The position numbers and the translations under genes are program-made. 64,000 nucleotides of DNA, from NCBI RefSeq assembly GCF_017052585.1, contig NZ_JAFFHZ010000001.1, forward strand, positions 3,525,001 to 3,589,000, read 5' to 3'. Shown here in pieces: positions 1-64,000 of this stretch; within the stretch, counting starts at the first letter, position 1, and every line of letters begins with the position of its first letter. Origin of the DNA: Paenibacillus apiarius (GTDB taxonomy: Bacteria > Bacillota > Bacilli > Paenibacillales > Paenibacillaceae). The notes beneath the pieces were generated by a model, which was not told the DNA's origin, ran no database searches, and saw nothing but the letters and a program-made list of their open reading frames with translations.

Positions 1-756
1 CCAGCGCATGATATATTTACGCAAAGGCCGTATAATCATTTGCTCGATAACGACAATCAGGGCAATGCTTACCGCTGACCAAGCAAATACCTTAGCCGTA
101 TCCATATTGACTCTTGCCAGCGCGAGGGAATAACCTATCCCCTTGTCACTGCCCATCAGTTCGGCCATAATCGTAATTCGCACGGCTGAACCGACAGCCA
201 GGGTAATTCCCGTAAACACCGGAACAGCAAGGCCCGGAATAATAATATGCACAAGTCTGTGTATGAACGGGACACGGTAGACCTGAGACATTTCAAGCAG
301 GCCGTGATCAATACTCCGCATCCCGTCTGCCGTATTAAGATACATTGCCGGAAAGATAAGCAAGGCCACGACAAATAGGGGGACCCCGGAGCCGGTTCCG
401 AACCAGACCATAGCCAGGACAACAAGAATAATCGGAGGTACTCCCATGAGTAAAGACAGGACAGGGCGCATTGCTTCATAGACGACCGGAAGCCCTCCTG
501 CCAGAAGTCCACAGAGCATACCCGATCCTACACCCAGTGACAGGCCATACAACATCCGTGAACCGGAGATGAGAAGCTGTGCACCAAACTCCCCGCTGCG
601 GAGAATGTTTCCGAAAGATGCCAGCGTCTCCAACGGTGAGGCAAACAAGATGTCAGGCAGAGACATAGACAAAAGCTGCCAGAGCAGAATGAGAACGGCA
701 ATGCTTGCACCCTGAATCCACAGCCGCCGGTTACGGCTTATAATAGAAGTCTTCAT
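1..756 (-). CDS. ABC transporter permease, NitT/TauT (SsuC/TauC) type, 3' end beyond the window
   Basis: Inner-membrane permease of a binding-protein-dependent importer. Reading the minus strand from the ATG at 756 gives 252 open codons to the window edge: a positively charged start (MKTSIISRNRR), several hydrophobic helices, and the conserved cytoplasmic-loop region around MAELMGSDKGIGYSLALA, the segment that contacts the ATPase in this family. The start lies inside the end of the binding-protein gene (26-base overlap), so the two are probably translationally coupled. It is the last of four co-directional genes (methyltransferase, ATPase, lipoprotein, permease). The substrate is unknown; the upstream Fur box argues for an iron-related or iron-starvation role rather than sulfonate or nitrate uptake, which is the usual annotation of the family. 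The C-terminus is not visible. Confidence 0.88.
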   Translation of the reverse strand, partial: MKTSIISRNRRLWIQGASIAVLILLWQLLSMSLPDILFASPLETLASFGNILRSGEFGAQLLISGSRMLYGLSLGVGSGMLCGLLAGGLPVVYEAMRPVLSLLMGVPPIILVVLAMVWFGTGSGVPLFVVALLIFPAMYLNTADGMRSIDHGLLEMSQVYRVPFIHRLVHIIIPGLAVPVFTGITLAVGSAVRITIMAELMGSDKGIGYSLALARVNMDTAKVFAWSAVSIALIVVIEQMIIRPLRKYIMRW

Positions 757-1825
757 CCGGCAACTTCCCTCCGATAATTTCGGGCGAAAGAACGGACAGC
801 TCCGTATAGAAGAATTCAAGCTCCTCTTTGGCATCTTGAGCCGGTACAAATTGCAGGTTAATGGAAGGGAGCAGATTGGCAATCAGTTCCGGTGTCAGGC
901 CGTCCTGATATTTGATGATTCCCTTTGCCGCTTCCTGCGGCTGCTTATTCAAATAACTGACAGATTGCTCAAATGCCTGCTGCAGAGCGGCAACGGTCTC
1001 CGGATGTTCCTTGACCAGCTTGCCTGAGACAAGAATACCCGCCTGTGGAATCCGCGCCGGCAGTCCGGTGACCTTGGCCCATTCTTCCTGGAGGTTCATC
1101 GCCTTGAAGGTTCCCTTAACCTTTTTCGTAGCCATCGTAGCCAAGTGCTCCGGAATAACGGCATACTTCGCCTTGCCTGTAGCAAGCATCGCAACCAGTT
1201 CCTGGGGAGCACTGACATATTCCAGCTTCAAATCTTTAGAGGCATCAAGCCCGTTCTTTTTCAATAAATAACGGAATACGAGATCAGGCATATCGCCTTT
1301 CAGCGGCACATATACGGTCTGTCCGCGCAGTGTTTCCCAATCGACAGGCTCACCTTCGGGACCGACGACATAGAGAATACCCCATATGAGCACGTTCAAC
1401 AGCTTCACGTCCATCCCTCTGTTGTAGAGGTTGGCGCCAACATACGAGGGAACCGCAGATATATCCGCTTGTCCGCTCGTTATTCTCGCCCGCAGCTCAT
1501 CGGGAGATTTCCATGGCGTGTATTCAATGGTGTCCGCATACGGCTCCAACAGATGCTGCTCCAAAATATGATAAACAGGTGAAGAGATGGAGATGCCAAG
1601 CGGAGCCTGAATCGTCAGCTTAGCCAGCTTGGCTGCCTCTGTTGCGGCAGGAGAAGCAGATTCAGCAGCAGACGCTTCAGGGGAAGAAGTCTGCTGTACC
1701 TGCTGATGTTCCAATGAGGAAGCCGGCTTCTCTGCGTCTGCCCCGCAGCCAGAGATTAACATGGCACATAAGGAAATGGCTGTAACAATGATGGGAAACC
1801 GTTTGATTTTTAATGAATATGACAT
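731..1825 (-). CDS. ABC transporter substrate-binding lipoprotein (NMT1/THI5-like, SsuA type)
   Basis: Extracellular solute-binding lipoprotein of 364 residues. An N-terminal signal with hydrophobic core ends in the lipobox LISGC, giving a lipid-anchored cysteine followed by a Ser/Ala/Glu-rich linker. The body has the pattern of NMT1/THI5-like binding proteins (LLEPYADTIEYTPWKSPDELRA; ADISAVPSYVGANLY; YAVIPEHLATMA). I prefer ATG at 1825, with GGAAGG upstream, over the in-frame TTG at 1852 that would place extra residues before the signal peptide. The gene follows the ATPase with about 20 bases between them and overlaps the permease gene. The ligand cannot be read from the sequence. Confidence 0.85.
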   Translation of the reverse strand: MSYSLKIKRFPIIVTAISLCAMLISGCGADAEKPASSLEHQQVQQTSSPEASAAESASPAATEAAKLAKLTIQAPLGISISSPVYHILEQHLLEPYADTIEYTPWKSPDELRARITSGQADISAVPSYVGANLYNRGMDVKLLNVLIWGILYVVGPEGEPVDWETLRGQTVYVPLKGDMPDLVFRYLLKKNGLDASKDLKLEYVSAPQELVAMLATGKAKYAVIPEHLATMATKKVKGTFKAMNLQEEWAKVTGLPARIPQAGILVSGKLVKEHPETVAALQQAFEQSVSYLNKQPQEAAKGIIKYQDGLTPELIANLLPSINLQFVPAQDAKEELEFFYTELSVLSPEIIGGKLPDEDFYYKP

Positions 1826-1845
1826 AGGTTCATGTATCCTTCCAT

Positions 1846-2577
1846 TCACCAATCTTGATTAATATGAGTAAGAAGCACTTGCTTCACTTCCTGGATGTAA
1901 GCCTCCGTACGCAGAGCACGGGGAATCCTTAAATCGTCCTCCGGAATAAAAGCTGCCCTGGAGGGTGAAAAGCGGAGAATGCGATCCGCCAGCCGCGCGA
2001 TTTCTTCAGGATCATGGGATACATAGACAACTCCGGTTTCCCGGTCTTCAATTAAGGTAATAAGCTCCTCCTGCAGCTCCCGCTTGAGTGAAACATCGAG
2101 TGCGGAGAAAGGCTCATCCATCAGAATGATTTCCGGATCGGTTGCTAATGCCCTTGCTATGGCTGCACGCTGCTTCATTCCTCCGGATAATTGCCGCGGA
2201 TAGCTGTTCTGCACATGTGCGAGGCCGACCTTCCGAAGTATATCGGCTGCCTTGTTCATCTTGGATTTATCGTTTGCCTTGTTCATGACGTATTGCACAT
2301 TATCCAGGACGGATTTCCACGGGATAAGGCGGGGCTCCTGAAAAATATAACCGATGCTGTCGGAATACATTTCAATAGTGCCTGAGGTAGGGTCTGCGAG
2401 CCCGGCCGCCATATTCAAAAGGGTTGTCTTGCCACAACCGGAAGGCCCCAGCAAGCCGATAACTTCTCCACTGTGGAGCTTACAGGAGAAGTCAGACAGA
2501 ACCGTATTTCCGTCAAACATCTTGCTGACCGCGATAAATTCCAACAGAAGATGATTTTGGGCATGTTCCTGCCGCAT
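1846..2577 (-). CDS. ABC transporter ATP-binding protein (SsuB/TauB type)
   Basis: Cytoplasmic ATPase of the importer, about 243 residues. Walker A (GPSGCGKT, about residues 44-51), signature LSGGMKQR, Walker B IILMDEP, D-loop SALD and the switch His in VYVSHDPEEIARLADR are all present, so it should be active. The start at 2577 lies 4 bases after the stop of the upstream methyltransferase gene; an in-frame ATG at 2634 would overlap that gene and add 19 residues that do not resemble the family. It is the second gene of the Fur-box-preceded operon and pairs with the permease and the lipoprotein downstream. Confidence 0.92.
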   Translation of the reverse strand: MRQEHAQNHLLLEFIAVSKMFDGNTVLSDFSCKLHSGEVIGLLGPSGCGKTTLLNMAAGLADPTSGTIEMYSDSIGYIFQEPRLIPWKSVLDNVQYVMNKANDKSKMNKAADILRKVGLAHVQNSYPRQLSGGMKQRAAIARALATDPEIILMDEPFSALDVSLKRELQEELITLIEDRETGVVYVSHDPEEIARLADRILRFSPSRAAFIPEDDLRIPRALRTEAYIQEVKQVLLTHINQDW

Positions 2578-2581
2578 CGGC

Positions 2582-3361
2582 CTATTTGACCGCGACAAAT
2601 GTAATATGGCCGTACAAATCGGCATTGTCGTCAAAGAGGCTTATAAGGTCAAACAACCGCTGCTTGCTATGCTCGTCTTGAACGGCCTTGCTCAGAAGCT
2701 GAAGGGTTCCCTCCCAGCCTTCATCGACAATGAGCCCTTTTAACGAAAGCAGCGTCATTGGTCCGGTATGAGCATCGATACTGCTGAATCCTGCCTCGTT
2801 GAACAGCGCACTCCAGGCCGATTCCGTAAGAGGCTGAGCATTCACAAACAACACCTTGCGGAGATCACTCAGCCGGGTACGGTTTCCTTCTGCCTCCGGA
2901 TCAAGCCGCAGCAGCAAATCATGCGTTGCCAACCGTCCTCCAGGCTTCAGCACCCTCCTATATTCTTTAAGAGCTTGCCGCTTATGCTCCAGTGGAAGCA
3001 TCGATAACATAGCTTCATTAATAACAACGTCAAATGATTCATCGGCAAAAGGAAGAGAAAGCGCATTGCCCAACTCGATCCGGACGGAATTCTCCAGGCC
3101 ATGGCTCCTGATATTTTCACGAGCCTTCTGCACGCTAGGTTCATGAAGGTCAACTCCAGTCACGTCACAGCCATAGGTTTGTGCTATATGAATGGCAGTC
3201 GTGCCCATATTGGGAGCTACCTCAAGCAGCTTGGTATCGGAAGTGATTTGACAGGCTCCCAAAATTCTTTCAGTCGCCGTTTTTCCTCCCGGACGCAATC
3301 TGGTTTTCCCCAGTGAAGCCAAAAATAAATGCGCAGCCTTTTCGTTGGCGGTGTTACTCAT
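2582..3361 (-). CDS. SAM-dependent methyltransferase, first gene of Fur-boxed ABC operon
   Basis: Class I methyltransferase of 259 residues. The SAM-binding motif I is degenerate (LLEVAPNMGTTA instead of DxGxGxG), followed by an acidic strand end (VTGVDLHE), ALSLPFADESFD and RVLKPGGRLATHD, the usual motif order. It is clearly paralogous to the divergent gene at 3527: both begin with an LASLGK..LRPGG segment, and both carry a PLTE..W....GF segment and a GL(I/K) C-terminal segment. ATG 3361 is chosen because AAAGAGGTG precedes it by eight bases; the longer reading from 3409 runs through the Fur box. The substrate is unknown. Its position at the head of an iron-type ABC operon suggests modification of a metallophore or of the imported ligand (inference). 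Confidence 0.85.
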   Translation of the reverse strand: MSNTANEKAAHLFLASLGKTRLRPGGKTATERILGACQITSDTKLLEVAPNMGTTAIHIAQTYGCDVTGVDLHEPSVQKARENIRSHGLENSVRIELGNALSLPFADESFDVVINEAMLSMLPLEHKRQALKEYRRVLKPGGRLATHDLLLRLDPEAEGNRTRLSDLRKVLFVNAQPLTESAWSALFNEAGFSSIDAHTGPMTLLSLKGLIVDEGWEGTLQLLSKAVQDEHSKQRLFDLISLFDDNADLYGHITFVAVK

Positions 3362-3387
3362 GGATAGGGCACCTCTTTCATTTTGAT

Positions 3388-3402
3388 TGATAATAATTAT
3401 CA
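3388..3402. promoter_or_regulatory. Fur box upstream of the methyltransferase/ABC operon
   Basis: TGATAATAATTATCA is a perfect match to the 7-1-7 Bacillus-type Fur consensus TGATAATNATTATCA. It lies 27 bases upstream of the ATG at 3361, where a repressor would cover the promoter. The PerR and Zur consensus sequences differ at the outer bases, so Fur is the best reading. Confidence 0.85.
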
Positions 3403-3487
3403 TTATCATTAGTTACAGTATAAAGGCTCTTTATCTTTCACTCATGTGATTTGAATCACTGGTGTTGCCATTATCAGTGTAATAATA

Positions 3488-3502
3488 TGATATTGATTAT
3501 CA
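3488..3502. promoter_or_regulatory. Second Fur box, upstream of the divergent methyltransferase pair
   Basis: TGATATTGATTATCA matches the Fur 7-1-7 consensus at 13 of the 14 defined positions and is extended by another ATCA repeat (CACTATCATTA). It lies about 24 bases upstream of ATG 3527, so both arms of the divergent locus appear iron-controlled. Confidence 0.75.
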
Positions 3503-3526
3503 CTATCATTAACGGAGGGGATATGA

Positions 3527-4324
3527 ATGAATCTCCAAGCTGATTATAAAAACATGCCCGGGCACTGGGTACTGGCCAGTCTGGGCAAGAAGGTGCTGCG
3601 TCCGGGAGGTCTGCAAATGACACGTCAAATGCTCGCCGATCTCAATATCGACGAACAGGACGAGGTTATTGAATTCGCTCCCGGTCTTGGCGTAACCGCG
3701 CAGATCACATTGCGCAAGAATCCCCTTAAATACGTTGCCATTGAGCAGAATGAGGAAGCAGCTGGTATCGTTCGATCCTATGTAAACGGCAATAACCGTG
3801 ATGTCCTTATCGCCAATGCCGAGCATGTGCCTCTTCCCGATGCCTCCGCTACGATTATTTATGGCGAAGCCATGCTGACGATGCAGACTCCGGCACAGAA
3901 ATCACGAATTATTGCGGAAGCCAAACGTCTTCTGAAACCAGGCGGCAGGTACGGTATCCACGAAATGAATATGACACCGGTTGATCTGGAGGAGTCTGCC
4001 AGAAAGGAAATCCGTCAGCATTTGGCTAAATCAATCCGGGTAAATGTTGCTCCATTGACGGAAGCAGAATGGCAGCAACTGCTTATTCAGCAGGGATTCA
4101 AAATCATATCCGTGCATACTGCACCTATGCATTTGCTGCATCTCCGCCGGCTGATCCAGGATGAAGGATTAAAAGGTGTTCTAAAGATTGCAGGAAATAT
4201 CGTGAAAAACCGGCAAGCAAGAGACAGAGTGCTGACGATGCGCAAGCAGTTTGTAAAGCACGCGGCACATCTGCAAGGGATCAGCATTGTAGCTGAGTTA
4301 TTGCCTGTGGGGCATACAAAATGA
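3527..4324 (+). CDS. SAM-dependent methyltransferase, divergent Fur-boxed gene
   Basis: A 265-residue class I methyltransferase, paralogue of the divergent gene ending at 2582. Motif I is again degenerate (VIEFAPGLGVTA); KRLLKPGGRYGIHE is the post-motif III strand. The start is ATG 3527 with GGAGGGG seven bases upstream; the ATG at 3523 would be too close to the ribosome binding site and is in another frame. It overlaps the next methyltransferase by four bases (ATGA), so the two are probably co-translated. Role unknown; shared Fur control with the importer suggests that the three methyltransferases and the transporter act on the same small molecule. Confidence 0.85.
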   Translation: MNLQADYKNMPGHWVLASLGKKVLRPGGLQMTRQMLADLNIDEQDEVIEFAPGLGVTAQITLRKNPLKYVAIEQNEEAAGIVRSYVNGNNRDVLIANAEHVPLPDASATIIYGEAMLTMQTPAQKSRIIAEAKRLLKPGGRYGIHEMNMTPVDLEESARKEIRQHLAKSIRVNVAPLTEAEWQQLLIQQGFKIISVHTAPMHLLHLRRLIQDEGLKGVLKIAGNIVKNRQARDRVLTMRKQFVKHAAHLQGISIVAELLPVGHTK

Positions 4325-5031
4325 GCACATTTTATGAAGTTCTGCTCCCATTTTACGATGAGATCTTTCCTGCAAACGACAAGCAGATCAGCTTTCTGTC
4401 CTCCTGCTTTCCGGCTGCCTCCACTTTGCTTGATGTGGGTGCAGGAACGGGCAATACAGCCATTGCCCTGGCAGCGGCTGGCTATCATCTTACGGCCACG
4501 GAACCTGAACAAGGCATGCTTCCCAAAATCATTGAAAAGGCAGCTCGGGACAGGCTGCCTATAAGAGTGTTACCGCATAGCATGCAGCAGGTCTCCCGTG
4601 TGAACGAAAGGTTTGACGGTATCTACTGCATCGGCAATACTCTGCCTCATCTGGATAATTTGCAGGAAGTGCGCGTATTTCTTCAAGATGCATATCATCG
4701 GATTAAGGAGAATGGAAAGCTGGTCATTCAAACTGTGAATTTTGAAAAAGTTCTGCTCCGGCATGCTTATTCCTTTCCTGTGATAGAAAAGGAAACCTTT
4801 AGATTTACTCGTCAGTATAAGCTTCAGAATGGCAAAATTCGATTCACTGCCACCCTGGAAGACCATTCGGACATCTATTCGAACACCCTTCTCCTTTATC
4901 CCGTTACCAAAAATCAGCTGCAGAGCGAACTGCAAGAGTGCGGCTTTCATTCCATCACAGCATATGGTGATTATGCAAAGTCTCCTTATAATTCAGAAGC
5001 ACCCGGACTCGTTCTAGTTGCAGTCAAATAG
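4321..5031 (+). CDS. Class I SAM-dependent methyltransferase
   Basis: A 236-residue methyltransferase with canonical motif I (LLDVGAGTGNTAIALA), followed by the acidic TATEPEQGML and FDGIYCIGNTLPHL, the pattern of a small-molecule methyltransferase. Unlike its two neighbours it is not part of the LASLGK..LRPGG pair and is of a different subfamily. It starts in the stop codon of the preceding gene, which indicates translational coupling, and is followed by a hairpin terminator. The substrate is unknown. Confidence 0.85.
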   Translation: MSTFYEVLLPFYDEIFPANDKQISFLSSCFPAASTLLDVGAGTGNTAIALAAAGYHLTATEPEQGMLPKIIEKAARDRLPIRVLPHSMQQVSRVNERFDGIYCIGNTLPHLDNLQEVRVFLQDAYHRIKENGKLVIQTVNFEKVLLRHAYSFPVIEKETFRFTRQYKLQNGKIRFTATLEDHSDIYSNTLLLYPVTKNQLQSELQECGFHSITAYGDYAKSPYNSEAPGLVLVAVK

Positions 5032-5058
5032 AGATAGCTTTATTCATATTATGGTGTT

Positions 5059-5097
5059 GCCGCTTCGTTTTCTTGTCGGGAAACGAGCGGCTTTTTC
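5059..5097 (+). terminator. Rho-independent terminator after the methyltransferase pair
   Basis: GCCGCTTCGTTT pairs with AAACGAGCGGC with one bulged base, followed by TTTTTC. The remaining stretch to 5278 shows no gene or recognised element. Confidence 0.7.
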
Positions 5098-5278
5098 TTT
5101 CGACGACATAGAGGAAGCAAATGGTTTATGATATAGGTGAGTATAGAGAATATAGATGAGTAACCCAGCTTACTCTTCGATAAGCACCAGCACCAGTAAC
5201 TGGAATGAACAAGCAAAGCGGCTGCAGGGCAAGAAGGTGTTGCTGAGTTGAGACACAGAAATCCTGAACAGGAGAGGG

Positions 5279-6016
5279 ATGGACATGGGAACACGTTGGC
5301 GCGAAACACATGATATACAATCGGACAATGCCGATTATAAAAGAGATTGCAGGCTGTCGACACTGCTCGAATGGATGCAGCGGGCGGCCGATGCCCAGAT
5401 TGCGTCGTTCGGCGTCTCGCTGGACGAAATGATACGGCAAGGGATGGCTTGGATGCTGGTGACGGTCGATCTGGAACTGGAACGGTTGCCCCGTTATGGC
5501 GAGACGATTGATATCGAGACATGGAACAGAGGGGCCAAGGGCGTCCAGTGGCAGCGGGATTACCAAATTTACGGACCCGAACGCAAGCTGCTTGCCGAGG
5601 CCAGAACGATATGGGTGCTGGTCGACTTGAACAAGCGCCGGATTCTCCGCGCGTCAGCCTTGCCTTATGAAATTCCGGTGAATGCCGAGGATTCCGCCGG
5701 CGAGGCGCCGCGCAAAACGGACATTCCGGCCGACACCGTGCTGGAGCATGCTTACGACTTGAAGGTGCGGCTAAGCAGCATCGATATGAACGGACACTTG
5801 AACAATGCGCGTTTTGCCGATATTTGTCTGGACGCCCTGACGCAGGAACAACTGGATCGCGGCATCGCGCGCTTTCATATCACTTATCACCGAGAGGTCG
5901 CACCGGGTGACGAGATGACCGTGCTGCGTTCCGGTGAGAACGGAGCCAGCTGCTTCATCTGCGGAACGTCTGCTGAGGGCAGCCGCTTCTTCGATGCTTG
6001 TGTCGTTCTCCGTTAG
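5279..6016 (+). CDS. Acyl-ACP thioesterase (FatA/FatB-like)
   Basis: About 245 residues, the normal length for bacterial acyl-ACP thioesterases. It should hydrolyse acyl-ACP in the cytoplasm to release free fatty acids. It has a double hotdog layout: an N-terminal half with ADAQIASFGVSLDEM and the conserved ETW..G.KG..W.RD.., then a C-terminal half with the active-site region SSIDMNGHLNNARFADICLDAL, where the Asn/His pair (MNGHLNN) is typical. The start is ATG 5279 or ATG 5285; AGGAG at 5270-5274 is 4 or 10 bases away respectively, so the start is uncertain by two codons. It appears monocistronic. Confidence 0.85.
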   Translation: MDMGTRWRETHDIQSDNADYKRDCRLSTLLEWMQRAADAQIASFGVSLDEMIRQGMAWMLVTVDLELERLPRYGETIDIETWNRGAKGVQWQRDYQIYGPERKLLAEARTIWVLVDLNKRRILRASALPYEIPVNAEDSAGEAPRKTDIPADTVLEHAYDLKVRLSSIDMNGHLNNARFADICLDALTQEQLDRGIARFHITYHREVAPGDEMTVLRSGENGASCFICGTSAEGSRFFDACVVLR

Positions 6017-6053
6017 CGCAAGCAAGCTCACTTATGCTTCGCCCGAACATAGC

Positions 6054-6096
6054 CACAACCAGCCGGACCAAGGGCAGCGTCGTCCGGCTGATTGTG
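6054..6096 (+). terminator. Long hairpin downstream of the thioesterase gene
   Basis: CACAACCAGCCGGAC pairs with GTCCGGCTGATTGTG, 14 of 15 positions, with a 13-base loop. No T-run follows directly, so the terminator role is probable but not certain. The remaining sequence to 6275 shows nothing else clear. Confidence 0.5.
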
Positions 6097-6275
6097 ATGG
6101 AAAATTTACAAAAGAAAACCATTGTTCTAAAAGACCAGCATATGGTAACCTGTTCTATGTTTGCACTGATATATAGCGACTTTGGATAGAGGACCTGTGC
6201 TCTCGAACAATACACAGCCGCTGAACAAGGAGCAACGAGTACTACGATACTATACATACTTGGGAGCAGAGAGAA

Positions 6276-7421
6276 ATGAAGAGAACAATCATTGCCGCAT
6301 TGGGAATCACCTTGATTGCGGGGACATTGCTGCAGAGCGGGCAAGCTGAAGCGGGGGCAAGAAGCTACGGATATATGGATCTGAAGTCGAATCGCGCGTT
6401 CGTGCCGATCCGTTACCTGAGCGAGCAATTGAAGTACGATGTAAAGTGGGATCCGAATACGAAGGGGATTGAGGTAAGCAAAGGCGAAGATAAGGTATCC
6501 TTTACGCTTGGACAGAAAAAAGCGAAGGTCAACGACACCGTCAAGGAGATGGATGCCGTGCCATTCAGGGAAGGCGGAACGACTTACGTGCCGATCCGCT
6601 TCGTCAGCGATGCGCTGAAGCTGCAGCTGGAGTGGGACAAGTCTGGATCAGCCCTTATATTCCGGAACGGGCAAGCCGAAGCTGCACAGAAGCTTCCCGT
6701 CATTTCGACGGAGCGGAAGATATCCGCGAGCACTCCGATTAAACAGAAGCATCAAACCTTTGCCGTAGGCTCCAGACGGATCTCCGCCACGATTGTGGAA
6801 ATAGACCTGCTGCACCCTAATATCCAGCTCGGCATCGGCATTGCTAATGGCAAAACCGGATCGGTCGACAGCCTGAAGCATATGGCGAAGGTCAACGGTG
6901 CGAAAGTGGCGATGAACGGCACGTTTTTCGATGCATATACGAAATCAAGCGTGAAGGTTCCATACGGATACATCGTAAACAAAGGCAAGATGGTGCATAA
7001 AAGCTCGGGAGATAAGCGGAGCGCGCTCATCTTCACGGAGGACAATCAAGTGGAGATTATATCTGGAGAAGCGTTCCCGGAGCGCTTCGAAGAAGGCGGC
7101 GTATATGGCGGATTGCAAGCAGGCCCGCGCCTCGTGACGAACGGCAAAGTAACGGTCCATCCCGTGAAGGAAGGCTTCAAGGATCCGAAGATTTTGACCA
7201 ATGGCGGAGCCCGCAGCGCGGTTGGCGTTACGAAGGACCACAAGCTGATTCTGATGACAACGTCCAGCGCGACGATTCCCCAATTGGCCAATGCCATGAA
7301 GCAGGCCGGCGCTTATGATGCGATGAATTTGGACGGCGGCGCATCCAGCGGATTATACTATAACGGCAAATATTTAACATCTCCGGGCAGGGAGATCAGC
7401 AATGCGCTGCTCGTATTATAG
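6276..7421 (+). CDS. Secreted copper-amine-oxidase-N / phosphodiester glycosidase (NAGPA) protein
   Basis: A 381-residue exported protein. An N-terminal signal peptide (MKRTIIAALGITLIAGTLL...AEA) is followed by a copper-amine-oxidase N-terminal-like domain at about residues 35-130 (AFVPIRYLSEQL, TYVPIRFVSDAL), a wall or matrix module common in Paenibacillus. From about residue 165 to the end it has a phosphodiester glycosidase (NAGPA/DUF2233) domain: KVAMNGTFFDAY, GARSAVGVTKDHKLILMTT and the diagnostic MNLDGGASSGLYYNG. It probably acts outside the cell on glycan phosphodiesters. A good ribosome binding site (GGGAG) precedes ATG 6276, and a terminator follows. Confidence 0.85.
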   Translation: MKRTIIAALGITLIAGTLLQSGQAEAGARSYGYMDLKSNRAFVPIRYLSEQLKYDVKWDPNTKGIEVSKGEDKVSFTLGQKKAKVNDTVKEMDAVPFREGGTTYVPIRFVSDALKLQLEWDKSGSALIFRNGQAEAAQKLPVISTERKISASTPIKQKHQTFAVGSRRISATIVEIDLLHPNIQLGIGIANGKTGSVDSLKHMAKVNGAKVAMNGTFFDAYTKSSVKVPYGYIVNKGKMVHKSSGDKRSALIFTEDNQVEIISGEAFPERFEEGGVYGGLQAGPRLVTNGKVTVHPVKEGFKDPKILTNGGARSAVGVTKDHKLILMTTSSATIPQLANAMKQAGAYDAMNLDGGASSGLYYNGKYLTSPGREISNALLVL

Positions 7422-7445
7422 AGGAAAATAAAAAAACTCTAATTA

Positions 7446-7477
7446 GGCCGGTCTGGTTTACCCAGGCCGGCCTTTTC
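7446..7477 (+). terminator. Rho-independent terminator after the NAGPA protein gene
   Basis: GGCCGGTCTGG / CCAGGCCGGCC, an 11-bp stem with one T-G wobble and a five-base loop, followed by TTTTC. Confidence 0.8.
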
Positions 7478-7546
7478 GCTCGCCTAAAAGCGATAAGAAA
7501 TACTTTTTTTACTATTTAACTTTACCTGAGTAAAAAAAGTTTACCA

Positions 7547-7575
7547 TGTACAAAACTTTTTCAATGAGATACAAT
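7547..7575 (+). promoter_or_regulatory. Candidate sigma-A promoter of sodA
   Basis: TGTACA (7547-7552), a 17-base spacer, then TACAAT (7570-7575), about 55 bases before the sodA start. The -35 is only a 4/6 match. No Fur or PerR box was found beside it. Confidence 0.4.
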
Positions 7576-7631
7576 GGGCATAAGCAACCCATTAAATGTT
7601 AAGTTGATTGATGAAAAAGGAGATGAACGAA

Positions 7632-8249
7632 ATGGGACAATTCACACTCCCGGAACTGCCATATGCATACGATGAACTGGAACCTTACTTGGATGCGAGA
7701 ACGCTGGAAATACATCATGGAAAACATCATGCCGCCTATGTCGCCACCTTGAATCAAGCTTTGGATGGGAAGTCTCCATATCAAAATGCTTCCGTCGAGG
7801 AATTGATCTCGAACTTGAACGATGTGTCGGAGGACATTCGCACGACGGTGCGCAATCACGGCGGCGGACACTATGGCCACAGCGTGTTCTGGTCCATCAT
7901 GAGCCCTAATGGAGGCGGCAAGCCGTTTGGTGATATCAGCAAAGGAATCGAGAAGCATTTCGGAAGCTTTGAGCAGTTCAAGGATGATTTGAGCAAAGCT
8001 GCCGTCAGCCGCTTCGGTTCGGGCTGGGGCTGGCTTGTCGTGAACGGAGATAAGCTGGAAGTGATGAGCACGTCGAATCAGGATACCCCATTTATGGAGA
8101 ACAAGACTCCGATCCTGGTCGTCGATGTATGGGAGCATGCTTATTATTTGCAGTATCAGAACAAGCGTCCCGACTTTGTGTCGGCATGGTGGAATGTGGT
8201 GAACTGGGAGGAAGTCAATCGCCGCTATAATGAAGCGTTTGACTCTTAG
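7632..8249 (+). CDS. sodA: Superoxide dismutase [Mn/Fe]
   Basis: A 205-residue cytoplasmic superoxide dismutase, converting superoxide to hydrogen peroxide and oxygen. Visible metal ligands of the family are the His of [13 protein letters not shown], the His in [12 protein letters not shown] and the Asp and His in [21 protein letters not shown]. The GGG..GHS..W segment and a Gly in GSGWGWLVV are the usual second-sphere markers. ATG 7632 is chosen because AAGGAG precedes it by nine bases and the protein then starts [19 protein letters not shown], the standard N-terminus; upstream in-frame ATGs lack this. The next gene, an Fe-S type regulator, follows after 71 bases. Confidence 0.95.
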
Positions 8250-8287
8250 CTTGAGTGGAGCAGCGGAGGATTCGAGTTAAAGCCGAT

Positions 8288-8307
8288 TGCCGGGATAATC
8301 CCCGGCA
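8288..8307. other. Short palindrome between sodA and the regulator gene
   Basis: TGCCGGG-ATAATC-CCCGGCA, a 7-bp stem, lies directly before the ribosome binding site AGGAAGGGG of the regulator gene. It lacks a T-run. It could be an operator, a weak attenuator or an mRNA structure limiting translation. Confidence 0.4.
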
Positions 8308-8320
8308 GGAAGGGGTGTAG

Positions 8321-9013
8321 ATGATGATTGCGCATGAAGCCCGTCTTCTGAAACAATCAACGCGCAGAGACATCCTGATGATACTGAAGCAGCAAGGGCC
8401 AATTACTGTTCAGCTGATGGCGGAGCAGCTGCATATTACGGGTATGGCCGTCCGCAGGCATTTATACGAGCTGCAGAAGGGCGGCTATGTCCATATCCAG
8501 CTGGTCCGCCAAAGCGTCGGCAGGCCGAACTATGAATACAGCTTGTCGGACAAGGCGAACTCGTTGTTCGTGAACAAGTACGACGCGCTCGCGCTGGACA
8601 TGATTGAAGAGATGCAAGCCATGGCTGGCCATGCATTCGTGGAGCAGTTGTTCGAACGGCGCAAGCTGAAGCTGGAGCAAAAATATGCGCGCAAGCTGAA
8701 GGGGTTGAAGCTCGAGCAGCGGGTGCAGGTATTGGCGGATATTCAAGACAGGGAAGGATACATGGTCAAATGGGGAAGAAACGTGAATGGCTCGTTCTGG
8801 CTCGAAGAGGCCAACTGTCCGATCTCATATGTCGCCGCCAAGTACTCCCCTCCTTGCCAGTGCGAGTTGGCGCTGTTTGCAGATTTGCTTGAAGCCGAAG
8901 TGGAGCGCACGGAATGTATGGCCCAAGGAGGCAGAAAGTGTATGTACCGCATTACAGAGAAGCAAGCGTGCACGCCTCTTGCCAAGCAGGCAGACGGGGA
9001 TTCTGGCGGATGA
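8321..9013 (+). CDS. SufR-like winged-helix regulator with C-terminal cysteine cluster
   Basis: A 230-residue DNA-binding regulator of the COG2345 (SufR/DeoR-ArsR-like) type. The winged helix covers about residues 12-75 (RRDILMILKQQGPITVQLMA; ITGMAVRRHLYELQ; GRPNYEYSLSDKA). The C-terminal half has the cysteine pattern NCP.. (C166), C179, C181, C199 and C207, in the order C-P-I-S-Y ... C-x-C-E-L-x-L-F ... C-M-A-x-G-x-x-x-C, which in SufR-type proteins binds an iron-sulfur cluster. That points to redox or iron sensing. An extra Cys at 217 is near the end. It lies immediately behind sodA, possibly co-transcribed, so an oxidative-stress role is plausible. ATG 8321 and 8324 are both usable. Confidence 0.8.
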   Translation: MMIAHEARLLKQSTRRDILMILKQQGPITVQLMAEQLHITGMAVRRHLYELQKGGYVHIQLVRQSVGRPNYEYSLSDKANSLFVNKYDALALDMIEEMQAMAGHAFVEQLFERRKLKLEQKYARKLKGLKLEQRVQVLADIQDREGYMVKWGRNVNGSFWLEEANCPISYVAAKYSPPCQCELALFADLLEAEVERTECMAQGGRKCMYRITEKQACTPLAKQADGDSGG

Positions 9014-9070
9014 CGCCCCGCTGCGCTTTCCGGTCTGCCGATCCTAAATAACGGAAAGGAGCATAACGGA

Positions 9071-9820
9071 GTGGAGGGAGCTCTATTCGCCAATATGGAC
9101 GATACGAACCGCCTTATCGTTGACGATCCCTATTTCATGGATATTGTCCAATCCCTGATGAATCTGACCACGGCTTGGAAGGATAAAGTGAAGGGCGGCG
9201 GCATCAAGCTGCAGCTTGCCGTTCAGATTGGTTCCAAGCTTGATCCGTACCAGCAGGAGCGGTTCATGGAGTTCATCCAAGAGACGCCAGTGCCGGAGAA
9301 GGATATGGGCAAAGTGCTGCATGCCTGCGCGTTGGAAATGCCGGAATGGTCGATTCGGCACATATTGCGCATCTACAGGCTGGCAGAGCGCACGAAGGCC
9401 GCCCTTATTATGTTTAACGATCTGATGGAGCGGCTGGAGCATGAGACGAGGCAGTTTGAATTCGATTTTTGGGAAGGCAATCTTCCTCGGGAGGAAGACA
9501 GGCTGGAGAGCGTCTTGGAAGAAATGCATAACAAGCTGGCCGCATTGGCAGAGCAGGCCCCACGCCGGGAGAAGACGGCATACAACGGCTCTTACGGCGA
9601 CAGTTCTTCTCATTCGTGGGAGCATCGGGAAGAACGCGCGAGCGTTTCCTTTTGCGCTTTGATCGGTGTTCCGGAAGAAGCTGATGCCGCGCAGGTTCGG
9701 AAGCAGTCGAAGAAGCTGTTGAAGCTGCTGCATCCGGATCACGGAGGCAGCGCCTACCTGTTCGATTGGGTGAAAAAAGCATATGATGCCTACAACGCCA
9801 GCAGTCTCAAAGAGCAGTAG
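9071..9820 (+). CDS. C-terminal J-domain protein
   Basis: A 249-residue cytoplasmic protein. The last 50 residues form a J-domain with the HPD motif at residues 221-223 (LLKLLHPDHGGSAYLFDWVKKAYDAY), the segment that stimulates Hsp70 ATPase. The N-terminal 170 residues are helical and not recognised. The start is GTG 9071, with AAAGGAG nine bases upstream; no ATG gives a better fit. It is separated from the regulator gene by about 57 bases. Proteins with a terminal J-domain and an unknown helical body are common in Paenibacillus; the client is unknown. Confidence 0.75.
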   Translation: MEGALFANMDDTNRLIVDDPYFMDIVQSLMNLTTAWKDKVKGGGIKLQLAVQIGSKLDPYQQERFMEFIQETPVPEKDMGKVLHACALEMPEWSIRHILRIYRLAERTKAALIMFNDLMERLEHETRQFEFDFWEGNLPREEDRLESVLEEMHNKLAALAEQAPRREKTAYNGSYGDSSSHSWEHREERASVSFCALIGVPEEADAAQVRKQSKKLLKLLHPDHGGSAYLFDWVKKAYDAYNASSLKEQ

Positions 9821-9844
9821 AAAGACAGCCATACGGCGCCCTTG

Positions 9845-9883
9845 AACGGCAGCCGGGCGGATGGAGATGGCCCGGCTGCCGTT
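9845..9883. terminator. Bidirectional hairpin between convergent genes
   Basis: A perfect 14-bp stem, AACGGCAGCCGGGC / GCCCGGCTGCCGTT, with an 11-base loop, between the J-domain gene and the convergent pentapeptide gene. No strong T-run lies on either side. Confidence 0.6.
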
Positions 9884-9923
9884 ATCGTTCCGGGGCCGGC
9901 AATGGCCATGCAGATGATTTCCC

Positions 9924-10529
9924 TTAATCCACTTTAGCGCCGTGAGCGCGCGCAAAGGCGACGGCCTGTCCCATATCGATGCGTACGCCCTTGAGCTCCA
10001 ACGCTTTCCAATCCATGCCGTCCAGCTTGGCACCTCTCAAGTCCGCTCCATTCCACGACACCTTGGACAGAATCGCATGGGTCAAATCGGCATCTCTCAA
10101 ATCTGCTTTCATTAAATTGCTGTTGGATAGATCCGCTTCGACCAACCGGACATGGCGTAAATTTTGCTTCACGAGATTCGCATGGCGCATGTTCGTATAC
10201 GACCAATCCCCGCCCACAATCGTCATTCCGTCCCAGTTCGCATTTGAAAAGTCAGTTCCGACCATTTTGCACTCCTCGAACTTGGCGGAGAATAGATTGA
10301 CAGAGGTAAAGCGGCAGTTCGTAAAGGCGCTGCGCGTATGCACCGATCCGTTCAAGGCAGCCCCTGCGAAATCGCAATCAATGAATTGGCAGCTCGTCGT
10401 CCACGCCTCCTCCAGCCGGGCCGAGCGAAAACGGCAGCGTGTAAAAATACAATTGCGCAATTCGCCTTCTCTCAAGTCGGCTTGGTTGAAGTCAATTTCC
10501 TCATATTGCTGATCCGAATACTGATACAA
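9924..10529 (-). CDS. Pentapeptide-repeat protein
   Basis: A 201-residue protein built of A(D/N)LXX pentapeptides (EIDFNQADLREGELRNC..., DFSNANWDGM, ADLSNSNLMKADLRDADLTHAIL), predicted to fold as a right-handed quadrilateral beta-helix. The function cannot be derived; family members include DNA-mimic gyrase protectors but many are uncharacterised. The start is TTG 10529, with GAGGAGG eight bases upstream; no ATG is placed as well. Monocistronic, convergent with the J-domain gene. Confidence 0.85.
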   Translation of the reverse strand: MYQYSDQQYEEIDFNQADLREGELRNCIFTRCRFRSARLEEAWTTSCQFIDCDFAGAALNGSVHTRSAFTNCRFTSVNLFSAKFEECKMVGTDFSNANWDGMTIVGGDWSYTNMRHANLVKQNLRHVRLVEADLSNSNLMKADLRDADLTHAILSKVSWNGADLRGAKLDGMDWKALELKGVRIDMGQAVAFARAHGAKVD

Positions 10530-10696
10530 TGAGTCAACCTCCTCTACATATATTCCATACTAGCAAGTGTCCATCTCTAATAGCAACGGGACACGTGAAT
10601 AGGTAAAAGTAGGGTAGCGGCAGAGTTACGCTATCTTATGATATAGTAGGATAACATCATATTTAAAGTATACTATCACGAGAAAGAGGGATTATT

Positions 10697-11953
10697 TTGT
10701 TACGCTTTAACAAGAAAGTACATACTATTCTTGCAGCTATCCTGCTGCTGGCGTTCTGTATGCCTGCATCAGCGCAGCCGTCCTCCGCACATCCGAACAA
10801 TAATCAATGGTCCAGACATTCGGATTACTCATCACCCGTCACCAAACCGAAAATTGCGTGGGCTGTTCCCATTGATGATAGCATAACGAACATGGTCATT
10901 GATTCAAAAGGAACAATATACACGGTATCTTCCACTTCCAGCCACTCAAAAAGCCGGTTGACCGCAGTATCTCCCCAAGGCAAGATCCAATGGAAAGCGG
11001 AGCTGGACTCAAAAGGCAAGGATTTGGTTCTATTCCGCGACAACATGCTTATCGTGAGCGGATACAATAGCGCTGAAGAAGGCGTCTTCTCCACCTTGTC
11101 CGCCTATTCGACGGATGGGCAGTTGCAATGGGAGAGCACCTTTCCAGGCATGGATAATACCGGACAGGGGAGCATAGGTGTAGACGATGACGGTATGTTT
11201 GTGATGTCTGGCTTGCAAGCGGGCGAGGACGGCAATCAGGATATCGTGATTGTCGCTGTGAACACTTTAGGCGGAACGTTATGGAGCAAAACGCATCAAC
11301 TTAAGTCGCCGCATACGGCAGCTTCATCGCCGATCGTCATTAAGGACGGGATTTATCTTACCGTATCCAAGGACGCATCGGAATCAAGCGGCAAGGGCGC
11401 TTCTGCCATCCAATACAACGATGGACGCTTGCTTAGACTGGATAAAGAAGGCAACGTTGTCTGGTCCAGATTTTATCATGGATATCATCACGCTTCGCCG
11501 GTGTACGCCGAGAATACGTTGTATGTCCCGGCAGGCAAGCATCTGTATCTATATGATCGGAACGGCAAGCGCAAGCAAAAGATCGAAATAGAAGGCGCCA
11601 TTAGCAATTGGATAGGGCCGTCTATCGGCAAGAACGGCAACTTCTATTACGGACAGCGGATGATCGCGCCTTCCGGCAACACGCTGTGGTCCTTCAGTCC
11701 GCTCGATATCCCGTTCAGCAATGAGCAGCCGGTGAATACGGTGGCGATCGACAGCAAATACAATGTGCTGTACGGGTATAACAGCGTGAAGGGCAAGGGG
11801 GGAGGCCTCATATCGGCTAATTCCGCAACGAAAAAGGTCAATTGGAAGCTGCCGCTCTATCAATCGTTGTCTTCGCCTCCGGTTATCGGCAAGGATGGGA
11901 CGATTTATATCGGCGGAAGCAAGCTGTTCGCCATTAAAGCGGCCGCTAAGTAG
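10697..11953 (+). CDS. Secreted PQQ-type beta-propeller protein
   Basis: A 418-residue exported protein. A signal peptide (KKVHTILAAILLLAFCMPASA) is followed by repeated PQQ/WD40-like blades: PKIAWAVPIDDSI, GKIQWKAELDSKG, GQLQWESTFPG, GGTLWSKTHQL, GNVVWSRFYHG, GNTLWSFSPLD and KKVNWKLPLYQ, each ending with Trp before an outward strand, plus GTIY(T/I) motifs. It resembles BamB-like or PQQ-binding-like propellers, but nothing indicates bound PQQ. The start is TTG 10697 with GAGGG six bases upstream. Role unknown; possibly a surface scaffold. Confidence 0.8.
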   Translation: MLRFNKKVHTILAAILLLAFCMPASAQPSSAHPNNNQWSRHSDYSSPVTKPKIAWAVPIDDSITNMVIDSKGTIYTVSSTSSHSKSRLTAVSPQGKIQWKAELDSKGKDLVLFRDNMLIVSGYNSAEEGVFSTLSAYSTDGQLQWESTFPGMDNTGQGSIGVDDDGMFVMSGLQAGEDGNQDIVIVAVNTLGGTLWSKTHQLKSPHTAASSPIVIKDGIYLTVSKDASESSGKGASAIQYNDGRLLRLDKEGNVVWSRFYHGYHHASPVYAENTLYVPAGKHLYLYDRNGKRKQKIEIEGAISNWIGPSIGKNGNFYYGQRMIAPSGNTLWSFSPLDIPFSNEQPVNTVAIDSKYNVLYGYNSVKGKGGGLISANSATKKVNWKLPLYQSLSSPPVIGKDGTIYIGGSKLFAIKAAAK

Positions 11954-11975
11954 AGCCAATCTTTATCATGTTGGA

Positions 11976-12005
11976 CGAACGGGATGGATGAATCAGTCCC
12001 GTTCG
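11976..12005 (+). terminator. Hairpin after the propeller gene
   Basis: CGAACGGGA / TCCCGTTCG, a 9-bp perfect stem with a 12-base loop, 20 bases after the stop. There is no T-run, so this is a weak terminator call. Confidence 0.45.
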
Positions 12006-12137
12006 GCTCCATATTGAGATAGGCGCATGCTGCGAATGCGGTGAAGGTTAGTGTTCTTCAGAATTTCCCCTTTCCTTTCGAAATGGAAATTATGTTTTAA
12101 CGCTCCATGCGATACGGTCTATGGTCTTTTTTTTCTT

Positions 12138-12338
12138 TTGTCCAATATCCCCTATAGTCAGGGGAACGGGAACGACGTCGATGATTCAGATACATGCATT
12201 TAACATCACGTTGCACTAGAGTGAGCAATTCCAATGGCAGTTATGCAAGCGAGGTCAGAGGAGCGCTGTCTGCTAATGGCGGATAGCAGAGATGTCAGAG
12301 GAAGCGCCGTCTGCTGGCGGCGGAGGGATATTGGACAA
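12138..12338. repeat. 201-bp segment bounded by a 14-bp perfect inverted repeat, with an internal tandem repeat
   Basis: TTGTCCAATATCCC (12138-12151) recurs inverted as GGGATATTGGACAA (12325-12338). Between them lie two imperfect 40-base direct repeats, starting at 12251 (GAGGTCAGAGGAGCGC) and 12291 (GATGTCAGAGGAAGCGC). No protein-like frame is convincing. It looks like a MITE-like or structured-RNA segment in the 594-base gene-free stretch 11954-12547; no target duplication was seen. Confidence 0.45.
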
Positions 12339-12353
12339 GAGCAACCCCTTGGC

Positions 12354-12403
12354 GCGCTGCCTCCTGATCGAAGGGGAGAATGAAGCAAAGGGGCAATTGA
12401 AGC
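12354..12403. repeat. Dispersed repeat, copy 1
   Basis: The segment containing CTCCTGATCGAAGGGGAGAA and TGAAGCAAAGGGGCAATTGA resembles 29781-29830 (CTTCTGATGAAAGGGGATAA, TGAAGCAAAGTGCCGGATGA), roughly three quarters identical by eye. Both lie in gene-free DNA. Its nature is unknown. Confidence 0.4.
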
Positions 12404-12547
12404 GAGTTTATCTACGCCTGAGTTACTCTATATCCCGTTTGCCACCGTCACCCTAGGAGCATGTGATAAAGTATCGCCGCTCTTATGTATGGCATGGCCT
12501 TTCGGGAAGAATGATCCCGGGGTGGCCGCCCCAATTCGCGGCGGCCA

Positions 12548-13417
12548 TCAGTGTCCATTTGTCTCGTCGGCACCAGCCGCGCTCAGATTCATCAGCTTCC
12601 TCAGCTTGAATTCGGTCGAAGATTCCGGGGCCGGCGTATAGATGCTGCAGCGCAGGTCGGCGCTGCCCTGCACCTGCAGCGAGGTCAGATGGAACAGCAT
12701 TTTGCCCGCCTTGGCATGCCGGAATTCGATGACGACCTCGGGCGCCGAGCTGACTTGACTCTGGTTCCAGAGATGGTGGAAGTCGGGATGGGCTTCCTTC
12801 ATTTCTTCGAGAAACCGGTCATACCATCCATCCTCCACATATTGGCCATAGTACGCGCGAAAGATCGACAAAAATCCTTTGACGAAATGCTCCCAATTCA
12901 CAGCCAGGCTCTTGAATTCCTTGCGTGTGAACAATAATCGAATCATATTCCGTTCTTCCGGCGGGATGAGGGTAAAGTCCAAGAAGACATGGGAAGCCGC
13001 CTGATTCCAGCCGACGATATGACAGCGCCTGTCGGATATAATGGTCGGACAATGCTGAAGCTCCTGCACAATCCGCTGCAGAGCCGGACTAATCTGAGCC
13101 TCTTCTTCCTGCCTTGCATTGGCTCCGGCACCGCCCTCCAACGCCAAGGCGTACAAGTATTTGCGCTCATCCACGGTCAACTGCAGCGCCGCCGCCACAT
13201 TGTCCAGCACGGATGAGGACACTTTGATGTCGCGTCCTTGCTCCAGCCACGTGTACCAAGTCGTGCTCACCCCCGCTAATTGCGCGACTTCCTCTCTGCG
13301 CAGCCCTGGGGTTCGGCGGCGGGTTCCCTCTGGCAGGCCAACGGATTGGGGGAGAATTTTGGCGCGTTGGGATTTGAGAAAGTCGGACAGCATTTGCAGC
13401 CTTGATTGGTGATTCAT
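12548..13417 (-). CDS. XRE-family regulator with MmyB-like ligand-binding domain
   Basis: A 289-residue regulator. The N-terminal helix-turn-helix (residues about 8-75: TPGLRREEVAQLAGVSTTWYTWLEQGRDI) is the typical MmyB/XRE form, followed by a C-terminal PAS-like ligand domain (IVGWNQAASHVFLDF, RNMIRLLFTRKEFKSL, VVIEFRHAKAGKMLFHLTSLQV) like that in MmyB-type proteins, which in characterised members bind fatty acids. That is suggestive because the divergent neighbour is a FabF paralogue. ATG 13417 has GGAAAGGG upstream; the longer reading from 13462 is less likely. Confidence 0.85.
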   Translation of the reverse strand: MNHQSRLQMLSDFLKSQRAKILPQSVGLPEGTRRRTPGLRREEVAQLAGVSTTWYTWLEQGRDIKVSSSVLDNVAAALQLTVDERKYLYALALEGGAGANARQEEEAQISPALQRIVQELQHCPTIISDRRCHIVGWNQAASHVFLDFTLIPPEERNMIRLLFTRKEFKSLAVNWEHFVKGFLSIFRAYYGQYVEDGWYDRFLEEMKEAHPDFHHLWNQSQVSSAPEVVIEFRHAKAGKMLFHLTSLQVQGSADLRCSIYTPAPESSTEFKLRKLMNLSAAGADETNGH

Positions 13418-13492
13418 CGGATCATCCCTTTCCAGTCTTTCATCTGCTTTATGATAGTACATATTATACTAGGATAAACAACAACTTGTAAT

Positions 13493-13528
13493 ATGATAAT
13501 GACTATGCAACGATAGTATTATTATCAT
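13493..13528. promoter_or_regulatory. Inverted repeat between the XRE regulator and fabF
   Basis: ATGATAATGACTAT and ATAGTATTATTATCAT form an imperfect inverted repeat in the 136-base divergent intergenic region. It is a plausible operator for the XRE regulator. Its TGATAAT/ATTATCA arms also look like widely spaced Fur half-sites, but the spacing is wrong for a 7-1-7 box. Confidence 0.35.
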
Positions 13529-13553
13529 TTAGATTGTGCAGGAGGGAAATAAG

Positions 13554-14807
13554 ATGAACAGAGTCGTCATTACGGGAATGGGGATTATCTCGCCGCTTGG
13601 CAATGAGGTAGACGTATTTTGGAAGCGGCTCAGCCATGGGGAATCGGGAATTTCTCTTATCGATGCATTTGATACAGCAAACTATAAAACAAAAATAGCG
13701 GGCCAAGTCCGGGACTTCGATGCGGACGCGCGCTTCGGCCGCAAGGAGGCGCGGCGCTTGGATCGCTTCTGCCAGTTCGCCTTGGCGGCGGCGGAGCAAG
13801 CTTATGAAGATGCCGGGCTCTCCGCCTGGGAACAGCTCGATCGGGAGCGGATGGGCGTATACGTGGGCTCGGGCATCGGCGGCATTCACACGATGATGGA
13901 GCAGCAATCCATCTTGAATAGCCGCGGCCCTGAACGGGTCAGTCCGACATTGGTGCCGATGATGATTGCGAATATGGCTGCCGCCCAGATTAGCATTAAA
14001 TATGGCGCGCTGGGCCCGAGCTTATCGCCCGTGACAGCCTGTTCAATCGGCAACACGGCTATCGGCGAAGCGTTCCGGCTCATTCGGTACGGCGGAGCGG
14101 ACGTCGTATTTGCCGGGGGCACGGAAGCGGCGATTACGCAATTGTCGCTCTCCAGCTTCAGCAACGCCACCGCCTTATCGGCGCGGAATGACGAGCCTTC
14201 CCGGGCGAGCCGGCCTTTTGATAAGGATCGGGACGGGTTCGTGATGGCCGAGGGTGCAGGCATCATGATTATGGAGTCACTGCCGCACGCCTTGCGCAGA
14301 AATGCCCGCATTTACGCGGAAGTGATTGGCTATGGAGCTAGCTCGGATGCGTATCACATGGTCGCGACCCATCCGGAGGGGCGCGGGGCGACGCAAGCGA
14401 TGCGGCTGGCGCTCCGAGAGGCGGGCATCGAGCCCGCGCAAGTGGACGTCATCAGCGCGCACGCGACGAGCACCGGAATCGGCGACCTGTCGGAGACGAC
14501 GGCAATTAAGCGGCTGTTCGCCGAACAGGCTTACCGAATACCAGTCACCGCCAACAAATCAATGCTCGGCCATATGTTGGGTGCTGCCGGCGGGGCCGAG
14601 GCGATCGCGCTCATCAAAACATTGCAGGAAGGCATCATTCCGCCGACCATCAATTTGGAGGAGCCAGATGCCGAATGTGACCTGGACTACGTGCCGAACA
14701 AGGCTCGTTCCGCTACTGTCCGCATCGGAATGTCGAATTCTTTCGGATTCGGCGGACATAATGCCGTTATCGTTTTAAAGGCATATGAAGATGATGTCAG
14801 TGCTTAA
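13554..14807 (+). CDS. fabF: Beta-ketoacyl-ACP synthase II paralogue
   Basis: A 417-residue condensing enzyme that extends acyl-ACP with malonyl-ACP. The Cys-His-His catalytic triad is at C163 (TACSIGN), H303 (SAHATSTG) and H340 (SMLGHMLGAAGG), the same numbering as E. coli FabF. The nucleophile context CSIGN differs from the common CATGT, suggesting an accessory FabF with altered substrate preference rather than the housekeeping copy (inference). GGAGGG lies ahead of ATG 13554. It is divergently paired with an MmyB-like regulator, which may control it. Its terminator hairpin has been split and duplicated by an insertion sequence. Confidence 0.9.
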   Translation: MNRVVITGMGIISPLGNEVDVFWKRLSHGESGISLIDAFDTANYKTKIAGQVRDFDADARFGRKEARRLDRFCQFALAAAEQAYEDAGLSAWEQLDRERMGVYVGSGIGGIHTMMEQQSILNSRGPERVSPTLVPMMIANMAAAQISIKYGALGPSLSPVTACSIGNTAIGEAFRLIRYGGADVVFAGGTEAAITQLSLSSFSNATALSARNDEPSRASRPFDKDRDGFVMAEGAGIMIMESLPHALRRNARIYAEVIGYGASSDAYHMVATHPEGRGATQAMRLALREAGIEPAQVDVISAHATSTGIGDLSETTAIKRLFAEQAYRIPVTANKSMLGHMLGAAGGAEAIALIKTLQEGIIPPTINLEEPDAECDLDYVPNKARSATVRIGMSNSFGFGGHNAVIVLKAYEDDVSA

Positions 14808-14820
14808 TTTCGTTTTGTGC

Positions 14821-14850
14821 AAGACCGCTCCACAATAGTGGGGCGGTCTT
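14821..14850 (+). terminator. fabF terminator hairpin, left copy of the 30-bp target duplication
   Basis: AAGACCGCTCCAC-AATA-GTGGGGCGGTCTT, a 13-bp stem with one T-G wobble. An identical 30-base copy lies at 16408-16437, on the other side of the IS. The left copy now lacks its T-tract because the IS follows directly. Confidence 0.85.
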
Positions 14851-14936
14851 CAGCTTGTCGAGAAACCCTGTCTTTTACAAGACGAGGGTTTCTCTTTGTT
14901 TTCATCCAGCTACATGAGTAAAGAAAAGAGGGGGAA

Positions 14937-15707
14937 TTACCCTCTTTCCAGGCGATCCAGGTGGATCGCTATCTTCTTCATATTCTGCACGGCCGCCGTC
15001 ATCAAGGCTTGTTCCCTGACGTTTTGCAGTCCGCGTAAACGGCAATAGCGAAACCCATGGAGCTCTTTAGCATCCGCGAAGCTTCGCTCAATTGTTTCTT
15101 TTCGTTTGCGGTACAACCATTTGCCTGACTTGCTAAGCCGGTTGTTCCGTACCCACTCTTTGCTGTCCTCCCATACATGCCGGGCAATCACCTTTCGGTG
15201 ATTTCGAGAGCGTGTACATTCGTTCAGTAAAGGGCAGCTCTTGCAATGTTCTGGATCAGAGGCATATTGCCGGTAACCCTCTCGGTTGGTTGTCCGGTAA
15301 GAAAGCTCCTGCTTAGCTGGACAGACGTAAATATTCCGCTCAGCATCATAAGTGAATTTCCATTTTGGAAATAATCCTTGCGTAGGATGAAATCTTCGGT
15401 GAGCAATCACAGCAAAAATCCCTCGTTTTTGCAGACCTTTACAAATAGGCGTAGTCAAATAACCTGAATCTAAGGCGACAGCTTCTACTTCAAAACCGAA
15501 TCGTTCACTTTGGCGATCTAAGCGTGACAAATACGGCACAGAATCATGGACATTTCCGGGCGTGACATGTACATCCGTAATCAGATTGTATTTCACATCT
15601 ACGGTGCGGTGATCTAAATAAAAGAATCCTTCCGGTTTACCGTCTCGAATCATATATCCACTGTCGGGATCCGTCTTGCTCACTTTTATCTCTTTTTCTA
15701 CTCTCAC
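14937..15707 (-). CDS. IS1182-type transposase, C-terminal part (second frame)
   Basis: A 256-codon frame holding the second catalytic Asp (VEAVALDSGYL) and the Glu (KETIERSFADAKELHGFRYCRLRG) of the DDE transposase, plus the Cys-rich insert (CKSCPLLNEC) typical of the family. It has no good start or ribosome binding site of its own. It should be made only by a -1 shift from the upstream frame at the A AAA AAG heptamer (complement of about 15725-15731), giving a junction reading N-G-K-K-A-L-K-T-R. If shifting does not occur, the element is a transposase pseudogene. Confidence 0.85.
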   Translation of the reverse strand: MRVEKEIKVSKTDPDSGYMIRDGKPEGFFYLDHRTVDVKYNLITDVHVTPGNVHDSVPYLSRLDRQSERFGFEVEAVALDSGYLTTPICKGLQKRGIFAVIAHRRFHPTQGLFPKWKFTYDAERNIYVCPAKQELSYRTTNREGYRQYASDPEHCKSCPLLNECTRSRNHRKVIARHVWEDSKEWVRNNRLSKSGKWLYRKRKETIERSFADAKELHGFRYCRLRGLQNVREQALMTAAVQNMKKIAIHLDRLERG

Positions 15708-15721
15708 GTCCTCTCTGGTTT

Positions 15722-16294
15722 TCAGGGCTTTTTTCCGTTTGCCTTCCGGTCTACTTCAACCGCAGCGTTGAGCTCGCCAATGTAATCTTTGGTGTTTTGC
15801 AGCACTTGTTGCTTGGTATACTGGTGTTTATTAGCGTTCGCTTTGACATGTGTGGAGTCGGAAATCAGCACACGTCCTCCGACCATCCGGTGTTGAATCG
15901 CTTGCAGTACAATTTCATCAAAGACCTCTTGAAAAATATCCGTATTTTTAAAACGGGTACGTCGATTCCAGCTAATCGTTGTATGGTCAGGAACTCTATC
16001 GGTAAGCCCTAGCCCTAAGAACCAGCGATAGGCCAGGTTGGTTTGAATTTCACGTTCAAGTTGGCGTTCGGAGCGAATGCCATAGAAATAACCGAGAAAG
16101 ATCATCTTGAAGAGGACTGCAGGATCAATTGCAGGCCGACCATTGTCCTCGCAGTACAAGGGACGAACCTTCTTATCTATAAACGAGAAGTCAATGTATC
16201 TGTCCACCTTACGCAGCAAATGATCTTGGGGAACCAAATCCTCAATTGAAACGAATTCGTAAGATTGTTGTCTTTCCCGATTGGAACGCAACAT
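15722..16294 (-). CDS. IS1182-type transposase, N-terminal part (first frame)
   Basis: 190 codons from ATG 16294 (AAGGTG seven bases upstream), with the family N-terminus (VPQDHLLRKVDRYIDFSFI, RPAIDPAVLFKMIFLGYFYGIRSERQLEREI) and the first catalytic Asp in VLISDSTHVKANANK. It ends at TGA immediately after GGA AAA AAG CCC. The canonical family transposase is a single protein of about 450 residues, so the two frames together make one enzyme. Confidence 0.88.
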   Translation of the reverse strand: MLRSNRERQQSYEFVSIEDLVPQDHLLRKVDRYIDFSFIDKKVRPLYCEDNGRPAIDPAVLFKMIFLGYFYGIRSERQLEREIQTNLAYRWFLGLGLTDRVPDHTTISWNRRTRFKNTDIFQEVFDEIVLQAIQHRMVGGRVLISDSTHVKANANKHQYTKQQVLQNTKDYIGELNAAVEVDRKANGKKP

Positions 16295-16407
16295 AACCAA
16301 GCACCTTCCGTCATGAGTATTGTTACCTATATTATACAATATTAACGCGGTGTCGTGTTGAATTAAGTCAAATAAAAATAGCTGTCGAGAACTTTCTCGA
16401 CAGCCTG

Positions 16408-16437
16408 AAGACCGCTCCACAATAGTGGGGCGGTCTT
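16408..16437 (+). repeat. Right copy of the 30-bp target duplication (fabF terminator hairpin)
   Basis: Identical to 14821-14850. It is followed by GTTCTTGTTTC, the T-rich tail of the original terminator. Confidence 0.88.
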
Positions 16438-16490
16438 GTTCTTGTTTCAGGAGCGCTGCCGCAGACTAAAACAGAGCAATTTAGAAGATC

Positions 16491-16497
16491 TTCGACA
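16491..16497. promoter_or_regulatory. Possible Spo0A box
   Basis: TTCGACA is the exact complement of the 0A-box core TGTCGAA and lies about 110 bases upstream of a kinase gene of the sporulation-kinase type. A 7-base match is weak evidence. Confidence 0.25.
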
Positions 16498-16604
16498 ATA
16501 TCGGAAAATTTTCCAAATAGTGAGAAGGAATTTACAAAAATTTGTTGAAATACTGCGAATGACCCTTTAGGTCTCGATCATACAAAATGTGATAGAGGTG
16601 CTGT

Positions 16605-18509
16605 ATGGAAATCCTTCGCAAAGGTATCGCATTAGGGGTGCTCTTTCTTATTATAGGTATTTTGATTCAGTCATCTTGCTTCTGGGCGGCATCGTCAGAT
16701 TCAGAACAGTTGAAGCTGTCGAAGTGGGACGTGCTGTGGGAAGCAAGCCCTCTGCAATGGGAGGAGGTGGCGAACATGGAGGAAGGGTGGAGAGAGGTGG
16801 ATCTCGCCCGGGGCATTCCATCGAAGCCGGAACAAATCCATTCGGCTTGGTTCCGCATTGCGCTGCCGGCTACGCCTTGGGATGAGCCCGGACTATTCAT
16901 CGACAAGCTGTATGCGTTTGATCTGGAGGTTTATACCGAGGACGGACGGAAGGTATTCGAAGCTTCACGTGACTATACCTATGATGTGTACCACATTCTT
17001 GTGCCTCTCGTTGCCAATCCCGCAGGGCAGGATATATTTATTCATGCTTCGACATCAAGCGATAGATTTGGCATTCACAGTGAAATCACGATCGGAAATT
17101 ATCAAGACATGATTCCATTATATGTGAATAAGGGGCTGCTGGATATCATCTTGGGCGGCGCCCTGGTATTTGCCGCCGCCGTCATGTTAAGCTGCACTTT
17201 GTTCTTGCGAAATATCGATGTGCCGAGCTGGCTGTCGCTTAGTCTGGTCATTTTATCCTCCGGTGTTCTGATGATCACGTATTCCAGATTTACGTACACC
17301 TTCTTCAGTGAGTATGGAAAGATTTTTGCTATTCTGTTCGACCTGGGTTTAATGATATTATTTCCTGCTTTAAGCTACTACTTCGAGATAATAACAGGTC
17401 CCGGACCCCGTGGTATTATTACAAAATTCCGCAAATTTCAAGTGGGCTATGCAACATTTATTCTCTTGCTGCTTGTTGCCAATCTGATTTCGGATAATGC
17501 CATTTATAGCGTTTATTTTTTTGTGACGGTAACGGTTCTGGCTTTTATCATTGTCATTCAACTTATCGTGCTGCTTAGCTTTTCTGTTTTGTATGTGCTG
17601 CGGAAAAATAAAGATGTCGTTCTATTTGCGGTTGGTTTCACCATATTCGCAATGACATCCATCGCAGAATTGATATGGTTTCTCGTACGGTACGCTCAAT
17701 ATGAATTGTCATTGTGGAAGTGGGGGATGGTGTGTTTCGTTCTTTCGCTCATCCTTATTTTGGGAAGACGGATTGCTTTGAATCATGAGCGGGTCATCCA
17801 GTATTCGAAAGAACTCGAAATGTATAACGGTAAGCTGCAACATTCGGAGAAGATGGAAATATTAAGCGAACTTGCCGCTTCGGTGGCCCATGAAGTGCGC
17901 AATCCGCTCCAGGTGACGCGCGGTTTCCTGCAGCTGCTGGACAGCAAGGCGGTGACGAAGGAGAAGGAATATTTGAAGCTGGCGCTGACCGAGCTGGATC
18001 GGGCTTCCGCCATTATTACCGATTTCCTTACCTTTGCCAAGCCGGAGCTGGAGGACATCACGGTGCTGAATGTGGGCGAAGAACTGAGCCATATCGAAGG
18101 CATTCTCATTCCTCTCGCCAACATGCAGGGCGGCGTCATAACGTTGAATGTTCCGCCGCACCTGTGCATTAACGGGAACTCCTCCAAGTTCAAGCAAGCG
18201 TTCATCAACCTGATTAAAAACAGCATCGAGGCTTTAACCGATAAAGGATGGATCCGCATATGGGGATATGAGCAGGAAGGCGCAGTCACCATTCATATTC
18301 AGGATAATGGCGTCGGCATGGACGAACAGGAGCTGAGCCGGTTGGGAGAACCTTATTTTTCGAATAAAACGAAAGGTACCGGACTCGGTCTCATGGTGAC
18401 GTTGCGGATTATCGAGGTCATGCAGGGGGAAATCAAATTCACCAGCAAGAAAGGCGTCGGCACCGAAGTGGTTGTTCGCTTCCCCTCCGTCTATGAGAAA
18501 GCGATGTGA
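16605..18509 (+). CDS. Membrane sensor histidine kinase, 7TMR-DISM type
   Basis: A 634-residue histidine kinase. A signal-like N-terminus precedes an extracellular 7TMR-DISM sensory domain (about residues 40-175), then about seven transmembrane helices (about 185-400), then the kinase core: H-box VAHEVRNPLQVTRGFLQLL (about 425-445), N-box NLIKNSIEAL, G1 DNGVGMDEQEL, F-box EPYFSNK and G2 GTGLGLMV. The H-box form HE(V/I)RNPL resembles that of the Bacillus sporulation kinases that feed Spo0F, and no response regulator gene is adjacent, so it is probably an orphan phosphorelay kinase (inference). ATG 16605 has GAGGTG upstream. Confidence 0.85.
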   Translation: MEILRKGIALGVLFLIIGILIQSSCFWAASSDSEQLKLSKWDVLWEASPLQWEEVANMEEGWREVDLARGIPSKPEQIHSAWFRIALPATPWDEPGLFIDKLYAFDLEVYTEDGRKVFEASRDYTYDVYHILVPLVANPAGQDIFIHASTSSDRFGIHSEITIGNYQDMIPLYVNKGLLDIILGGALVFAAAVMLSCTLFLRNIDVPSWLSLSLVILSSGVLMITYSRFTYTFFSEYGKIFAILFDLGLMILFPALSYYFEIITGPGPRGIITKFRKFQVGYATFILLLLVANLISDNAIYSVYFFVTVTVLAFIIVIQLIVLLSFSVLYVLRKNKDVVLFAVGFTIFAMTSIAELIWFLVRYAQYELSLWKWGMVCFVLSLILILGRRIALNHERVIQYSKELEMYNGKLQHSEKMEILSELAASVAHEVRNPLQVTRGFLQLLDSKAVTKEKEYLKLALTELDRASAIITDFLTFAKPELEDITVLNVGEELSHIEGILIPLANMQGGVITLNVPPHLCINGNSSKFKQAFINLIKNSIEALTDKGWIRIWGYEQEGAVTIHIQDNGVGMDEQELSRLGEPYFSNKTKGTGLGLMVTLRIIEVMQGEIKFTSKKGVGTEVVVRFPSVYEKAM

Positions 18510-18524
18510 AGCGGGGCAATTAAA

Positions 18525-18549
18525 AAGAAGAGGGCGCGTCCCTCTTCTT
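18525..18549. terminator. Bidirectional terminator between the kinase and peptide genes
   Basis: AAGAAGAGGG / CCCTCTTCTT, a 10-bp perfect stem with loop CGCGT, preceded by A-rich sequence and followed by TTAAA. It serves the kinase gene and the convergent peptide operon. Confidence 0.75.
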
Positions 18550-18571
18550 AAAGCATGGATATATGGTTAGT

Positions 18572-18811
18572 TTACCAATATCCCATCCGCACACGCCCTG
18601 CTGTGATGACATCTGTCGGATTCGGAGGGATAACCAAAACGAAACTGTCCGCGGTTTCTTCTACGGCTTTCATGTTAATATGTTCGGGAATGGAGATGCC
18701 CAGCACTTCCTTGATAGCGGACTTCGGATCAGATAGCAGCTTCTGCTTGAATGACGGATCCTCCCAAGCCTTCTGTACAATTTGATTTCTGACCAGTTGT
18801 TCGGTGCTCAT
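18572..18811 (-). CDS. NHLP-leader-type RiPP precursor peptide
   Basis: A 79-residue peptide of the nitrile-hydratase-leader-peptide family. It has an acidic/amphipathic leader (KAWEDPSFKQKLLSDPKSAI..VLGISIPEHI) and the family signature VEETADSFVLVIPPNP at residues 50-65. The candidate core after that is only 14 residues, TDVITAGRVRMGYW, ending in Trp. ATG 18811 is chosen because GGAGGG precedes it by nine bases; ATG 18820 would abut the ribosome binding site. No YcaO, dehydrogenase or radical-SAM maturase is nearby. The only neighbouring enzymes are a class I isoprenoid enzyme (52 bases upstream) and a methyltransferase, both co-directional. The C-terminal Trp beside a ComQ-like fold suggests prenylation (inference). 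Confidence 0.8.
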   Translation of the reverse strand: MSTEQLVRNQIVQKAWEDPSFKQKLLSDPKSAIKEVLGISIPEHINMKAVEETADSFVLVIPPNPTDVITAGRVRMGYW

Positions 18812-18863
18812 GATACTCATCCCTCCATAAATTGGAATTTTCTTGATTTCTAGTTTATCATGC

Positions 18864-19820
18864 TTAATTTGTAGAATCCACTACTTTTTTACCGTTTTTC
18901 GACAGCCAATGATTCAATCCGCCTAGCATTAAAGTCTCCCGCTCTTGCCGAACGCGGCTGGCTTCACCGACGAGACCATCAACGAGAAATTGATGAAATT
19001 GATACAGGTGCGCGATGTCGAGGTTGAACGCCTGCAACCGGTGGTGATGTTCTTGCGCCTGTTCTGCGTAGCCGCCCATGCAGTCGTGCACGGCTATTGC
19101 TGTCTTCACCGTATCTGGCGACAACGGTTCCATAGCCGGCAGATTCAGCTCGAAGCGGATCCACGACAAGAGGCAATTGTAGCTCCCTTCCCGCAAATCC
19201 TCCTCCCAATCTTCCCAGTCATCGGCCATTTGCAGCGTCACGAGCACGGTGTCAACCGCATTCGTCATCGCGTCGATCAGATGAGTCCGCCCGGCAAGCT
19301 GTAGAGCTCCAGTGCTGGCAAATTTGACGGGGGCTGCTTTTCTCGCAACCATGACGCGATGCGTCAGGAAAATATCTTCCTCCCGCTCCTTTGCCACGGC
19401 TTCCGCCCATTCGGTAATATATTGATGGAACGATGCCCAGAAGGGAGAATGAGGAGGATAGATCTGACGGTATATTTGCAAAAATTCCAAATAGAACAAG
19501 TTCCCGAGAATAAGCTGTTCATTCCGGTTTTCCGGCACCGTATCCATTAAGTCGTCCTGAAGGAAAAAGTATAGCATGACGAATACGTTGGCTATGGACA
19601 ACTGGCGGCATTGCTCCCGCGTCAAGCCTGCCGTTGCTTGCACCCAGTAAGGAAGCAAGTAGCATATGTAGTTGGTTGTGCTATCCCGTATCAATGGGTT
19701 GAATTTCTCCATATATCGTTGCCCCGACACGTTCATGGGAGCAGGAAAGACTTCTATTCTCCGTTCCGCCTCCGCGAAGACTTCGTGCAATTCCGCTTTG
19801 TATTCATCGAACCATATCAT
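18864..19820 (-). CDS. Class I isoprenoid synthase-like enzyme (ComQ/terpene-synthase fold)
   Basis: A 318-residue all-alpha enzyme. The two acidic metal/diphosphate motifs are visible: DDLMD at 89-93 and DDWEDWEED at about 200-208 (QMADDWEDWEEDLREGSYN), the layout of prenyl-diphosphate-using class I enzymes. The length matches polyprenyl synthetases and ComQ (about 300). Two starts are possible: ATG 19829 abuts the AAAGGAG site, while ATG 19820 lies ten bases from it and is preferred. It begins beyond the stop of the methyltransferase gene (19826), so the two are coupled. Product or substrate cannot be read; terpene cyclisation, prenyl transfer to the small peptide downstream, or both are possible. 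Confidence 0.72.
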   Translation of the reverse strand: MIWFDEYKAELHEVFAEAERRIEVFPAPMNVSGQRYMEKFNPLIRDSTTNYICYLLPYWVQATAGLTREQCRQLSIANVFVMLYFFLQDDLMDTVPENRNEQLILGNLFYLEFLQIYRQIYPPHSPFWASFHQYITEWAEAVAKEREEDIFLTHRVMVARKAAPVKFASTGALQLAGRTHLIDAMTNAVDTVLVTLQMADDWEDWEEDLREGSYNCLLSWIRFELNLPAMEPLSPDTVKTAIAVHDCMGGYAEQAQEHHHRLQAFNLDIAHLYQFHQFLVDGLVGEASRVRQERETLMLGGLNHWLSKNGKKVVDSTN

Positions 19821-19825
19821 GCGAA

Positions 19826-20602
19826 TCATTCTCCTTTGCTTAGAGGTTGGGAACTCGCCCGAATGGCTTCCAAGCCGAACATGCGAATGTTCAGGTTCAG
19901 GTCCGAATGGTACCACTCGTCCAGCTCCCGTGCCCTTTCTTGAGATAGAACGGTTCCGGTGAACAGTTGAGATACGAGCTGCAGGTAACGAAGAACCTTC
20001 CTTCTCATCTGCATGTTGTCGGTTGAGATGTCGTAAGATGTGATGTTGATGGGGTGAAATTGAAAATGTGCCAGCTCCATTTTGAGTATGTCTTTGAGGG
20101 CCAGAAGCGAGGGCCTGCGAATGCGGCGGCGAGCTGCTTCATACATGCTGGCGAACAATGGAAGCCCATCTGCATGCAAAATGCCGGCTTCTTCAATATC
20201 GATAATGATGATGCGGGCTCCATCATCTGTGCGCTCTTGCAGCCAGCGGAAGAAATGCGCCCTGTCGGGAATGTGATCGATGACGAGCCTGGCGATGATG
20301 GTGTCGAAGGTGCCGCTCGCGGGCAACTCTTCGTAGCTGCCGTGATAGCAGGCGATTGGCTGGTTCGGCTGAGCATGGGCTCTGTGCAAAATGGCATCAT
20401 TGAGGTCGATGCCCGTGCATGCCGATTCGGGGAAGGCTGCTTTGAGCCGATTCAGATAGGCGCCGTTCCCGCAGCCCACATCAAGCACGCTTCCGGGTGC
20501 GGAATCGCGGAAATACAGCAGCTTCTCCGTGTCGAACAAGAGGTCCGCGGTCAACTCAAGCATGTCGTCGAAGATGTCGATGATGTCGATTTGCGGCGTC
20601 AT
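19826..20602 (-). CDS. Class I SAM-dependent methyltransferase of the isoprenoid/peptide operon
   Basis: A 258-residue methyltransferase with canonical motif I (VLDVGCGNGAYLNRL), motif II acid (TGIDLNDAIL), FDTIIARLVIDHI and a helical C-terminal region. GAGGAGGG precedes ATG 20602. It is the first gene of a three-gene minus-strand operon with the isoprenoid enzyme and the NHLP peptide. Terpene-linked methyltransferases that act on prenyl diphosphates are known (2-methylisoborneol and sodorifen pathways), so the substrate may be a prenyl diphosphate, but a peptide substrate is equally possible. Confidence 0.82.
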   Translation of the reverse strand: MTPQIDIIDIFDDMLELTADLLFDTEKLLYFRDSAPGSVLDVGCGNGAYLNRLKAAFPESACTGIDLNDAILHRAHAQPNQPIACYHGSYEELPASGTFDTIIARLVIDHIPDRAHFFRWLQERTDDGARIIIIDIEEAGILHADGLPLFASMYEAARRRIRRPSLLALKDILKMELAHFQFHPINITSYDISTDNMQMRRKVLRYLQLVSQLFTGTVLSQERARELDEWYHSDLNLNIRMFGLEAIRASSQPLSKGE

Positions 20603-20679
20603 TGTAAGCCCTCCTCAACATTTGCTGGGATGAAAGTCATATTCAGTATAGATTACAGGGCGAGTGGAAGGCAATATCA

Positions 20680-20724
20680 GGAAAATAAAAATGCCGTCGA
20701 TTCATGAGAGCGGAATCGACAGCA
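20680..20724 (-). terminator. Terminator after the MBL-hydrolase gene
   Basis: TGCCGTCGATTC pairs with GAATCGACAGCA (11 of 12). On the minus strand the hairpin is followed by TTTTTATTTTCC. Confidence 0.75.
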
Positions 20725-20738
20725 ATTAGGAATAGGCG

Positions 20739-21599
20739 TTATTTTCGATAGCCGTTGGCAAACCATTCAACCGCCGTTTGTTCGAATTCTTCGGGCACTC
20801 GGCCCAACAGCTGCGTAATCGATGCAGTTACGGCATCTTTATTGCCGTCATGTTGTTCCGTCAGATCACAGAGCAGTTGCAGCTGTCCGGCAAATTGTTG
20901 AAATTCGGCTTTGGACAGCGGCAGCTCGTGCGACAGGACATAGATGTCGGCCTCATATTTCTGTATCCGCGCCAGCAGCGCGCGAGTGCCGGGGACGGTA
21001 TACTGAACCGGATTGCTGTACAAGTCCTGATACAGGCAATCTCCAAGCAGCAGGACGCGCTCTTCTTGGACATAAATGATGGAGGAGTCATGGGCGTGAT
21101 CGCCGCCGACGTGCTCGATGCTGCAATGCAAGCCGCCCAAATCAAGCTCCAACGAATCTTGGAACGTCATCGCAGGGACCTCGATCGCAACGTCGCGATT
21201 GGGGCCGAGCTCTTTTTTTATCATATCTGCGCAAAAAGGAATTTCCGTTCCATTGCGAACTCTTTCATCCAAAGCGTCGTCGGTCCAAGACAGCGGCACG
21301 AGCTGCTCAATCGCCTGCTTCGTCGCCTCGTGGGCGATGAGAGGGATACCCATGCGGTGGCTTCCGAAAATATGATCCCAATGCCAGTGGGTAAGTACGG
21401 CTGCATACGGTTGTGGCCATTGACGTTCAGTCAACAGAGAAAGGAAGAGAGCAGCGTGTGCGGGCGAATTCCCCGCATCTACGACAAGCGTCCGCTCTGT
21501 ACCGCGTATCGCCGCGATAATTGGACGGTCGGTCTCCTCCTCTGGAGGCAAGAACACGATATGATCCGTTAATTGTTTCAAAATTCGTTCATGCTTCAT
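20739..21599 (-). CDS. MBL-fold metallo-hydrolase
   Basis: A 286-residue metallo-beta-lactamase-fold hydrolase. The metal ligands are visible: HWHWDHIFG (HxHxDH), the His in VGGDHAHDSSIIY, the Asp in LLLGDCLYQ and the late His in VLSHELPL. The substrate is not predictable; the second-ligand segment GGDHAHDS differs from true beta-lactamases. Its start overlaps the stop of the MarR gene by four bases, so the two are co-translated and the MarR protein probably controls it. Confidence 0.85.
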   Translation of the reverse strand: MKHERILKQLTDHIVFLPPEEETDRPIIAAIRGTERTLVVDAGNSPAHAALFLSLLTERQWPQPYAAVLTHWHWDHIFGSHRMGIPLIAHEATKQAIEQLVPLSWTDDALDERVRNGTEIPFCADMIKKELGPNRDVAIEVPAMTFQDSLELDLGGLHCSIEHVGGDHAHDSSIIYVQEERVLLLGDCLYQDLYSNPVQYTVPGTRALLARIQKYEADIYVLSHELPLSKAEFQQFAGQLQLLCDLTEQHDGNKDAVTASITQLLGRVPEEFEQTAVEWFANGYRK

Positions 21600-22075
21600 T
21601 TGTCTTCCTCCTTAGACCGTGTTTTTCCGGATTCGTCGCCGAGAAGGCCATTCAGCTTCGTAAGGGTGTCAAGCACTTGCTGTAATTCCCTCAGTTCGAC
21701 CTTGGAATAATATTTGCGGACCAGCATCTCGTCAATGTCTTCCAGCACCGCCCGATATTCCTCGCCGCGCTTGCCGAGACGGATGAGCGCTTCCCTTCGG
21801 TTGCGCGGATTGGGATCGCGGACAATCATATCCCGGCTCTCCAGCTTCGCCATCGTCTGGCTGACCGCGCTCTTCGTCACGTTCATGTAAGCTGCGATCA
21901 TGTGTGCGGTAATAGGCTGAGACCGAATGATGTGGAACATAATGAGCTCTTGCTGCGGCGTCAATTTGAAGTCATTCAACCGTTCCACTTCCGGAGAGCC
22001 GGACGTAATGTTCATTTTGAAACGTTCGAATTGCTCATTGATCCGATCCATGACGCGGCGATACTCGTCATACAT
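21596..22075 (-). CDS. MarR-family regulator
   Basis: A 159-residue winged-helix regulator. It has LTPQQELIMFHIIRSQPITAH, recognition helix VTKSAVSQTMAKLESRDM and wing VRDPNPRNRREALIRLGKRG, the standard MarR pattern with D-x-R-x-x-R in the wing. Translationally coupled to the MBL hydrolase. A palindrome at 22114-22127 lies about 40 bases upstream and is a likely autoregulatory operator. Confidence 0.9.
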   Translation of the reverse strand: MYDEYRRVMDRINEQFERFKMNITSGSPEVERLNDFKLTPQQELIMFHIIRSQPITAHMIAAYMNVTKSAVSQTMAKLESRDMIVRDPNPRNRREALIRLGKRGEEYRAVLEDIDEMLVRKYYSKVELRELQQVLDTLTKLNGLLGDESGKTRSKEEDK

Positions 22076-22113
22076 GGACGAACAACCTCCTTCCGCCTCG
22101 TTGCAACAAATTG

Positions 22114-22127
22114 TTTAGTTAACTTAA
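22114..22127. promoter_or_regulatory. Candidate MarR operator
   Basis: TTTAGTTAACTTAA, a near-perfect palindrome centred on GTTAAC, in an AT-rich segment upstream of the MarR gene. Confidence 0.5.
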
Positions 22128-22199
22128 CTTAATTATTGTTTTAATATAAACCGGATTTCTGGAGCTGTCAATTGCGATCACAGGGGTCGGAGACAGATC

Positions 22200-22310
22200 A
22201 TGGAGCGGTATCGCGCGGCGCAGCAATGTGAGTGCGATGGCTTGCTGGACGATCGGGAAAAGGCAGAGGCCCAATCGTTGAAGGAATTAATTTACGGCGG
22301 GCACGTGTAA
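22200..22310 (+). CDS. Possible 36-residue small protein
   Basis: ATG 22200 with GGAG seven bases upstream opens a 36-codon frame with protein-like composition (MERYRAAQQCECDGLL..., then an acidic helix and ..LIYGGHV). It lies in an otherwise gene-free stretch upstream of the EcsC gene. No homologue is recognised, and chance cannot be excluded. Confidence 0.35.
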   Translation: MERYRAAQQCECDGLLDDREKAEAQSLKELIYGGHV

Positions 22311-22400
22311 AACATACGAAACGATATCCTTCATGCAGCGTACAATTGTTAATCAAACATATGGGTATGTGTGCGCACATCGTGGAGGTTGGAGCCAAGG

Positions 22401-23240
22401 ATGATACAGGAACAACGTGCAGAGCTGGAGCAAGCGCTAAAGGAAATCGAAACGTGGGAGCGGGAACAGCGCGATTTGTCGTTTTTCGAAAAAATCGGGC
22501 GGATGCCGTTCACGCTGCTGGATCGATTTACGCCGAAAGGGATCCAGCAGAAGATTGCGGAGCTGCTGGATGAATTGGGCAGCTATTTGCATACCGGCGG
22601 CAATTACTTGGTACAGGAGAAGAGCGTGCTCAAGAAGCTGCATGCGAATTGGCAAGCAGCCGCCCCGGCAACGGCTGGGCAGTATGCGGAGCCGGACATT
22701 GCGCTCGTTCAGGCCATGCCGCTCGCCGTGTGCGATCGTGTGGCGGAACAGGTGCGGGAAGCGAACAAGACGATGGCGTTCGCCCAAGGGGCGACAACCG
22801 GGTTCGGCGGCATCTTTACGCTTGCGATCGATATTCCCGCCGTGCTCGGGTTGGCGCTGAAGGTGCTGCAGGAGACGGCGATTTGCTACGGCTATCATCC
22901 GAACGATGTGAGGGAGCGCGTCTTTATCGTCAAGTGCATGCAGCTCGCCACGTCGGACGTCGTCGGGAAGCGGGCGATCTTGAAGGATCTGGCTGATTAT
23001 GATAATCCGGACCGGGATCGGGACGCTATCTCCGAAGTGCAGGGCTGGCGGGAGACGATGGCCTCGTTCACCGACAGCTTCGGGTGGAAGAAGCTGTTTC
23101 AGACGATTCCCGTGCTTGGCATGGTACTCGGATCCTTCATGAACCGTTCCATGATTCACGATATGGCCGAGACGGCGCAGCACATGTACCGCAAGCGGGC
23201 GGTTAAAGCGCGGTTGCGGGAATTGGAGTCAAGCCTTTAA
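22401..23240 (+). CDS. EcsC-family protein
   Basis: A 279-residue protein of the EcsC family: LSFFEKIGRMPFTLLDRFTPKGIQQKIAELLDELGSYLHTGG, a Gly-rich hydrophobic segment (TGFGGIFTLAIDIPAVLGLALKVL) and YGYHPNDVRERVFIVKCM. EcsC was first seen with the EcsAB transporter of Bacillus subtilis, but the standalone members have no assigned function. ATG 22401 has GGAG six bases upstream; the earlier ATG at 22371 has no such site. Monocistronic. Confidence 0.85.
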   Translation: MIQEQRAELEQALKEIETWEREQRDLSFFEKIGRMPFTLLDRFTPKGIQQKIAELLDELGSYLHTGGNYLVQEKSVLKKLHANWQAAAPATAGQYAEPDIALVQAMPLAVCDRVAEQVREANKTMAFAQGATTGFGGIFTLAIDIPAVLGLALKVLQETAICYGYHPNDVRERVFIVKCMQLATSDVVGKRAILKDLADYDNPDRDRDAISEVQGWRETMASFTDSFGWKKLFQTIPVLGMVLGSFMNRSMIHDMAETAQHMYRKRAVKARLRELESSL

Positions 23241-23244
23241 TATG

Positions 23245-23273
23245 TTGACAAAATATTTTTACTGCTATTTCAT
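23245..23273 (+). promoter_or_regulatory. Candidate promoter of the acyltransferase gene
   Basis: A perfect TTGACA at 23245-23250, a 17-base spacer, then TTTCAT as a weak -10. Confidence 0.35.
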
Positions 23274-23341
23274 CTCATTTTCAGGTTAATGGATTACAAT
23301 GGGGCCTTACCTTCAACTATGAAAATGAGAGGATTGGGGCA

Positions 23342-24562
23342 ATGACAACGAAATCACCTATCCCATCAGGCAAAAAAGAACGCATTGATGAACTTACGAT
23401 TATGCGGGCGCTTGCCTTCTTTGCTATCGTTCTGCAGCATAGCATTGGCGAGTACATCTATCGTGCCGATATTTTGCCTGAGGATGCTATCATGTTGGGG
23501 ATGCTGTATCACTTTACGCGATACGGAACTTTGACTTTCGTCTTCTTGTCGACCGTCATCTTGTTCCATAATTACGATGCTTCTCTTGATTACGGGCGGT
23601 TCGTCAAGCGGCGCGCGCAGTCCGTGCTCGTGCCTTTCGCGGTGTGGACCTTGGTATACGGCGTATTCTCGCTGCAAGGGCAATTGCTGACCAAGGATGG
23701 CTGGGTGCTGCTGAGCAAGCAGTTCCTCGTGCCGACTTACGGCTATCAATTGTGGTTTATTCCGATGATATTCCAGTTGTATCTCCTCTACCCATTACTA
23801 GTTCGGTTTGTACAGACTATGCATGAGCGGCTGGTCAAGTGGTTCGGAGTCATATCCGTACGCCATGTGACGGGGATATTGCTCGGGCTCGGAGCGGCTT
23901 ATGCAGGTCTCATGTACTGGTCATATTATAAGGCCGCAGGGTGGGCAGAATCCGTCGGCGGAATCGGACAAGTATTGGCCGGGCACCGGACGATGATCGT
24001 CGTGTTTTACTTTTTCTACATTGCGCTTGGCATCGTGTGCGCGCTTCATCTGCAGCGCTGGCGGCATTGGGTGCAGCAGGCAGCTTCTTGGAACTTGTGG
24101 ATTTTTGCCGTGTGCTATATTCTCATCGGTTACGATCTGCTGTCCGTGGGAGTGCAACCGATTAATTTGAATATTTCGACCTATTTGAAGCCGACTGTTT
24201 TCGTGCTTATCGTAGCGCAGATGCTGCTCATCTATGCGATTGCGCTGCACATCCAGAAGCGCGGCGGCATCATGCAGCGGTTCCTGCAGATGGTGGGAAC
24301 GTACTCATTCGGCGGATATTTGGCGCATGCGCTCGTGTTGGCGCTTGTGTCCCAATTTACCCGCAAGCTGCCTCTGGAAGGCTTGCACCTAATCGCAACC
24401 GTATTGACGTTTGTGGTGGTCGCCGCGTTATCGTTAGTTATCGCCAGATGGCTGCAGCGCTCTCCGTTCGCAGCGGTATTTATCGGGGCGAAGCGCAGGA
24501 AAGCAAGATCGGCAGAGGGGGCCCGAAACCGGCGGAGCGTGGCGAGTTCTTCTTACTCCTAG
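23342..24562 (+). CDS. Membrane acyltransferase (acyltransferase-3 family)
   Basis: A 406-residue polytopic protein with about ten membrane helices. The acyltransferase-3 opening ERIDELTIMRALAFFAIVLQHS carries the R..A...V..H residues typical of the catalytic site. It probably O-acetylates an envelope sugar or lipid. A second, diverged acyltransferase-3 gene is at 36685. The C-terminus is a basic cytoplasmic tail (KRRKARSAEGARNRR). It appears monocistronic. Confidence 0.85.
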   Translation: MTTKSPIPSGKKERIDELTIMRALAFFAIVLQHSIGEYIYRADILPEDAIMLGMLYHFTRYGTLTFVFLSTVILFHNYDASLDYGRFVKRRAQSVLVPFAVWTLVYGVFSLQGQLLTKDGWVLLSKQFLVPTYGYQLWFIPMIFQLYLLYPLLVRFVQTMHERLVKWFGVISVRHVTGILLGLGAAYAGLMYWSYYKAAGWAESVGGIGQVLAGHRTMIVVFYFFYIALGIVCALHLQRWRHWVQQAASWNLWIFAVCYILIGYDLLSVGVQPINLNISTYLKPTVFVLIVAQMLLIYAIALHIQKRGGIMQRFLQMVGTYSFGGYLAHALVLALVSQFTRKLPLEGLHLIATVLTFVVVAALSLVIARWLQRSPFAAVFIGAKRRKARSAEGARNRRSVASSSYS

Positions 24563-24596
24563 CGCGGCATGCTTTCTTTTTTTGCTAAAATAAGGG

Positions 24597-24626
24597 TTGA
24601 CATGAACGGCTTTACCATTTTATGAT
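24597..24626 (+). promoter_or_regulatory. Strong sigma-A promoter upstream of the leader peptide and rtcB
   Basis: TTGACA (24597-24602), an 18-base spacer, then TATGAT (24621-24626). One of the best promoter matches in the window. Confidence 0.7.
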
Positions 24627-24659
24627 GAATATACATTTTGGAAAAGGAGGCTGATGAAG

Positions 24660-24746
24660 ATGACATGGAATCAATATGTGACGCTGCAACTGCATAATGT
24701 TAGTGAACGGTCTCTCGTCGGCCTCTACGGAGTGAGAACAAGATAA
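24660..24746 (+). CDS. 28-residue leader peptide or small protein upstream of rtcB
   Basis: ATG 24660 with AAAAGGAGG nine bases upstream opens 28 codons (starting MTWNQYVTLQLHNVSER, ending GVRTR) right behind a strong promoter. It is followed by a GC-rich hairpin (CCCC-CTCG-GGGG) and two classical terminators before rtcB. The arrangement is that of a leader peptide controlling attenuation of rtcB, or of an independent small gene. The composition shows no run of one amino acid that would name a regulatory tRNA. Confidence 0.55.
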   Translation: MTWNQYVTLQLHNVSERSLVGLYGVRTR

Positions 24747-24786
24747 TCGAGTGATCCCCCTCGGGGGAGGCTTAATCGGTTGCTTG

Positions 24787-24816
24787 GCCACGGACGATGA
24801 AGTCTGTGGCTTTTTT
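24787..24816 (+). terminator. First terminator between the leader and rtcB
   Basis: GCCACGGAC / GTCTGTGGC, a 9-bp stem with one G-T pair, followed by TTTTTT. Confidence 0.85.
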
Positions 24817-24835
24817 GTATGCTATATGCTGGAAT

Positions 24836-24866
24836 GCCGCATGACGAGAGTCTGCGGCCTTTTTTT
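24836..24866 (+). terminator. Second terminator between the leader and rtcB
   Basis: GCCGCATGAC / GTCTGCGGC, a 9-bp stem with one bulge, followed by CTTTTTTT, 20 bases after the first terminator. Confidence 0.85.
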
Positions 24867-24930
24867 GCATTCTTTGTTTGGAGCAAAACAAAACAGACAG
24901 AACGGAAACGGGAAGGGAATTTTAAAATAT

Positions 24931-26388
24931 ATGTATAAAAACGATTCTTTATATAATTGGCAGGAGCAAGAGCCGGAGTGCTATTATCGAACAATGGAGC
25001 TGCCTGCCGGGACGCTGCACGTCTATGCCAATAATGCCCTCTACCATGATTTGGGGGCCAAAGTATTTGAAATGGCAAACAATAATTTGCAAATTCCGAA
25101 TCGGGTCTATATGAGCTATACCCCGGACGTTCATGTCGGCGTCGGCACCTGCATCGGCACAACGGCGGTTTGGAACGCGAGCGACGGGTATGTATCGCCC
25201 TCCATCGTCGGGAGCGATATCGGTTGCGGCATGCGTGTTCATCTAACGAATTTGCACCGCGACACCATGCAGGATGTGAAGCTGCGGCGCAAGCTTGTGA
25301 AGGCGATAGAAAAGCTGATTCCTATCGACTCCCATGCGCGCGGTCATTTTTCTGACATCCGCTTGGAGCATGTGCTTGTGAAGGGGCTTCACGGCTTGCC
25401 CAAGAAATACGTGCCAGACGCCTATACGCCGAAAAAGGCGACGTCCCTGACCCATGTGGAGCATAGCAAGTTTGCGTTTGACGAGGACGTGCTGGATGCG
25501 ATGCCGGCAGCGGCGTGGCACCGCTCTCACCGCCAGCTGGGAACACTCGGCAGCGGCAATCACTTTGCGGAGATCCAAGCGGTTGAAATCGACGAGTCGA
25601 ACCGGGAGGTCGCGGAAGCTTGGGGATTGTTCGATGGCCAAGTCATCGTCATGATTCATTCAGGTTCTCGAGCTTGGGGCGGTGCCGTCAGCCAGCTATG
25701 CAGCAAGGAAATGGCGCAGTGGATGCGTTCGATCGGGAGCGGCACGGCCGATCCGAAGCTTGTGTTCGCGCCGCTTGCCGAGCCGGTGGCAGAACGCTAT
25801 GTTAATTTGATGTATTCGGCGCTCAATTATGCCGTGGTGAACCGGCACCTGATGGCTTACGGCATCCGCGAGGCGTTCCGCGAAGTGTTCGGCACGAAGG
25901 TGGAGATGAGCACGCTGTACGACTTAATGCATAACTATGCGTGGGAAGAAAGCCATGGCGGACGCCGCATGTTCGTGCACCGCAAGGGGGCGACCCGCGC
26001 GCTGCCGCCGCAGCATCCGGACAATCCGAAGCCGTATGCGGCAACGGGGCATCCGGCGCTCATCCCGGGCTCGATGGGCAGTGCGTCCTACCTTATGGTT
26101 GGCCGTGAGGCGGGGGCAGCGAACTATTATTCGATCTGCCATGGCGCGGGGCGCGTCCGGTCTCGCAGCGCCACGAAGCAGCTGGTGACGGTTGACGAGT
26201 TCGCGGCTTCGCTGCGGGTCGGCACGGAGGACGAGGTGGTCGTGAACCAGCGCACGCTGGAGTCGATTATCGACGAATCGCCGCAGGCCTACAAAGATGT
26301 GGAGCAAATTATAGAGAGCGTCGTTGGGGCCGGACTTGCCGGCGTTGTGGCAAGATGCAAGCCTTTGGCGACGGTCAAAGGCGGGTAG
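24931..26388 (+). CDS. rtcB: RtcB-family RNA ligase
   Basis: A 485-residue RNA-splicing ligase that joins 2',3'-cyclic phosphate or 3'-phosphate ends to 5'-OH ends with GTP and Mn2+. Mn ligands and active-site residues are visible: the Cys in GSDIGCGMRVHL, the His in LGTLGSGNHFAEIQ and HSGSRAWGG, and the guanylylated His in CHGAGRVRSRSA. The start is taken at ATG 24931 (GGAAGGGA upstream); the longer frame from 24751 would run through both terminators and is implausible. No archease or RtcA gene is adjacent. Expression probably depends on reading through the two upstream terminators or on a promoter just after them. Confidence 0.9.
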   Translation: MYKNDSLYNWQEQEPECYYRTMELPAGTLHVYANNALYHDLGAKVFEMANNNLQIPNRVYMSYTPDVHVGVGTCIGTTAVWNASDGYVSPSIVGSDIGCGMRVHLTNLHRDTMQDVKLRRKLVKAIEKLIPIDSHARGHFSDIRLEHVLVKGLHGLPKKYVPDAYTPKKATSLTHVEHSKFAFDEDVLDAMPAAAWHRSHRQLGTLGSGNHFAEIQAVEIDESNREVAEAWGLFDGQVIVMIHSGSRAWGGAVSQLCSKEMAQWMRSIGSGTADPKLVFAPLAEPVAERYVNLMYSALNYAVVNRHLMAYGIREAFREVFGTKVEMSTLYDLMHNYAWEESHGGRRMFVHRKGATRALPPQHPDNPKPYAATGHPALIPGSMGSASYLMVGREAGAANYYSICHGAGRVRSRSATKQLVTVDEFAASLRVGTEDEVVVNQRTLESIIDESPQAYKDVEQIIESVVGAGLAGVVARCKPLATVKGG

Positions 26389-26417
26389 CATACGGCTCGC
26401 GCGCCCGCTTTGAACAA

Positions 26418-26452
26418 GATAACCCGCATTCCTTCTGGGGATGCGGGCTATC
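26418..26452. terminator. Terminator between rtcB and the convergent gene
   Basis: GATAACCCGCATTCC / GGGGATGCGGGCTATC, a long stem with one mismatch. Confidence 0.65.
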
Positions 26453-26516
26453 GCCGTTGAGAAGCACCCGCCGCCGGCCGAATGCCACCTAGCACAAGGT
26501 TCCCCTCCTTGCCCGT

Positions 26517-27584
26517 CTAGCACAAGGTTCTGCACAAGATAGCGACGGGCGAGGAAGCAGCGCCGGCAATGGCTATTTCTAGCGGGATGGTAAGCTCGCT
26601 ACGGGCCCTTACCGTTACATTCAAGAGTTCACACGCTTCATGCGGGGCTTTGATGACAGGAACGCCGTATGTCACGCCCTTTATTTTGACGGCCCCTGCA
26701 AATGTCCCGCCGCGCGGGTTAAGGTAGACCGCCACTTGCCTCGCTTTGTGCGTGCGGTTGACGAGACGCACGGGCACTATATATTTGGCTCCATATTGCC
26801 CTTTATTATCAAAGGCGCGCTCCGGGTCATAGCTTGCGGCAGCTTTGTACAGAAAATCATTCCCTTTGCTCATGATGCTTACACTCTGCTCCCCCTGCCT
26901 TACATCGAAGGAAATGGGATTGCCCCGAATATCCGCAAAACCCCATGATCCCCGCGGGTGAGTGGAGTTCGGCGTTACGGGCGGCTCGCGGTGCGTTCTG
27001 AGCTCTGCGCACTCGTGGTTCGCCAATACCGAACGCACCATAAACTGCAACGATCTCTTCTTTTTCTTCTTTTGCTTCAATGTAAATTCCACAACAGCAC
27101 CGCTCAATGTATTGGGCTTCATCGGCATTTCGTACACGATGCCAATGTCCCCGTCTTGAACTGACTTGTCCAAGGGAGGGCGAATATTCCATGTTCCGCC
27201 GATGAGCGCTTTGGCCATGCACAATCCTGCCGCAAGAAAGTCTTCCGTGTGAAGCACTTCCTGCACGCTTACTTTGGAAATTTGAATCGGGTTAGAAGCA
27301 TCGGAAGCGCCATCATTGCTGACCGTGACTGCCGCCCGCAAGGGAATGTCCAACTGATTATAATGCCATACAAACATGCGGTACGATACGCTCCCGCTAT
27401 GCTTCACCGTATCATGCCATACCGTGGCCATATGGTTGACGAACGGCACGTTGTCATTAATTGATTCGGGATTATCACTCAGAAACAACCGTCTGTTGCC
27501 GCTTCCTCGCGCGCCTGAAATATCCGACGGTACCGGCACGGCGCTTAATTCAATCTTTTGTTTGTCAGGCTGTGTGCAAGACAT
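26517..27584 (-). CDS. Protein of unknown function, beta-rich, related to the 40090 protein
   Basis: 355 residues without signal peptide, starting MSCTQPDKQKIE (ATG 27584, AAGGAGGG upstream). It contains alternating short beta-type segments (NRRLFLSDNPESINDN, YNQLDIPLRAAVTVSNDG, a Lys-run KQKKKKKRSLQF). The C-terminal segment LNPRGGTFAGAVKIKG...LTIPLEIAIAG matches in pattern the end of the protein at 40090 (LNARGGHYAGAFLVNGK...LPIHMVFLP), so both share a C-terminal beta-sandwich module. No enzyme motif is visible. Function unknown. Confidence 0.7.
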   Translation of the reverse strand: MSCTQPDKQKIELSAVPVPSDISGARGSGNRRLFLSDNPESINDNVPFVNHMATVWHDTVKHSGSVSYRMFVWHYNQLDIPLRAAVTVSNDGASDASNPIQISKVSVQEVLHTEDFLAAGLCMAKALIGGTWNIRPPLDKSVQDGDIGIVYEMPMKPNTLSGAVVEFTLKQKKKKKRSLQFMVRSVLANHECAELRTHREPPVTPNSTHPRGSWGFADIRGNPISFDVRQGEQSVSIMSKGNDFLYKAAASYDPERAFDNKGQYGAKYIVPVRLVNRTHKARQVAVYLNPRGGTFAGAVKIKGVTYGVPVIKAPHEACELLNVTVRARSELTIPLEIAIAGAASSPVAILCRTLC

Positions 27585-27722
27585 GAATATCCCTCCTTGG
27601 AAATAAATGAACGTGCAGTGTACAAGATCATTGTATGAGCGATGCCGGCGAGACAAGACGATAAATCTATTTTTCTTCTCTTGCGGTTGGATAGCAGAGT
27701 ATGCTTAAGTGAAAGTATCGAA

Positions 27723-27754
27723 ATAGACCGCTCCCTTGGGAAAGGGCGGTCTAT
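27723..27754 (-). terminator. Terminator after the 27770 gene
   Basis: ATAGACCGCTCCC / GGGCGGTCTAT stem just past the stop; on the minus strand it is followed by TTTCG. Confidence 0.6.
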
Positions 27755-27769
27755 AACTTGGTGCGGCGG

Positions 27770-28222
27770 TTAGTCGTCATTTTGTTCGTCTGGAGGCCTG
27801 GGTTCTTTCAGAAAATGCACATAATCCGCACCCGTTTGCAGGAAAAAGGAGTATGCATCGAGCGGGTGCTCGTCCGATGCGAATGAGATGCATATGCGAT
27901 AATTGCTATCCGTCTTGAATTCGTTGTACGTAAAGGCAATCAGCCTGAGCGGGGCCGTATGTGTGATGGTCGATTCTTGGAGGTCGTGGAACACGGTGGG
28001 ATGCTTCTTTTTTAATAGGCAGATTCGATGATAGGACAGCTGCTGTAAATAACTGCTGTTGTCTTGTTCAATAATTTCGAATCCGTAATTGAAGTCCCCT
28101 TTATGAAGCACAACGATATGTTCATTCCCAAGCATATACATCGCTTTGAATTGGTACCATAGGTGTTCATCCCGTCCATTACACAGCACGACGTCCTGAA
28201 CGTTATGAATTTTGGGTATCAC
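27770..28222 (-). CDS. Hypothetical protein divergent from the XRE regulators
   Basis: A 150-residue protein of unknown function with beta-rich composition (HIVVLHKGDFNYGFEIIEQ, PLRLIAFTYNEF, YRICISFASDEHPLDAYSFFLQ). The start is GTG 28222 with AGGTG five bases upstream; the frame extends to 28270 but without a site. It shares its upstream region with the divergent XRE gene, whose promoter repeats begin here, and may be the target of that regulator. Confidence 0.65.
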   Translation of the reverse strand: MIPKIHNVQDVVLCNGRDEHLWYQFKAMYMLGNEHIVVLHKGDFNYGFEIIEQDNSSYLQQLSYHRICLLKKKHPTVFHDLQESTITHTAPLRLIAFTYNEFKTDSNYRICISFASDEHPLDAYSFFLQTGADYVHFLKEPRPPDEQNDD

Positions 28223-28356
28223 ACGATCACCTCGAAGACTTATATTACTTCTATATTGCCATAATAACATTTATATATTTTAAACACAATAATAGCATTC
28301 ATAATGGTGTTTTGATCGCGATAGCTTTCTTATATGCTAAGGATGAGGTGAACGGA

Positions 28357-28719
28357 ATGGCGGACTTGAAAGTATTTTTAGGGTATCGGATTCGACAGCT
28401 GCGCAAGCTGAAAGGATATACCCAAGCGGAGCTTGGAGACAAATGCGGAATGAAGGCTTCCTACATCGGAGGTGCCGAGCGCGGCAGCATTAATATTTCG
28501 CTAGATTCGCTAGAACGGATGATTCGGGCGCTTGACGTAAGCATCGAGGATTTCTTCGCGTTCGATACAGCCAATGTAGATGCCGGACGTCTCGGTATCG
28601 CCGGCACACTTGAGCTGCATGTGAAGCTGCTCAAAGGCAGGGAACCGGGCGACGTGAAGCTTGTCCATCGCATTGCCAAAGATATGCTCGAGACATTTGA
28701 CCGCAGAATGAAACATTAG
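28357..28719 (+). CDS. XRE-family regulator, copy A
   Basis: A 120-residue SinR/Xre-like regulator. The helix-turn-helix covers residues 8-65 (RIRQLRKLKGYTQAELGDKCGMKASYIGGAERGSINISLDSLERMIRAL), with a short helical tail to the end. ATG 28357 has GAGGTGAAC upstream. Near-identical to copy B 633 bases downstream. The probable targets are the divergent 27770 gene and itself. Confidence 0.85.
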   Translation: MADLKVFLGYRIRQLRKLKGYTQAELGDKCGMKASYIGGAERGSINISLDSLERMIRALDVSIEDFFAFDTANVDAGRLGIAGTLELHVKLLKGREPGDVKLVHRIAKDMLETFDRRMKH

Positions 28720-28728
28720 ATAGAGGTA

Positions 28729-28754
28729 AGAGGCCCGCGCAAGGCCTCTTTTTG
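28729..28754 (+). terminator. Terminator after XRE copy A
   Basis: AGAGGCC / GGCCTCT with loop CGCGCAA, followed by TTTTT. Confidence 0.8.
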
Positions 28755-28989
28755 GTATTGGCGTGCAGCTGGGCTTGGGGCATGCGTACGGCGAAATCTG
28801 CGCAGAAGCGCTATGTGCTCAATTGTAGAGCAATGATTCATGCTTTAGTGCGTTTTAAGTCGCCTCGAAGACATATATTACTTCTATACGGAAATAATGG
28901 AACTTATATATATTAAATGTAATAATGGCATTCATAATGGTATTTTGATCGCGATAGCTTTCTTATATGCTTAGGATGAGGTGAACGGA

Positions 28990-29352
28990 ATGGCGGACTT
29001 GAAAATATTTTTAGGGCATCGGATTCGACAGCTGCGCAAGTTGAAAGGATATACCCAAGCCGATCTCGGAGACAAATGCGGAATGAAGGCTTCCTACATT
29101 GGAGGCGCTGAGCGCGGCAGCATTAATATTTCGTTGGACTCGCTGGAGCGGATGATTCGGGCGCTTGACGTAAGCATTGAGGATTTCTTCGCGTTCGATA
29201 CAGCTAACGTAAACGCGGAGCGTCTCGGCATCGCCGGCACACTTGAACTGCATGTCAAGCTGCTTAGGGGCAGGGAACCGGACGACGTGAAGCTTGTCCA
29301 TCGCATTGCCAAAGATATGCTCGAGACATTTGACCGCAGAATGAATACATAA
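28990..29352 (+). CDS. XRE-family regulator, copy B
   Basis: 120 residues, differing from copy A at only about a dozen positions (for example H instead of Y in GHRIRQLRK, D instead of E in TQADLGDKC, NT at the end). ATG 28990 has the same ribosome binding site. Both copies are intact, so the duplication is either recent or under selection. They may form mixed dimers. Confidence 0.85.
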   Translation: MADLKIFLGHRIRQLRKLKGYTQADLGDKCGMKASYIGGAERGSINISLDSLERMIRALDVSIEDFFAFDTANVNAERLGIAGTLELHVKLLRGREPDDVKLVHRIAKDMLETFDRRMNT

Positions 29353-29360
29353 ATGGAGGA

Positions 29361-29384
29361 AGGGGCCCGCAAGGCCTCTTTTTT
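29361..29384 (+). terminator. Terminator after XRE copy B
   Basis: AGGGGCC / GGCCTCT with one wobble, followed by TTTTTT. Confidence 0.75.
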
Positions 29385-30132
29385 GTATGGCTTCACTCTC
29401 CCCATCATTCAGATGGCGCCTTTCTTTCTCTTCAAACGAAAATGTGATGTGGCGGCGCTCGGTGAGAGGGTTATGTTTCATGCGCTTATGTGCATTCTCC
29501 CCTACAATCAGGAAAGAAAACATCTAATGATCATTTGTAGACGAATGCCTCATGCTTTTGCGCGTGTTATGCTGCTGCGCCTTATCTGTTGGATTTCGTA
29601 CATTAGATTGGTGAGGTTGAGCCTCGAAAGGAAGCTTCCATTGGAAACTGCACAGTCAAATGACCTTACACTCGGCTGCTTCACTGGCGCAGGGCTGATT
29701 TGACTGGAATTTTTACAGTGGATTGTACGCTTTCTGCTTAACATGCGAATTACCAATGGATGCTTTCCAATGACAGGCCGGCGCCTCCTTCTGATGAAAG
29801 GGGATAATGAAGCAAAGTGCCGGATGAAGCCCCCATCGTCAGTCTGAACATGCAATGCCGCTGCACACAGGGAACATTCATGACATCCTTTACCCGAGAT
29901 ATATGACAATCTTGGAAATGTGAGGCATGCAATATACATAATTTCACTGCAACGACCGATAAAAGAAAGTGAAGGAGCGGCCGCTTCTGAATGATAAATT
30001 TCGTGCAAGACGGTAATTTTCAATATTATGTATATGAATATATGAACAGATCTATATGATTCAATGTCTAGGTCGTCTTTTTTATTTTTTGATTCCACAA
30101 TATGCGCACGATGGAAGGGGAACGACGTTATC
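29385..30132. other. Gene-free stretch with degenerate repeats
   Basis: About 750 bases without a convincing gene. It holds a weak third remnant of the 633-bp unit near 29527-29575, and dispersed repeat copy 2 at 29781-29830. ATACATAATTTC at 29935-29946 has a loosely related inverse in the TATTATGTATATG around 30023-30037. The frames on either strand do not look like proteins. Confidence 0.5.
29781..29830. repeat. Dispersed repeat, copy 2
   Basis: Counterpart of 12354-12403: shared core CTGAT.GAAGGGGA.AATGAAGCAAAG. See that entry. Confidence 0.4.
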
Positions 30133-31848
30133 ATGCGGTTTACCTTTAAAAAGTGGTCTATGTTGCTAATGTCTTGTCTGCTCTTCGTAACTTCCTTCTC
30201 AGCAGCCGGCGCGGCAAACCGTCCGACGACGATGGCCCAGAACGGAATGGTAACTACGCCTCACTATTTGGCATCTGCGGCGGCTCTGCAGGCGCTTGAG
30301 GATGGGGGCAACGCCGTGGACGCCGCCATTGCGGCCGCATCTACGCTCGCCGTCGTCTATCCGCACTATACGAGCATCGGCGGGGACAGCTTCTGGCTAA
30401 TCTACAACGCCAAGACGAAAGAAGTGAAGGCGCTGAACGCGAGCGGGCGTTCGGGGGAGAACGTCACCATCGATTTTTATAAAAATAAAGGGTATGACAA
30501 AATTCCATCGCGCGGATATCTTGCGGCCAATACCGTTCCCGGAGCGGTATCCGGCTGGGGAGAAGCCTATGAGTACGCCAAAAAGTCGATGGACCGCCAT
30601 TTGCCATGGGACAAAGTGCTGGAGCGGGCCATTGGATATGCGGAGCATGGGTATCCGGTAACGCCGAACCAGGAGTACTGGACGAAGCTGAATCTGGATA
30701 CGAGCGACAAGGAATTGAAAAATCTGCAGCGGTTCGAAAGCTTCCGCAACATCTTCCTGAAGCCGAACGGAGAGGCGTATAAACCGGGGGAAGTCATGGT
30801 GCAGAAGGACCTGGCCAATACATTGCAGACGATTGCGGACAAAGGGGCGGACGCCTTCTACAAAGGTGAAATCGCCGACAAAATCGTGAAGGACATTCAG
30901 GCGAATGGCGGCGTCTTGACGAAAAAGGATTTTGCCGGGCACAAAGCGGATTGGGTCAAGCCGATTTCTGTCGATTATCGCGGGTATACAGCTTACAACG
31001 TCCCACCGAACTCACAGGGCATGGCTTCTTTGTCCATCCTCAACATTTTGAATCATTTTGACTTGAAAAGCATGGGCGAAGGGACAGCAGATTACTATCA
31101 TGTCATCGTAGAGGCGACGAAGCAGGCGTTTGCCGATCGGGACAAATGGCTGACAGACCCTGATTTCGTCGACATTCCGCTTGACCAGCTGCTGTCTAAG
31201 CAGCACGGCAAAGACATGGCTGCCCGTATTGATATGAAAAAAGCAGCAGAATCCGTCAAGCCGCTTGATCCAAAAGGGGATACGGTATGGCTCGGCTTCG
31301 TGGATAAGGACGGCAACGCCGTATCTTTGATTCAGAGCCATTACTTTGACTACGGTGCAGGCGTCGTTGCCAAGGATACCGGCGTTATTTTGCAGAATCG
31401 GGGCAGCTTCTTCTCCTTGGACCCGACTCACATTAACAAGCTGGAACCTAAAAAACGCACCTTCCATACGCTGAATCCGGCGATGCTCTTAAAAGGGAAC
31501 AAGCCTTACATGCTGTATGGCACGCAGGGCGGCGAAGGGCAGCCGCAGACGCAGACGGCGCTTGTCACTCGGGTTGTAGACTTCGGATTTACGGTACAGG
31601 ATGCGATCGAAGCGCCGCGATGGCTGCACGGCCGCAATTGGGGATCATCGTCGAACGATCTGAAGATGGAAGGGCGCGTGCCGCAGGCGGTGCGGGACGA
31701 ACTTGTAAAACGCGGCCATCCGGTGCAGCCGGTTGCCGACTATACGGATACGGTTGGCCAATCGGGCATTATTATGATTAATCCGGACACCAACGTCAAA
31801 TTCGGCGGCGCCGATCCGCGGGGAGAAGGAGCGGCGTTGGGCTATTAA
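30133..31848 (+). CDS. Secreted gamma-glutamyltransferase (GGT family)
   Basis: A 571-residue exported enzyme of the Ntn-hydrolase GGT family. A signal peptide (FKKWSMLLMSCLLFVTSFSAAGAA) precedes a GGT core: GNAVDAAIAAASTLAVVYPHYTSIGGD and GRSGENVTIDFY. The autoprocessing/catalytic Thr is probably the T of GDTVWLGFVD, about residue 386, in the position of the classical TTHFSVVD nucleophile; the sequence around it is divergent, as in YwrD-like members. GGEGQPQTQTALVTRV and GGADPRGEGAA are typical C-terminal motifs. It would hydrolyse or transfer gamma-glutamyl groups of glutathione or polyglutamate outside the cell. ATG 30133 has GGAAGGGG about 12 bases upstream. Confidence 0.88.
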   Translation: MRFTFKKWSMLLMSCLLFVTSFSAAGAANRPTTMAQNGMVTTPHYLASAAALQALEDGGNAVDAAIAAASTLAVVYPHYTSIGGDSFWLIYNAKTKEVKALNASGRSGENVTIDFYKNKGYDKIPSRGYLAANTVPGAVSGWGEAYEYAKKSMDRHLPWDKVLERAIGYAEHGYPVTPNQEYWTKLNLDTSDKELKNLQRFESFRNIFLKPNGEAYKPGEVMVQKDLANTLQTIADKGADAFYKGEIADKIVKDIQANGGVLTKKDFAGHKADWVKPISVDYRGYTAYNVPPNSQGMASLSILNILNHFDLKSMGEGTADYYHVIVEATKQAFADRDKWLTDPDFVDIPLDQLLSKQHGKDMAARIDMKKAAESVKPLDPKGDTVWLGFVDKDGNAVSLIQSHYFDYGAGVVAKDTGVILQNRGSFFSLDPTHINKLEPKKRTFHTLNPAMLLKGNKPYMLYGTQGGEGQPQTQTALVTRVVDFGFTVQDAIEAPRWLHGRNWGSSSNDLKMEGRVPQAVRDELVKRGHPVQPVADYTDTVGQSGIIMINPDTNVKFGGADPRGEGAALGY

Positions 31849-31869
31849 TAGATTGACGCAAGAGACGGA

Positions 31870-31896
31870 AGACTGCCGGGCGAGCACCGGCAGTCT
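31870..31896 (+). terminator. Hairpin after the gamma-glutamyltransferase gene
   Basis: AGACTGCCGG / CCGGCAGTCT, a 10-bp perfect stem with a seven-base loop; no T-run. Confidence 0.5.
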
Positions 31897-31951
31897 GCTG
31901 CCGTCGTTGCGTAATGGCAGGCGCTAGAGGTAAGGAATGGAGATGACACCG

Positions 31952-33997
31952 ATGGGAAAGTTGGAGCCGTTTCTCAATAAAGCGATGTATAGAAACGGGT
32001 TGGTATCACGGTTTACAGGGAAGCTGGGGAACAAGCTGGCGGCGTGGTTTCTCATTGTCGCATTAATTCCGCTGTTGCTGACCTCCCTTTATTTATTTCA
32101 GTTCAGCTCGAAGCAGTTGGTAGACAAACAAACAGAATCATACGTCAAATTAGTTTCGAGCACGTCGCTTATTATGAACCAATGGTTAACGGAGCGAATG
32201 TCGCAAATGGATATTTTGTCCCTTACTACAGACATTCGCTCTACTGATCAAGCGGCGAAGGCTGAGTTTATTGGGCAATTTACGAAGAGTGCGAATGTGT
32301 TTGACGGCAACACGTATATCGGTCCGGACGGCATCGTCGTTGCGGATACGTTCCCGGACAGTGTCGGCATCGACTTGTCCGAGCGTCCTTTTTTCCAGGA
32401 CGGATTGAAAGGCAAATCAAGCTATACGGACGTTATCTTGGCGAAGACTACGGGCAAGCGCTCGATTATTGTCGCCTCGCCGGTCAAAGGGAAGGAAGAG
32501 AACGTGATCGGAGTGCTGACCGGGCTCATTAACTTCGAGGCGTTCACCGATCGCTTTCTGAAGGATCTGTACATCGATAACGGAGCGGTGTATCCGATTG
32601 TAGTCGACAATCGCGGACAGATTCAGCTGCATCCGAACAAGGAATGGATCGGCAAAAAAGTGAGCGAACTTGAGCTTGCTTCGGATTTGGGCGGCATTTT
32701 GCAGAAGCAGGAGAAAGAGGCTGCATCTTACCATTATGCAGATAGCGGCGAATCCTACGTAGTGGCCTATTCTCCGATTCAGGCTACAGGCTATGGCCTT
32801 TATCTGCATATCCCGGAAAGCTCTATAACCTCGGCAGTATCTTCAATGAAGATCAATGTGACGGTCATCATGCTCTTCGTCACTATATTGGTCATGATCA
32901 TCGCAATCATCCTTTCCCGCAGCATTACAAGACCTATTGCTAAAGTGGCCGTTGTAGCGGAGCAGGTATCGATTGGCGAATTAACCGTTGAACCGCTGGC
33001 TGTCCGTTCCAAGGATGAGGTAGGGATGTTGTCTCAGGCGGTCAACAAGATGGTAGAGCAATTGCGCAACTTTATAATGGAAATTAACGCCACGGCGCAG
33101 CAGGTGGCTGTGTCCGCCGAAGAGCTCTCCGCCAATGCGGAGCATACGAGCAAGGCGACCGAGCATATTGCCGTTACGATTCAGGAAGTTGCAGATGGCA
33201 CGGAGCAGCAAGTGCGCAACGTTGAAAATAGTGTGCAGTCCATTCACGATGTGTCGGTAGGCGTGCAGCAAATAGCCTTGAACGCCCGTCAGGTCGCCGA
33301 TTCAGCGGGGAATGCCTCCGATAGCGCGCAAGAAGGCCATCAATCGATGGAATCGATGACGAAGCAGATGGGCGCCATTCATGATACGGTGCAGCAACTG
33401 GCGGAAATCGTGAAACGCCTCGGGCATCGATCCGCCGAGATTGACAACATCGCACAGGTCATTCACGGCGTTGCCTCGCAAACGAACCTGCTCGCGCTCA
33501 ACGCGTCGATCGAAGCGGCACGGGCTGGCGAACAAGGCCGCGGATTCGCTGTCGTTGCCGGCGAAGTGAAGAATCTGTCCGAACAGACGGCGCAATCCGC
33601 GCAGCAAATCGCAACCTTGATTGATGCGATTCAATCGGAGACGAATCAAGCCGTGCAATCGATGGAGCAGGGAACGAAGGAAGTGGCGGTCGGAATCGAT
33701 GTGGTTCAACAGGCTGGGGATTATTTCGAACAGATTTTGCAGGCGATCCGTCAGGTCGCAGATCAAATTCAGAACGTAAGTGTCTATGCGCATCAGATGT
33801 CCCAGGATACGGACCAAGCGGTCAACCGGGTACAGCAAATTACGGCGGTAGCTGAGCAATCGGCGGAAGGGACGCAAAATGTGTCTGCCGCAACCGAAGA
33901 ACAGCTTGCCGCAATGGAGCAGGTCAGCTCCTCGTCCACGGCGCTTGCCCAGATGGCGGAAGATCTGCAGGCGCATGTGGCGCGTTTTAAGGTATAG
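31952..33997 (+). CDS. Methyl-accepting chemotaxis protein, dCache type
   Basis: A 681-residue transmembrane chemoreceptor. A TM helix ([20 protein letters not shown]) is followed by an extracellular double Cache domain to about residue 290 ([33 protein letters not shown], a known dCache pattern), a second TM ([21 protein letters not shown]), a HAMP domain and a long signalling coiled coil with the hairpin tip [48 protein letters not shown]. Start: GGAG lies nine bases before ATG 31952; ATG 31937 is also possible. The ligand is unknown. Monocistronic. Confidence 0.9.
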
Positions 33998-34159
33998 CGA
34001 TTGGCAGGTTGAACGGAGAACGGTGATGCTTCGGATCGCTTCGAGGCTCCTGTTCTCCGTTTATTATGCCAAAAAAGACGCAGCCTTGGATGGCTGCGTC
34101 ATGCTGGCGAGAAACCCGGTTAAGATTGACTATGACCCAAATTGGGACGAGGGTATCCG

Positions 34160-35371
34160 CTAGGCATTCGGAGCCGGGGAAGTCGAAAGCGTAACCCTTT
34201 TTTGCTTGTTGTTCCATTCAATTCGAATATCGTATAACGTGCAGAATTCACGCAATGGAACCATAACCTCGTTCCCTTTCATGCTTGGTGTCTTCTTCGT
34301 GAAGATGACCTCCTTGCCGTCGATCGTAACGTTCAGAGGAACGTTCGAACGATTGCCGGCGTCCTGCCCTTTTCCTTGTTTTTTGAGCAGCTTAATCAAG
34401 TCCTCCGGCGACTGCTTGCTGTTTCCCGCATCGAAGCGGAACGCATTTTTGTCCTTCCGCGTCGTCATCCCCTTCTTGATGGTAAAGGAGAGATCGATCT
34501 TAAGGGATTTCATGACGCCCATCACATCCTTGTTGAAAGCGCCGTAAGGAAATGCGATGATGCCCTGCGTGTTGCCGAGCTCTTGGTGCAGTCGTTTCTC
34601 CGCTGTCGCCAAATCGCCCGTAATGCGGCCGATATATTCTTCATCGCTCTCCAACCGTTTTTTATCAGTCAAGTACAGATGGCGAGTCAGCATCGGCTTT
34701 GTTTTCCCATTGGCATTGATCGGACCGTATTTGTGGGAATTATACGTATGGCTGTAGAAGCTCATGCCCTCTTTTTTCATTTCCCGCATCTGATCCCAGG
34801 TCAATTTAGGGCGTCCTTCACGGTTGTCGATGAAGGATACGATGACAAAATTGGTGGCGGTATAGTTGTATTTTTTCAAAATAGGAAAGGCGTGAGTATA
34901 AAAGCTCTCATACCCGTCGTCGAACGTAAGCAAGATGGCGTTATCCGGAATCGCTGCCCCTTTCGTCATGAAGTTGACATAGTCGTCCATGCTGATGACG
35001 TTGAAGCCGTTCGTCTTGAACAGCTCCATCTGGCTCTCGAATTGCTGCACGGGCAGCATATGAGGCTTTTCCGGCTTATCTACGATATCATGATACATGA
35101 GCACTGCTACCTGATCCGAATAATAGGTTGCCGTGGAGGCGGTTGGACTAGCGGCATCCACGCTCATGCCAAGCGCATTCTTAATGAAGGAAGCCGAGGC
35201 CATCAATTGTCCATTATCCATCGTGACGGCCGCGGAATCTTTTATTTCTTTCCCATCTACCACAACGGAGATGGCTTGGACGGTATCGTTCTGCACACAA
35301 CCAGTCAGCAGATACAATAACGGCAGACATACAAGTATAGCTTTGAATGAACGGGGAAGGTGAACCTTCAT
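34160..35371 (-). CDS. Polysaccharide-deacetylase lipoprotein with copper-amine-oxidase-like tail
   Basis: A 403-residue surface lipoprotein. The lipobox is LLTGC at about residue 22. The NodB-type deacetylase domain covers about residues 85-320: VAVLMYHDIVDKPEKP, LLTFDDGYESFYTHAF (metal-binding TFDDGY), FYSHTYNSHKYG (His motif) and IAFPYGAFNKDVM. The last 70 residues form a copper-amine-oxidase-like module (VPLNVTIDGKEVIF...VPLREFCTLYDI). It probably N-deacetylates a wall polysaccharide. ATG 35371 has GAGGAGG upstream. Between this start and its upstream repeat array (35607-35690) sits an inserted inverted-repeat element at 35410-35577. Confidence 0.88.
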   Translation of the reverse strand: MKVHLPRSFKAILVCLPLLYLLTGCVQNDTVQAISVVVDGKEIKDSAAVTMDNGQLMASASFIKNALGMSVDAASPTASTATYYSDQVAVLMYHDIVDKPEKPHMLPVQQFESQMELFKTNGFNVISMDDYVNFMTKGAAIPDNAILLTFDDGYESFYTHAFPILKKYNYTATNFVIVSFIDNREGRPKLTWDQMREMKKEGMSFYSHTYNSHKYGPINANGKTKPMLTRHLYLTDKKRLESDEEYIGRITGDLATAEKRLHQELGNTQGIIAFPYGAFNKDVMGVMKSLKIDLSFTIKKGMTTRKDKNAFRFDAGNSKQSPEDLIKLLKKQGKGQDAGNRSNVPLNVTIDGKEVIFTKKTPSMKGNEVMVPLREFCTLYDIRIEWNNKQKRVTLSTSPAPNA

Positions 35372-35409
35372 GGATGAATCCTCCTCTAGTGTTTCTTCTA
35401 TATGACGCG

Positions 35410-35577
35410 TGTTCAAAAAGGACACTTTTCAGCACCGAGAAGGTTGTAAGAACCCGAAGAAGGAGGAGCGGAGTGTAGGCGAGACTACACGAGCACCGGA
35501 CTTCAAGGGTGAGTGCAAGATTCGATGTCGACTTACCTCTTGAGATGCTTCGTGATCAAAAGAGGACTTTTTGAACA
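35410..35577. mobile_element. MITE-like element (168 bp)
   Basis: Ends: TGTTCAAAAAGGACACTTTT (left) and the complement of AAAAGAGGACTTTTTGAACA (right); the outer 11 bases match perfectly (TGTTCAAAAAG), then CTTTT after four differing bases. The interior is noncoding, with a GAGCGGAGTG..GGCGAGACTACACGAGCACCGGAC core. A remnant of the right end, 28 of 30 bases identical with flank, is at 39235-39264. It separates the response-regulator repeat array from the deacetylase gene. Confidence 0.6.
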
Positions 35578-35606
35578 ACTTCTATATAGGAGTGTAAAAG
35601 GAGGAT

Positions 35607-35690
35607 CTTAACGAATACGTACCTCATTCCTTAACGATTGCTTATCATTAGACAAATAAATCGTGTTTATCTTAAGAATTTGTTAATGAA
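35607..35690 (-). promoter_or_regulatory. Response-regulator repeat array A (deacetylase gene)
   Basis: Five CTTAA/GTTAA-type repeats at 35607, 35630, 35641, 35671 and 35682 (spacings 23, 11, 30, 11). A -10-like TTTTACACT lies next to the first (35590 region). The array is of the OmpR-family direct-repeat kind and should bind the VanR-like regulators. Confidence 0.6.
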
Positions 35691-35697
35691 TGCGGCA

Positions 35698-35735
35698 ATA
35701 AAAAACTCCTCATCCGCACTAGGCGGAACGGAGTT
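35698..35735 (-). terminator. Terminator after response regulator 1
   Basis: AACTCC..CCGC / GGCGG..GGAGTT; on the minus strand it is followed by TTTTT. Confidence 0.65.
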
Positions 35736-35745
35736 ATGCAATCCT

Positions 35746-36438
35746 TTATTCCAACTTGTAGCCGATACCCCATACCGTCTTAATATATTTTGGGCTTTGG
35801 CTGTCCTTTTCGATTTTTTCACGGAGCTTGCGAATGTGGACCATAACGGTATTTTTTGACTCCATAAACGGCTCGTTCCACACTTCTTGATAAATTTTCT
35901 CCATGCTCATCACGATGCCGTGATTCTGCGCCAATATCTTCAGGATGGCGAACTCGCGCGGCGTCAGCCTTACGGGGTTGCCGTCCACGGTTACGGAGTG
36001 GGTGGATATATTGATGTTCAAACCGCCGATTTGGATCTCGTTCTCATCCGGAAGACGTCTTGGATTGAACTGATTGTGCCTGCGCAGTTGGGATTTCACC
36101 TTCGCCATCAGGACGAGCGGATTGAACGGCTTAGTTACATAATCGTCCGCTCCAACGCTGAGTCCGGCAATTTTATCGATATCCCGGCTTTTGGCGGACA
36201 GCATAATGATCGGGGTCGTGTTTTGCTCCCGTATTTTCATGCATGTCTGAATGCCATCCATCTGCGGCATCATGACGTCCAAAATAATGAGATCGATCGG
36301 ATGTTTTTGAAGCAGCTCCAATGCGGCCAATCCATTGTTCGTTTTCAGCAGCTCGTACCCCTCGTTCTTCAAATAAATCTCGATCAACTCCACAATTTCA
36401 TTCTCGTCATCTACCAACAATATGGTTTCTCTGGACAT
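35746..36438 (-). CDS. OmpR-family response regulator, VanR-like, copy 1
   Basis: A 230-residue two-domain regulator. The receiver domain has acidic pocket D10/D11, phospho-Asp at about D54 (LIILDVMMP) and Lys in TKPF. The C-terminal winged helix is LTPREFAILKILAQN...YIKTVWGIGYKLE. It is about 83% identical to the copy at 39271, especially in the recognition region (EKIYQEVWNEPFMESKNTVMVHIRK). No kinase gene follows it, so it is probably phosphorylated by the VanS-like kinase at 37978. Its own promoter has repeat array B. Confidence 0.9.
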   Translation of the reverse strand: MSRETILLVDDENEIVELIEIYLKNEGYELLKTNNGLAALELLQKHPIDLIILDVMMPQMDGIQTCMKIREQNTTPIIMLSAKSRDIDKIAGLSVGADDYVTKPFNPLVLMAKVKSQLRRHNQFNPRRLPDENEIQIGGLNINISTHSVTVDGNPVRLTPREFAILKILAQNHGIVMSMEKIYQEVWNEPFMESKNTVMVHIRKLREKIEKDSQSPKYIKTVWGIGYKLE

Positions 36439-36490
36439 CGGATAAGCTCCTTTACATATTCCTTACTGTTAGCAAGTGTAGAAGGGAGAT

Positions 36491-36575
36491 CTTAATAAAT
36501 TCGTGTCCCAAAACTTAAAGATAGCTTATCAATTTCGAAATAAATCCAAATGTTGTTAAGATATTGTTAATATAT
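36491..36575 (-). promoter_or_regulatory. Response-regulator repeat array B (response regulator 1 gene)
   Basis: Repeats at 36491, 36514, 36525, 36555 and 36566, spaced 23, 11, 30 and 11 bases, the same as array A. A conserved TTCTACACT lies toward the gene start. Confidence 0.6.
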
Positions 36576-36585
36576 TCCCCTCCCC

Positions 36586-36625
36586 CGGCAAAAACTCCGG
36601 CCTCCCATTGAATGGCGAGCCGGAG
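36586..36625 (-). terminator. Terminator after the acyltransferase gene
   Basis: CTCCGGC / GCCGGAG stem; on the minus strand it is followed by TTTTTGCC. Confidence 0.7.
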
Positions 36626-36684
36626 CTATGTAATCCCTGGAAGGGGGATCGGAATAAATTGAATGATACGAATCCAATGCCGGA

Positions 36685-37836
36685 TTAATGACCGCTTGCG
36701 GCAACCGTAATGGGCCGCTGCGGCTTCCGCGCGGGAACATTCCCGAACAGGAGCCAGGAGTGGGGCAATACCCGTACAGTCAAGGCAACGATAATCCACG
36801 AGCACACGAGCGCAAACAGGAAGCCTCCTGCGTACCACAGATGATGGAGTTGCGATATGGAAGTGTGCGGTGGAAACATTCGGTACACGAGCAAAAAGAA
36901 CGGATGAATGAGATAGATGCCGAACGAGAGTTCTCCGAGCCGGTTCATCCACTGAGTAAGCCAGGCCCATCCATGCCGGTGCAGCAGATGCGCCGCTTGA
37001 AACGCGATTAAGGCAAACGCATACGTATGCACATTCCACAACAGCTCGTACAAGAGCGAATTATATTGAATGCCGAGCAAACGGGTGCTATGCCAAATAT
37101 ATACATGTCCCAGACCGGCTGCCAATCCGATAGACCATAGCGCTATCCATGACGCCACGCGGGCGGTGTTCGCGTTCTCCCGGCTAACGATGAGCCAGGC
37201 TTTCAGCTTCGGATAGTAGATGCCTATAAATGCGCCTAGCATGAAGTAAGACATGTAGGATAATGACCAGCTTCCCTTATTGGGTACTTGGAGAGCGTAT
37301 TTGTTCAGCAGAATGAACGTCCACTGCAAGGCCAACCCGAGCGGAACGCTCCACTTGGCGATGACAGGCTTGCGCTGGAACAGCCACAGGAACAATGGAA
37401 ACAGCAGATAGAACTGGATACTGATAAAGACGAAATACAAATGCGTATATGCTTTCCCCGTCGCCAGCTGCATAATGAACTTCATCATCGATTCTTCCAA
37501 GGAGCGATCACGATAATGAATAACGTGCAGCAGAACGAAATAAAACACGGAAAATAGGCAGTACGGAACGATAATGTACTTCAATCTTTTTTTGTAGAAA
37601 TTGGCGATAAGGCGTTTGTCCAACGGACGCGAAGCATAATTGTAGAACAGAACGAAGCTGCTCAGAAACAGAAATGTCGGTGTCCCTATCTTTGTGAAAA
37701 TGTTGAAAAAGTTATACAGGAAATAAAAGTTGGATTCCTTCATGGCAAGCGTTGCGAACGATGTTGAGTGCACGCACAGAACCCCGAGAATCGCCATGGC
37801 TCGGACGAGTTGCACTTCGGACAGCTTTTCTCTCAC
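36685..37836 (-). CDS. Membrane acyltransferase (acyltransferase-3 family), regulon member
   Basis: A 383-residue polytopic acyltransferase opening with EKLSEVQLVRAMAILGVLCVHS, the R..A....V.HS signature of the family, and about ten TM helices. It is preceded by repeat array C, so it belongs to the VanRS-like regulon and probably modifies an envelope polymer. The start is GTG 37836; a GAGGGAG site lies 12 bases upstream. It is a diverged relative of the gene at 23342. Confidence 0.85.
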   Translation of the reverse strand: MREKLSEVQLVRAMAILGVLCVHSTSFATLAMKESNFYFLYNFFNIFTKIGTPTFLFLSSFVLFYNYASRPLDKRLIANFYKKRLKYIIVPYCLFSVFYFVLLHVIHYRDRSLEESMMKFIMQLATGKAYTHLYFVFISIQFYLLFPLFLWLFQRKPVIAKWSVPLGLALQWTFILLNKYALQVPNKGSWSLSYMSYFMLGAFIGIYYPKLKAWLIVSRENANTARVASWIALWSIGLAAGLGHVYIWHSTRLLGIQYNSLLYELLWNVHTYAFALIAFQAAHLLHRHGWAWLTQWMNRLGELSFGIYLIHPFFLLVYRMFPPHTSISQLHHLWYAGGFLFALVCSWIIVALTVRVLPHSWLLFGNVPARKPQRPITVAASGH

Positions 37837-37890
37837 AAGACTTCACTACTCCCTCTTTGTTTGCTATTTAGCGAAGTATAAGGGAGTGAT

Positions 37891-37934
37891 CTTAACGAAT
37901 CCGTACAGCAATTCTTAGCATTTGCTTAGCAAAA
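37891..37934 (-). promoter_or_regulatory. Response-regulator repeat array C (acyltransferase gene)
   Basis: Repeats at 37891, 37914 and 37925 (spacings 23 and 11), the same as the first three of arrays A and B. The distal pair is replaced by the terminator of the kinase gene. The TATACT -10 sits toward the gene. Confidence 0.55.
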
Positions 37935-37937
37935 GAT

Positions 37938-37994
37938 TAAAAAAGAGCTCACGCCCTTAAAGGTGTATGAATCACCTTCAAACAGCGTGAGCTC
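37938..37994 (-). terminator. Terminator after the VanS-like kinase gene
   Basis: GAGCTCACGC / GCGTGAGCTC, a 10-bp perfect stem overlapping the kinase stop; on the minus strand it is followed by TTTTTTAATC. Confidence 0.75.
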
Positions 37995-39213
37995 CGGGAA
38001 GAGGGAACCTCGTTTCGAACGTTGTCTGTCGTTCGTCGCTATATACGGATATTTTACCGCCATGCACCTCGATAATGCTTTTCGTAATCGCGAGCCCGAG
38101 ACCGGTGCCGCCTGTTTCCTTCGAGCGGGATTGTTCTACCCGGTAGAAGCGGTCAAATATGAATGGCAGGTCTCTCTCCGAAATCGGCTCTCCGTAATTT
38201 GTAATTTTGACAAACGTCTCATCTCTTTCTTCACCGATAAAAATGTCGATGTATTTGCTTTTGTTGCCATATTTTATTGCATTAGATATCAGATTCTCGT
38301 AGGCGCGAACGAGTCTGTCTCCGTCGGCGGCGATCTTGAAAGGCTGATCCGCCGCATGAATGCGGCAGGTCATCTCTGCGCGTTCCAAGCTGGGCACGAA
38401 CTCTTCGATTAACTGCCTGATGAAGCCCTCCATGTCCAATTCGGCAATTTCAAGCGGAAAGCCGTTGTTGATGCGTGTATACTCGAACAGATCGTCTATC
38501 AATTTTTTCAAGCTCAACGCTTTCTCGTAAGCGATGTTGACGTAATAGCGCAGCTCGATCTCATCCTTATAGCGATCGTTTTCAATGAGCTCCAAGAAGC
38601 CGAGGATGGAGGTCAGCGGCGTCCGTAAATCGTGCGATACGCCGGTAATGAGATCATTTTTCGTCTTTTCGGCATTTCGTTCTTCCTGGATGGAATGGCT
38701 TAACTGGGCGCTCATTTGATTGATGCTGTCCGCGACCAAGCCTAGATCGTGATCGGGCTTGACCGGTATGGCATGCACGAACTGTCCCTTCGCTATTTCT
38801 TGCAGGCCAAACGTAATTTCCTGCAAATAGCTGTTCAACTCCTCTGCCATCACATTGACTTGGCCGGCGATCATGCCAAGCTCATCCGAAGTTTTGATTG
38901 GAATGGTATAATCGAAATGTCCGTTGGAAATTTCCCGCAATCCGTGGTTGATCTGCTCGATGTAAGCGATAATGGAACGGCTCAACACAAAATAAAAGAA
39001 AAGGAACAATACGATGCCGGTCACGATGAAGACCGGGGTAGAGCCGATGTTGTTCACGACCCACTTAATCGGAATGTTGAAAGGCCTGAAAGCGAGCATA
39101 TACGTAGACAACAAGCGGCCAAGCAATAGAAAGAGAGCCGTGCCGGCCAGACTTGCGACGAACACGAGCAGGAACTTCCACCGGACCGTATAAATCAGTT
39201 TGTTTTTTTCCAT
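37978..39213 (-). CDS. VanS-like sensor histidine kinase
   Basis: A 411-residue membrane kinase. Two TM helices (WKFLLVFVASLAGTALFLLL; TPVFIVTGIVLFLFFYFVL) flank a very short extracytoplasmic loop, so sensing is probably in or near the membrane. Two consecutive HAMP segments follow (HFDYTIPIKTSDELGMIAGQVNVM; QFVHAIPVKPDHDLGLVADSINQM). Then come the H-box GVSHDLRTPLTSILGFLE and the ATPase domain ENLISNAIKYG, ITNYGEPISERDLPFIFDRFYRVEQSRS, GGTGLGLAI. It is downstream of response regulator 2 and is probably co-transcribed with it. Confidence 0.88.
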   Translation of the reverse strand: MEKNKLIYTVRWKFLLVFVASLAGTALFLLLGRLLSTYMLAFRPFNIPIKWVVNNIGSTPVFIVTGIVLFLFFYFVLSRSIIAYIEQINHGLREISNGHFDYTIPIKTSDELGMIAGQVNVMAEELNSYLQEITFGLQEIAKGQFVHAIPVKPDHDLGLVADSINQMSAQLSHSIQEERNAEKTKNDLITGVSHDLRTPLTSILGFLELIENDRYKDEIELRYYVNIAYEKALSLKKLIDDLFEYTRINNGFPLEIAELDMEGFIRQLIEEFVPSLERAEMTCRIHAADQPFKIAADGDRLVRAYENLISNAIKYGNKSKYIDIFIGEERDETFVKITNYGEPISERDLPFIFDRFYRVEQSRSKETGGTGLGLAITKSIIEVHGGKISVYSDERQTTFETRFPLPGAHAV

Positions 39214-39234
39214 TCCGGCACCTCCCTGTTCAGA

Positions 39235-39264
39235 AGTTGTTCAAATAGTCCTCTTATGATCACG
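39235..39264. repeat. Remnant end of the MITE-like element
   Basis: Matches the complement of 35551-35580 at 28 of 30 positions (AGTTGTTCAAA.AGTCCTCTT). It lies between the two genes of the kinase/regulator operon. Confidence 0.55.
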
Positions 39265-39270
39265 CGCTAG

Positions 39271-39966
39271 TTAAGAATCCATCTTATAGCCGATGCCCCA
39301 TACCGTCTTAATATATTTCGGACTCTGGTTGTCCTTTTCGATTTTTTCACGGATTTTGCGAATATGGACCATGACGGTATTTTTCGATTCCATGAACGGT
39401 TCGTTCCATACTTCCTGATAAATTTTCTCCATGCTGAGCACGATGCCGCGGTTCATTGCCAATAGCTTCAGGATGGAGAATTCCCGCGGCGTCAGCTTCA
39501 CGGGGGTATCGTCCACCGTTACGGAATGGGTGGCGATATTGATAACCAGGTCGTCGATTTGAATCTCGTTCTCGTTCGGGAGACGTCTGGTGTTGAATTG
39601 CTTGTACCTGCGCAGCTGGGATTTCACCCGCGCCATCAGGACGAGCGGGTTGAACGGCTTCGCCACATAGTCATCCGCTCCGATGCTGAGTCCCGCGATC
39701 TTATCGATGTCTTGGCTTTTGGCGGACAACATAATGATCGGGATGGTGTTTTGCTCGCGTATTTTCATGCATGCCTGAATGCCGTCCATGTGCGGCATCA
39801 TGACGTCCAAAATAATCAAATCGACCGAATGGTTCTGCAACAGCTCCAGAGCCACCAATCCGTTGCTTGCTTTCAAGAGTTGATACCCTTCGTTTTTTAA
39901 ATAAATTTCGATGAGTTCTGCAATTTCTTTCTCGTCGTCTACCAATAATATCGTCTCTCTAGTCAT
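39271..39966 (-). CDS. OmpR-family response regulator, VanR-like, copy 2
   Basis: 231 residues. The receiver domain (LIILDVMMP) and winged helix are the same as copy 1, about 83% identical. The gene is directly upstream of the VanS-like kinase, making this the cognate pair. Its own upstream region (39967-40089) has no CTTAA array, unlike the other regulator gene, so it may be constitutively expressed while copy 1 is inducible (inference). AAAAGGAG lies before ATG 39966. Confidence 0.9.
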   Translation of the reverse strand: MTRETILLVDDEKEIAELIEIYLKNEGYQLLKASNGLVALELLQNHSVDLIILDVMMPHMDGIQACMKIREQNTIPIIMLSAKSQDIDKIAGLSIGADDYVAKPFNPLVLMARVKSQLRRYKQFNTRRLPNENEIQIDDLVINIATHSVTVDDTPVKLTPREFSILKLLAMNRGIVLSMEKIYQEVWNEPFMESKNTVMVHIRKIREKIEKDNQSPKYIKTVWGIGYKMDS

Positions 39967-40021
39967 CGGACAGACTCCTTTTCGACATATGCTGCCATTT
40001 TCCTTATCGGGTAAACGCCGA

Positions 40022-40052
40022 CAAGACGCCCCTTGTCACAGGAAGCGTCTTG
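40022..40052. terminator. Weak hairpin between 40090 and response regulator 2
   Basis: CAAGACGC / GCGTCTTG, an 8-bp stem with a 15-base loop. No T-run. Confidence 0.35.
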
Positions 40053-40089
40053 ACATATCGTTCATCCGATTCTTCTTGTCATCACTGAC

Positions 40090-41841
40090 TTATTCCTTCG
40101 CATCCGGCATCGGCAAAAACACCATATGGATCGGCAGATTGCTGCCAGAGGCGAGAACGAATGAAATTTGGACCGTTTCTTCCTTGTTGCCGGTGCGGTA
40201 CAGCACGCCGGCTTCTTCCGGATTGATCAAGATGCTTTCCTCCGTCATATTGACCACCTTGCCGTTAACCAGAAAGGCTCCGGCATAGTGTCCGCCGCGC
40301 GCATTCAAGGCGATGACGGTCCGGGGGGCGACTTTGATTTGCGTACTGTACAGTACGCCCGTATTGCCGATGTTTCGTTCTTCCTGCCCTGTAATGCGGT
40401 CTTCACCGATTACGAAATCATCGTTGTTATCGTCTCCGATAATAATCCGCTGCGGCTTCTCTCCAAGCGTGCCGCTTATCTCCAGCGACCGGTTGCCTTG
40501 CGGGAACGTGCCCCGCACATGCCTGCCGTCCCGTTCCAAGTGGCTCAGCTGCGGCAGAGAGGCGATAGGGTCCTTCTCTGGATCGAGAATGACAACGGAA
40601 AATTCAATCTCCTGATCGGTATGAAACTCCGAATATGACGTCATGGTCAAGCCCGGCTTGAGGGTCACCTTGCTAATATCGGGCAGCACGATGGCCGTCT
40701 CGCCTGCCGGCACCTTGAATGCATTCACAGGCTCGGACACGGTCAAGGATCCGAGAAATCGCGATACGGCTGTTTTTCCGCTCGTAGATACGTATTTCGT
40801 CGGTCCGCCCATCCCGAACGATTTCAAGGTGACATTTGCATCTGCCGTGCCGTGGTTCGTCGCCAGCAAATATACCGACAGCTCCTTCTGCGACCGGTTC
40901 TGGTTGTGAATGTTAATCCGGAAGTCGCCGGTCAGCTTATCCTGGTAGCCGATGCCTTCCTCTCCGTACAGATGCTCGGGGCTGTTGCTGCGCACGAACG
41001 TCATCGGATTGGAAATGGCGTTGTATGTAACCTGCTCATAGCCCAGCACGCCATAGTTTTCCACCGAGATTTTGCTTCCCGGCGGCGTGAAGAGCAGGCC
41101 GTGCTCCTCAGGTGTGTACAAGATTTCATCCGTTACCGACACCGTCTTGGTGACCGAGTGGGTCAAGCCATGCTTGTTCTCCACTTCCAGCGTGATCTCG
41201 TGATCGCGCGGTTCGAAGAAGGCAGACGCCTTGCCGGTCCACGTTCTCTTCACAATCTCGCCGTCCTCGTCATGACTGTGGTCCTCGTAACGAATGTTCT
41301 CGCCCATCTTGTAGACGGTCTTATCCGTCGAGAAATCGGCCACGGGCGCGGAATGGGTCTCGGGGCCCGAGCTCCAGGACAAGCTATAGCCTGCTTCGGA
41401 TGCGCTCAGCTTGCTGTCCGTCAGATCGGCCCATGTGCGCAGCGGAACCATCAGGCTGCCTTTCTGAATGTATAGAACGCCCGCCGAAGTGACGGCAGAG
41501 CCGTTGACGTCGATGTTCTTCGTATTCGGTGTGAAGCGGATAGACACGTCATCTTTCGTAACTATTGCATCTTTTGTCTCTGCATCATAGGAGAGCGAGA
41601 AGCCGTACACCTGCGCGATGCTCTTCAGAGGGACATAGGCTCTGTCCTTTTTTTGGGTAACTGGCTGATCGGCTTTGATCGTCTGGCCATTGTAGTTCAT
41701 GCTGCTGCTATTTTCCGTTAAGTTGAGACTGTGGCTGGAACTGCCTGCTGCGTCCGCGGTCGGTCCGAAGGCAAATAGCTGCCAAGACAGCGCCGTTCCT
41801 ATCGCGATTGCTTTAAAGCTTTTTGAGATGTATGCATTCAT
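40090..41841 (-). CDS. Secreted copper-amine-oxidase-N / PKD domain protein
   Basis: A 583-residue exported protein. A signal peptide (SKSFKAIAIGTALSWQLFAF) is followed by a copper-amine-oxidase N-terminal-like domain (about 45-150: RAYVPLKSIAQVYGF; SLMVPLRTWADL), a PKD-like domain (about 165-250: APVADFSTDKTVYKMGENIRYEDHSHD), and a C-terminal beta-rich module sharing a pattern with the 26517 protein (NARGGHYAGAFLVNG...). It should act at the cell surface; no catalytic motif is seen. It may be co-transcribed with the minus-strand regulator pair, but the spacing does not require it. Confidence 0.75.
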   Translation of the reverse strand: MNAYISKSFKAIAIGTALSWQLFAFGPTADAAGSSSHSLNLTENSSSMNYNGQTIKADQPVTQKKDRAYVPLKSIAQVYGFSLSYDAETKDAIVTKDDVSIRFTPNTKNIDVNGSAVTSAGVLYIQKGSLMVPLRTWADLTDSKLSASEAGYSLSWSSGPETHSAPVADFSTDKTVYKMGENIRYEDHSHDEDGEIVKRTWTGKASAFFEPRDHEITLEVENKHGLTHSVTKTVSVTDEILYTPEEHGLLFTPPGSKISVENYGVLGYEQVTYNAISNPMTFVRSNSPEHLYGEEGIGYQDKLTGDFRINIHNQNRSQKELSVYLLATNHGTADANVTLKSFGMGGPTKYVSTSGKTAVSRFLGSLTVSEPVNAFKVPAGETAIVLPDISKVTLKPGLTMTSYSEFHTDQEIEFSVVILDPEKDPIASLPQLSHLERDGRHVRGTFPQGNRSLEISGTLGEKPQRIIIGDDNNDDFVIGEDRITGQEERNIGNTGVLYSTQIKVAPRTVIALNARGGHYAGAFLVNGKVVNMTEESILINPEEAGVLYRTGNKEETVQISFVLASGSNLPIHMVFLPMPDAKE

Positions 41842-42098
41842 GTTTCCACTCCTTCATTATAGTCGATTTTTAACATATGGGACATGTGAATATATATTTA
41901 ACGCTTGTTTGCCGGAAAAGTTTCGCTCGAAAGTCGAATGCTGGAATAAGCGGGGAGGCGAGGAGGTGTGGCGCGCCGCGGCACATGGGCAGAAATAAAT
42001 TTCTTTTCAAAATTTTGCTCATCGAGCTTCAACAAATAAAAACCAGGGTCCATGACCGGGGAAAAAACGGGCTTTGTGCCGGATGTAAAACAGATGGC

Positions 42099-42127
42099 GT
42101 CAAAGCAGCCCTGTGGACTGCTTTGAC
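42099..42127 (-). terminator. Hairpin in the gap 41842-42235
   Basis: GTCAAAGCAG / CTGCTTTGAC, a 10-bp perfect stem; on the minus strand it is followed by GCCATCTGTTTTAC. It is the probable terminator for the 42236 gene. The rest of the 394-base gap holds no convincing gene. Confidence 0.5.
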
Positions 42128-42235
42128 ATCGATGTCTGGGCCATAAATCCGTCCCGAATGCTGAACCCAATCATTACCACGCCGCAGCGCGCAAAATAAA
42201 GAACAATTTTCACGGGTTCGAGGTTCATTGCAACG

Positions 42236-43189
42236 TCATATGGTTGAGCTTCTTGCGGCCGTTGTCTGAAAAACGGGATCCCATTCATACTTTTCATGAT
42301 AGATGCGGTTCACTTCTGCGGCCAAGCGGCTCCAGTCTTCGTTCGGATACTGTTGAATCATCCGGTACAGGCGGAGGAACCGATCTTTGGGCAGCCGATG
42401 CGCGTAACGCCGCACCAATCCTGGATAAGCCTGCACGTAGCGCTTCATGCGCACGGCCGCTCCGGCCGCCCCGGCGAGAATGTCTTGCCCGTTATCGAGT
42501 CCGAGAATTTCAACTTCATGATTGATGACATATTGAAACGTTTTGTCTTTAATCAAATCGCGTTTAATTTTCGCTATTTCGCCGATGTAATCTGCCAGCA
42601 GCGGATCATACTGGCTGATGAGCAGCGGCTCCAGCACTAAGTCCATATCTTTGCGCAGCGCGAAAAAATGGAGCAGCGCGACCTGCTGCAGCCGAATCGT
42701 ATCATTATGAAGCAGCGTGCCGAGCTCGCGCAGCAGCTCATAGGTTAGCTGCTTGTCCGTATCCCAGTTGGAAAAGGCGGTTTCCCAGTCGCGGTACACA
42801 TCCTGCCCGATTCGTTCCCGCTCGCGCTGCAGCAGCTTATCGAGCGCCCGGTTCACTGCGAACGGCTTCATCCGCCGCTGCATGAGCCAGAGGAGCGATA
42901 CGAACAGAAGTCCGGCGGCTCCGCAGAGCGCCATCTGCAAGGGGCCATCGCCCAGCAGCACGCCTGCAAGCGCAATGAGCGCGGAGATGAGCAGCGTGGC
43001 GATGCCCGCTCGGCTCACTTCCGCCTCCGCCTGCCGTTCGACCGGGATGATGGAGGATTTCCCGCATGACGGGCATTCCTCCTCCGCTAACACCGTAAAG
43101 GTTTGACAATGTTTGCACACCCTTAACTTTTGATAGGCGTATCTCGTTGTATGATAGGGTCTAAAAAACACGGGTATCTTTTTCATCAT
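42236..43189 (-). CDS. Zinc-ribbon membrane protein, divergent partner of the VWA/tubulin operon
   Basis: A protein of about 317 residues. The N-terminus carries a C4 zinc-ribbon (VCKHCQTFTVLAEEECPSCGKS), then a membrane-spanning hydrophobic pair (AGIATLLISALIALAGVLL, LQMALCGAAGLLFVSLLWLMQRR), then a helical cytoplasmic domain rich in Arg/Lys/Glu (LQRERERIGQDVYRDWETAFSNWD). Its start overlaps the stop of the small membrane protein gene (ATGATGA), so the two are translationally coupled. Function unknown; the divergent position at the head of the operon suggests a role with it. Confidence 0.75.
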   Translation of the reverse strand: MMKKIPVFFRPYHTTRYAYQKLRVCKHCQTFTVLAEEECPSCGKSSIIPVERQAEAEVSRAGIATLLISALIALAGVLLGDGPLQMALCGAAGLLFVSLLWLMQRRMKPFAVNRALDKLLQRERERIGQDVYRDWETAFSNWDTDKQLTYELLRELGTLLHNDTIRLQQVALLHFFALRKDMDLVLEPLLISQYDPLLADYIGEIAKIKRDLIKDKTFQYVINHEVEILGLDNGQDILAGAAGAAVRMKRYVQAYPGLVRRYAHRLPKDRFLRLYRMIQQYPNEDWSRLAAEVNRIYHEKYEWDPVFQTTAARSSTI

Positions 43190-43335
43190 GATGGACCGCT
43201 TTCGCCATTTAGTATCGTCAACAAGGTCTGATCGATATCGGCATGGGAGGGCGTCGACTTGCGGCGGACCCAGTACAGTATCGATTTGACGGCGACAAAT
43301 AGAAACAAAATACCCAAACATCCGTAAGCTAACAT
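43186..43335 (-). CDS. Small single-TM protein, 49 residues
   Basis: MLAYGCLGILFLFVAVKSILYW, then a basic turn RRKS and a polar tail ending GESGPS: one transmembrane helix with a short cytoplasmic tail. ATG 43335 has GGAAGG eight bases upstream. The stop overlaps the next start by four bases, and this coupling is the main reason to accept so short a gene. Function unknown. Confidence 0.7.
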   Translation of the reverse strand: MLAYGCLGILFLFVAVKSILYWVRRKSTPSHADIDQTLLTILNGESGPS

Positions 43336-43526
43336 ATGAAAATCCTTCCTTTTGCTATAGAGGGTATGGAAAAATTCACTTTTTGAACATGCACTTATAG
43401 ACAATGATTATATCATAACGGGCGAATCGTGGTAGAATTAGTAAATAAATTGTCATATCAGGGAGACTTATGACGGGGAAGGAAATTTTTTATTCAGAAA
43501 ATCTTCATATAATATTAAGAATTATG

Positions 43527-43571
43527 AGGTATAAACATATAGTACCGATCCGTCTATTAGACTTTATACCT
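43527..43571. promoter_or_regulatory. Inverted repeat between the divergent operons
   Basis: AGGTATAAA (43527-43535) and TTTATACCT (43563-43571), exact inverses with centres 36 bases apart, just before the VWA gene. A candidate operator for the system. Confidence 0.5.
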
Positions 43572-43605
43572 ATCATTACACATTTTTTCATAAAGGAGTG
43601 CAACT

Positions 43606-45384
43606 ATGCTTCGTAGAAATCATTTCGCTTTTATTATGTTGTTGACTCTATCTATATTATTGCTGCCGTTGACAGGGCAACCTCCCGCAGCGCATGCGGC
43701 TCAGCAATCGTCCAAAATCGACTCCGTCCTCGTCGTGGACGTGAGCAACTCGATGGATACAAGCGATAAGGACAAGATCGGCAATGAGGCGATGAAGATG
43801 TTCATCGACATGTTGTCGGCAGCGGGCGACAAAGTCGGGATTGTCGCTTATACCGATAAAATAGAACGCGAGAAAGCCTTGCTGGAAATTCAATCCGATG
43901 CGGACAAGCAGGATTTGAAGCAGTTCATCGATCAGTTGAACCGCGGCCCTTACACGGACATTGCCGTAGGCGTGAAGGAAGCGGTCAAGGTGCTGCAGCA
44001 CGGTGCCGATCCGGCGCATGAACCGATGATTGTGCTGCTCGCTGACGGCAACAATTATTTGAATAAAAACGGAAGCCGGACGCAGGAGCAGTCTGACCAA
44101 GAGCTCAACGAGGCCGTAGCCGATGCCCAAAAGAAAGGCATTCCGATCTATACGATCGGGCTGAATGCCGATGGACAGCTGAACAAGGACGCGCTGGCGG
44201 AGCTGTCGAAGCAGACGGGCGGCAAATCATTCGTGACGGCGTCGGCGGACGAGCTGCCGCAAATCTTAAGTGAAATCTTCGCCAGTCATTTGAAGCTGAA
44301 GATCGTGCCGATCCAATCGATTACGGCCAACGGCAGCTATCAAGATGTCATCGTGAATGTGCCGAACGCCAACGTCATGGAGGCGAACATCTCCCTTATG
44401 TCGTCCAAGCCGATTGATGTAAAATTATTCGATCCGTCAGGCAAGGAAGCAGCCATTCCCGCGGATGACGCGCAGTTGTCCCGCTCCAAGAGCTATTCGC
44501 TCATCAAGCTGATCCAGCCGGTTCAGGGCGACTGGAAGCTGCAAGTCAAAGGGGTAGCCAAAGACAAAATCGATATCAATCTCGTCTTTAACTATGATCT
44601 GGAGCTGGCGATGGATCCGCTGCCGGCGCAAGCCTACAAGAAGGGCGACAAAATCGAAATCAGCTCGTACCTGACGAGCAACGGCCAGAAGCTGCAGAAC
44701 AATGCGCTCTATCAAAATATGAATGCCGTATTGACCGTGAAGGATCTCGACACAGGGGCTACGAAGGAAATTCCGCTTGACAATCTTGGGGATCGCTTCA
44801 AGGGCGCTTATGAGATTGAGGATAAGCATGAATATGAGTTGAAGGTGCGGGCGGAAGAGAAAAGCTTCTACCGGGAGACGAAGCCGGTCAATGTGAGCGC
44901 GAAGCCCGGTGGAGCGGGCGGCACCACTGCGGCAGGCTCGGCTGAAGAGAAGAAGCCTTTCCCGGTATGGCCCGTAGTCATCGGAGCTATCGTGCTGGCG
45001 GCGATTGCCGCCGCGGCCTATTTCATTATGGCGGCCGTGAAGAAGGCGACGCGCGGCTTCGTTGGCCAGATGGTGCTTGAAGTACGCGACGAGAACACGG
45101 GGGAGAAGACATACCCGCAGTATAAAAAGCTGACGGCCTTTAAGGGCAAATTCACGCTCCATCAGCTGCTGCAGCTGGCGCCTGAGCTGAAGGAAACCGA
45201 AACGATCGTGTTTGTGCCGAGCAAGGGCGACCGCGTCCTGCTGAAAAACGGATCGGCAGTCACGATTGAGAAATCCGGACGAGCAGTGGACGCGAGCAGC
45301 GGCCTGGAATTGAAGACCGGCGACCGGATTGCCGTACCGTTAAGCAGCGTCGACAAAACGGTATTGATCGAATATCTCGTATAG
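43606..45384 (+). CDS. VWA-domain membrane protein 1
   Basis: A 592-residue protein. A signal peptide (FAFIMLLTLSILLLPLTG) precedes a VWA domain with intact MIDAS: D45-x-S47-x-S49 (VVDVSNSMD), T117 (RGPYTDIAVG) and D147 (VLLADGNN). Two beta-sandwich-like regions follow (about 230-430), then a TM helix at about 454-476 (WPVVIGAIVLAAIAAAAYFIM). A cytoplasmic tail of about 110 residues has FHA-like strand pattern (VGQMVLEVRDENTGEKTYPQYKK...GDRVLLKNGSAVTIEK). This gives an outside metal-dependent adhesion domain linked to an inside signalling-type domain. It is the first gene of a seven-gene operon. Confidence 0.8.
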   Translation: MLRRNHFAFIMLLTLSILLLPLTGQPPAAHAAQQSSKIDSVLVVDVSNSMDTSDKDKIGNEAMKMFIDMLSAAGDKVGIVAYTDKIEREKALLEIQSDADKQDLKQFIDQLNRGPYTDIAVGVKEAVKVLQHGADPAHEPMIVLLADGNNYLNKNGSRTQEQSDQELNEAVADAQKKGIPIYTIGLNADGQLNKDALAELSKQTGGKSFVTASADELPQILSEIFASHLKLKIVPIQSITANGSYQDVIVNVPNANVMEANISLMSSKPIDVKLFDPSGKEAAIPADDAQLSRSKSYSLIKLIQPVQGDWKLQVKGVAKDKIDINLVFNYDLELAMDPLPAQAYKKGDKIEISSYLTSNGQKLQNNALYQNMNAVLTVKDLDTGATKEIPLDNLGDRFKGAYEIEDKHEYELKVRAEEKSFYRETKPVNVSAKPGGAGGTTAAGSAEEKKPFPVWPVVIGAIVLAAIAAAAYFIMAAVKKATRGFVGQMVLEVRDENTGEKTYPQYKKLTAFKGKFTLHQLLQLAPELKETETIVFVPSKGDRVLLKNGSAVTIEKSGRAVDASSGLELKTGDRIAVPLSSVDKTVLIEYLV

Positions 45385-45395
45385 GGGGAACCATA

Positions 45396-48300
45396 ATGAA
45401 ACCGATAGTAAGAGAACATATTCAGCAGTTGGACGTGTCGCTCGGCGGAGGAATCGTCAGCGATAAGATTCGGGTTGAAACGATCGACAATCCGATTCTC
45501 ATTATCGGGCTCGGCGGCACCGGGATTGACGCGCTGCTGCGCTTGAAATATCAGATTAACCGCCGCTTCAAGCTGCCTGAGGACCCGATTTCGAAGAAGA
45601 AGCGCGAGAAGCCGGACAATGTGGAGTTCCTGGCGTTCGAGACGAACGAACAGGATCGCAACAAAAAATATAAAGGAATCGGACTCGATCCGCTCAATGA
45701 ATTCGTGCTGCTGTCGAATGCGGAAATCGGCGGATTGCTGCAGAACCGCAGCATTCTGGAGCCGTACATTACCGAATGGCTGTCGCCCGAGCTGAGCATC
45801 ACCGACGGGATGAACGGCGCGGCCGGCGTCCGCCAGGCGGGACGGCTGCTGCTGTTCACGAAGATCAACCAAGTCGTGCAATCGATTGACAAAAAAATCA
45901 AGACGCTGTCCGTCGGCACGAACAAAAAGCTGATGGTGTTCCTGCTGTCTGGCTTGTCCGGCGGCACGGGGAGCGGCTGCTTCCTCGACATCTCGTACAT
46001 CGTGCGGGGCATCATCGAGCGCGATCACGGCTCTGCAGGCATCGATCGCGTCAATACGCTCGGCTATTTGTTCACGCCGGATGTGAACTTGGCGAACAAA
46101 AGCTTGAGCGAGCATACGCGCGAATATGTCAAGAAGAACGGCTATGCCGCGCTTAAAGAGCTCGACTATTGGATGAATGTCGACAGCCGCGGCGAACGGT
46201 TCCGGCAGAAGTACGGCAACATTTTGACGGTTAATTCGCCGCTGCCGCCGTTCAATCTATGCCATCTCATCTCGGCGACGAATACGGAAGGCAAGCTGCT
46301 CGAGAACGCTTATGATTATTGCATGAACGTCACGGCGGAGAACATTACGAACTTCATGGCGAGCGAGGAGAAGCAGTCCGGCGAGGAATTCGCGATTCAC
46401 GACTATATCAGCAACATCCGGACGAACATCGCACAGATGAACAAGGCGTATCCGGCCAACTACGAGTACAACATTATCGGAGCCTCTTCGGCGGTGCTGC
46501 CGATTGAAGAGATGACAACGTATCTGGGCTATCGCTTGTTCAACAAGATGGAGAAAATGTTCGAGAAGGCGCCAAGCCAGGAGGATGTCGAGAAGTTCGC
46601 GCGCAAGCTGGGCATCGATCTCGACACGATGGTGAAGACGTTCGAATCGCGTGTTCCCGAGCCGCTGCCGGGTTATGAGAACAGCGAACGCTTAAGCTAT
46701 CACAATGTCATCAAAATGCAGGTCGTGAACATGGATACCGAGCTGGAGCAGAGCTTCCTGGCACGGGCCCGCGAAGAATATATCAAGGCGAAGAAGCAAC
46801 TGCCGGGCGAGATCGTCGGGCAATTCACGGACCAGATCCGCAGAATGTTCCTTCATCCGGAGCAGGGGCCATTCTATGTATCGCGCCTCATCTACACGGA
46901 GAAGGGCTTCTGTCTCCTGAAGATGCTGCTCTCCTATATCGAGACGCTGCGCGAGAATCTGCACCGGATTCCGCGCGACATTGAGTCGGCGCAGGAGCAG
47001 GCGAACGATAGGCTCGGCGACGCGAAGAGCGCGTTTATTTCCAAGGATAAGAAGAAGAACAACTACATCGAGGCCAAAATCAACGAATATTGGCTGCATG
47101 CCGACGTCGAGCGCACGGAGCAGATGATCGAATTTTATGAGGATCTGCATGAGCTGCTGAACCGGGAGAACAACCGCATTTATAGCGTATTTACCGAAAT
47201 TTTGAACGCGTTGAACGCTATTTTCGAGAAGAACGGCGACATCCTGATCAATGGCGAGGAGCAGGCCGATCATAAAGGCAACCGCACTTACTACTGGAAT
47301 ATCGTCAGCGTGCCGGACATCTCGAAGGTCATTAGCAACATCATGGAGCAGAAGGAAGTGGACGATCTGATCCGCGATTTCTCCATGGAGCTGTTAAACC
47401 GCTCGAACCAGTGGATTAAGGAGCAGGAGCTTGATATCGTCAGCTCGATTTCCGACTTCCTGTCGGACAAGTTCGGAGACTTGATTACGCAATCGATGGA
47501 AGAGTTCCTTGTGATGAAATTCGGCAACGACGAGTCGATCGACAAGTTCGTTGAACGCAGCATCGCAAGCAAGCTGGATGGAGAAGCGGTGCCCGTGTTC
47601 CACCTGAGCAACAGCTCCGGCAACCTGCATTTCCCGCGCTGGGGCTTCGTGTCTGTTCCGGTGAAAGCCCCGAGCATTTTGAAAGGCATTCGCAACTACC
47701 AGAACAATGCGGTCGGCAAGTCCAACTTCACGGTGAAGGAGAGCGAAGTGAAGAATCGCATCTTCTGGCTGAACACGCACAACGGGGTGCCGCTCTTCGT
47801 GTATACGCCGCTGAAGGTATATGAGGAGAGCTATGAACGGACGATTCTCGACAAAGAGGGCATCGGCCGCCATCTTGTGCAGACCGACAAAGTGAACTGG
47901 ACGTACTTGCCGTCTCCGATTCCGGAGAAGTCTTGGGGCGATACCTATATGAACGCGCGCGTGCAGAAGTATAATTCCCGCGTGCGTGCGGAGTTCGACA
48001 AGGCGCTGCAGTCCAAGGTCATCATCGAAAAAGGCATGGATGAGAATACGAGCAATCGCTATGCCGCCATCTTCACGAAGCCGTTTGACTTGAATGGCGT
48101 TCTGAATGCGTATGATCTGCAGCTTCAGGCAGCCAAGCCGAACCTGGGCGAGGTGAAGCGGGCTTATCTTGATCTGAAGCGCATGCTCGAGGATGGATTG
48201 GAACAAGAGGGAGCCAAGGATATATTCGGCAGCATTAGCGAAGAGCTGGCGAAGGAGAATCTCATTCGCTCGCCGGAGCTTATTTTGCGCATGCGCGAGG

Positions 48301-48785
48301 AGCTCGCCAAATACGACGCTATCCGCGCGAAGGCATCCGAATTCGAGGAGCTGATCGGGCAGCATCAAGATGAAGAGAAATGGCAGGACCAGTTCATCGA
48401 AGCGCTTTACACCGGAACGATTTGCAAGAAGGGCGCGCTCTATGTCTATGACCGCGACGCAGAGGAGGAAGCTTGGGAACCGTTCGCCAATCTGGTGAAG
48501 AGCCGCGATTATGTAGAATTCGAGGTATTCGAGAGCTTCCGCAAGCTGAATGAGAAGCAGCGCAGCACGCTGCTGCGCAAGGCGGCCCGCCGTTCGGCGG
48601 AATTGACCGCTTCGGAGGATGTGACTCCCCTCTTGACGAAGCTGGATGAATTGTACGAGGCGTTCCTGGAAGCGCGCGAACGCTTGGAGTATGAGAAGAT
48701 CGAATTGACGAATGGCGAAGATGCGTATCAATTCTATAAGCAGCTGACCACGAAGCTTAACGCGATTCGCAGAAAGTTGAAGTAA
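45396..48785 (+). CDS. Bacterial tubulin-like protein (Tubulin_2 type)
   Basis: 1129 residues, much larger than FtsZ or TubZ. The N-terminal GTP-binding pattern of tubulins is visible: IIGLGGTGIDALLRLK at about 36-51, and the signature loop GLSGGTGSGCFLDI at about 186-199 (GGGTGSG-like). These fit the Tubulin-like family (PF13809). About 700 further residues are helical with coiled-coil character (LGDAKSAFISKDKKKNNYIEAKINEYWLHADVERTEQM). It would be GTP-dependent and could polymerise, but polymerisation is not shown by sequence. It is 11 bases after the VWA gene. Confidence 0.78.
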   Translation: MKPIVREHIQQLDVSLGGGIVSDKIRVETIDNPILIIGLGGTGIDALLRLKYQINRRFKLPEDPISKKKREKPDNVEFLAFETNEQDRNKKYKGIGLDPLNEFVLLSNAEIGGLLQNRSILEPYITEWLSPELSITDGMNGAAGVRQAGRLLLFTKINQVVQSIDKKIKTLSVGTNKKLMVFLLSGLSGGTGSGCFLDISYIVRGIIERDHGSAGIDRVNTLGYLFTPDVNLANKSLSEHTREYVKKNGYAALKELDYWMNVDSRGERFRQKYGNILTVNSPLPPFNLCHLISATNTEGKLLENAYDYCMNVTAENITNFMASEEKQSGEEFAIHDYISNIRTNIAQMNKAYPANYEYNIIGASSAVLPIEEMTTYLGYRLFNKMEKMFEKAPSQEDVEKFARKLGIDLDTMVKTFESRVPEPLPGYENSERLSYHNVIKMQVVNMDTELEQSFLARAREEYIKAKKQLPGEIVGQFTDQIRRMFLHPEQGPFYVSRLIYTEKGFCLLKMLLSYIETLRENLHRIPRDIESAQEQANDRLGDAKSAFISKDKKKNNYIEAKINEYWLHADVERTEQMIEFYEDLHELLNRENNRIYSVFTEILNALNAIFEKNGDILINGEEQADHKGNRTYYWNIVSVPDISKVISNIMEQKEVDDLIRDFSMELLNRSNQWIKEQELDIVSSISDFLSDKFGDLITQSMEEFLVMKFGNDESIDKFVERSIASKLDGEAVPVFHLSNSSGNLHFPRWGFVSVPVKAPSILKGIRNYQNNAVGKSNFTVKESEVKNRIFWLNTHNGVPLFVYTPLKVYEESYERTILDKEGIGRHLVQTDKVNWTYLPSPIPEKSWGDTYMNARVQKYNSRVRAEFDKALQSKVIIEKGMDENTSNRYAAIFTKPFDLNGVLNAYDLQLQAAKPNLGEVKRAYLDLKRMLEDGLEQEGAKDIFGSISEELAKENLIRSPELILRMREELAKYDAIRAKASEFEELIGQHQDEEKWQDQFIEALYTGTICKKGALYVYDRDAEEEAWEPFANLVKSRDYVEFEVFESFRKLNEKQRSTLLRKAARRSAELTASEDVTPLLTKLDELYEAFLEARERLEYEKIELTNGEDAYQFYKQLTTKLNAIRRKLK

Positions 48786-48789
48786 GCGG

Positions 48790-51243
48790 ATGAACGAATA
48801 TGTGGAACGGTTCGCATCCGAATATGCGATGGCAGAAGAAAGGTTGACTGGACAAGGGGACGGCCAGAGCAGCATCCATTATCCGACCGTGTTCTTGTTC
48901 GTCGGAGACAAGACGGCGGATGCGATTGAACCGATGATTCGGATTAATGAACGCAAGTGGGATAATAGCGCCGGTGTCATGTACGTGCACGCAGTAGCGC
49001 GTGACGGCGCTGCGCCTGGCGCGCTGGCTGCAGCCGGCTCCGGCACGGCGGGGGACGGGTCGGACGCGCGCTCCGGCGGTTCTCGGCAGCACAATCCGAA
49101 TCATCCGCAGGTGACCCGGCTTGTGCTCCCTGTCAGCGCAGAGCAAGGGAAAGAAAAAGGAAAGACGATGCGTAAAGAGCTATATCAGCAGCTGTACCAG
49201 AATGAAGGCAGCCTGTTCGAGCTGAACCGCGCCCTGCGCCAAGTCAGTCACAATATTGCCGAGTATGGCCGTTTGTACGCTTCTTTCGATCGGATCCATC
49301 TGGCTGTCATTACGCGGGTTGATGACCCGCTTAATGTGTTCATTGCAGAAATCGCGCTGCTTGCCGAAGCCATCTTCAGCCAATCGTTCAAGTCGGTGCA
49401 GAAGGATCTGTATGCGCTGATTAGCGAACGCGAACAGGTTGAGGTATTCGGATATGCCAGCTCCGTGGGCGTCGCGTTCCTGCGCGAGCTGGACTACATG
49501 CAGAGCGCGGATTACGCATTTTCAGCCCGCTTGCACGTGACGGAGGACGGCATCTCGATTCCGGTCACGCACTCCGCCTCGCCTTTGTTCGATCTCGTGT
49601 ACGTGCTGTCGGACAAAAATGAACGCGGCATATCGTCTTTCCATGACATGGACGACAATTACGACATTATATGCCATATGAATTTGCTGAAAAACCGCAA
49701 GCTAAAAGATTCGAGTCAAGACTTCAATAGTAGCGGCTATAACAACACGTCCTTCAAAAATAACATCATGACCGAAACGGGCCGTCAAGGCTATGTATCG
49801 GCTGGCTTCTCCAGAGTAAAACGCCCGAATCAATCTATTGCGCTTGCCGTGCTGTACCATTTCTGCAGAGAGCTGGTCTTGCGGATGGAAGGCGGACCGG
49901 ACTGGAGCGCTGCGGAGAAGCTGGCCTTCTTCGGGCTGGATCCGAATGCGATGGCTGCCCGCGTGGCTCATGCCTTGCCTGATGACAGCAGAATCAGCGA
50001 TATGAACGGCATCATGACTCACGATGTGAGCTTCGGCCAATTGAAGCGGATGACGCTGCGGGAGGCGGAGTCTGCCTTGTTCGGAAGCGGCTGCCATGTT
50101 TATTTCCAGGACAACTATGCCAAGGAAGCCGAGAAATATATGATGCAGCTAAATGCGGCGGAAGAGCTGAGCCGCACGATTCAAAGGCGGATGTCCGAGC
50201 AAGCCCAGGTCGGATTTCATCAAGTGTGCGAATGGACGAATGAAGCCAACGAGTCGGGGAGCGTATGGAAGGATCTGCATGCCCGCATGCGCGATCTTGC
50301 GCGGGCGCTCGATTCGGCGCGGGCCGAACTGGAACAGGTGTATCAGGAGCGGGTGGAGGAACAATCGTTCCAGCGCCTGCCATTGATGGACAAGCACAAT
50401 GTGCGCAGCTTCGTGCGCAGCTTCTTCGATACGGTATACCGCAGGAAGCTGGAGCTCTTGCGGATGGAGACGGAGCTTCAGCTGTACCGGCGTCATGAAG
50501 CCGAGCTGGAGCGGCTGCACGCGGTTTATAAGCAGCAGGTGCAGCAGCTGAATAAGCTGGAGCATGCGCTGCGGGAAGCCGCGCTGGATAGCATTCGCCA
50601 TGCCGACGATTATATTGGCCAAAACATAATGGAGTATTACGAGCGTGTCACGGCAACGATTATGCAGGACATCGAAGCCAAGCGAGGCCAAGGCGTCTTC
50701 TTCGAAGAGCGGTACATGGGCGGCATTGCGCAGCTCCTGGAGTCAGGAATCGAAGCTTTCACCGCGAGGCTGATTGCCGTGTGCAGACAGCATATTTTGA
50801 CAGCTGAGCCGTTCAAGCAGACATTCGAGGAGGAACTGCTGCGCCGGGCGAACGTGACGATCGATTACAGCAACCGCGAGGTGCTGTCGAAGGACGAGCT
50901 GTTCAAGAAGCTGTATCGAACGTTGGAGGACCATGCAGGGATTAACATCCGCCTGTTGGACTATACGCACGAACACCGCTATGAGGAGAAATACTTTTTC
51001 GGAGACGCTGCGAGCGAGTTTATCGGTTATGCGCTGAGCGCCGACGATACGTCCCGCATATACAAGCTTGGCTGCGTGCATGAGCAACGGAGCAGCGGCG
51101 TCGAGAAGCTGAACATTATGGGCGGATTCCATATCGAAGATATTATGTATTACCGGAACGGCAAAGTGTACTACGAAAGCTACCTTGAGAACGGATATGA
51201 GTTCCATGGCATTGATCCAGGGCTGCTGCCGGAGCTTCGGTGA
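48790..51243 (+). CDS. Large protein of unknown fold, tubulin partner
   Basis: An 817-residue protein not matched to a named family. It has a low-complexity linker (AAPGALAAAGSGTAGDGSDARSGG) at about residues 77-105, an internal FDLVYVLSDKNERG segment of the kind found in some tubulin-like proteins, and coiled-coil segments at about 480-620 (LARALDSARAELEQVYQER; LELLRMETELQLYRRHEAELERL). It starts four bases after the tubulin-like gene, so the two are probably coupled. A degenerate second tubulin-fold subunit without the GGTGSG loop is possible (inference). Confidence 0.6.
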   Translation: MNEYVERFASEYAMAEERLTGQGDGQSSIHYPTVFLFVGDKTADAIEPMIRINERKWDNSAGVMYVHAVARDGAAPGALAAAGSGTAGDGSDARSGGSRQHNPNHPQVTRLVLPVSAEQGKEKGKTMRKELYQQLYQNEGSLFELNRALRQVSHNIAEYGRLYASFDRIHLAVITRVDDPLNVFIAEIALLAEAIFSQSFKSVQKDLYALISEREQVEVFGYASSVGVAFLRELDYMQSADYAFSARLHVTEDGISIPVTHSASPLFDLVYVLSDKNERGISSFHDMDDNYDIICHMNLLKNRKLKDSSQDFNSSGYNNTSFKNNIMTETGRQGYVSAGFSRVKRPNQSIALAVLYHFCRELVLRMEGGPDWSAAEKLAFFGLDPNAMAARVAHALPDDSRISDMNGIMTHDVSFGQLKRMTLREAESALFGSGCHVYFQDNYAKEAEKYMMQLNAAEELSRTIQRRMSEQAQVGFHQVCEWTNEANESGSVWKDLHARMRDLARALDSARAELEQVYQERVEEQSFQRLPLMDKHNVRSFVRSFFDTVYRRKLELLRMETELQLYRRHEAELERLHAVYKQQVQQLNKLEHALREAALDSIRHADDYIGQNIMEYYERVTATIMQDIEAKRGQGVFFEERYMGGIAQLLESGIEAFTARLIAVCRQHILTAEPFKQTFEEELLRRANVTIDYSNREVLSKDELFKKLYRTLEDHAGINIRLLDYTHEHRYEEKYFFGDAASEFIGYALSADDTSRIYKLGCVHEQRSSGVEKLNIMGGFHIEDIMYYRNGKVYYESYLENGYEFHGIDPGLLPELR

Positions 51244-51362
51244 TCGGGCTGCATCGGGCTAGGCCGGGCTAAATCAAGGCCGGGCCAACGCGGCATCAGA
51301 CTGAACAAGGCTAGCGGACGGAACTGTAACTTCTAAATTCCATATGAAAGGAGGCAGACCAT

Positions 51363-52646
51363 ATGAATCGCAAAGTGAACATGCTCATGCTGCTGTTCAG
51401 CTTAATCGGGGGCGCGGTCGGCTTTGCCTGCGGTGAATGGCTGCTGCACAGCCTGCTCGGGGAGTGGCCGAATATCGTCGTCGTCGGCCTTTACTTTGGC
51501 ATCATCGCGTTTTTTATCGGATTATTCTGCTTAATCGCCGAGCTGATATCTCCCCGCTTGAACGGTTCGTCCTGGCGGCAGCGGTACGCAGGCGCTTCTT
51601 GGAAGCTGCTCGTTCCGGCAACCTTGGTCATGCTGTTCGTGGCGGGACTGGCGCTGGAATTCGTGTATCAACTGGACGTCGGCGGATCTAAGCCGATCAA
51701 AGACATTGCGCTCGTCATTGATCATTCCGGAAGCATGCAGCAGAACGATCCGCACAATCAAAGATATGAAGCCGCAAAGCGCATGATTGCCGAGATGGAC
51801 AGTGACAAGCGCGTTGCGGTTATCGCTTTTGACGATAGAGCCGAGCTGCTGCAGCCGTTCACGCAAGTGAAAGGCCAAGCGGAGAAAGACGCGATATACG
51901 CCAAGATGGATGCAATCGATTCATTGGGAGGCGGGACGGATATCGGACTGGCTCTCTCCGAAGCGATGAAGCAGATTCAGGACAACGAGGACGCGGGACG
52001 AGGCACGATGGTTGTGCTGCTGTCGGACGGCGTCAGCGACTTGAATACAAGCCAAGCGCTGGCGGAGTACCGGCAGCGGAGCATTGCGGTGAACACGATT
52101 GGACTCAATCTTGTCAACGGAGACGGAGCGATCCTGCTGAAGGAGATTGCAAGCCTTACCGGCGGGCAGTACTATGATGTTGCAAAAGCAGACGAATTGT
52201 CGTTCGTCTTCAATACGATTTACAGCACCATCGGAGACCGTACATTGGTTACGGAACGCACAGGAACGGTGCAGGACAGCGGTTACTACATGGCGCTGCG
52301 CCTCGTGGCGCTCACCCTTATCGGGGCGGCTCTCGGCCTGGCGCTCGGCTTGGTGTTCGACAACCGCTACTTGGCGCGAAGCTTCGCCATCGGCGGAGCG
52401 GTGGCCGGTCTCATAGCCGGCGCGCTGCTGGAGGCGGGGTTGACCGGGCGTCCGTTCACGGACGGTCTGTGCCGCCTGCTCGCCGATCTGGTGCTCGCGG
52501 GCGTTACCTCGTTGTTCACCTTGATCGTGCCGGTCAAGGAGAGTTATGTGCCGCGTGAAGAGCGTCACCGGCGGATCTCGGCTGGACGTGCCGCGGACGG
52601 AGTGGCGGAACGGAAGCAGGACAGCCGCAGCAGCAGAGGATTCTAG
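51363..52646 (+). CDS. VWA-domain membrane protein 2
   Basis: A 427-residue membrane protein. Three N-terminal TM helices (about 8-30, 37-60, 82-102) are followed by a VWA domain with MIDAS D120-x-S122-x-S124 (VIDHSGSM) and the downstream LGGGTDIGLAL and VVLLSDGVSD motifs. Several C-terminal TM helices follow (RLVALTLIGAALGLALGLVF; GGAVAGLIAGALLEAG; ADLVLAGVTSLFTLIV). With an inside N-terminus the VWA domain would lie outside. AAAGGAGG precedes ATG 51363. Confidence 0.8.
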   Translation: MNRKVNMLMLLFSLIGGAVGFACGEWLLHSLLGEWPNIVVVGLYFGIIAFFIGLFCLIAELISPRLNGSSWRQRYAGASWKLLVPATLVMLFVAGLALEFVYQLDVGGSKPIKDIALVIDHSGSMQQNDPHNQRYEAAKRMIAEMDSDKRVAVIAFDDRAELLQPFTQVKGQAEKDAIYAKMDAIDSLGGGTDIGLALSEAMKQIQDNEDAGRGTMVVLLSDGVSDLNTSQALAEYRQRSIAVNTIGLNLVNGDGAILLKEIASLTGGQYYDVAKADELSFVFNTIYSTIGDRTLVTERTGTVQDSGYYMALRLVALTLIGAALGLALGLVFDNRYLARSFAIGGAVAGLIAGALLEAGLTGRPFTDGLCRLLADLVLAGVTSLFTLIVPVKESYVPREERHRRISAGRAADGVAERKQDSRSSRGF

Positions 52647-52667
52647 TCTCGGGGAGGCCGATTACAG

Positions 52668-53303
52668 ATGCAGTATATCGAAGCGGATTCAACGGCTCCA
52701 GTCATCCGCGGATTAACTCACGGCGTTGATGAAGACCGCTGCACGCTGCGGTGGCTGTGGCCGGACGGCGTTCAGGCCGTCTACATTCACAAGGCCGGCG
52801 CGGATGAAGGGCTGGACGGACAGCCGCCGGCCGCCGGCTTGAAGCTGTATACCAAAGATGAATATAAAGCCAACAACGGCTATTACGATCGGATTGAAGG
52901 AATAGGGCGGCTCGTATATACGGTATACGCCTGTATCATGACGGGCGGCGAGACGCGGCTCATCTTGCAGCCGGATGGCGCGAACCGCATCGTGCTGAGC
53001 ACGGGCAAGGCCAAAATTTATGTTTCGATCCGTCAAAAAAGCGGGTTGTTCAAAAAGTACAAGACGGTTCAAATCCAAGTGAGGGCAGAGGTTCCGGTTG
53101 ACCAGGACGTGCTGTGCTACGTGAAAAAACAAGGCGGATACCCCGCCAACAAGGAGGATGGGACGGTATATCCATTCGTCGAGCCATTTGCCCCGGGGCG
53201 GAATGTGCTGCCTGTCATTGAGATCGGCAAGGACGACTACATCCGCTTATTTTTCACCGACGGCCGCCTATACGGTCAATTGTATGAGTTGATACCGGAA
53301 TAA
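52668..53303 (+). CDS. Fn3-like beta-sandwich protein of the operon
   Basis: A 211-residue soluble protein of mostly beta character. The N-terminal part DEDRCTLRWLWPDGVQAVYIHKAG has the W-hydrophobic pattern of Fn3/Ig-like strands, and a second similar stretch follows (IVLSTGKAKIYVSIRQKSG, VQIQVRAEVPVDQDVLCY). No signal peptide. No enzyme motif. It is placed between the second VWA and the GTPase genes, with about 20-base spacers. Proteins of this kind are known accessory modules in GTPase/VWA systems, but no function can be assigned. Confidence 0.6.
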   Translation: MQYIEADSTAPVIRGLTHGVDEDRCTLRWLWPDGVQAVYIHKAGADEGLDGQPPAAGLKLYTKDEYKANNGYYDRIEGIGRLVYTVYACIMTGGETRLILQPDGANRIVLSTGKAKIYVSIRQKSGLFKKYKTVQIQVRAEVPVDQDVLCYVKKQGGYPANKEDGTVYPFVEPFAPGRNVLPVIEIGKDDYIRLFFTDGRLYGQLYELIPE

Positions 53304-53316
53304 GGAGGACAAGAAC

Positions 53317-54579
53317 ATGGGGATTTTTGATATTTTTAAGAAAAAGCCGCAGGCGGCGCCCAAACCGCTGTTCTACGATATCGTATGTCCGTACTGCTTC
53401 AGCAAGTTCTCGCCGGAGGACGTCGTATTCCGTGCGGCCCATCATCGGGAAGATGACGAGAACTACGCGCTGCAGGAAGACGAGAAGCTGAATAAATACC
53501 GGGAACGATTCGGTCTGGACACGGTATATGACATGGAGGCGGTCATCGATCCGCGCGAGATCCCGGAGGAGCATCATATTCATTCGGATCATGTGCTGAT
53601 CGGTCTGAACGACCGCTACGGTGTCGTAACGCGGAGAAGACTGTGCCCGCATTGCCACAATGAGCTGCCGGTGACGGCAGGCAAAGTGCCGAGCAACATC
53701 ATTTCGATTATCGGCGCATCCCAGGTAGGCAAATCCGTGTACATGACTTCTTTGATTCATACGCTGCAGCATATGACGGCCGATCATTTCGATGCCGCCT
53801 GCATGCCGCTGAACGCGGAGATTAGCCGCAAGTTCCGCACGATGTACGAGGAGCCGCTGTTCGAACGCGGGGATCTGCTCGCTTCGACGCAGAAGGAGAA
53901 GATGCAGGAGCCGTTTATTTTCCAATTCGTGTTCAAGGATGAAGCGAAGCCTCCGCTGACGCTGGTGTTTTTCGACGTCGCGGGCGAAGGTATGGTTGAT
54001 CAGGACTACTTGGGCCTGCACGGCCAGCATATTAAAAATTCCGCCGGCATTCTATTCATGGTGGATCCGCTCCAGATCCGTTCGATTCGCGAGAAGATCC
54101 GGATTAAATACGGGGACACGTCGGGCGAATGGGTGCCGCAATATGACGAGCCCCGCGACGTGGTGCTGACGATGTTTGGTGACTTCATCGCCTATGAGGA
54201 CAAGAACAAGACAGACATTCCTACCGCGGTCGTGCTGACGAAGAGCGATATGCTGCATTCGTTGAAAGACGAGGACGGCGAATACATTAAATCAAACAGC
54301 AATATTTTTAACAACATGGTTCACCGCAAGCATTTGGATTTGACCGAATTCGAGAATATCGACGGGGAAATCCGGCGTTTTATCGAGAAGGTAGACCGTC
54401 CGTTCAAAGGAACGATGGATGTATATTTCTCCGATACCGCCTACTTCGCCGTGTCCGCGCTCGGCAGCAATCCGGTCAATCAGAAGCTGCAGGGCGTCGT
54501 CAGCCCGATTCGTGTAGACGAGCCGTTCATTTGGCTCTTGTATAAATTGAATTACATCGAGGGGAGAGAACAGCTGTGA
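53317..54579 (+). CDS. Zinc-ribbon P-loop GTPase (TRAFAC-like)
   Basis: A 420-residue GTPase. An N-terminal zinc-ribbon pairs CPYC (24-27) with CPHC (110-113). The Walker A is GASQVGKS (133-140), the Walker B/G3 is FFDVAGEG (about 219-225), G4 is VVLTKSD (about 300), and G5 is probably VSALGS. These define a TRAFAC-type GTPase of the kind that co-occurs with GAP1 proteins. No TM helix. The next gene starts in its stop codon (GTGA overlap). It is probably the nucleotide switch of the system. Confidence 0.8.
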   Translation: MGIFDIFKKKPQAAPKPLFYDIVCPYCFSKFSPEDVVFRAAHHREDDENYALQEDEKLNKYRERFGLDTVYDMEAVIDPREIPEEHHIHSDHVLIGLNDRYGVVTRRRLCPHCHNELPVTAGKVPSNIISIIGASQVGKSVYMTSLIHTLQHMTADHFDAACMPLNAEISRKFRTMYEEPLFERGDLLASTQKEKMQEPFIFQFVFKDEAKPPLTLVFFDVAGEGMVDQDYLGLHGQHIKNSAGILFMVDPLQIRSIREKIRIKYGDTSGEWVPQYDEPRDVVLTMFGDFIAYEDKNKTDIPTAVVLTKSDMLHSLKDEDGEYIKSNSNIFNNMVHRKHLDLTEFENIDGEIRRFIEKVDRPFKGTMDVYFSDTAYFAVSALGSNPVNQKLQGVVSPIRVDEPFIWLLYKLNYIEGREQL

Positions 54580-57491
54580 CGCCTAAGACTCCCACACCGA
54601 TCCAGCAGCAGATGTATACGCGAGAGCGGCACGGGATATTCCGCTCGACGGAAGGCTATGACACAATTGCCAAATCTGACGGGCTAGACCCTAACTTTGT
54701 TAAAAAAGTGCTGCATCCGTTCTGTGTCTATGATGCCCCCGCGGAGCTAACCGCTCGCGGCGAGAAGGACGAAGCCGTTTATCCAAAGGCGGTGCATCTG
54801 TTCCATACGGACACGGGGCAGATGGTGCTCGGCTGCAGCGCCTACCTAGCTGCTGATTTTACAGGGCTGCGCAGCGCCTTCTTCTCCCATAACTATGTCA
54901 TTCCTGCGGAGCGCGCGGCAGAAGCGGCCAAAGACTATGCCTCTCTGCTGAATGCATCGTTTGCCGAAAGCTACGATATCGAGACAGGCATGTCGCTTCC
55001 GGAATTGGATCGCTTGCCCGCCTCAGCAGAGCCGTCTCCTCCGGATTCGCCCGCCGAGCTGCTCGCCAGCCTCGGCATCGATGAGAAGCTGTTCAAGCAG
55101 CTGCTGTTCGCGATTATGTCTTCGGTTGCAACGAAGCGGAAGGTGTACGTTGCGCTGGATGTCCCCGTGGAATCCATATCGGAGAACGCAAGGCAACTGC
55201 TTGGCGTACTTTATGCCAGCCTGCCTTATGCGTTCCGCAGCGTGCTTGGATTCATCACCTATGCGATGGAGCCGCAGAGCAAGAAGGGCATTCATCTTAC
55301 CTTTGTCGAGCAAGGAAGCTTGCGTCCGAACGACCGCAATGTCGACAAAGATTATACGTTCGATCTCGCTTCGCAGCGCGTCACGAATGTGGACATCGAC
55401 TTTGCGAAGCAGCCTTTTTTGAACTTTGCCTGGGCCAATGTGGGGCGTCCGGAGCGCGCGGACAGCTTCTATCAATTTGCCGAGCGAATGTTGGCGGATA
55501 TGGATCCGAAGCGGCATACCGCGATCGCTAGCTATCATGAGCTTGCCGTGTTTTTTCAGATCGAAGAAGGCAACGAGGCGTTGTATGATGCGAATCGAAG
55601 CATGGTGCTGCGGTCGATGCTCGAATATTTGTCTCCCGAGGGGGCGCTTGCGGCCAAGGAGCGTCTGAACGAACTGTTTCTAGGCCGATTCAACCGCGAA
55701 TTCGGGCTGGCGAAGCAGCGGCAGGTGGCGGATCTGTCCATTGTGAAGTGCTTCAAGGAGTACAATGAGCTGGACGGCGCCGATATGGGCAATAATTTGA
55801 TTGGCTACTTGATCTGCGCCATTTATAATGCCGTGATGGAGAAGGGCAAGGAACGGGGCGAAGCGTTCTATGGCCTGATTGAGAGCGAGCCGGAATTGAG
55901 CCGGGCGTTCTTTGATACGGTATTGCGGGGCGGAAAAGCCAAAGAGCTGTTCGAGCCCTACATTCAACACAAATTCCATGCCGCGCAGAAGGCGATTGAC
56001 GTCGTGCAGCTGGCGCATCATTGGTCAAGCACGCACCCGCTCGTGCTGCGGGATGATTCTTTCGTGGAGCTGGCTGCGACACAACTGGTGGAGAAGCTGC
56101 GCCGGGAAGCAGAGCCAGTCGCGGCGGTGAACGAGGTGCTGGAACGGATTGCGCGGCTGCCGATCGATGACAGCCGTTCTTCGGGGGCGAGCCATGCGGT
56201 GTTTATGGAGCGCCTGTCTTATGCGGCGAACGTGTTCCTGCTGACCGATTTGAACTTGGAGCAGGTGCGGAAGGAGCCGTTTCTGCAAATTCAATTTTTG
56301 CAGCATCCGCATGAGGTGAAGCAGTGGGTAGCGCGCTTCAATCAGCAGGTGCAGAACCAGGCGGCGGTAATGCTGTCTGCTTATCGCTGGTTCAGCGAAC
56401 GGGACCCGGACCCGGCGGTGTTCGACGATCTGTCGCTGACGGAAATGGATCGTGTCCAACAGTTAGGCCGCAGATGGCTGCAGAAGGAGATTGAGCCATC
56501 CCAATTCGGCAGGCTGGTGCTTGCCTTCTATCGCGAAGCGGATAAGGGGTTGGTCGAATACGGGGCGCTGCTTCATTATTTGAGCCAGCATGCTCCGGAT
56601 AAGGAGACGGTGTACCAGTTCATGAACTGGTCTGAGAAGCATCCGCTCTTTGCCGGTTCGAGAAAGCTTATTCCAGCCTATGCAACGGCGATTGTGGCGT
56701 ACTTCAAAAAATATGATCGCGATGCGTTCAAGAAGCGGACGAATCGCCACTATTTCGCCCAGGCAGGCGCTGCGCTTCAAGCTGTATATGACAAGGCGCG
56801 GCTGGAGCTGTCCTCTCCGTTCATGAAGCTGATAAGACGGAACCGAAAGGCAAGTTTATTTTCGCTAGCGGCTGTCGTCGTTATTGGCGGGACGCTAATC
56901 GGTCTGCTTGCCGCAGGGGGATTTGAGAAGGACAAGCCGGTGTTGGCGGACAAGCCTGCAGATGATGCCAAGACGCAAGGGGATGCGCAGACAACTGCGG
57001 ACAAGCAGCCGGCGGTATTCGCGCGCGACACGGAGGAAGACGTTGACGGCGTGAAAAAGACGGCGACGGAGCTGGTGTTCGACTTCGGTACGGCAGCTGA
57101 GTGTACGGCATTTCAGGCCAAGACGATTATCGTGAAGCTGGATGACGGCACGGAACGGGCGTTCACGGATAAGCGGCTGCAGCATGCTTGCGCGTCCGCT
57201 GCAGGGGCTGCAGAGACGCCGCCAGCCGATGCTGCCGGCGGTGCAATGGGAAGCGCGGCAGATGCCTCATCCCCGGCCTCGCAGGATAGCGGCGATACCG
57301 AAGCAGCCAACGGCGCTGACAATGCAGCTGGCAGCAATTCCGCACCGGAGATGGATGCGGCTCAGCCGGCTGCTCAACCATCGGGCGATCCGTTATATCA
57401 AGTCGTCGTTCCATTGGGGGAGCAGCTTACGCTCGCGAACATCAATCAGGTCATCGTGGATGACAAATTGATTCCATACATTGTGAAATAG
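54576..57491 (+). CDS. GAP1-N2-type GTPase-associated protein
   Basis: A 971-residue protein. The N-terminus has the GAP1-N2 pattern (QQMYTRERHGIFRSTEGYDTIAKSDGLDP and AYLAADFTGLRSAFFSHNYVIP), and the middle has GAP1-M/C-like helical repeats. A TM helix at about 760-782 (LFSLAAVVVIGGTLIGLLAAGG) is followed by a Pro/Ala/Asp-rich linker and a C-terminal segment (YQVVVPLGEQLTLANINQVIVDDKLIPYI). The start is GTG 54576, overlapping the GTPase gene by four bases. GAP1 proteins are defined by their link with conflict-type GTPases in comparative-genomic work. The anchored architecture means that the complex is on the membrane. Confidence 0.78.
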   Translation: MTPKTPTPIQQQMYTRERHGIFRSTEGYDTIAKSDGLDPNFVKKVLHPFCVYDAPAELTARGEKDEAVYPKAVHLFHTDTGQMVLGCSAYLAADFTGLRSAFFSHNYVIPAERAAEAAKDYASLLNASFAESYDIETGMSLPELDRLPASAEPSPPDSPAELLASLGIDEKLFKQLLFAIMSSVATKRKVYVALDVPVESISENARQLLGVLYASLPYAFRSVLGFITYAMEPQSKKGIHLTFVEQGSLRPNDRNVDKDYTFDLASQRVTNVDIDFAKQPFLNFAWANVGRPERADSFYQFAERMLADMDPKRHTAIASYHELAVFFQIEEGNEALYDANRSMVLRSMLEYLSPEGALAAKERLNELFLGRFNREFGLAKQRQVADLSIVKCFKEYNELDGADMGNNLIGYLICAIYNAVMEKGKERGEAFYGLIESEPELSRAFFDTVLRGGKAKELFEPYIQHKFHAAQKAIDVVQLAHHWSSTHPLVLRDDSFVELAATQLVEKLRREAEPVAAVNEVLERIARLPIDDSRSSGASHAVFMERLSYAANVFLLTDLNLEQVRKEPFLQIQFLQHPHEVKQWVARFNQQVQNQAAVMLSAYRWFSERDPDPAVFDDLSLTEMDRVQQLGRRWLQKEIEPSQFGRLVLAFYREADKGLVEYGALLHYLSQHAPDKETVYQFMNWSEKHPLFAGSRKLIPAYATAIVAYFKKYDRDAFKKRTNRHYFAQAGAALQAVYDKARLELSSPFMKLIRRNRKASLFSLAAVVVIGGTLIGLLAAGGFEKDKPVLADKPADDAKTQGDAQTTADKQPAVFARDTEEDVDGVKKTATELVFDFGTAAECTAFQAKTIIVKLDDGTERAFTDKRLQHACASAAGAAETPPADAAGGAMGSAADASSPASQDSGDTEAANGADNAAGSNSAPEMDAAQPAAQPSGDPLYQVVVPLGEQLTLANINQVIVDDKLIPYIVK

Positions 57492-57515
57492 GGGGCGCTT
57501 GTGCCCCTATTTTTC
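57488..57515 (+). terminator. Terminator of the VWA/tubulin/GTPase operon
   Basis: TAGGGGGC / GCCCCTA with a short loop, followed by TTTTT. It marks the end of the seven-gene operon. Confidence 0.8.
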
Positions 57516-57659
57516 TGTTTTCTATTCCATATAGATATAAGGTTTTACCGAAATAGTGCCTTCTCGACCATATAATTTCATCGGGATTTATAATATAATA
57601 TGTCGATATGTTTGTGTGAAGGTAGATATAGTAATGTTTGCAAAGGGGTTTAAAAAGCA

Positions 57660-58583
57660 TTGAACGTGAATTTAGAACCTACCAATCGATCGTTGATTAC
57701 TTCCTCGGCGAAGAGCAGCAATGTGCTGACGCTGCTGTTCACACAGTTGAGGCCGAAGCAGTGGACCAAAAATTTGCTTGTGTTCGCGGCCCTTCTATTT
57801 TCTTTGAAAGCGGTCGATCTATCGGCGTTCATCCGATCGCTAGCCGTTTTTTTTCTGTTCAGTTTTGTGTCGGGGTGCGTCTATATCATTAATGACTACG
57901 CAGACAGGGAAGCCGATCGTATACATCCGATCAAAAAAAATCGGCCTATGGCTTCCGGAGCTTTGAATCCGGTATTGGCATTATGGTTTGGCGGGGTGCT
58001 GCTGGCGGCTTCGCTGGTTGCATCGTATTTTATCAACCCGCTTCTGACAGTCCTGCTGGTTGTATACTTTGCCTTGAATGTATCCTATTCTTTCAAGTTG
58101 AAACATATGGTCATTCTGGACATCATGGTCATCGCTTCTGGCTTTGTCCTGCGCGCTATTGCGGGCGGGCTGGCCATTCACGTCCATTTAACGCCGTGGT
58201 TTTTGTTGTGTACGATGCTGCTGTCGCTATTTCTCGCTATCGGAAAACGGCGGCATGAGTTGTTTTTGCTTGAGGATCAAAAAGGCACTCACCGGAAAGT
58301 GCTCGAAAAATATTCCTTTGCGCTGCTGGATCAGCTGACTGGCATTGTCGCTACGGCGACGATTATAAGCTACTCGCTTTTTACTTTTACAGCCGGACGA
58401 ACGATCTATCTCATGTGGACAATACCGCTCGTCATCTATGGCATTTTCAGATATTTGTACCTCGTTCATATGGAGAATAAAGGCGGGGCGCCAGACCGGA
58501 TGCTGCTGGAGGACAAACACATCCTAGCAACCGTTGTTTTATACGTGATCAGCGTTTTGGCTATCTTGCTCCTGTTTGAGTAA
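57660..58583 (+). CDS. UbiA-family prenyltransferase, decaprenyl-phosphate phosphoribosyltransferase-like
   Basis: A 307-residue membrane enzyme with about nine TM helices. The aspartate-rich motif NDYADREADRIHPIKKNRPMASG is of the subgroup that includes mycobacterial UbiA (Rv3806c), which moves phosphoribose from PRPP to polyprenyl phosphate. The motif favours that reaction over quinone prenylation. The start is TTG 57660; AAAGGGG lies 11 bases upstream. It is the first gene of a probable glycan operon, and a HAD phosphatase follows. Confidence 0.82.
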   Translation: MNVNLEPTNRSLITSSAKSSNVLTLLFTQLRPKQWTKNLLVFAALLFSLKAVDLSAFIRSLAVFFLFSFVSGCVYIINDYADREADRIHPIKKNRPMASGALNPVLALWFGGVLLAASLVASYFINPLLTVLLVVYFALNVSYSFKLKHMVILDIMVIASGFVLRAIAGGLAIHVHLTPWFLLCTMLLSLFLAIGKRRHELFLLEDQKGTHRKVLEKYSFALLDQLTGIVATATIISYSLFTFTAGRTIYLMWTIPLVIYGIFRYLYLVHMENKGGAPDRMLLEDKHILATVVLYVISVLAILLLFE

Positions 58584-58610
58584 GGAGCAGTAAGGGGTTG
58601 ATACATACAT

Positions 58611-59249
58611 ATGCCGACAAAAATAGCTTTTTTTGATATAGATAAAACGATTACCCGGCATGATTCCATGCTTTTGTTCGTCAAGTACGGCATTGCGAAG
58701 AAACCGAGGGCTGCAATCCATTTGTTCTCGATTGCTTGGAATCTATTGCTTTACAAGCTGAGAAGGATACCTGCCGATAAAGCAAAGCAGGCGTTTTTTC
58801 ATGCGATTGCTTACATGGACGAGGCTGATTTAGAAGCTTTTTATGATGATGTTCTTGTGAAAGATATGTACCAGGACGCCGTGGCCGAATTGAAGAGCAA
58901 GAAAGCGCAAGGCTTCCGTGTTTTACTCGTCACGGCTTCACCCCATGCCTATATGAAATACTTCACTAAGCTGGGCTGTGTGGACGAAGTCATCGCAACC
59001 CGGCTTGAAATGCGGGGCGGACGCTACACCCGAAACATTCAGGGAGTGAACTGCAAAGGGGAAGAAAAGGCGGTGCGGATTCAAGAATATTTGAATCTGC
59101 ACCAACTTGCCATTGATTATGAGGCGTCATGCGCTTATTCAGACTGCATGAGCGATCTGCCCATGTTCAAGCTAGTCAAAAATGGCTACTTAATCCACAG
59201 CAATCAAGGTCAAAGTGAAGGGCTGGAGGAAATAAGATGGAACTCATGA
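58611..59249 (+). CDS. HAD-IB family phosphatase
   Basis: A 212-residue phosphatase of the SerB/HAD-IB type. Motif I is FFDIDKTIT (nucleophile Asp), motif II is LLVTASP and motif IV is YSDCMSDLPMF. Between UbiA and a flippase pair it could remove the 5-phosphate of polyprenyl-phosphoryl-phosphoribose, a step done by another enzyme family in mycobacteria (inference). The end overlaps the next gene by 13 bases. Confidence 0.82.
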   Translation: MPTKIAFFDIDKTITRHDSMLLFVKYGIAKKPRAAIHLFSIAWNLLLYKLRRIPADKAKQAFFHAIAYMDEADLEAFYDDVLVKDMYQDAVAELKSKKAQGFRVLLVTASPHAYMKYFTKLGCVDEVIATRLEMRGGRYTRNIQGVNCKGEEKAVRIQEYLNLHQLAIDYEASCAYSDCMSDLPMFKLVKNGYLIHSNQGQSEGLEEIRWNS

Positions 59250-59566
59250 CTGCCCGGCACACGGGGAAGGTGCTGATGATCATTTCGGCTTTTTGCACAG
59301 CGACGGGACAGCTGTTCTGGAAATGGGGAGTGCACCAGCTGATTTATCTCGGAGTAGGATTTGTGTTCTACGGCGTCGGCGCACTGCTCATGATTAAGTC
59401 CCTCTCTCTGGAGAAGCTGTCCGTCGCTTACCCGCTCATGTCCAGCAGTTATATTTTTGCGCTCATCTATGGGGGGCTGCTCTTGAACGAAACCGTCAAT
59501 CTGCAAAAGGGGATCGCCGTTCTGCTATTGATGATCGGAGTGGTGTTGATAAGCTATGAGAAGTGA
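59237..59566 (+). CDS. SMR/EamA-like membrane protein, subunit 1
   Basis: A 109-residue four-TM protein of the DMT/SMR type (QLFWKWGVHQLIYLGVGFVFYGVG; SYIFALIYGGLLLNETVNLQKGIAVLLLMIG). With its neighbour it resembles the ArnE/ArnF pair, which flips undecaprenyl-phosphate sugars. The overlap with the HAD gene and with subunit 2 supports one operon. Confidence 0.75.
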   Translation: MELMTARHTGKVLMIISAFCTATGQLFWKWGVHQLIYLGVGFVFYGVGALLMIKSLSLEKLSVAYPLMSSSYIFALIYGGLLLNETVNLQKGIAVLLLMIGVVLISYEK

Positions 59567-59873
59567 ATGGTTATGGGGTCTGCTTATATTGATGACGTTG
59601 TTCGGCTCGTTCGGAAGCGCGTGCTTCAAAATGTTTTCCCTGCGCAAAAAAAAGTGGATTCTGCTCGCCGGATTTCTGCTCTATGGGATTGGAGCACTGC
59701 TCAATATATATCTGCTGCGTTTTCTTCCATACACGGTTGTTCTTCCGGCTAACGCGTTAACCTATATTTGGACGATGTATTTGGCGAAAGTTTTATTCAA
59801 AGAAACGATCGGATTTTATAAGATGGCCGGCATTGCTTTTATTTTTGCCGGATTGCTGCTGCTCGTGTTGTAA
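59556..59873 (+). CDS. SMR/EamA-like membrane protein, subunit 2
   Basis: A 105-residue four-TM protein (WLWGLLILMTLFGSFGSACFKMF; ILLAGFLLYGIGALLNIYLLRFLPYTVVLPANALTYIWTMYLAKVLFKETI). It starts 11 bases before the end of subunit 1. The two are diverged in sequence, as expected of a heterodimer of ArnE/ArnF type. Confidence 0.75.
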   Translation: MRSEWLWGLLILMTLFGSFGSACFKMFSLRKKKWILLAGFLLYGIGALLNIYLLRFLPYTVVLPANALTYIWTMYLAKVLFKETIGFYKMAGIAFIFAGLLLLVL

Positions 59874-59920
59874 TCGGGATATCGGGATAGGACCAACTGA
59901 TTTAAATGGAGGAAGAGATA

Positions 59921-61216
59921 ATGGGGTTTTGGAAATCAGTGTTTTCCGAAAGGCAAGACAACCGGAAAGCGCTGCTGCTGCTTTTGTTTTTTTTCATATT
60001 TTACATAACGGTGAATATTCCTTTTTTGACGTATATGGAACAAAATAAAGCCGTTTTAAATCCGCTCAGTCCTTTTTATGGAGCGCCTTTTACGCTGAAT
60101 TTATTCAATTTCGATCCTTCTCTTTATTATGCGCCGCAATCTTCTGTGATCCACCCGCTGCTTAATTACTTGTCAACACCGCTGAAGCAGCTTGCCGCTC
60201 TAACCTTTGGCAATGCCCTCTTTCTCGGTATTCAAAGCTTGATTAATGCGGCAGGCGTAGCCATCATGTATTACTATTTGCGCAAAAATAAATGCGGCAA
60301 TGTATTGGCTGCGGGAACGGCGGCATTCTATGGAACCAGCTCTTATAGCCTTTTTACAGCCCTGATTCCGGATTCCTACCCTTATGCCATGTTCCTCCTT
60401 CTGCTAACGGTATTATACTGCCAATATTGCAGGCTGAATGATAGGCTTGATATATTGCCGGCTGCATTGCTGCTATTTCTTAACTTCGGCATTACGGTTA
60501 CCAATGTGGTCACAGCAGCAGGAGCATTATTCTTCGGCACGCTCGGCAAGGGCAAGCAGTTTTGGTTCAGATGGATAAAGATAGCGATCGTATCCTTGCT
60601 GCTTGTCGCTCTCTTTACGATGCTGCAATTCTTTATTTTTTCGGGCAACTCTTGGATTACGACGTGGAAGCAAAATATACATGCCGGCGGTTTTAGCTAC
60701 GTTGCTCCGTTTTCGTTGCAGCATCATTGGAAAGCGGTATACACGATGATTGAGAGCCCCATTATCACGCCACATCTGACTATGATTAACGAATCTATTA
60801 TGGCGTTTGTCACGAATATGACCAATCCATTTGCGTTGCATGGCCATCTTATCGGAGCGATTGTCATCGGATTGACACTGCTGGCGCTGGCGAGAGGATA
60901 TGCTGACAAAGAAGTTCAATCGCTTGCTGTATTTCCTCTCTTTGCACTGCTGCTGCACATTGTCGTCGGCTTTGGGCTGGGCGCATTTGAATATGATATG
61001 TATTTGTACGCAGGCCATTATCTGTTTGCCCTTTTTCTGCTGAGCGCGTGGTTCATTCACAGCCTGAGGGGCAAAGCCCGCAGCATTCTCACAGGGATCA
61101 TCGTCATCTGTACGATAATTACGTTCACGGGCAATATTGCCGGTCACATGAAAGCGTTGGATAGCGTGAAGCAAATCTATCATCAAGTGGAATATTCTAG
61201 TGAATTTGTAGAGTAA
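59921..61216 (+). CDS. Polytopic membrane protein, GT-C-like glycosyltransferase candidate
   Basis: A 431-residue protein with about eleven TM helices and an early extracytoplasmic loop (YMEQNKAVLNPLSPFYGAPFTLNLFNFDPSLYYAPQSS). ATG 59921 has GGAGG eight bases upstream; ATG 59906 is part of that site. The topology fits GT-C glycosyltransferases that use polyprenyl-phosphate sugars on the outer face, and the operon supplies such a donor. No acidic DxD/ExD motif is certain, so this is a context-based call. Confidence 0.6.
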   Translation: MGFWKSVFSERQDNRKALLLLLFFFIFYITVNIPFLTYMEQNKAVLNPLSPFYGAPFTLNLFNFDPSLYYAPQSSVIHPLLNYLSTPLKQLAALTFGNALFLGIQSLINAAGVAIMYYYLRKNKCGNVLAAGTAAFYGTSSYSLFTALIPDSYPYAMFLLLLTVLYCQYCRLNDRLDILPAALLLFLNFGITVTNVVTAAGALFFGTLGKGKQFWFRWIKIAIVSLLLVALFTMLQFFIFSGNSWITTWKQNIHAGGFSYVAPFSLQHHWKAVYTMIESPIITPHLTMINESIMAFVTNMTNPFALHGHLIGAIVIGLTLLALARGYADKEVQSLAVFPLFALLLHIVVGFGLGAFEYDMYLYAGHYLFALFLLSAWFIHSLRGKARSILTGIIVICTIITFTGNIAGHMKALDSVKQIYHQVEYSSEFVE

Positions 61217-61279
61217 ATGGCCCACATTATGATAAGATAGTGAACGGAATGTAATATTATTGTAAAGGAAGTACGGCAA

Positions 61280-63214
61280 GTGAATAAAATGCATGAAATC
61301 AATTTGGAATCAAGACGCTCCCTGCTGCCAACAGTGACGGTTATGTCATTCCTGTTACTGGCCAAACTATCAATTCTTCGTTTATTCTTTTTTGGCGAAA
61401 TCAGTGCAAGCGGATTGCTGAAGGATGCGGTATCCTTGCTGGTTATTATGAGCTTGCTGGAGCTCACGCTGCCCCGCAGAGTAAAGAGCACCATGTTTTG
61501 GGCGTTTAATGTTGTTTTTTCGCTCACTCTGTTTGCGGCTACTTTGTATCAGATTCATTTTAATTCGGTGCCGACGTATACGGCCCTTGGAGAATTGGGG
61601 CAGGTGCCTCAAATTCATTCCAGCATTCGCCCGCTGATCAAGCCTTCACATTTTCTGTTTTTCGGAGATTTTGCAATTGCCGCAATCATTGGGGGAATTC
61701 GCTTTTTCGGCAGCCGCCGGGCCATGCGTAATCGGGCTTCGGGCATCTCATTTGGTTCCTCTCGAAGCGTTGCATACAGATGGAAGGTTGCTGCTGCCTT
61801 CATGTTGGTGCTCAGCATCGGTTTTTCAATACTTTTCATTCATAATGGAGAAGCCATTGACAATGAACTTGTGAAGGCCGAAAATCTCGGCTTTTTGAAT
61901 TTCCAGGTAGCTGCCGCTATTAAAAATAAAAGAGAGAATGACTTGATTGCCAATGGAAATCTGCAGCTGACGAAAGCGCAAGCGAAGTCGCTGCAATCGA
62001 CCTACCCTTATCAGGAAGACGGATTCAATGCAGCCAAGCCTGCCTATTTTGGTTCAGCCAAAAACATGAACCTAATTATTGTACAAATGGAAGCATTTCA
62101 GAACTTCCCTATTCATTTAAAATTAGAGCAGCGGGAAATTACACCTGTACTGAACACCCTTGCTAAAGAAAGTTATTATTTCCCGTTCTTTTATCAGCAA
62201 ATCGGCCAAGGCAATACATCGGATGCGGAGTTCTTGTCCAACACTTCTATCTACCCGACCGGGAAGGTCGCCATGTCAACGGGTTTTGGAAACAGACAGC
62301 TGCCGAGTCTGCCGCGACTCCTGCATGAGCATGACTATCACGCGGCAACATTTCATATCAATGATGTTCAGTTTTGGAGCCGTGATTTATTGTACCCTGG
62401 ACTTGCCTTTGATCGTTATTATGATAAGCCTTTTTATAAAAATGACTATTTTAATGATTTTGGCGCTTCGGATGAAGAAATGTACCGGGTCGGCATAGAG
62501 AAATTGAGCGAGATGTCCAGCGACGGCAAGCCGTTCTATGCGCAGTTTGTTACGACGTCCAGTCATGCCCCGTTTGTCATTCCGGAAGATCGCCGGAGAT
62601 TGAAGGTCCCGGCAGATATGAAAGGAACACAGCTGGGCAATTATTTGGAAGCTATCAACTATACCGATTACGCGCTTGGGCAATTCATTGAACAATTAAA
62701 ACAAAAAGGGCTCTGGGATCATACGATGCTTGTTGTCTACGGCGATCACTCCGGAGTCAACCCGAAAGAGACGGACGGGAAGGAAATTACGGAGCGGCTG
62801 GGCATTCCCTATGATAATCAGGTCAGTCGCTTCAACATTCCGCTCTTGATTCACGTTCCGGGTCAGGGCGAAGGCAAGGTCGTTGAACGGATAGGCGGAC
62901 AGATTGATATATTGCCGACTGTAGCCAATCTGATGGGAATATCGCTCGAGGAGCAACAGTTTACTGCGTTTGGACGCGATCTGTTGAACACGGATAACAA
63001 CGTTATCGGCATGCGCTATTATTTGCCTACGGGCTCATTTTTCAATAATGACGTGTTGTTTGTTCCGGGTAAAGGCTTTGATGATGGAACGGCAATCTCT
63101 TTAAAGACGCTCGAACCTGTCCAGGTTCAGAACTCATATCGCAAAGACTATGATTATATTATGGCGCTGATGAAATTATCGGACGAATACGTTCAACTAT
63201 TGCCAAAACGATAG
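61280..63214 (+). CDS. LTA-synthase-family phosphoglycerol transferase / sulfatase-fold enzyme
   Basis: A 644-residue membrane enzyme. About five N-terminal TM helices are followed by an extracellular alkaline-phosphatase-fold domain with the nucleophile Thr in GQGNTSDAEFLSNTS, and metal motifs NLIIVQMEAFQN, SSHAPFVIPED and VVYGDHSGVNPKE. These are the LtaS/YfnI/YqgS hallmarks. The enzyme probably adds phosphoglycerol to a polymer, either lipoteichoic acid or the operon's glycan. The start is GTG 61280 with AAAGGAAG eight bases upstream. Confidence 0.85.
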   Translation: MNKMHEINLESRRSLLPTVTVMSFLLLAKLSILRLFFFGEISASGLLKDAVSLLVIMSLLELTLPRRVKSTMFWAFNVVFSLTLFAATLYQIHFNSVPTYTALGELGQVPQIHSSIRPLIKPSHFLFFGDFAIAAIIGGIRFFGSRRAMRNRASGISFGSSRSVAYRWKVAAAFMLVLSIGFSILFIHNGEAIDNELVKAENLGFLNFQVAAAIKNKRENDLIANGNLQLTKAQAKSLQSTYPYQEDGFNAAKPAYFGSAKNMNLIIVQMEAFQNFPIHLKLEQREITPVLNTLAKESYYFPFFYQQIGQGNTSDAEFLSNTSIYPTGKVAMSTGFGNRQLPSLPRLLHEHDYHAATFHINDVQFWSRDLLYPGLAFDRYYDKPFYKNDYFNDFGASDEEMYRVGIEKLSEMSSDGKPFYAQFVTTSSHAPFVIPEDRRRLKVPADMKGTQLGNYLEAINYTDYALGQFIEQLKQKGLWDHTMLVVYGDHSGVNPKETDGKEITERLGIPYDNQVSRFNIPLLIHVPGQGEGKVVERIGGQIDILPTVANLMGISLEEQQFTAFGRDLLNTDNNVIGMRYYLPTGSFFNNDVLFVPGKGFDDGTAISLKTLEPVQVQNSYRKDYDYIMALMKLSDEYVQLLPKR

Positions 63215-63431
63215 GAACGAATGAACTGTGCGGCGGTCGGAGGCATCCTCGGCTTTTCAGACAAGGTGATGTGGTGTACTCTTAAGGAAGAAAACTGTAT
63301 GCTCCGCTTGATTGCTCCGAGCATATTGTCTATTTTGACGACAGACGCATCACATGCTCTGACTGTATGGGCTGATCAAGCAGAAAGCGTCATCGGATAC
63401 TATTTCTATGAAAAAGGAGACGAGATCAACC

Positions 63432-63686
63432 ATGGCACACTTTGCAGCAATATTGGAAATGAAGGACGCATCCAAAAACCAGACGTTTCGCCAACAGCAT
63501 TTAGATTATTTGGACAAGCTGAAGGAGCAAGGCAAGCTGTTCGCTAAAGGTCCGTTCGGCGACGGCTCGGGCGGCATGGTTGTATACATCGCCGATTCGA
63601 TGGAGGAAGCGCGGCAGATTGCGGAGAACGATCCGTACGTAGTGGAAGGCGTAAGAGAGCTCAACCTGCGTGAGTGGAAAATCTAG
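63432..63686 (+). CDS. YciI-like protein
   Basis: An 84-residue soluble protein of the YciI/DUF fold: MAHFAAILEMKD, QQHLDYLDKLKEQGKLFAKGPFGDGSGGMVVYIA and EARQIAENDPYVVEGVRELNLREW. It is a small ferredoxin-like fold dimer with unclear enzymatic role. ATG 63432 is preferred for the family N-terminus, with AAAGGAG 12 bases upstream; ATG 63408 is alternative. Confidence 0.8.
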   Translation: MAHFAAILEMKDASKNQTFRQQHLDYLDKLKEQGKLFAKGPFGDGSGGMVVYIADSMEEARQIAENDPYVVEGVRELNLREWKI

Positions 63687-63798
63687 GAATATTCGGCGGT
63701 ATGCAACGAAAGCTCTAAGCATTTAAGACTCAAGAATCGAAAACTCAAGCAGCCAAAGGTGCGAAGTAAAGAAACCGCTCCTGCTCGGGAGGCTCGAC

Positions 63799-64000
63799 AT
63801 GAAGGATGAATTGGATCGATTGACTGAGATCGGCATGGAAAACCAAGAGCAAGATGGCGATGTCAACGGCGGGCTAGACAATCTGCTACTGCTGGATCGG
63901 ACGAATGATCTTGCGGAAGCGGATGCGCTCTATCCGTTTGCGCTTGATGAACTGCTTTGCAGGCATGTCGGCAAGGGCGGCTCCCCGTTGTGCCATCTAT
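63799..64000 (+). CDS. Lipoate-protein ligase-like protein, 5' part
   Basis: ATG 63799 with GGGAGG six bases upstream starts a frame open to the window edge. It reads LLLLDRTNDLAEADALYPFALDELLCRHVGKGGSPLCHL, the N-terminal pattern of the lipoate-protein ligase/octanoyltransferase family, which attaches or moves lipoyl groups on dehydrogenase E2 domains. Only 67 codons are visible, so the subtype (LplA, LipM or LipL) is open. Confidence 0.6.
   Translation, partial: MKDELDRLTEIGMENQEQDGDVNGGLDNLLLLDRTNDLAEADALYPFALDELLCRHVGKGGSPLCHL

Follow-up and report, generated by a model that had tools for sequence, protein, structure and literature searches.

An operon of the soil bacterium Paenibacillus apiarius that combines tubulin, VWA, GTPase and GAP1 genes raises the question of what such operons do, of which two printed predictions claim different things. 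In 2010, FtsZl1/VWA/GTPase operons were proposed to act in membrane remodelling (Makarova and Koonin; PMC2875224); in 2020, NTP-dependent conflict systems of the GAP1/GTPase class were predicted, the family being classed as conflict systems on wider evidence (Kaur et al.; PMC7159879). No experiment on the operon was found in the literature searched, most subscription papers lying outside its coverage. We analysed the locus within a window of 64,000 nt, i.e., positions 3,525,001 to 3,589,000 of NZ_JAFFHZ010000001.1 (GCF_017052585.1), to which all coordinates below refer.

Gene layout and the divergent arm

Seven genes run along the forward strand from 43606 to 57491, coding for VWA1, TubA, TubB, VWA2, an FN3-position protein, a DO-GTPase, and GAP1. 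A divergent arm of two genes, SMP and ZNR, lies opposite on the reverse strand, so that the whole module comprises nine genes. Every gene that an earlier note on this DNA had described was confirmed where it had been placed, and the terminator said to close the operon corresponds to a terminator-like hairpin with a T tail 3' of GAP1 (57491..57508, forward strand; 1 found versus 0.2 expected). A further terminator-like hairpin, weak when taken alone, was located 3' of ZNR (42098..42128, reverse strand; 1 found versus 0.7 expected in shuffles). Within the window, no RNA element matched Rfam at the gathering threshold, and no tRNA was detected over the 64 kb.

ZNR (42236..43186, reverse strand; 316 aa) contains a zinc ribbon (CxxC..CxxC), a helical C-terminal part and, judging from hydropathy, probably two transmembrane (TM) helices. 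The CxxC pair was present in 113/113 ORFs. Because ZNR proteins of relatives are mostly 305-326 aa long, the start is most likely 43186, and the previously assigned start at 43321 lies too far upstream. SMP (43186..43335, reverse strand), a 49-aa protein with a single TM segment predicted from hydropathy, overlaps the ZNR start and had been missing from the earlier gene list; the "zinc-ribbon/TM pair" reported there is correct if two genes were meant, with SMP separate from ZNR. An HMM built from 76 SMP ORFs of other loci, with the window not in the seed, matched the window with an E value of 6.8e-28. SMP occurred in 124 of 128 relative loci (78/80 named, 38/40 family, and 8/8 other-family loci), and the 4 misses were cut upstream.

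At the centre of the divergent promoter region, conservation among intergenic regions revealed a TATATCAT block (43409..43416, no strand assigned), which was found in 62 of 77 such regions versus 0.9 expected in single-base shuffles (77 of 79 regions were used; in the other 2 the SMP start was not recognised). The pattern TTGAAN-16..18-TATNAT occurred in 33/77 regions, whereas single-base shuffles averaged 0.35, and in many relatives the conserved block resembles a promoter of the sigma-A type. The 17-nt spacing was absent from the window's own promoter region, where a consensus scan returned 1 site versus 1.8 in shuffles, leaving the sigma-A reading without support there.

Tubulins and membrane-linked partners

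The firmicute tubulin GAP1-N2 system published by Kaur et al. in 2020 makes up the core of the locus. As described in the accessible text of PMC7159879, this theme comprises two coiled-coil tubulin genes, two VWA genes (one multi-TM with its VWA domain outside), a YtkA domain fused to one VWA protein, an FNIII protein, a DO-GTPase with N-terminal zinc ribbons, and GAP1 with a polar C-terminal extension. TubA (45396..48785, forward strand; 1129 aa) is assigned to the FtsZl1 (Tubulin_2) family by its Pfam match (E 2.5e-76). Its T4 loop (GGTGSG), which had already been noticed in a tubulin-like protein here, and its T1 loop (GLGGTG) are intact, HDYxxN is also present, and both loops were kept in 120/120 loci. 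The AlphaFold model of TubA, computed from 45 sequences taken from the best 120 of 629 matches, was poor (pLDDT 59.7, pTM 0.35), and a PDB sequence search with TubA yielded no relative (best E 0.1).

TubB (48790..51243, forward strand), formerly listed as an unknown 817-residue partner, is identified by profile and model as a second tubulin that is degenerate and has lost its GTP loops. The Pfam Tubulin_2 match was weak (E 4.5e-5; 23.3 bits, under the cut-off of 27), while the AlphaFold model, computed from 54 sequences taken from the best 120 of 278 matches, showed a tubulin fold that matched whole tubulin chains, with long helices or a coiled-coil stretch predicted within the fold. The GTP loop pattern GGxG[ST]G occurred in TubB of only 1/118 loci (L117), where it falls within low-complexity sequence around residue 102. 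The locus hence contains two tubulin-domain genes with coiled coil, as does the firmicute theme. When the whole TubA and TubB proteins were aligned as profiles, residues 218-420 of TubB matched weakly (probability 14.8, E 0.0018), and the N-terminal parts aligned with an E value of 0.012. A likeness of their C-terminal parts, noticed by eye, was dropped and is not claimed, because profile alignment of the TubB C-terminal part against TubA gave nothing (best E 0.26 for the C-terminal half and 0.063 elsewhere).

VWA1 (43606..45384, forward strand; Pfam VWA E 7.9e-16) displayed in its hydropathy profile a signal peptide or N-terminal TM segment and a second TM segment at residues 457-475, followed by a conserved C-terminal domain, an arrangement that would place the VWA domain outside and the C-terminal domain in the cytosol. 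Its MIDAS motif (DxSxS) was found in 116/120 loci, the other 4 ORFs being truncated N-terminally. VWA2 (51363..52646, forward strand; Pfam VWA E 2e-19) combines several TM helices, as judged from hydropathy, with one VWA domain that is presumably outside and whose MIDAS DxSxS was present in 118/118 loci. The description of two membrane VWA proteins with intact MIDAS was thus borne out by Pfam, motif and TM segments, and the pair resembles that of the published theme, one protein being polytopic with a VWA domain probably outside. No YtkA domain was matched by Pfam at E 0.1. The 211-aa protein encoded downstream (52668..53303, forward strand) had no significant match in Pfam, including FN3/FNIII; its place in the operon alone fits, and the label "Fn3-like" given to it before derives from this position and from Kaur et al.

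The DO-GTPase (53317..54579, forward strand; Pfam DO-GTPase2, 28.2 bits against a cut-off of 27) has two CxxC pairs and the motifs GASQVGKS (Walker A), DVAGE, and TKSD. Among relatives, Walker A, DxAGE, and both CxxC pairs were retained in 117/117 proteins and [NT]KSD in 101/117; of the remainder, at least 12 had AKSD. A PDB sequence search detected no relative of the GTPase (best E 0.62). GAP1 (54576..57491, forward strand) starts within the end of the DO-GTPase gene, so that GAP1-N2 and GAP1-M (157.7 and 98 bits; cut-offs 24) lie 3' of the GTPase, as in the published theme. Both the zinc-ribbon GTPase and the GAP1-N2 protein had been recognised correctly. Hydropathy indicated a TM segment at residues 761-779 of GAP1, followed by a tail that varies in length among loci and would be extracellular. 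Hydropathy also agrees with the earlier suggestion that the GTPase, and potentially a filament, are placed at the membrane, with sidedness that follows by inference.

This gene set bears on the 2010 proposal, under which the locus would encode an FtsZl1-based machine for membrane remodelling or for vesicles. TubA belongs by its match to this very family and has VWA and GTPase partners, the FtsZl1 alignment of PMC2875224 includes Brevibacillus brevis, and the TM parts are compatible with such a role, but the large VWA parts, if outside as we infer, suggest ligand binding. We consider such a machine distinctly unlikely, although it overlaps with the best explanation given below and is hard to separate from it by sequence.

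Distribution, inheritance and selection

GAP1-N2 was detected in 55 of 118 family genomes, with one match per carrying genome; since 63/118 are without it, the module is not generally essential. Tubulin_2 exceeded its cut-off in 56/118 genomes, namely the same 55 and G088, whose tubulin belongs to a different locus without GAP1-N2. Inheritance of the module is all-or-none: the genes, which might have proved scattered in most genomes, occur together. Gene order was fixed in 74/80 named loci (eight genes scanned), the end of the locus or contig interrupting the set in the other 6, and this exceeds chance. All nine genes appeared in the same order in 8/8 loci of two other families, with two genes shortened in one of them (L190). 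TubA and TubB were found in every locus not cut at that place; TubA measured 1129 aa in 70/80 loci, and Brevibacillus-named TubA proteins among the matches listed were 1127-1132 aa long with 72-73% identity.

Two side observations concern the composition of single loci. In L190, VWA2 has half its usual length and the ZNR ORF lacks the zinc ribbon, and a few loci have extra ORFs within the cluster.

The window's flank genes were rare beside the operons of relatives (UbiA in 2/40 loci; in the set of 80, the upstream gene in 1/80 and UbiA in 1/80, the right flanks of these 80 loci being short, so that counts of downstream genes say little). Relatives fell into groups with common flanks. The recurrence of the window's flank genes in few relatives implies that either the operon or the DNA around it has changed place.

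The carriers are of Paenibacillus and Brevibacillus type, bacteria that sporulate and often swarm, which would suit a developmental device serving sporulation or multicellular swarming. We regard this as improbable, for GAP1-N2 is absent from the 63 genomes above in a family that generally sporulates, and the promoter block of many relatives is sigma-A-like in appearance, though the consensus scan gave no support for this in the window. Paenibacillus sp. NAIST15-1, known for its collective motility, carries the locus (L076), but its motility was tied to flagella and to CmoA, a different VWA protein, and the word tubulin is absent from the main text of that study (PMC5072692).

In 30 of the 55 carrying genomes used for comparison with RpoB, the TubA and RpoB trees had 16/27 splits in common and 2 strongly conflicting split pairs, with 3 such pairs for the GTPase and 4 for TubB. 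Distances correlated moderately with those of RpoB (Spearman 0.40-0.57). Inheritance was largely vertical. In five usable pairs, dN/dS was 0.005-0.035 for TubA, 0-0.029 for the GTPase, 0.046-0.190 for TubB, and 0.113-0.267 for GAP1, and did not exceed 0.27 for GAP1 and ZNR; the highest SMP value was 0.446, from a single pair with 47 codons. A sixth pair was dropped as too diverged, 6/9 genes yielding no value. The module is under strong purifying selection, with GAP1 evolving faster.

These data can be set against the 2020 prediction of an antiphage or anti-invader conflict system, in which surface or FN3/GAP1 parts would sense the invader, the DO-GTPase would fire, and a tubulin multimer would contain it. 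The domain set is that of the published class, and the accessible text of PMC7159879 describes an enrichment of GAP1-N2 systems among multicellular bacteria. GAP1 and ZNR have diverged 6.9 and 6.5 times more than RpoB, respectively, and TubB is also fast evolving; this divergence, like the variable length of the GAP1 tail, would also suit an arms race, and the extra ORFs in a few loci point the same way. However, effector modules of conflict systems are expected to be highly variable between close relatives, and the proposed effectors here, the tubulins, were not swapped or lost and showed the low dN/dS values given above, with TubA of near-constant length. PADLOC gave no significant match for the eight larger proteins (two weak matches of the GTPase, E 0.033 and 0.036), and the 9 flanking genes were ordinary and included no defence genes, 3 having PADLOC matches to generic two-component domains. 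Taken with the single GAP1-N2 match per genome and the largely vertical inheritance, this makes a conflict system unlikely, in our estimate.

An antiphage role deduced from associated genes was rejected, as neither PADLOC nor the neighbours provided anything specific. A phage origin was likewise rejected after PHROGs searches with eight proteins (two matches, both to VWA2; E 2.7e-5 and 1.9e-4). Of the earlier interpretation, one membrane-associated tubulin/VWA/GTPase/GAP1 module of the predicted NTP-dependent conflict class stood; its antiphage reading found no support in PADLOC, neighbours, copy number, all-or-none and largely vertical inheritance, or purifying selection.

A proposed envelope function and its relation to known systems

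An ancient device of envelope and cytoskeleton accounts for the evidence better than an arms race whose effectors vary, and the locus resembles a cell-surface machine retained over long times more than it does a rapidly changing antiviral weapon. Our best explanation, to which we give a little under an even chance taken as a whole, is that the nine genes form one mostly vertically inherited, transmembrane tubulin module whose likely job is to hold, sense, or reshape the cell envelope rather than to mount a toxin-like effector response. Its mechanism would couple binding outside with tubulin assembly that is gated by GTP and takes place at the membrane. The VWA domains would lie outside and show cation-dependent binding to a ligand on the wall, the S-layer, or an adjacent cell, and the cytosolic domain of VWA1 would relay this binding to TubA/TubB assembly beneath the membrane. 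TubB, with GTP binding lost, may act as a fixed subunit, cap, or adaptor, and DO-GTPase and GAP1 may form a switch that permits or stops assembly. A more specific version, which is possible though on balance doubtful, is a link resembling that of integrins to the cytoskeleton, running from outside MIDAS VWA domains to an active TubA and a GTP-dead TubB (its fold split by the coiled coil), gated by the GTPase and a membrane-spanning regulator, and a core surface device since the Paenibacillus/Brevibacillus split.

If a surface-cytoskeleton device is indeed encoded here, part of a class filed as conflict systems would need rereading, and bacteria would possess a tubulin that cooperates at the membrane with a GTP-dead partner. 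The locus is a clean test case, with nine genes in one copy, co-inherited, and present in NAIST15-1, a rhizosphere isolate in which in-frame deletions have already been made with pMAD (PMC5072692). By analogy, and not as evidence for this locus, an operon of a methanogen that contains VWA and tubulin-like genes is reported to rise under motion (PMC12008871).

Compared to the system of Kaur et al., whose main text names neither Paenibacillus nor Brevibacillus, the SMP-ZNR arm is added here; this arm, the loss of GTP loops in TubB, and a fixed, strongly constrained module are not mentioned in the accessible text of PMC7159879, and the locus has no YtkA or FNIII match by Pfam. Like the FtsZl1 operons as presented in PMC2875224, it sets a Tubulin_2 protein beside VWA and GTPase genes, with MIDAS intact and membrane-linked partners. 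GAP1 is not mentioned in the accessible text of that source, which found no FtsZl1 counterpart to the tubulin C-terminal domain and leaves filament formation open, whereas the predicted TubB structure aligns to whole tubulins, though TubA itself was modelled poorly. Unlike in alpha-beta tubulin and BtubAB heterodimers, one member of the putative TubA/TubB pair is without GTP-binding loops, and TubB and TubA are ∼2-fold and ∼2.6-fold the length of tubulin, respectively.

Conserved organization of the operon and its surroundings

All ORFs placed in the operon by the earlier note were present at the positions given there, and Pfam searches identified VWA1, TubA (a 1129-residue tubulin), VWA2, DO-GTPase and GAP1-N2/GAP1-M. 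TubB, the 817-residue partner of TubA, showed a weak match to Tubulin_2 (E = 4.5e-5), which is under the curated cut-off. Many TubB relatives are labeled "transcription initiation factor TFIID" at NCBI, which is a misleading name for such a degenerate tubulin. 3' of the GAP1 stop codon we found a terminator-like hairpin. The genome containing the window is 6.58 Mb in size. Among named genomes of the collection, Paenibacillus profundus had the protein closest to TubA (98% identity).

Gene order was identical in 74 of 80 named loci, the remaining six being cut by ends. In all 40 family loci, the genes present stood in the same order, and all nine genes recurred in this order in 8 loci of two other families, drawn from the 16 genomes of these families with GAP1-N2. 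We infer that these families are those of Brevibacillus and Aneurinibacillus, since TubA matches bear these names. A few family loci contained extra ORFs within the cluster: two genomes of genus g7 encoded proteins of 453 aa (L051:9962-11323, + strand) and 473 aa (L052:9660-11081, + strand) between VWA2 and the FN3-position protein, and L069 had a 250-aa ORF between FN3 and GTPase. In L190, the ORF of the zinc-ribbon protein ZNR lacked a zinc ribbon and the VWA2 ORF was of half length, reflecting either broken genes or sequence errors.

Directly after the operon (57660-63214, + strand) comes what looks like a gene cluster for lipid-linked sugars. Its products are a UbiA protein, which passed the cut-off for decaprenyl-phosphate phosphoribosyltransferase, a HAD hydrolase, two EamA proteins of half size, a DUF6080 protein and a member of the sulfatase family. 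At 35746-39966 (- strand), a histidine kinase is encoded together with two response regulators of the OmpR type, and an acyltransferase gene lies among these. The UbiA flank recurred in 2 of 40 family loci; among the 80 named loci, UbiA and the upstream flanking gene were each found once, and groups of relatives had other flanks in common.

Divergent arm and predicted membrane topology

SMP, a 49-residue single-TM ORF (43186-43335), adjoins ZNR on the same (-) strand. In a loose test, a hydrophobic ORF adjoined ZNR in 79/79 intergenic regions, of which one was the window's and 78 came from the 80 named loci. A profile built from 76 relatives, all from named loci and with the window left out of the seed, recovered the window copy (E = 6.8e-28) and matched 78/80 named, 38/40 family and 8/8 other-family loci; all four loci without a match were cut upstream of the SMP position. 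Directly after ZNR, 31 of 78 loci encoded a 578- to 677-aa protein with an N-terminal TM segment (e.g., L104:4865-6898, - strand; the L147 copy reads 324 aa) and no significant Pfam family. This gene, present in 35 loci in all, was searched for in the window and not found.

Hydropathy analysis of the window proteins revealed one TM segment in GAP1, several in VWA2 and two in VWA1, one of them at the N terminus and the other internal; none was detected in TubA, TubB, the FN3 protein or the GTPase. From this pattern, we infer that the VWA domains of VWA1 and VWA2 would both lie outside. A TM-like segment was present in all 111 GAP1 copies of at least 800 aa, followed by 140 to 363 residues in the window's family and by 19 to 153 in the eight other-family loci (<70 in six). 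The operon's parts and their TM pattern suggest a scheme in which ligand binding outside the cell would be coupled to tubulin assembly inside, gated by GTP. What the analysis shows of this mechanism is confined to which genes are present, their motifs and TM segments, and a predicted fold for TubB; the steps beyond these are proposed.

Inheritance, constraint and possible role

Of the 118 genomes in the family sample, 55 had GAP1-N2, with a single match each, and 56 had Tubulin_2 above cut-off, namely the same 55 plus G088. Both were present in all 11 same-genus genomes among those listed, nearest kin first. In the class sample, 42/299 genomes had GAP1-N2; 26 of these belong to the window's family and the rest to two further families (15 and 1). 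In the phylum sample, GAP1-N2 and Tubulin_2 exceeded the cut-off in 7/299 and 9/299 genomes, respectively, and the two occurred together in the five members of the window's family, its own genome among them. Across 30 genomes, TubA and TubB each shared 16/27 splits with the RpoB tree and the GTPase 13/27, with two, four and three strongly conflicting split pairs, respectively; from this agreement and conflict, descent appears mostly vertical, though not perfectly so.

Mean distances relative to RpoB were 1.9 for GTPase, 2.1 for TubA, 4.3 for VWA1, 5.1 for FN3, 5.3 for VWA2, 5.5 for TubB, 6.5 for ZNR and 6.9 for GAP1, with rank correlations to RpoB distances of 0.40 to 0.57. In five usable species pairs, dN/dS was below 0.27 throughout, the sole exception being one value of 0.446 for the tiny SMP. 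Both measures indicate that TubA, a predicted effector, is not the variable part. This constraint and the inheritance pattern favor a long-kept envelope or cytoskeletal role, which we tentatively prefer at somewhat less than even chances, over a conflict role, which we regard as less likely.

Related tubulin loci and published systems

In G088 (same family, other genus), a different large tubulin locus encoded a 1123-aa ORF matching the TubA HMM (E = 1.5e-12), and this genome had no GAP1-N2 match. Tubulin_2 genes of other families in the phylum (L183, L184 and L185) had neighbors that differ from the present operon; in L183, for instance, these include a HerA helicase and a peptidase of the clostripain type, and L185 has a VWA protein. 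No functional test of the locus was found in the literature searched. According to Kaur et al. (2020, PMC7159879), ∼52% of GAP1-N2 systems occur with tubulins and GAP1-N2 systems include an FNIII protein. In the firmicute version, there are two genes each for VWA proteins and for tubulins, the latter with a coiled coil, and GAP1 carries a polar extension; on these descriptions, the present operon corresponds to this firmicute version. Makarova and Koonin (2010, PMC2875224) name the tubulin family FtsZl1, partnered by VWA proteins and GTPases, and propose membrane remodeling. Since both papers describe it, this kind of system is already known in print, and the present locus is a further example.
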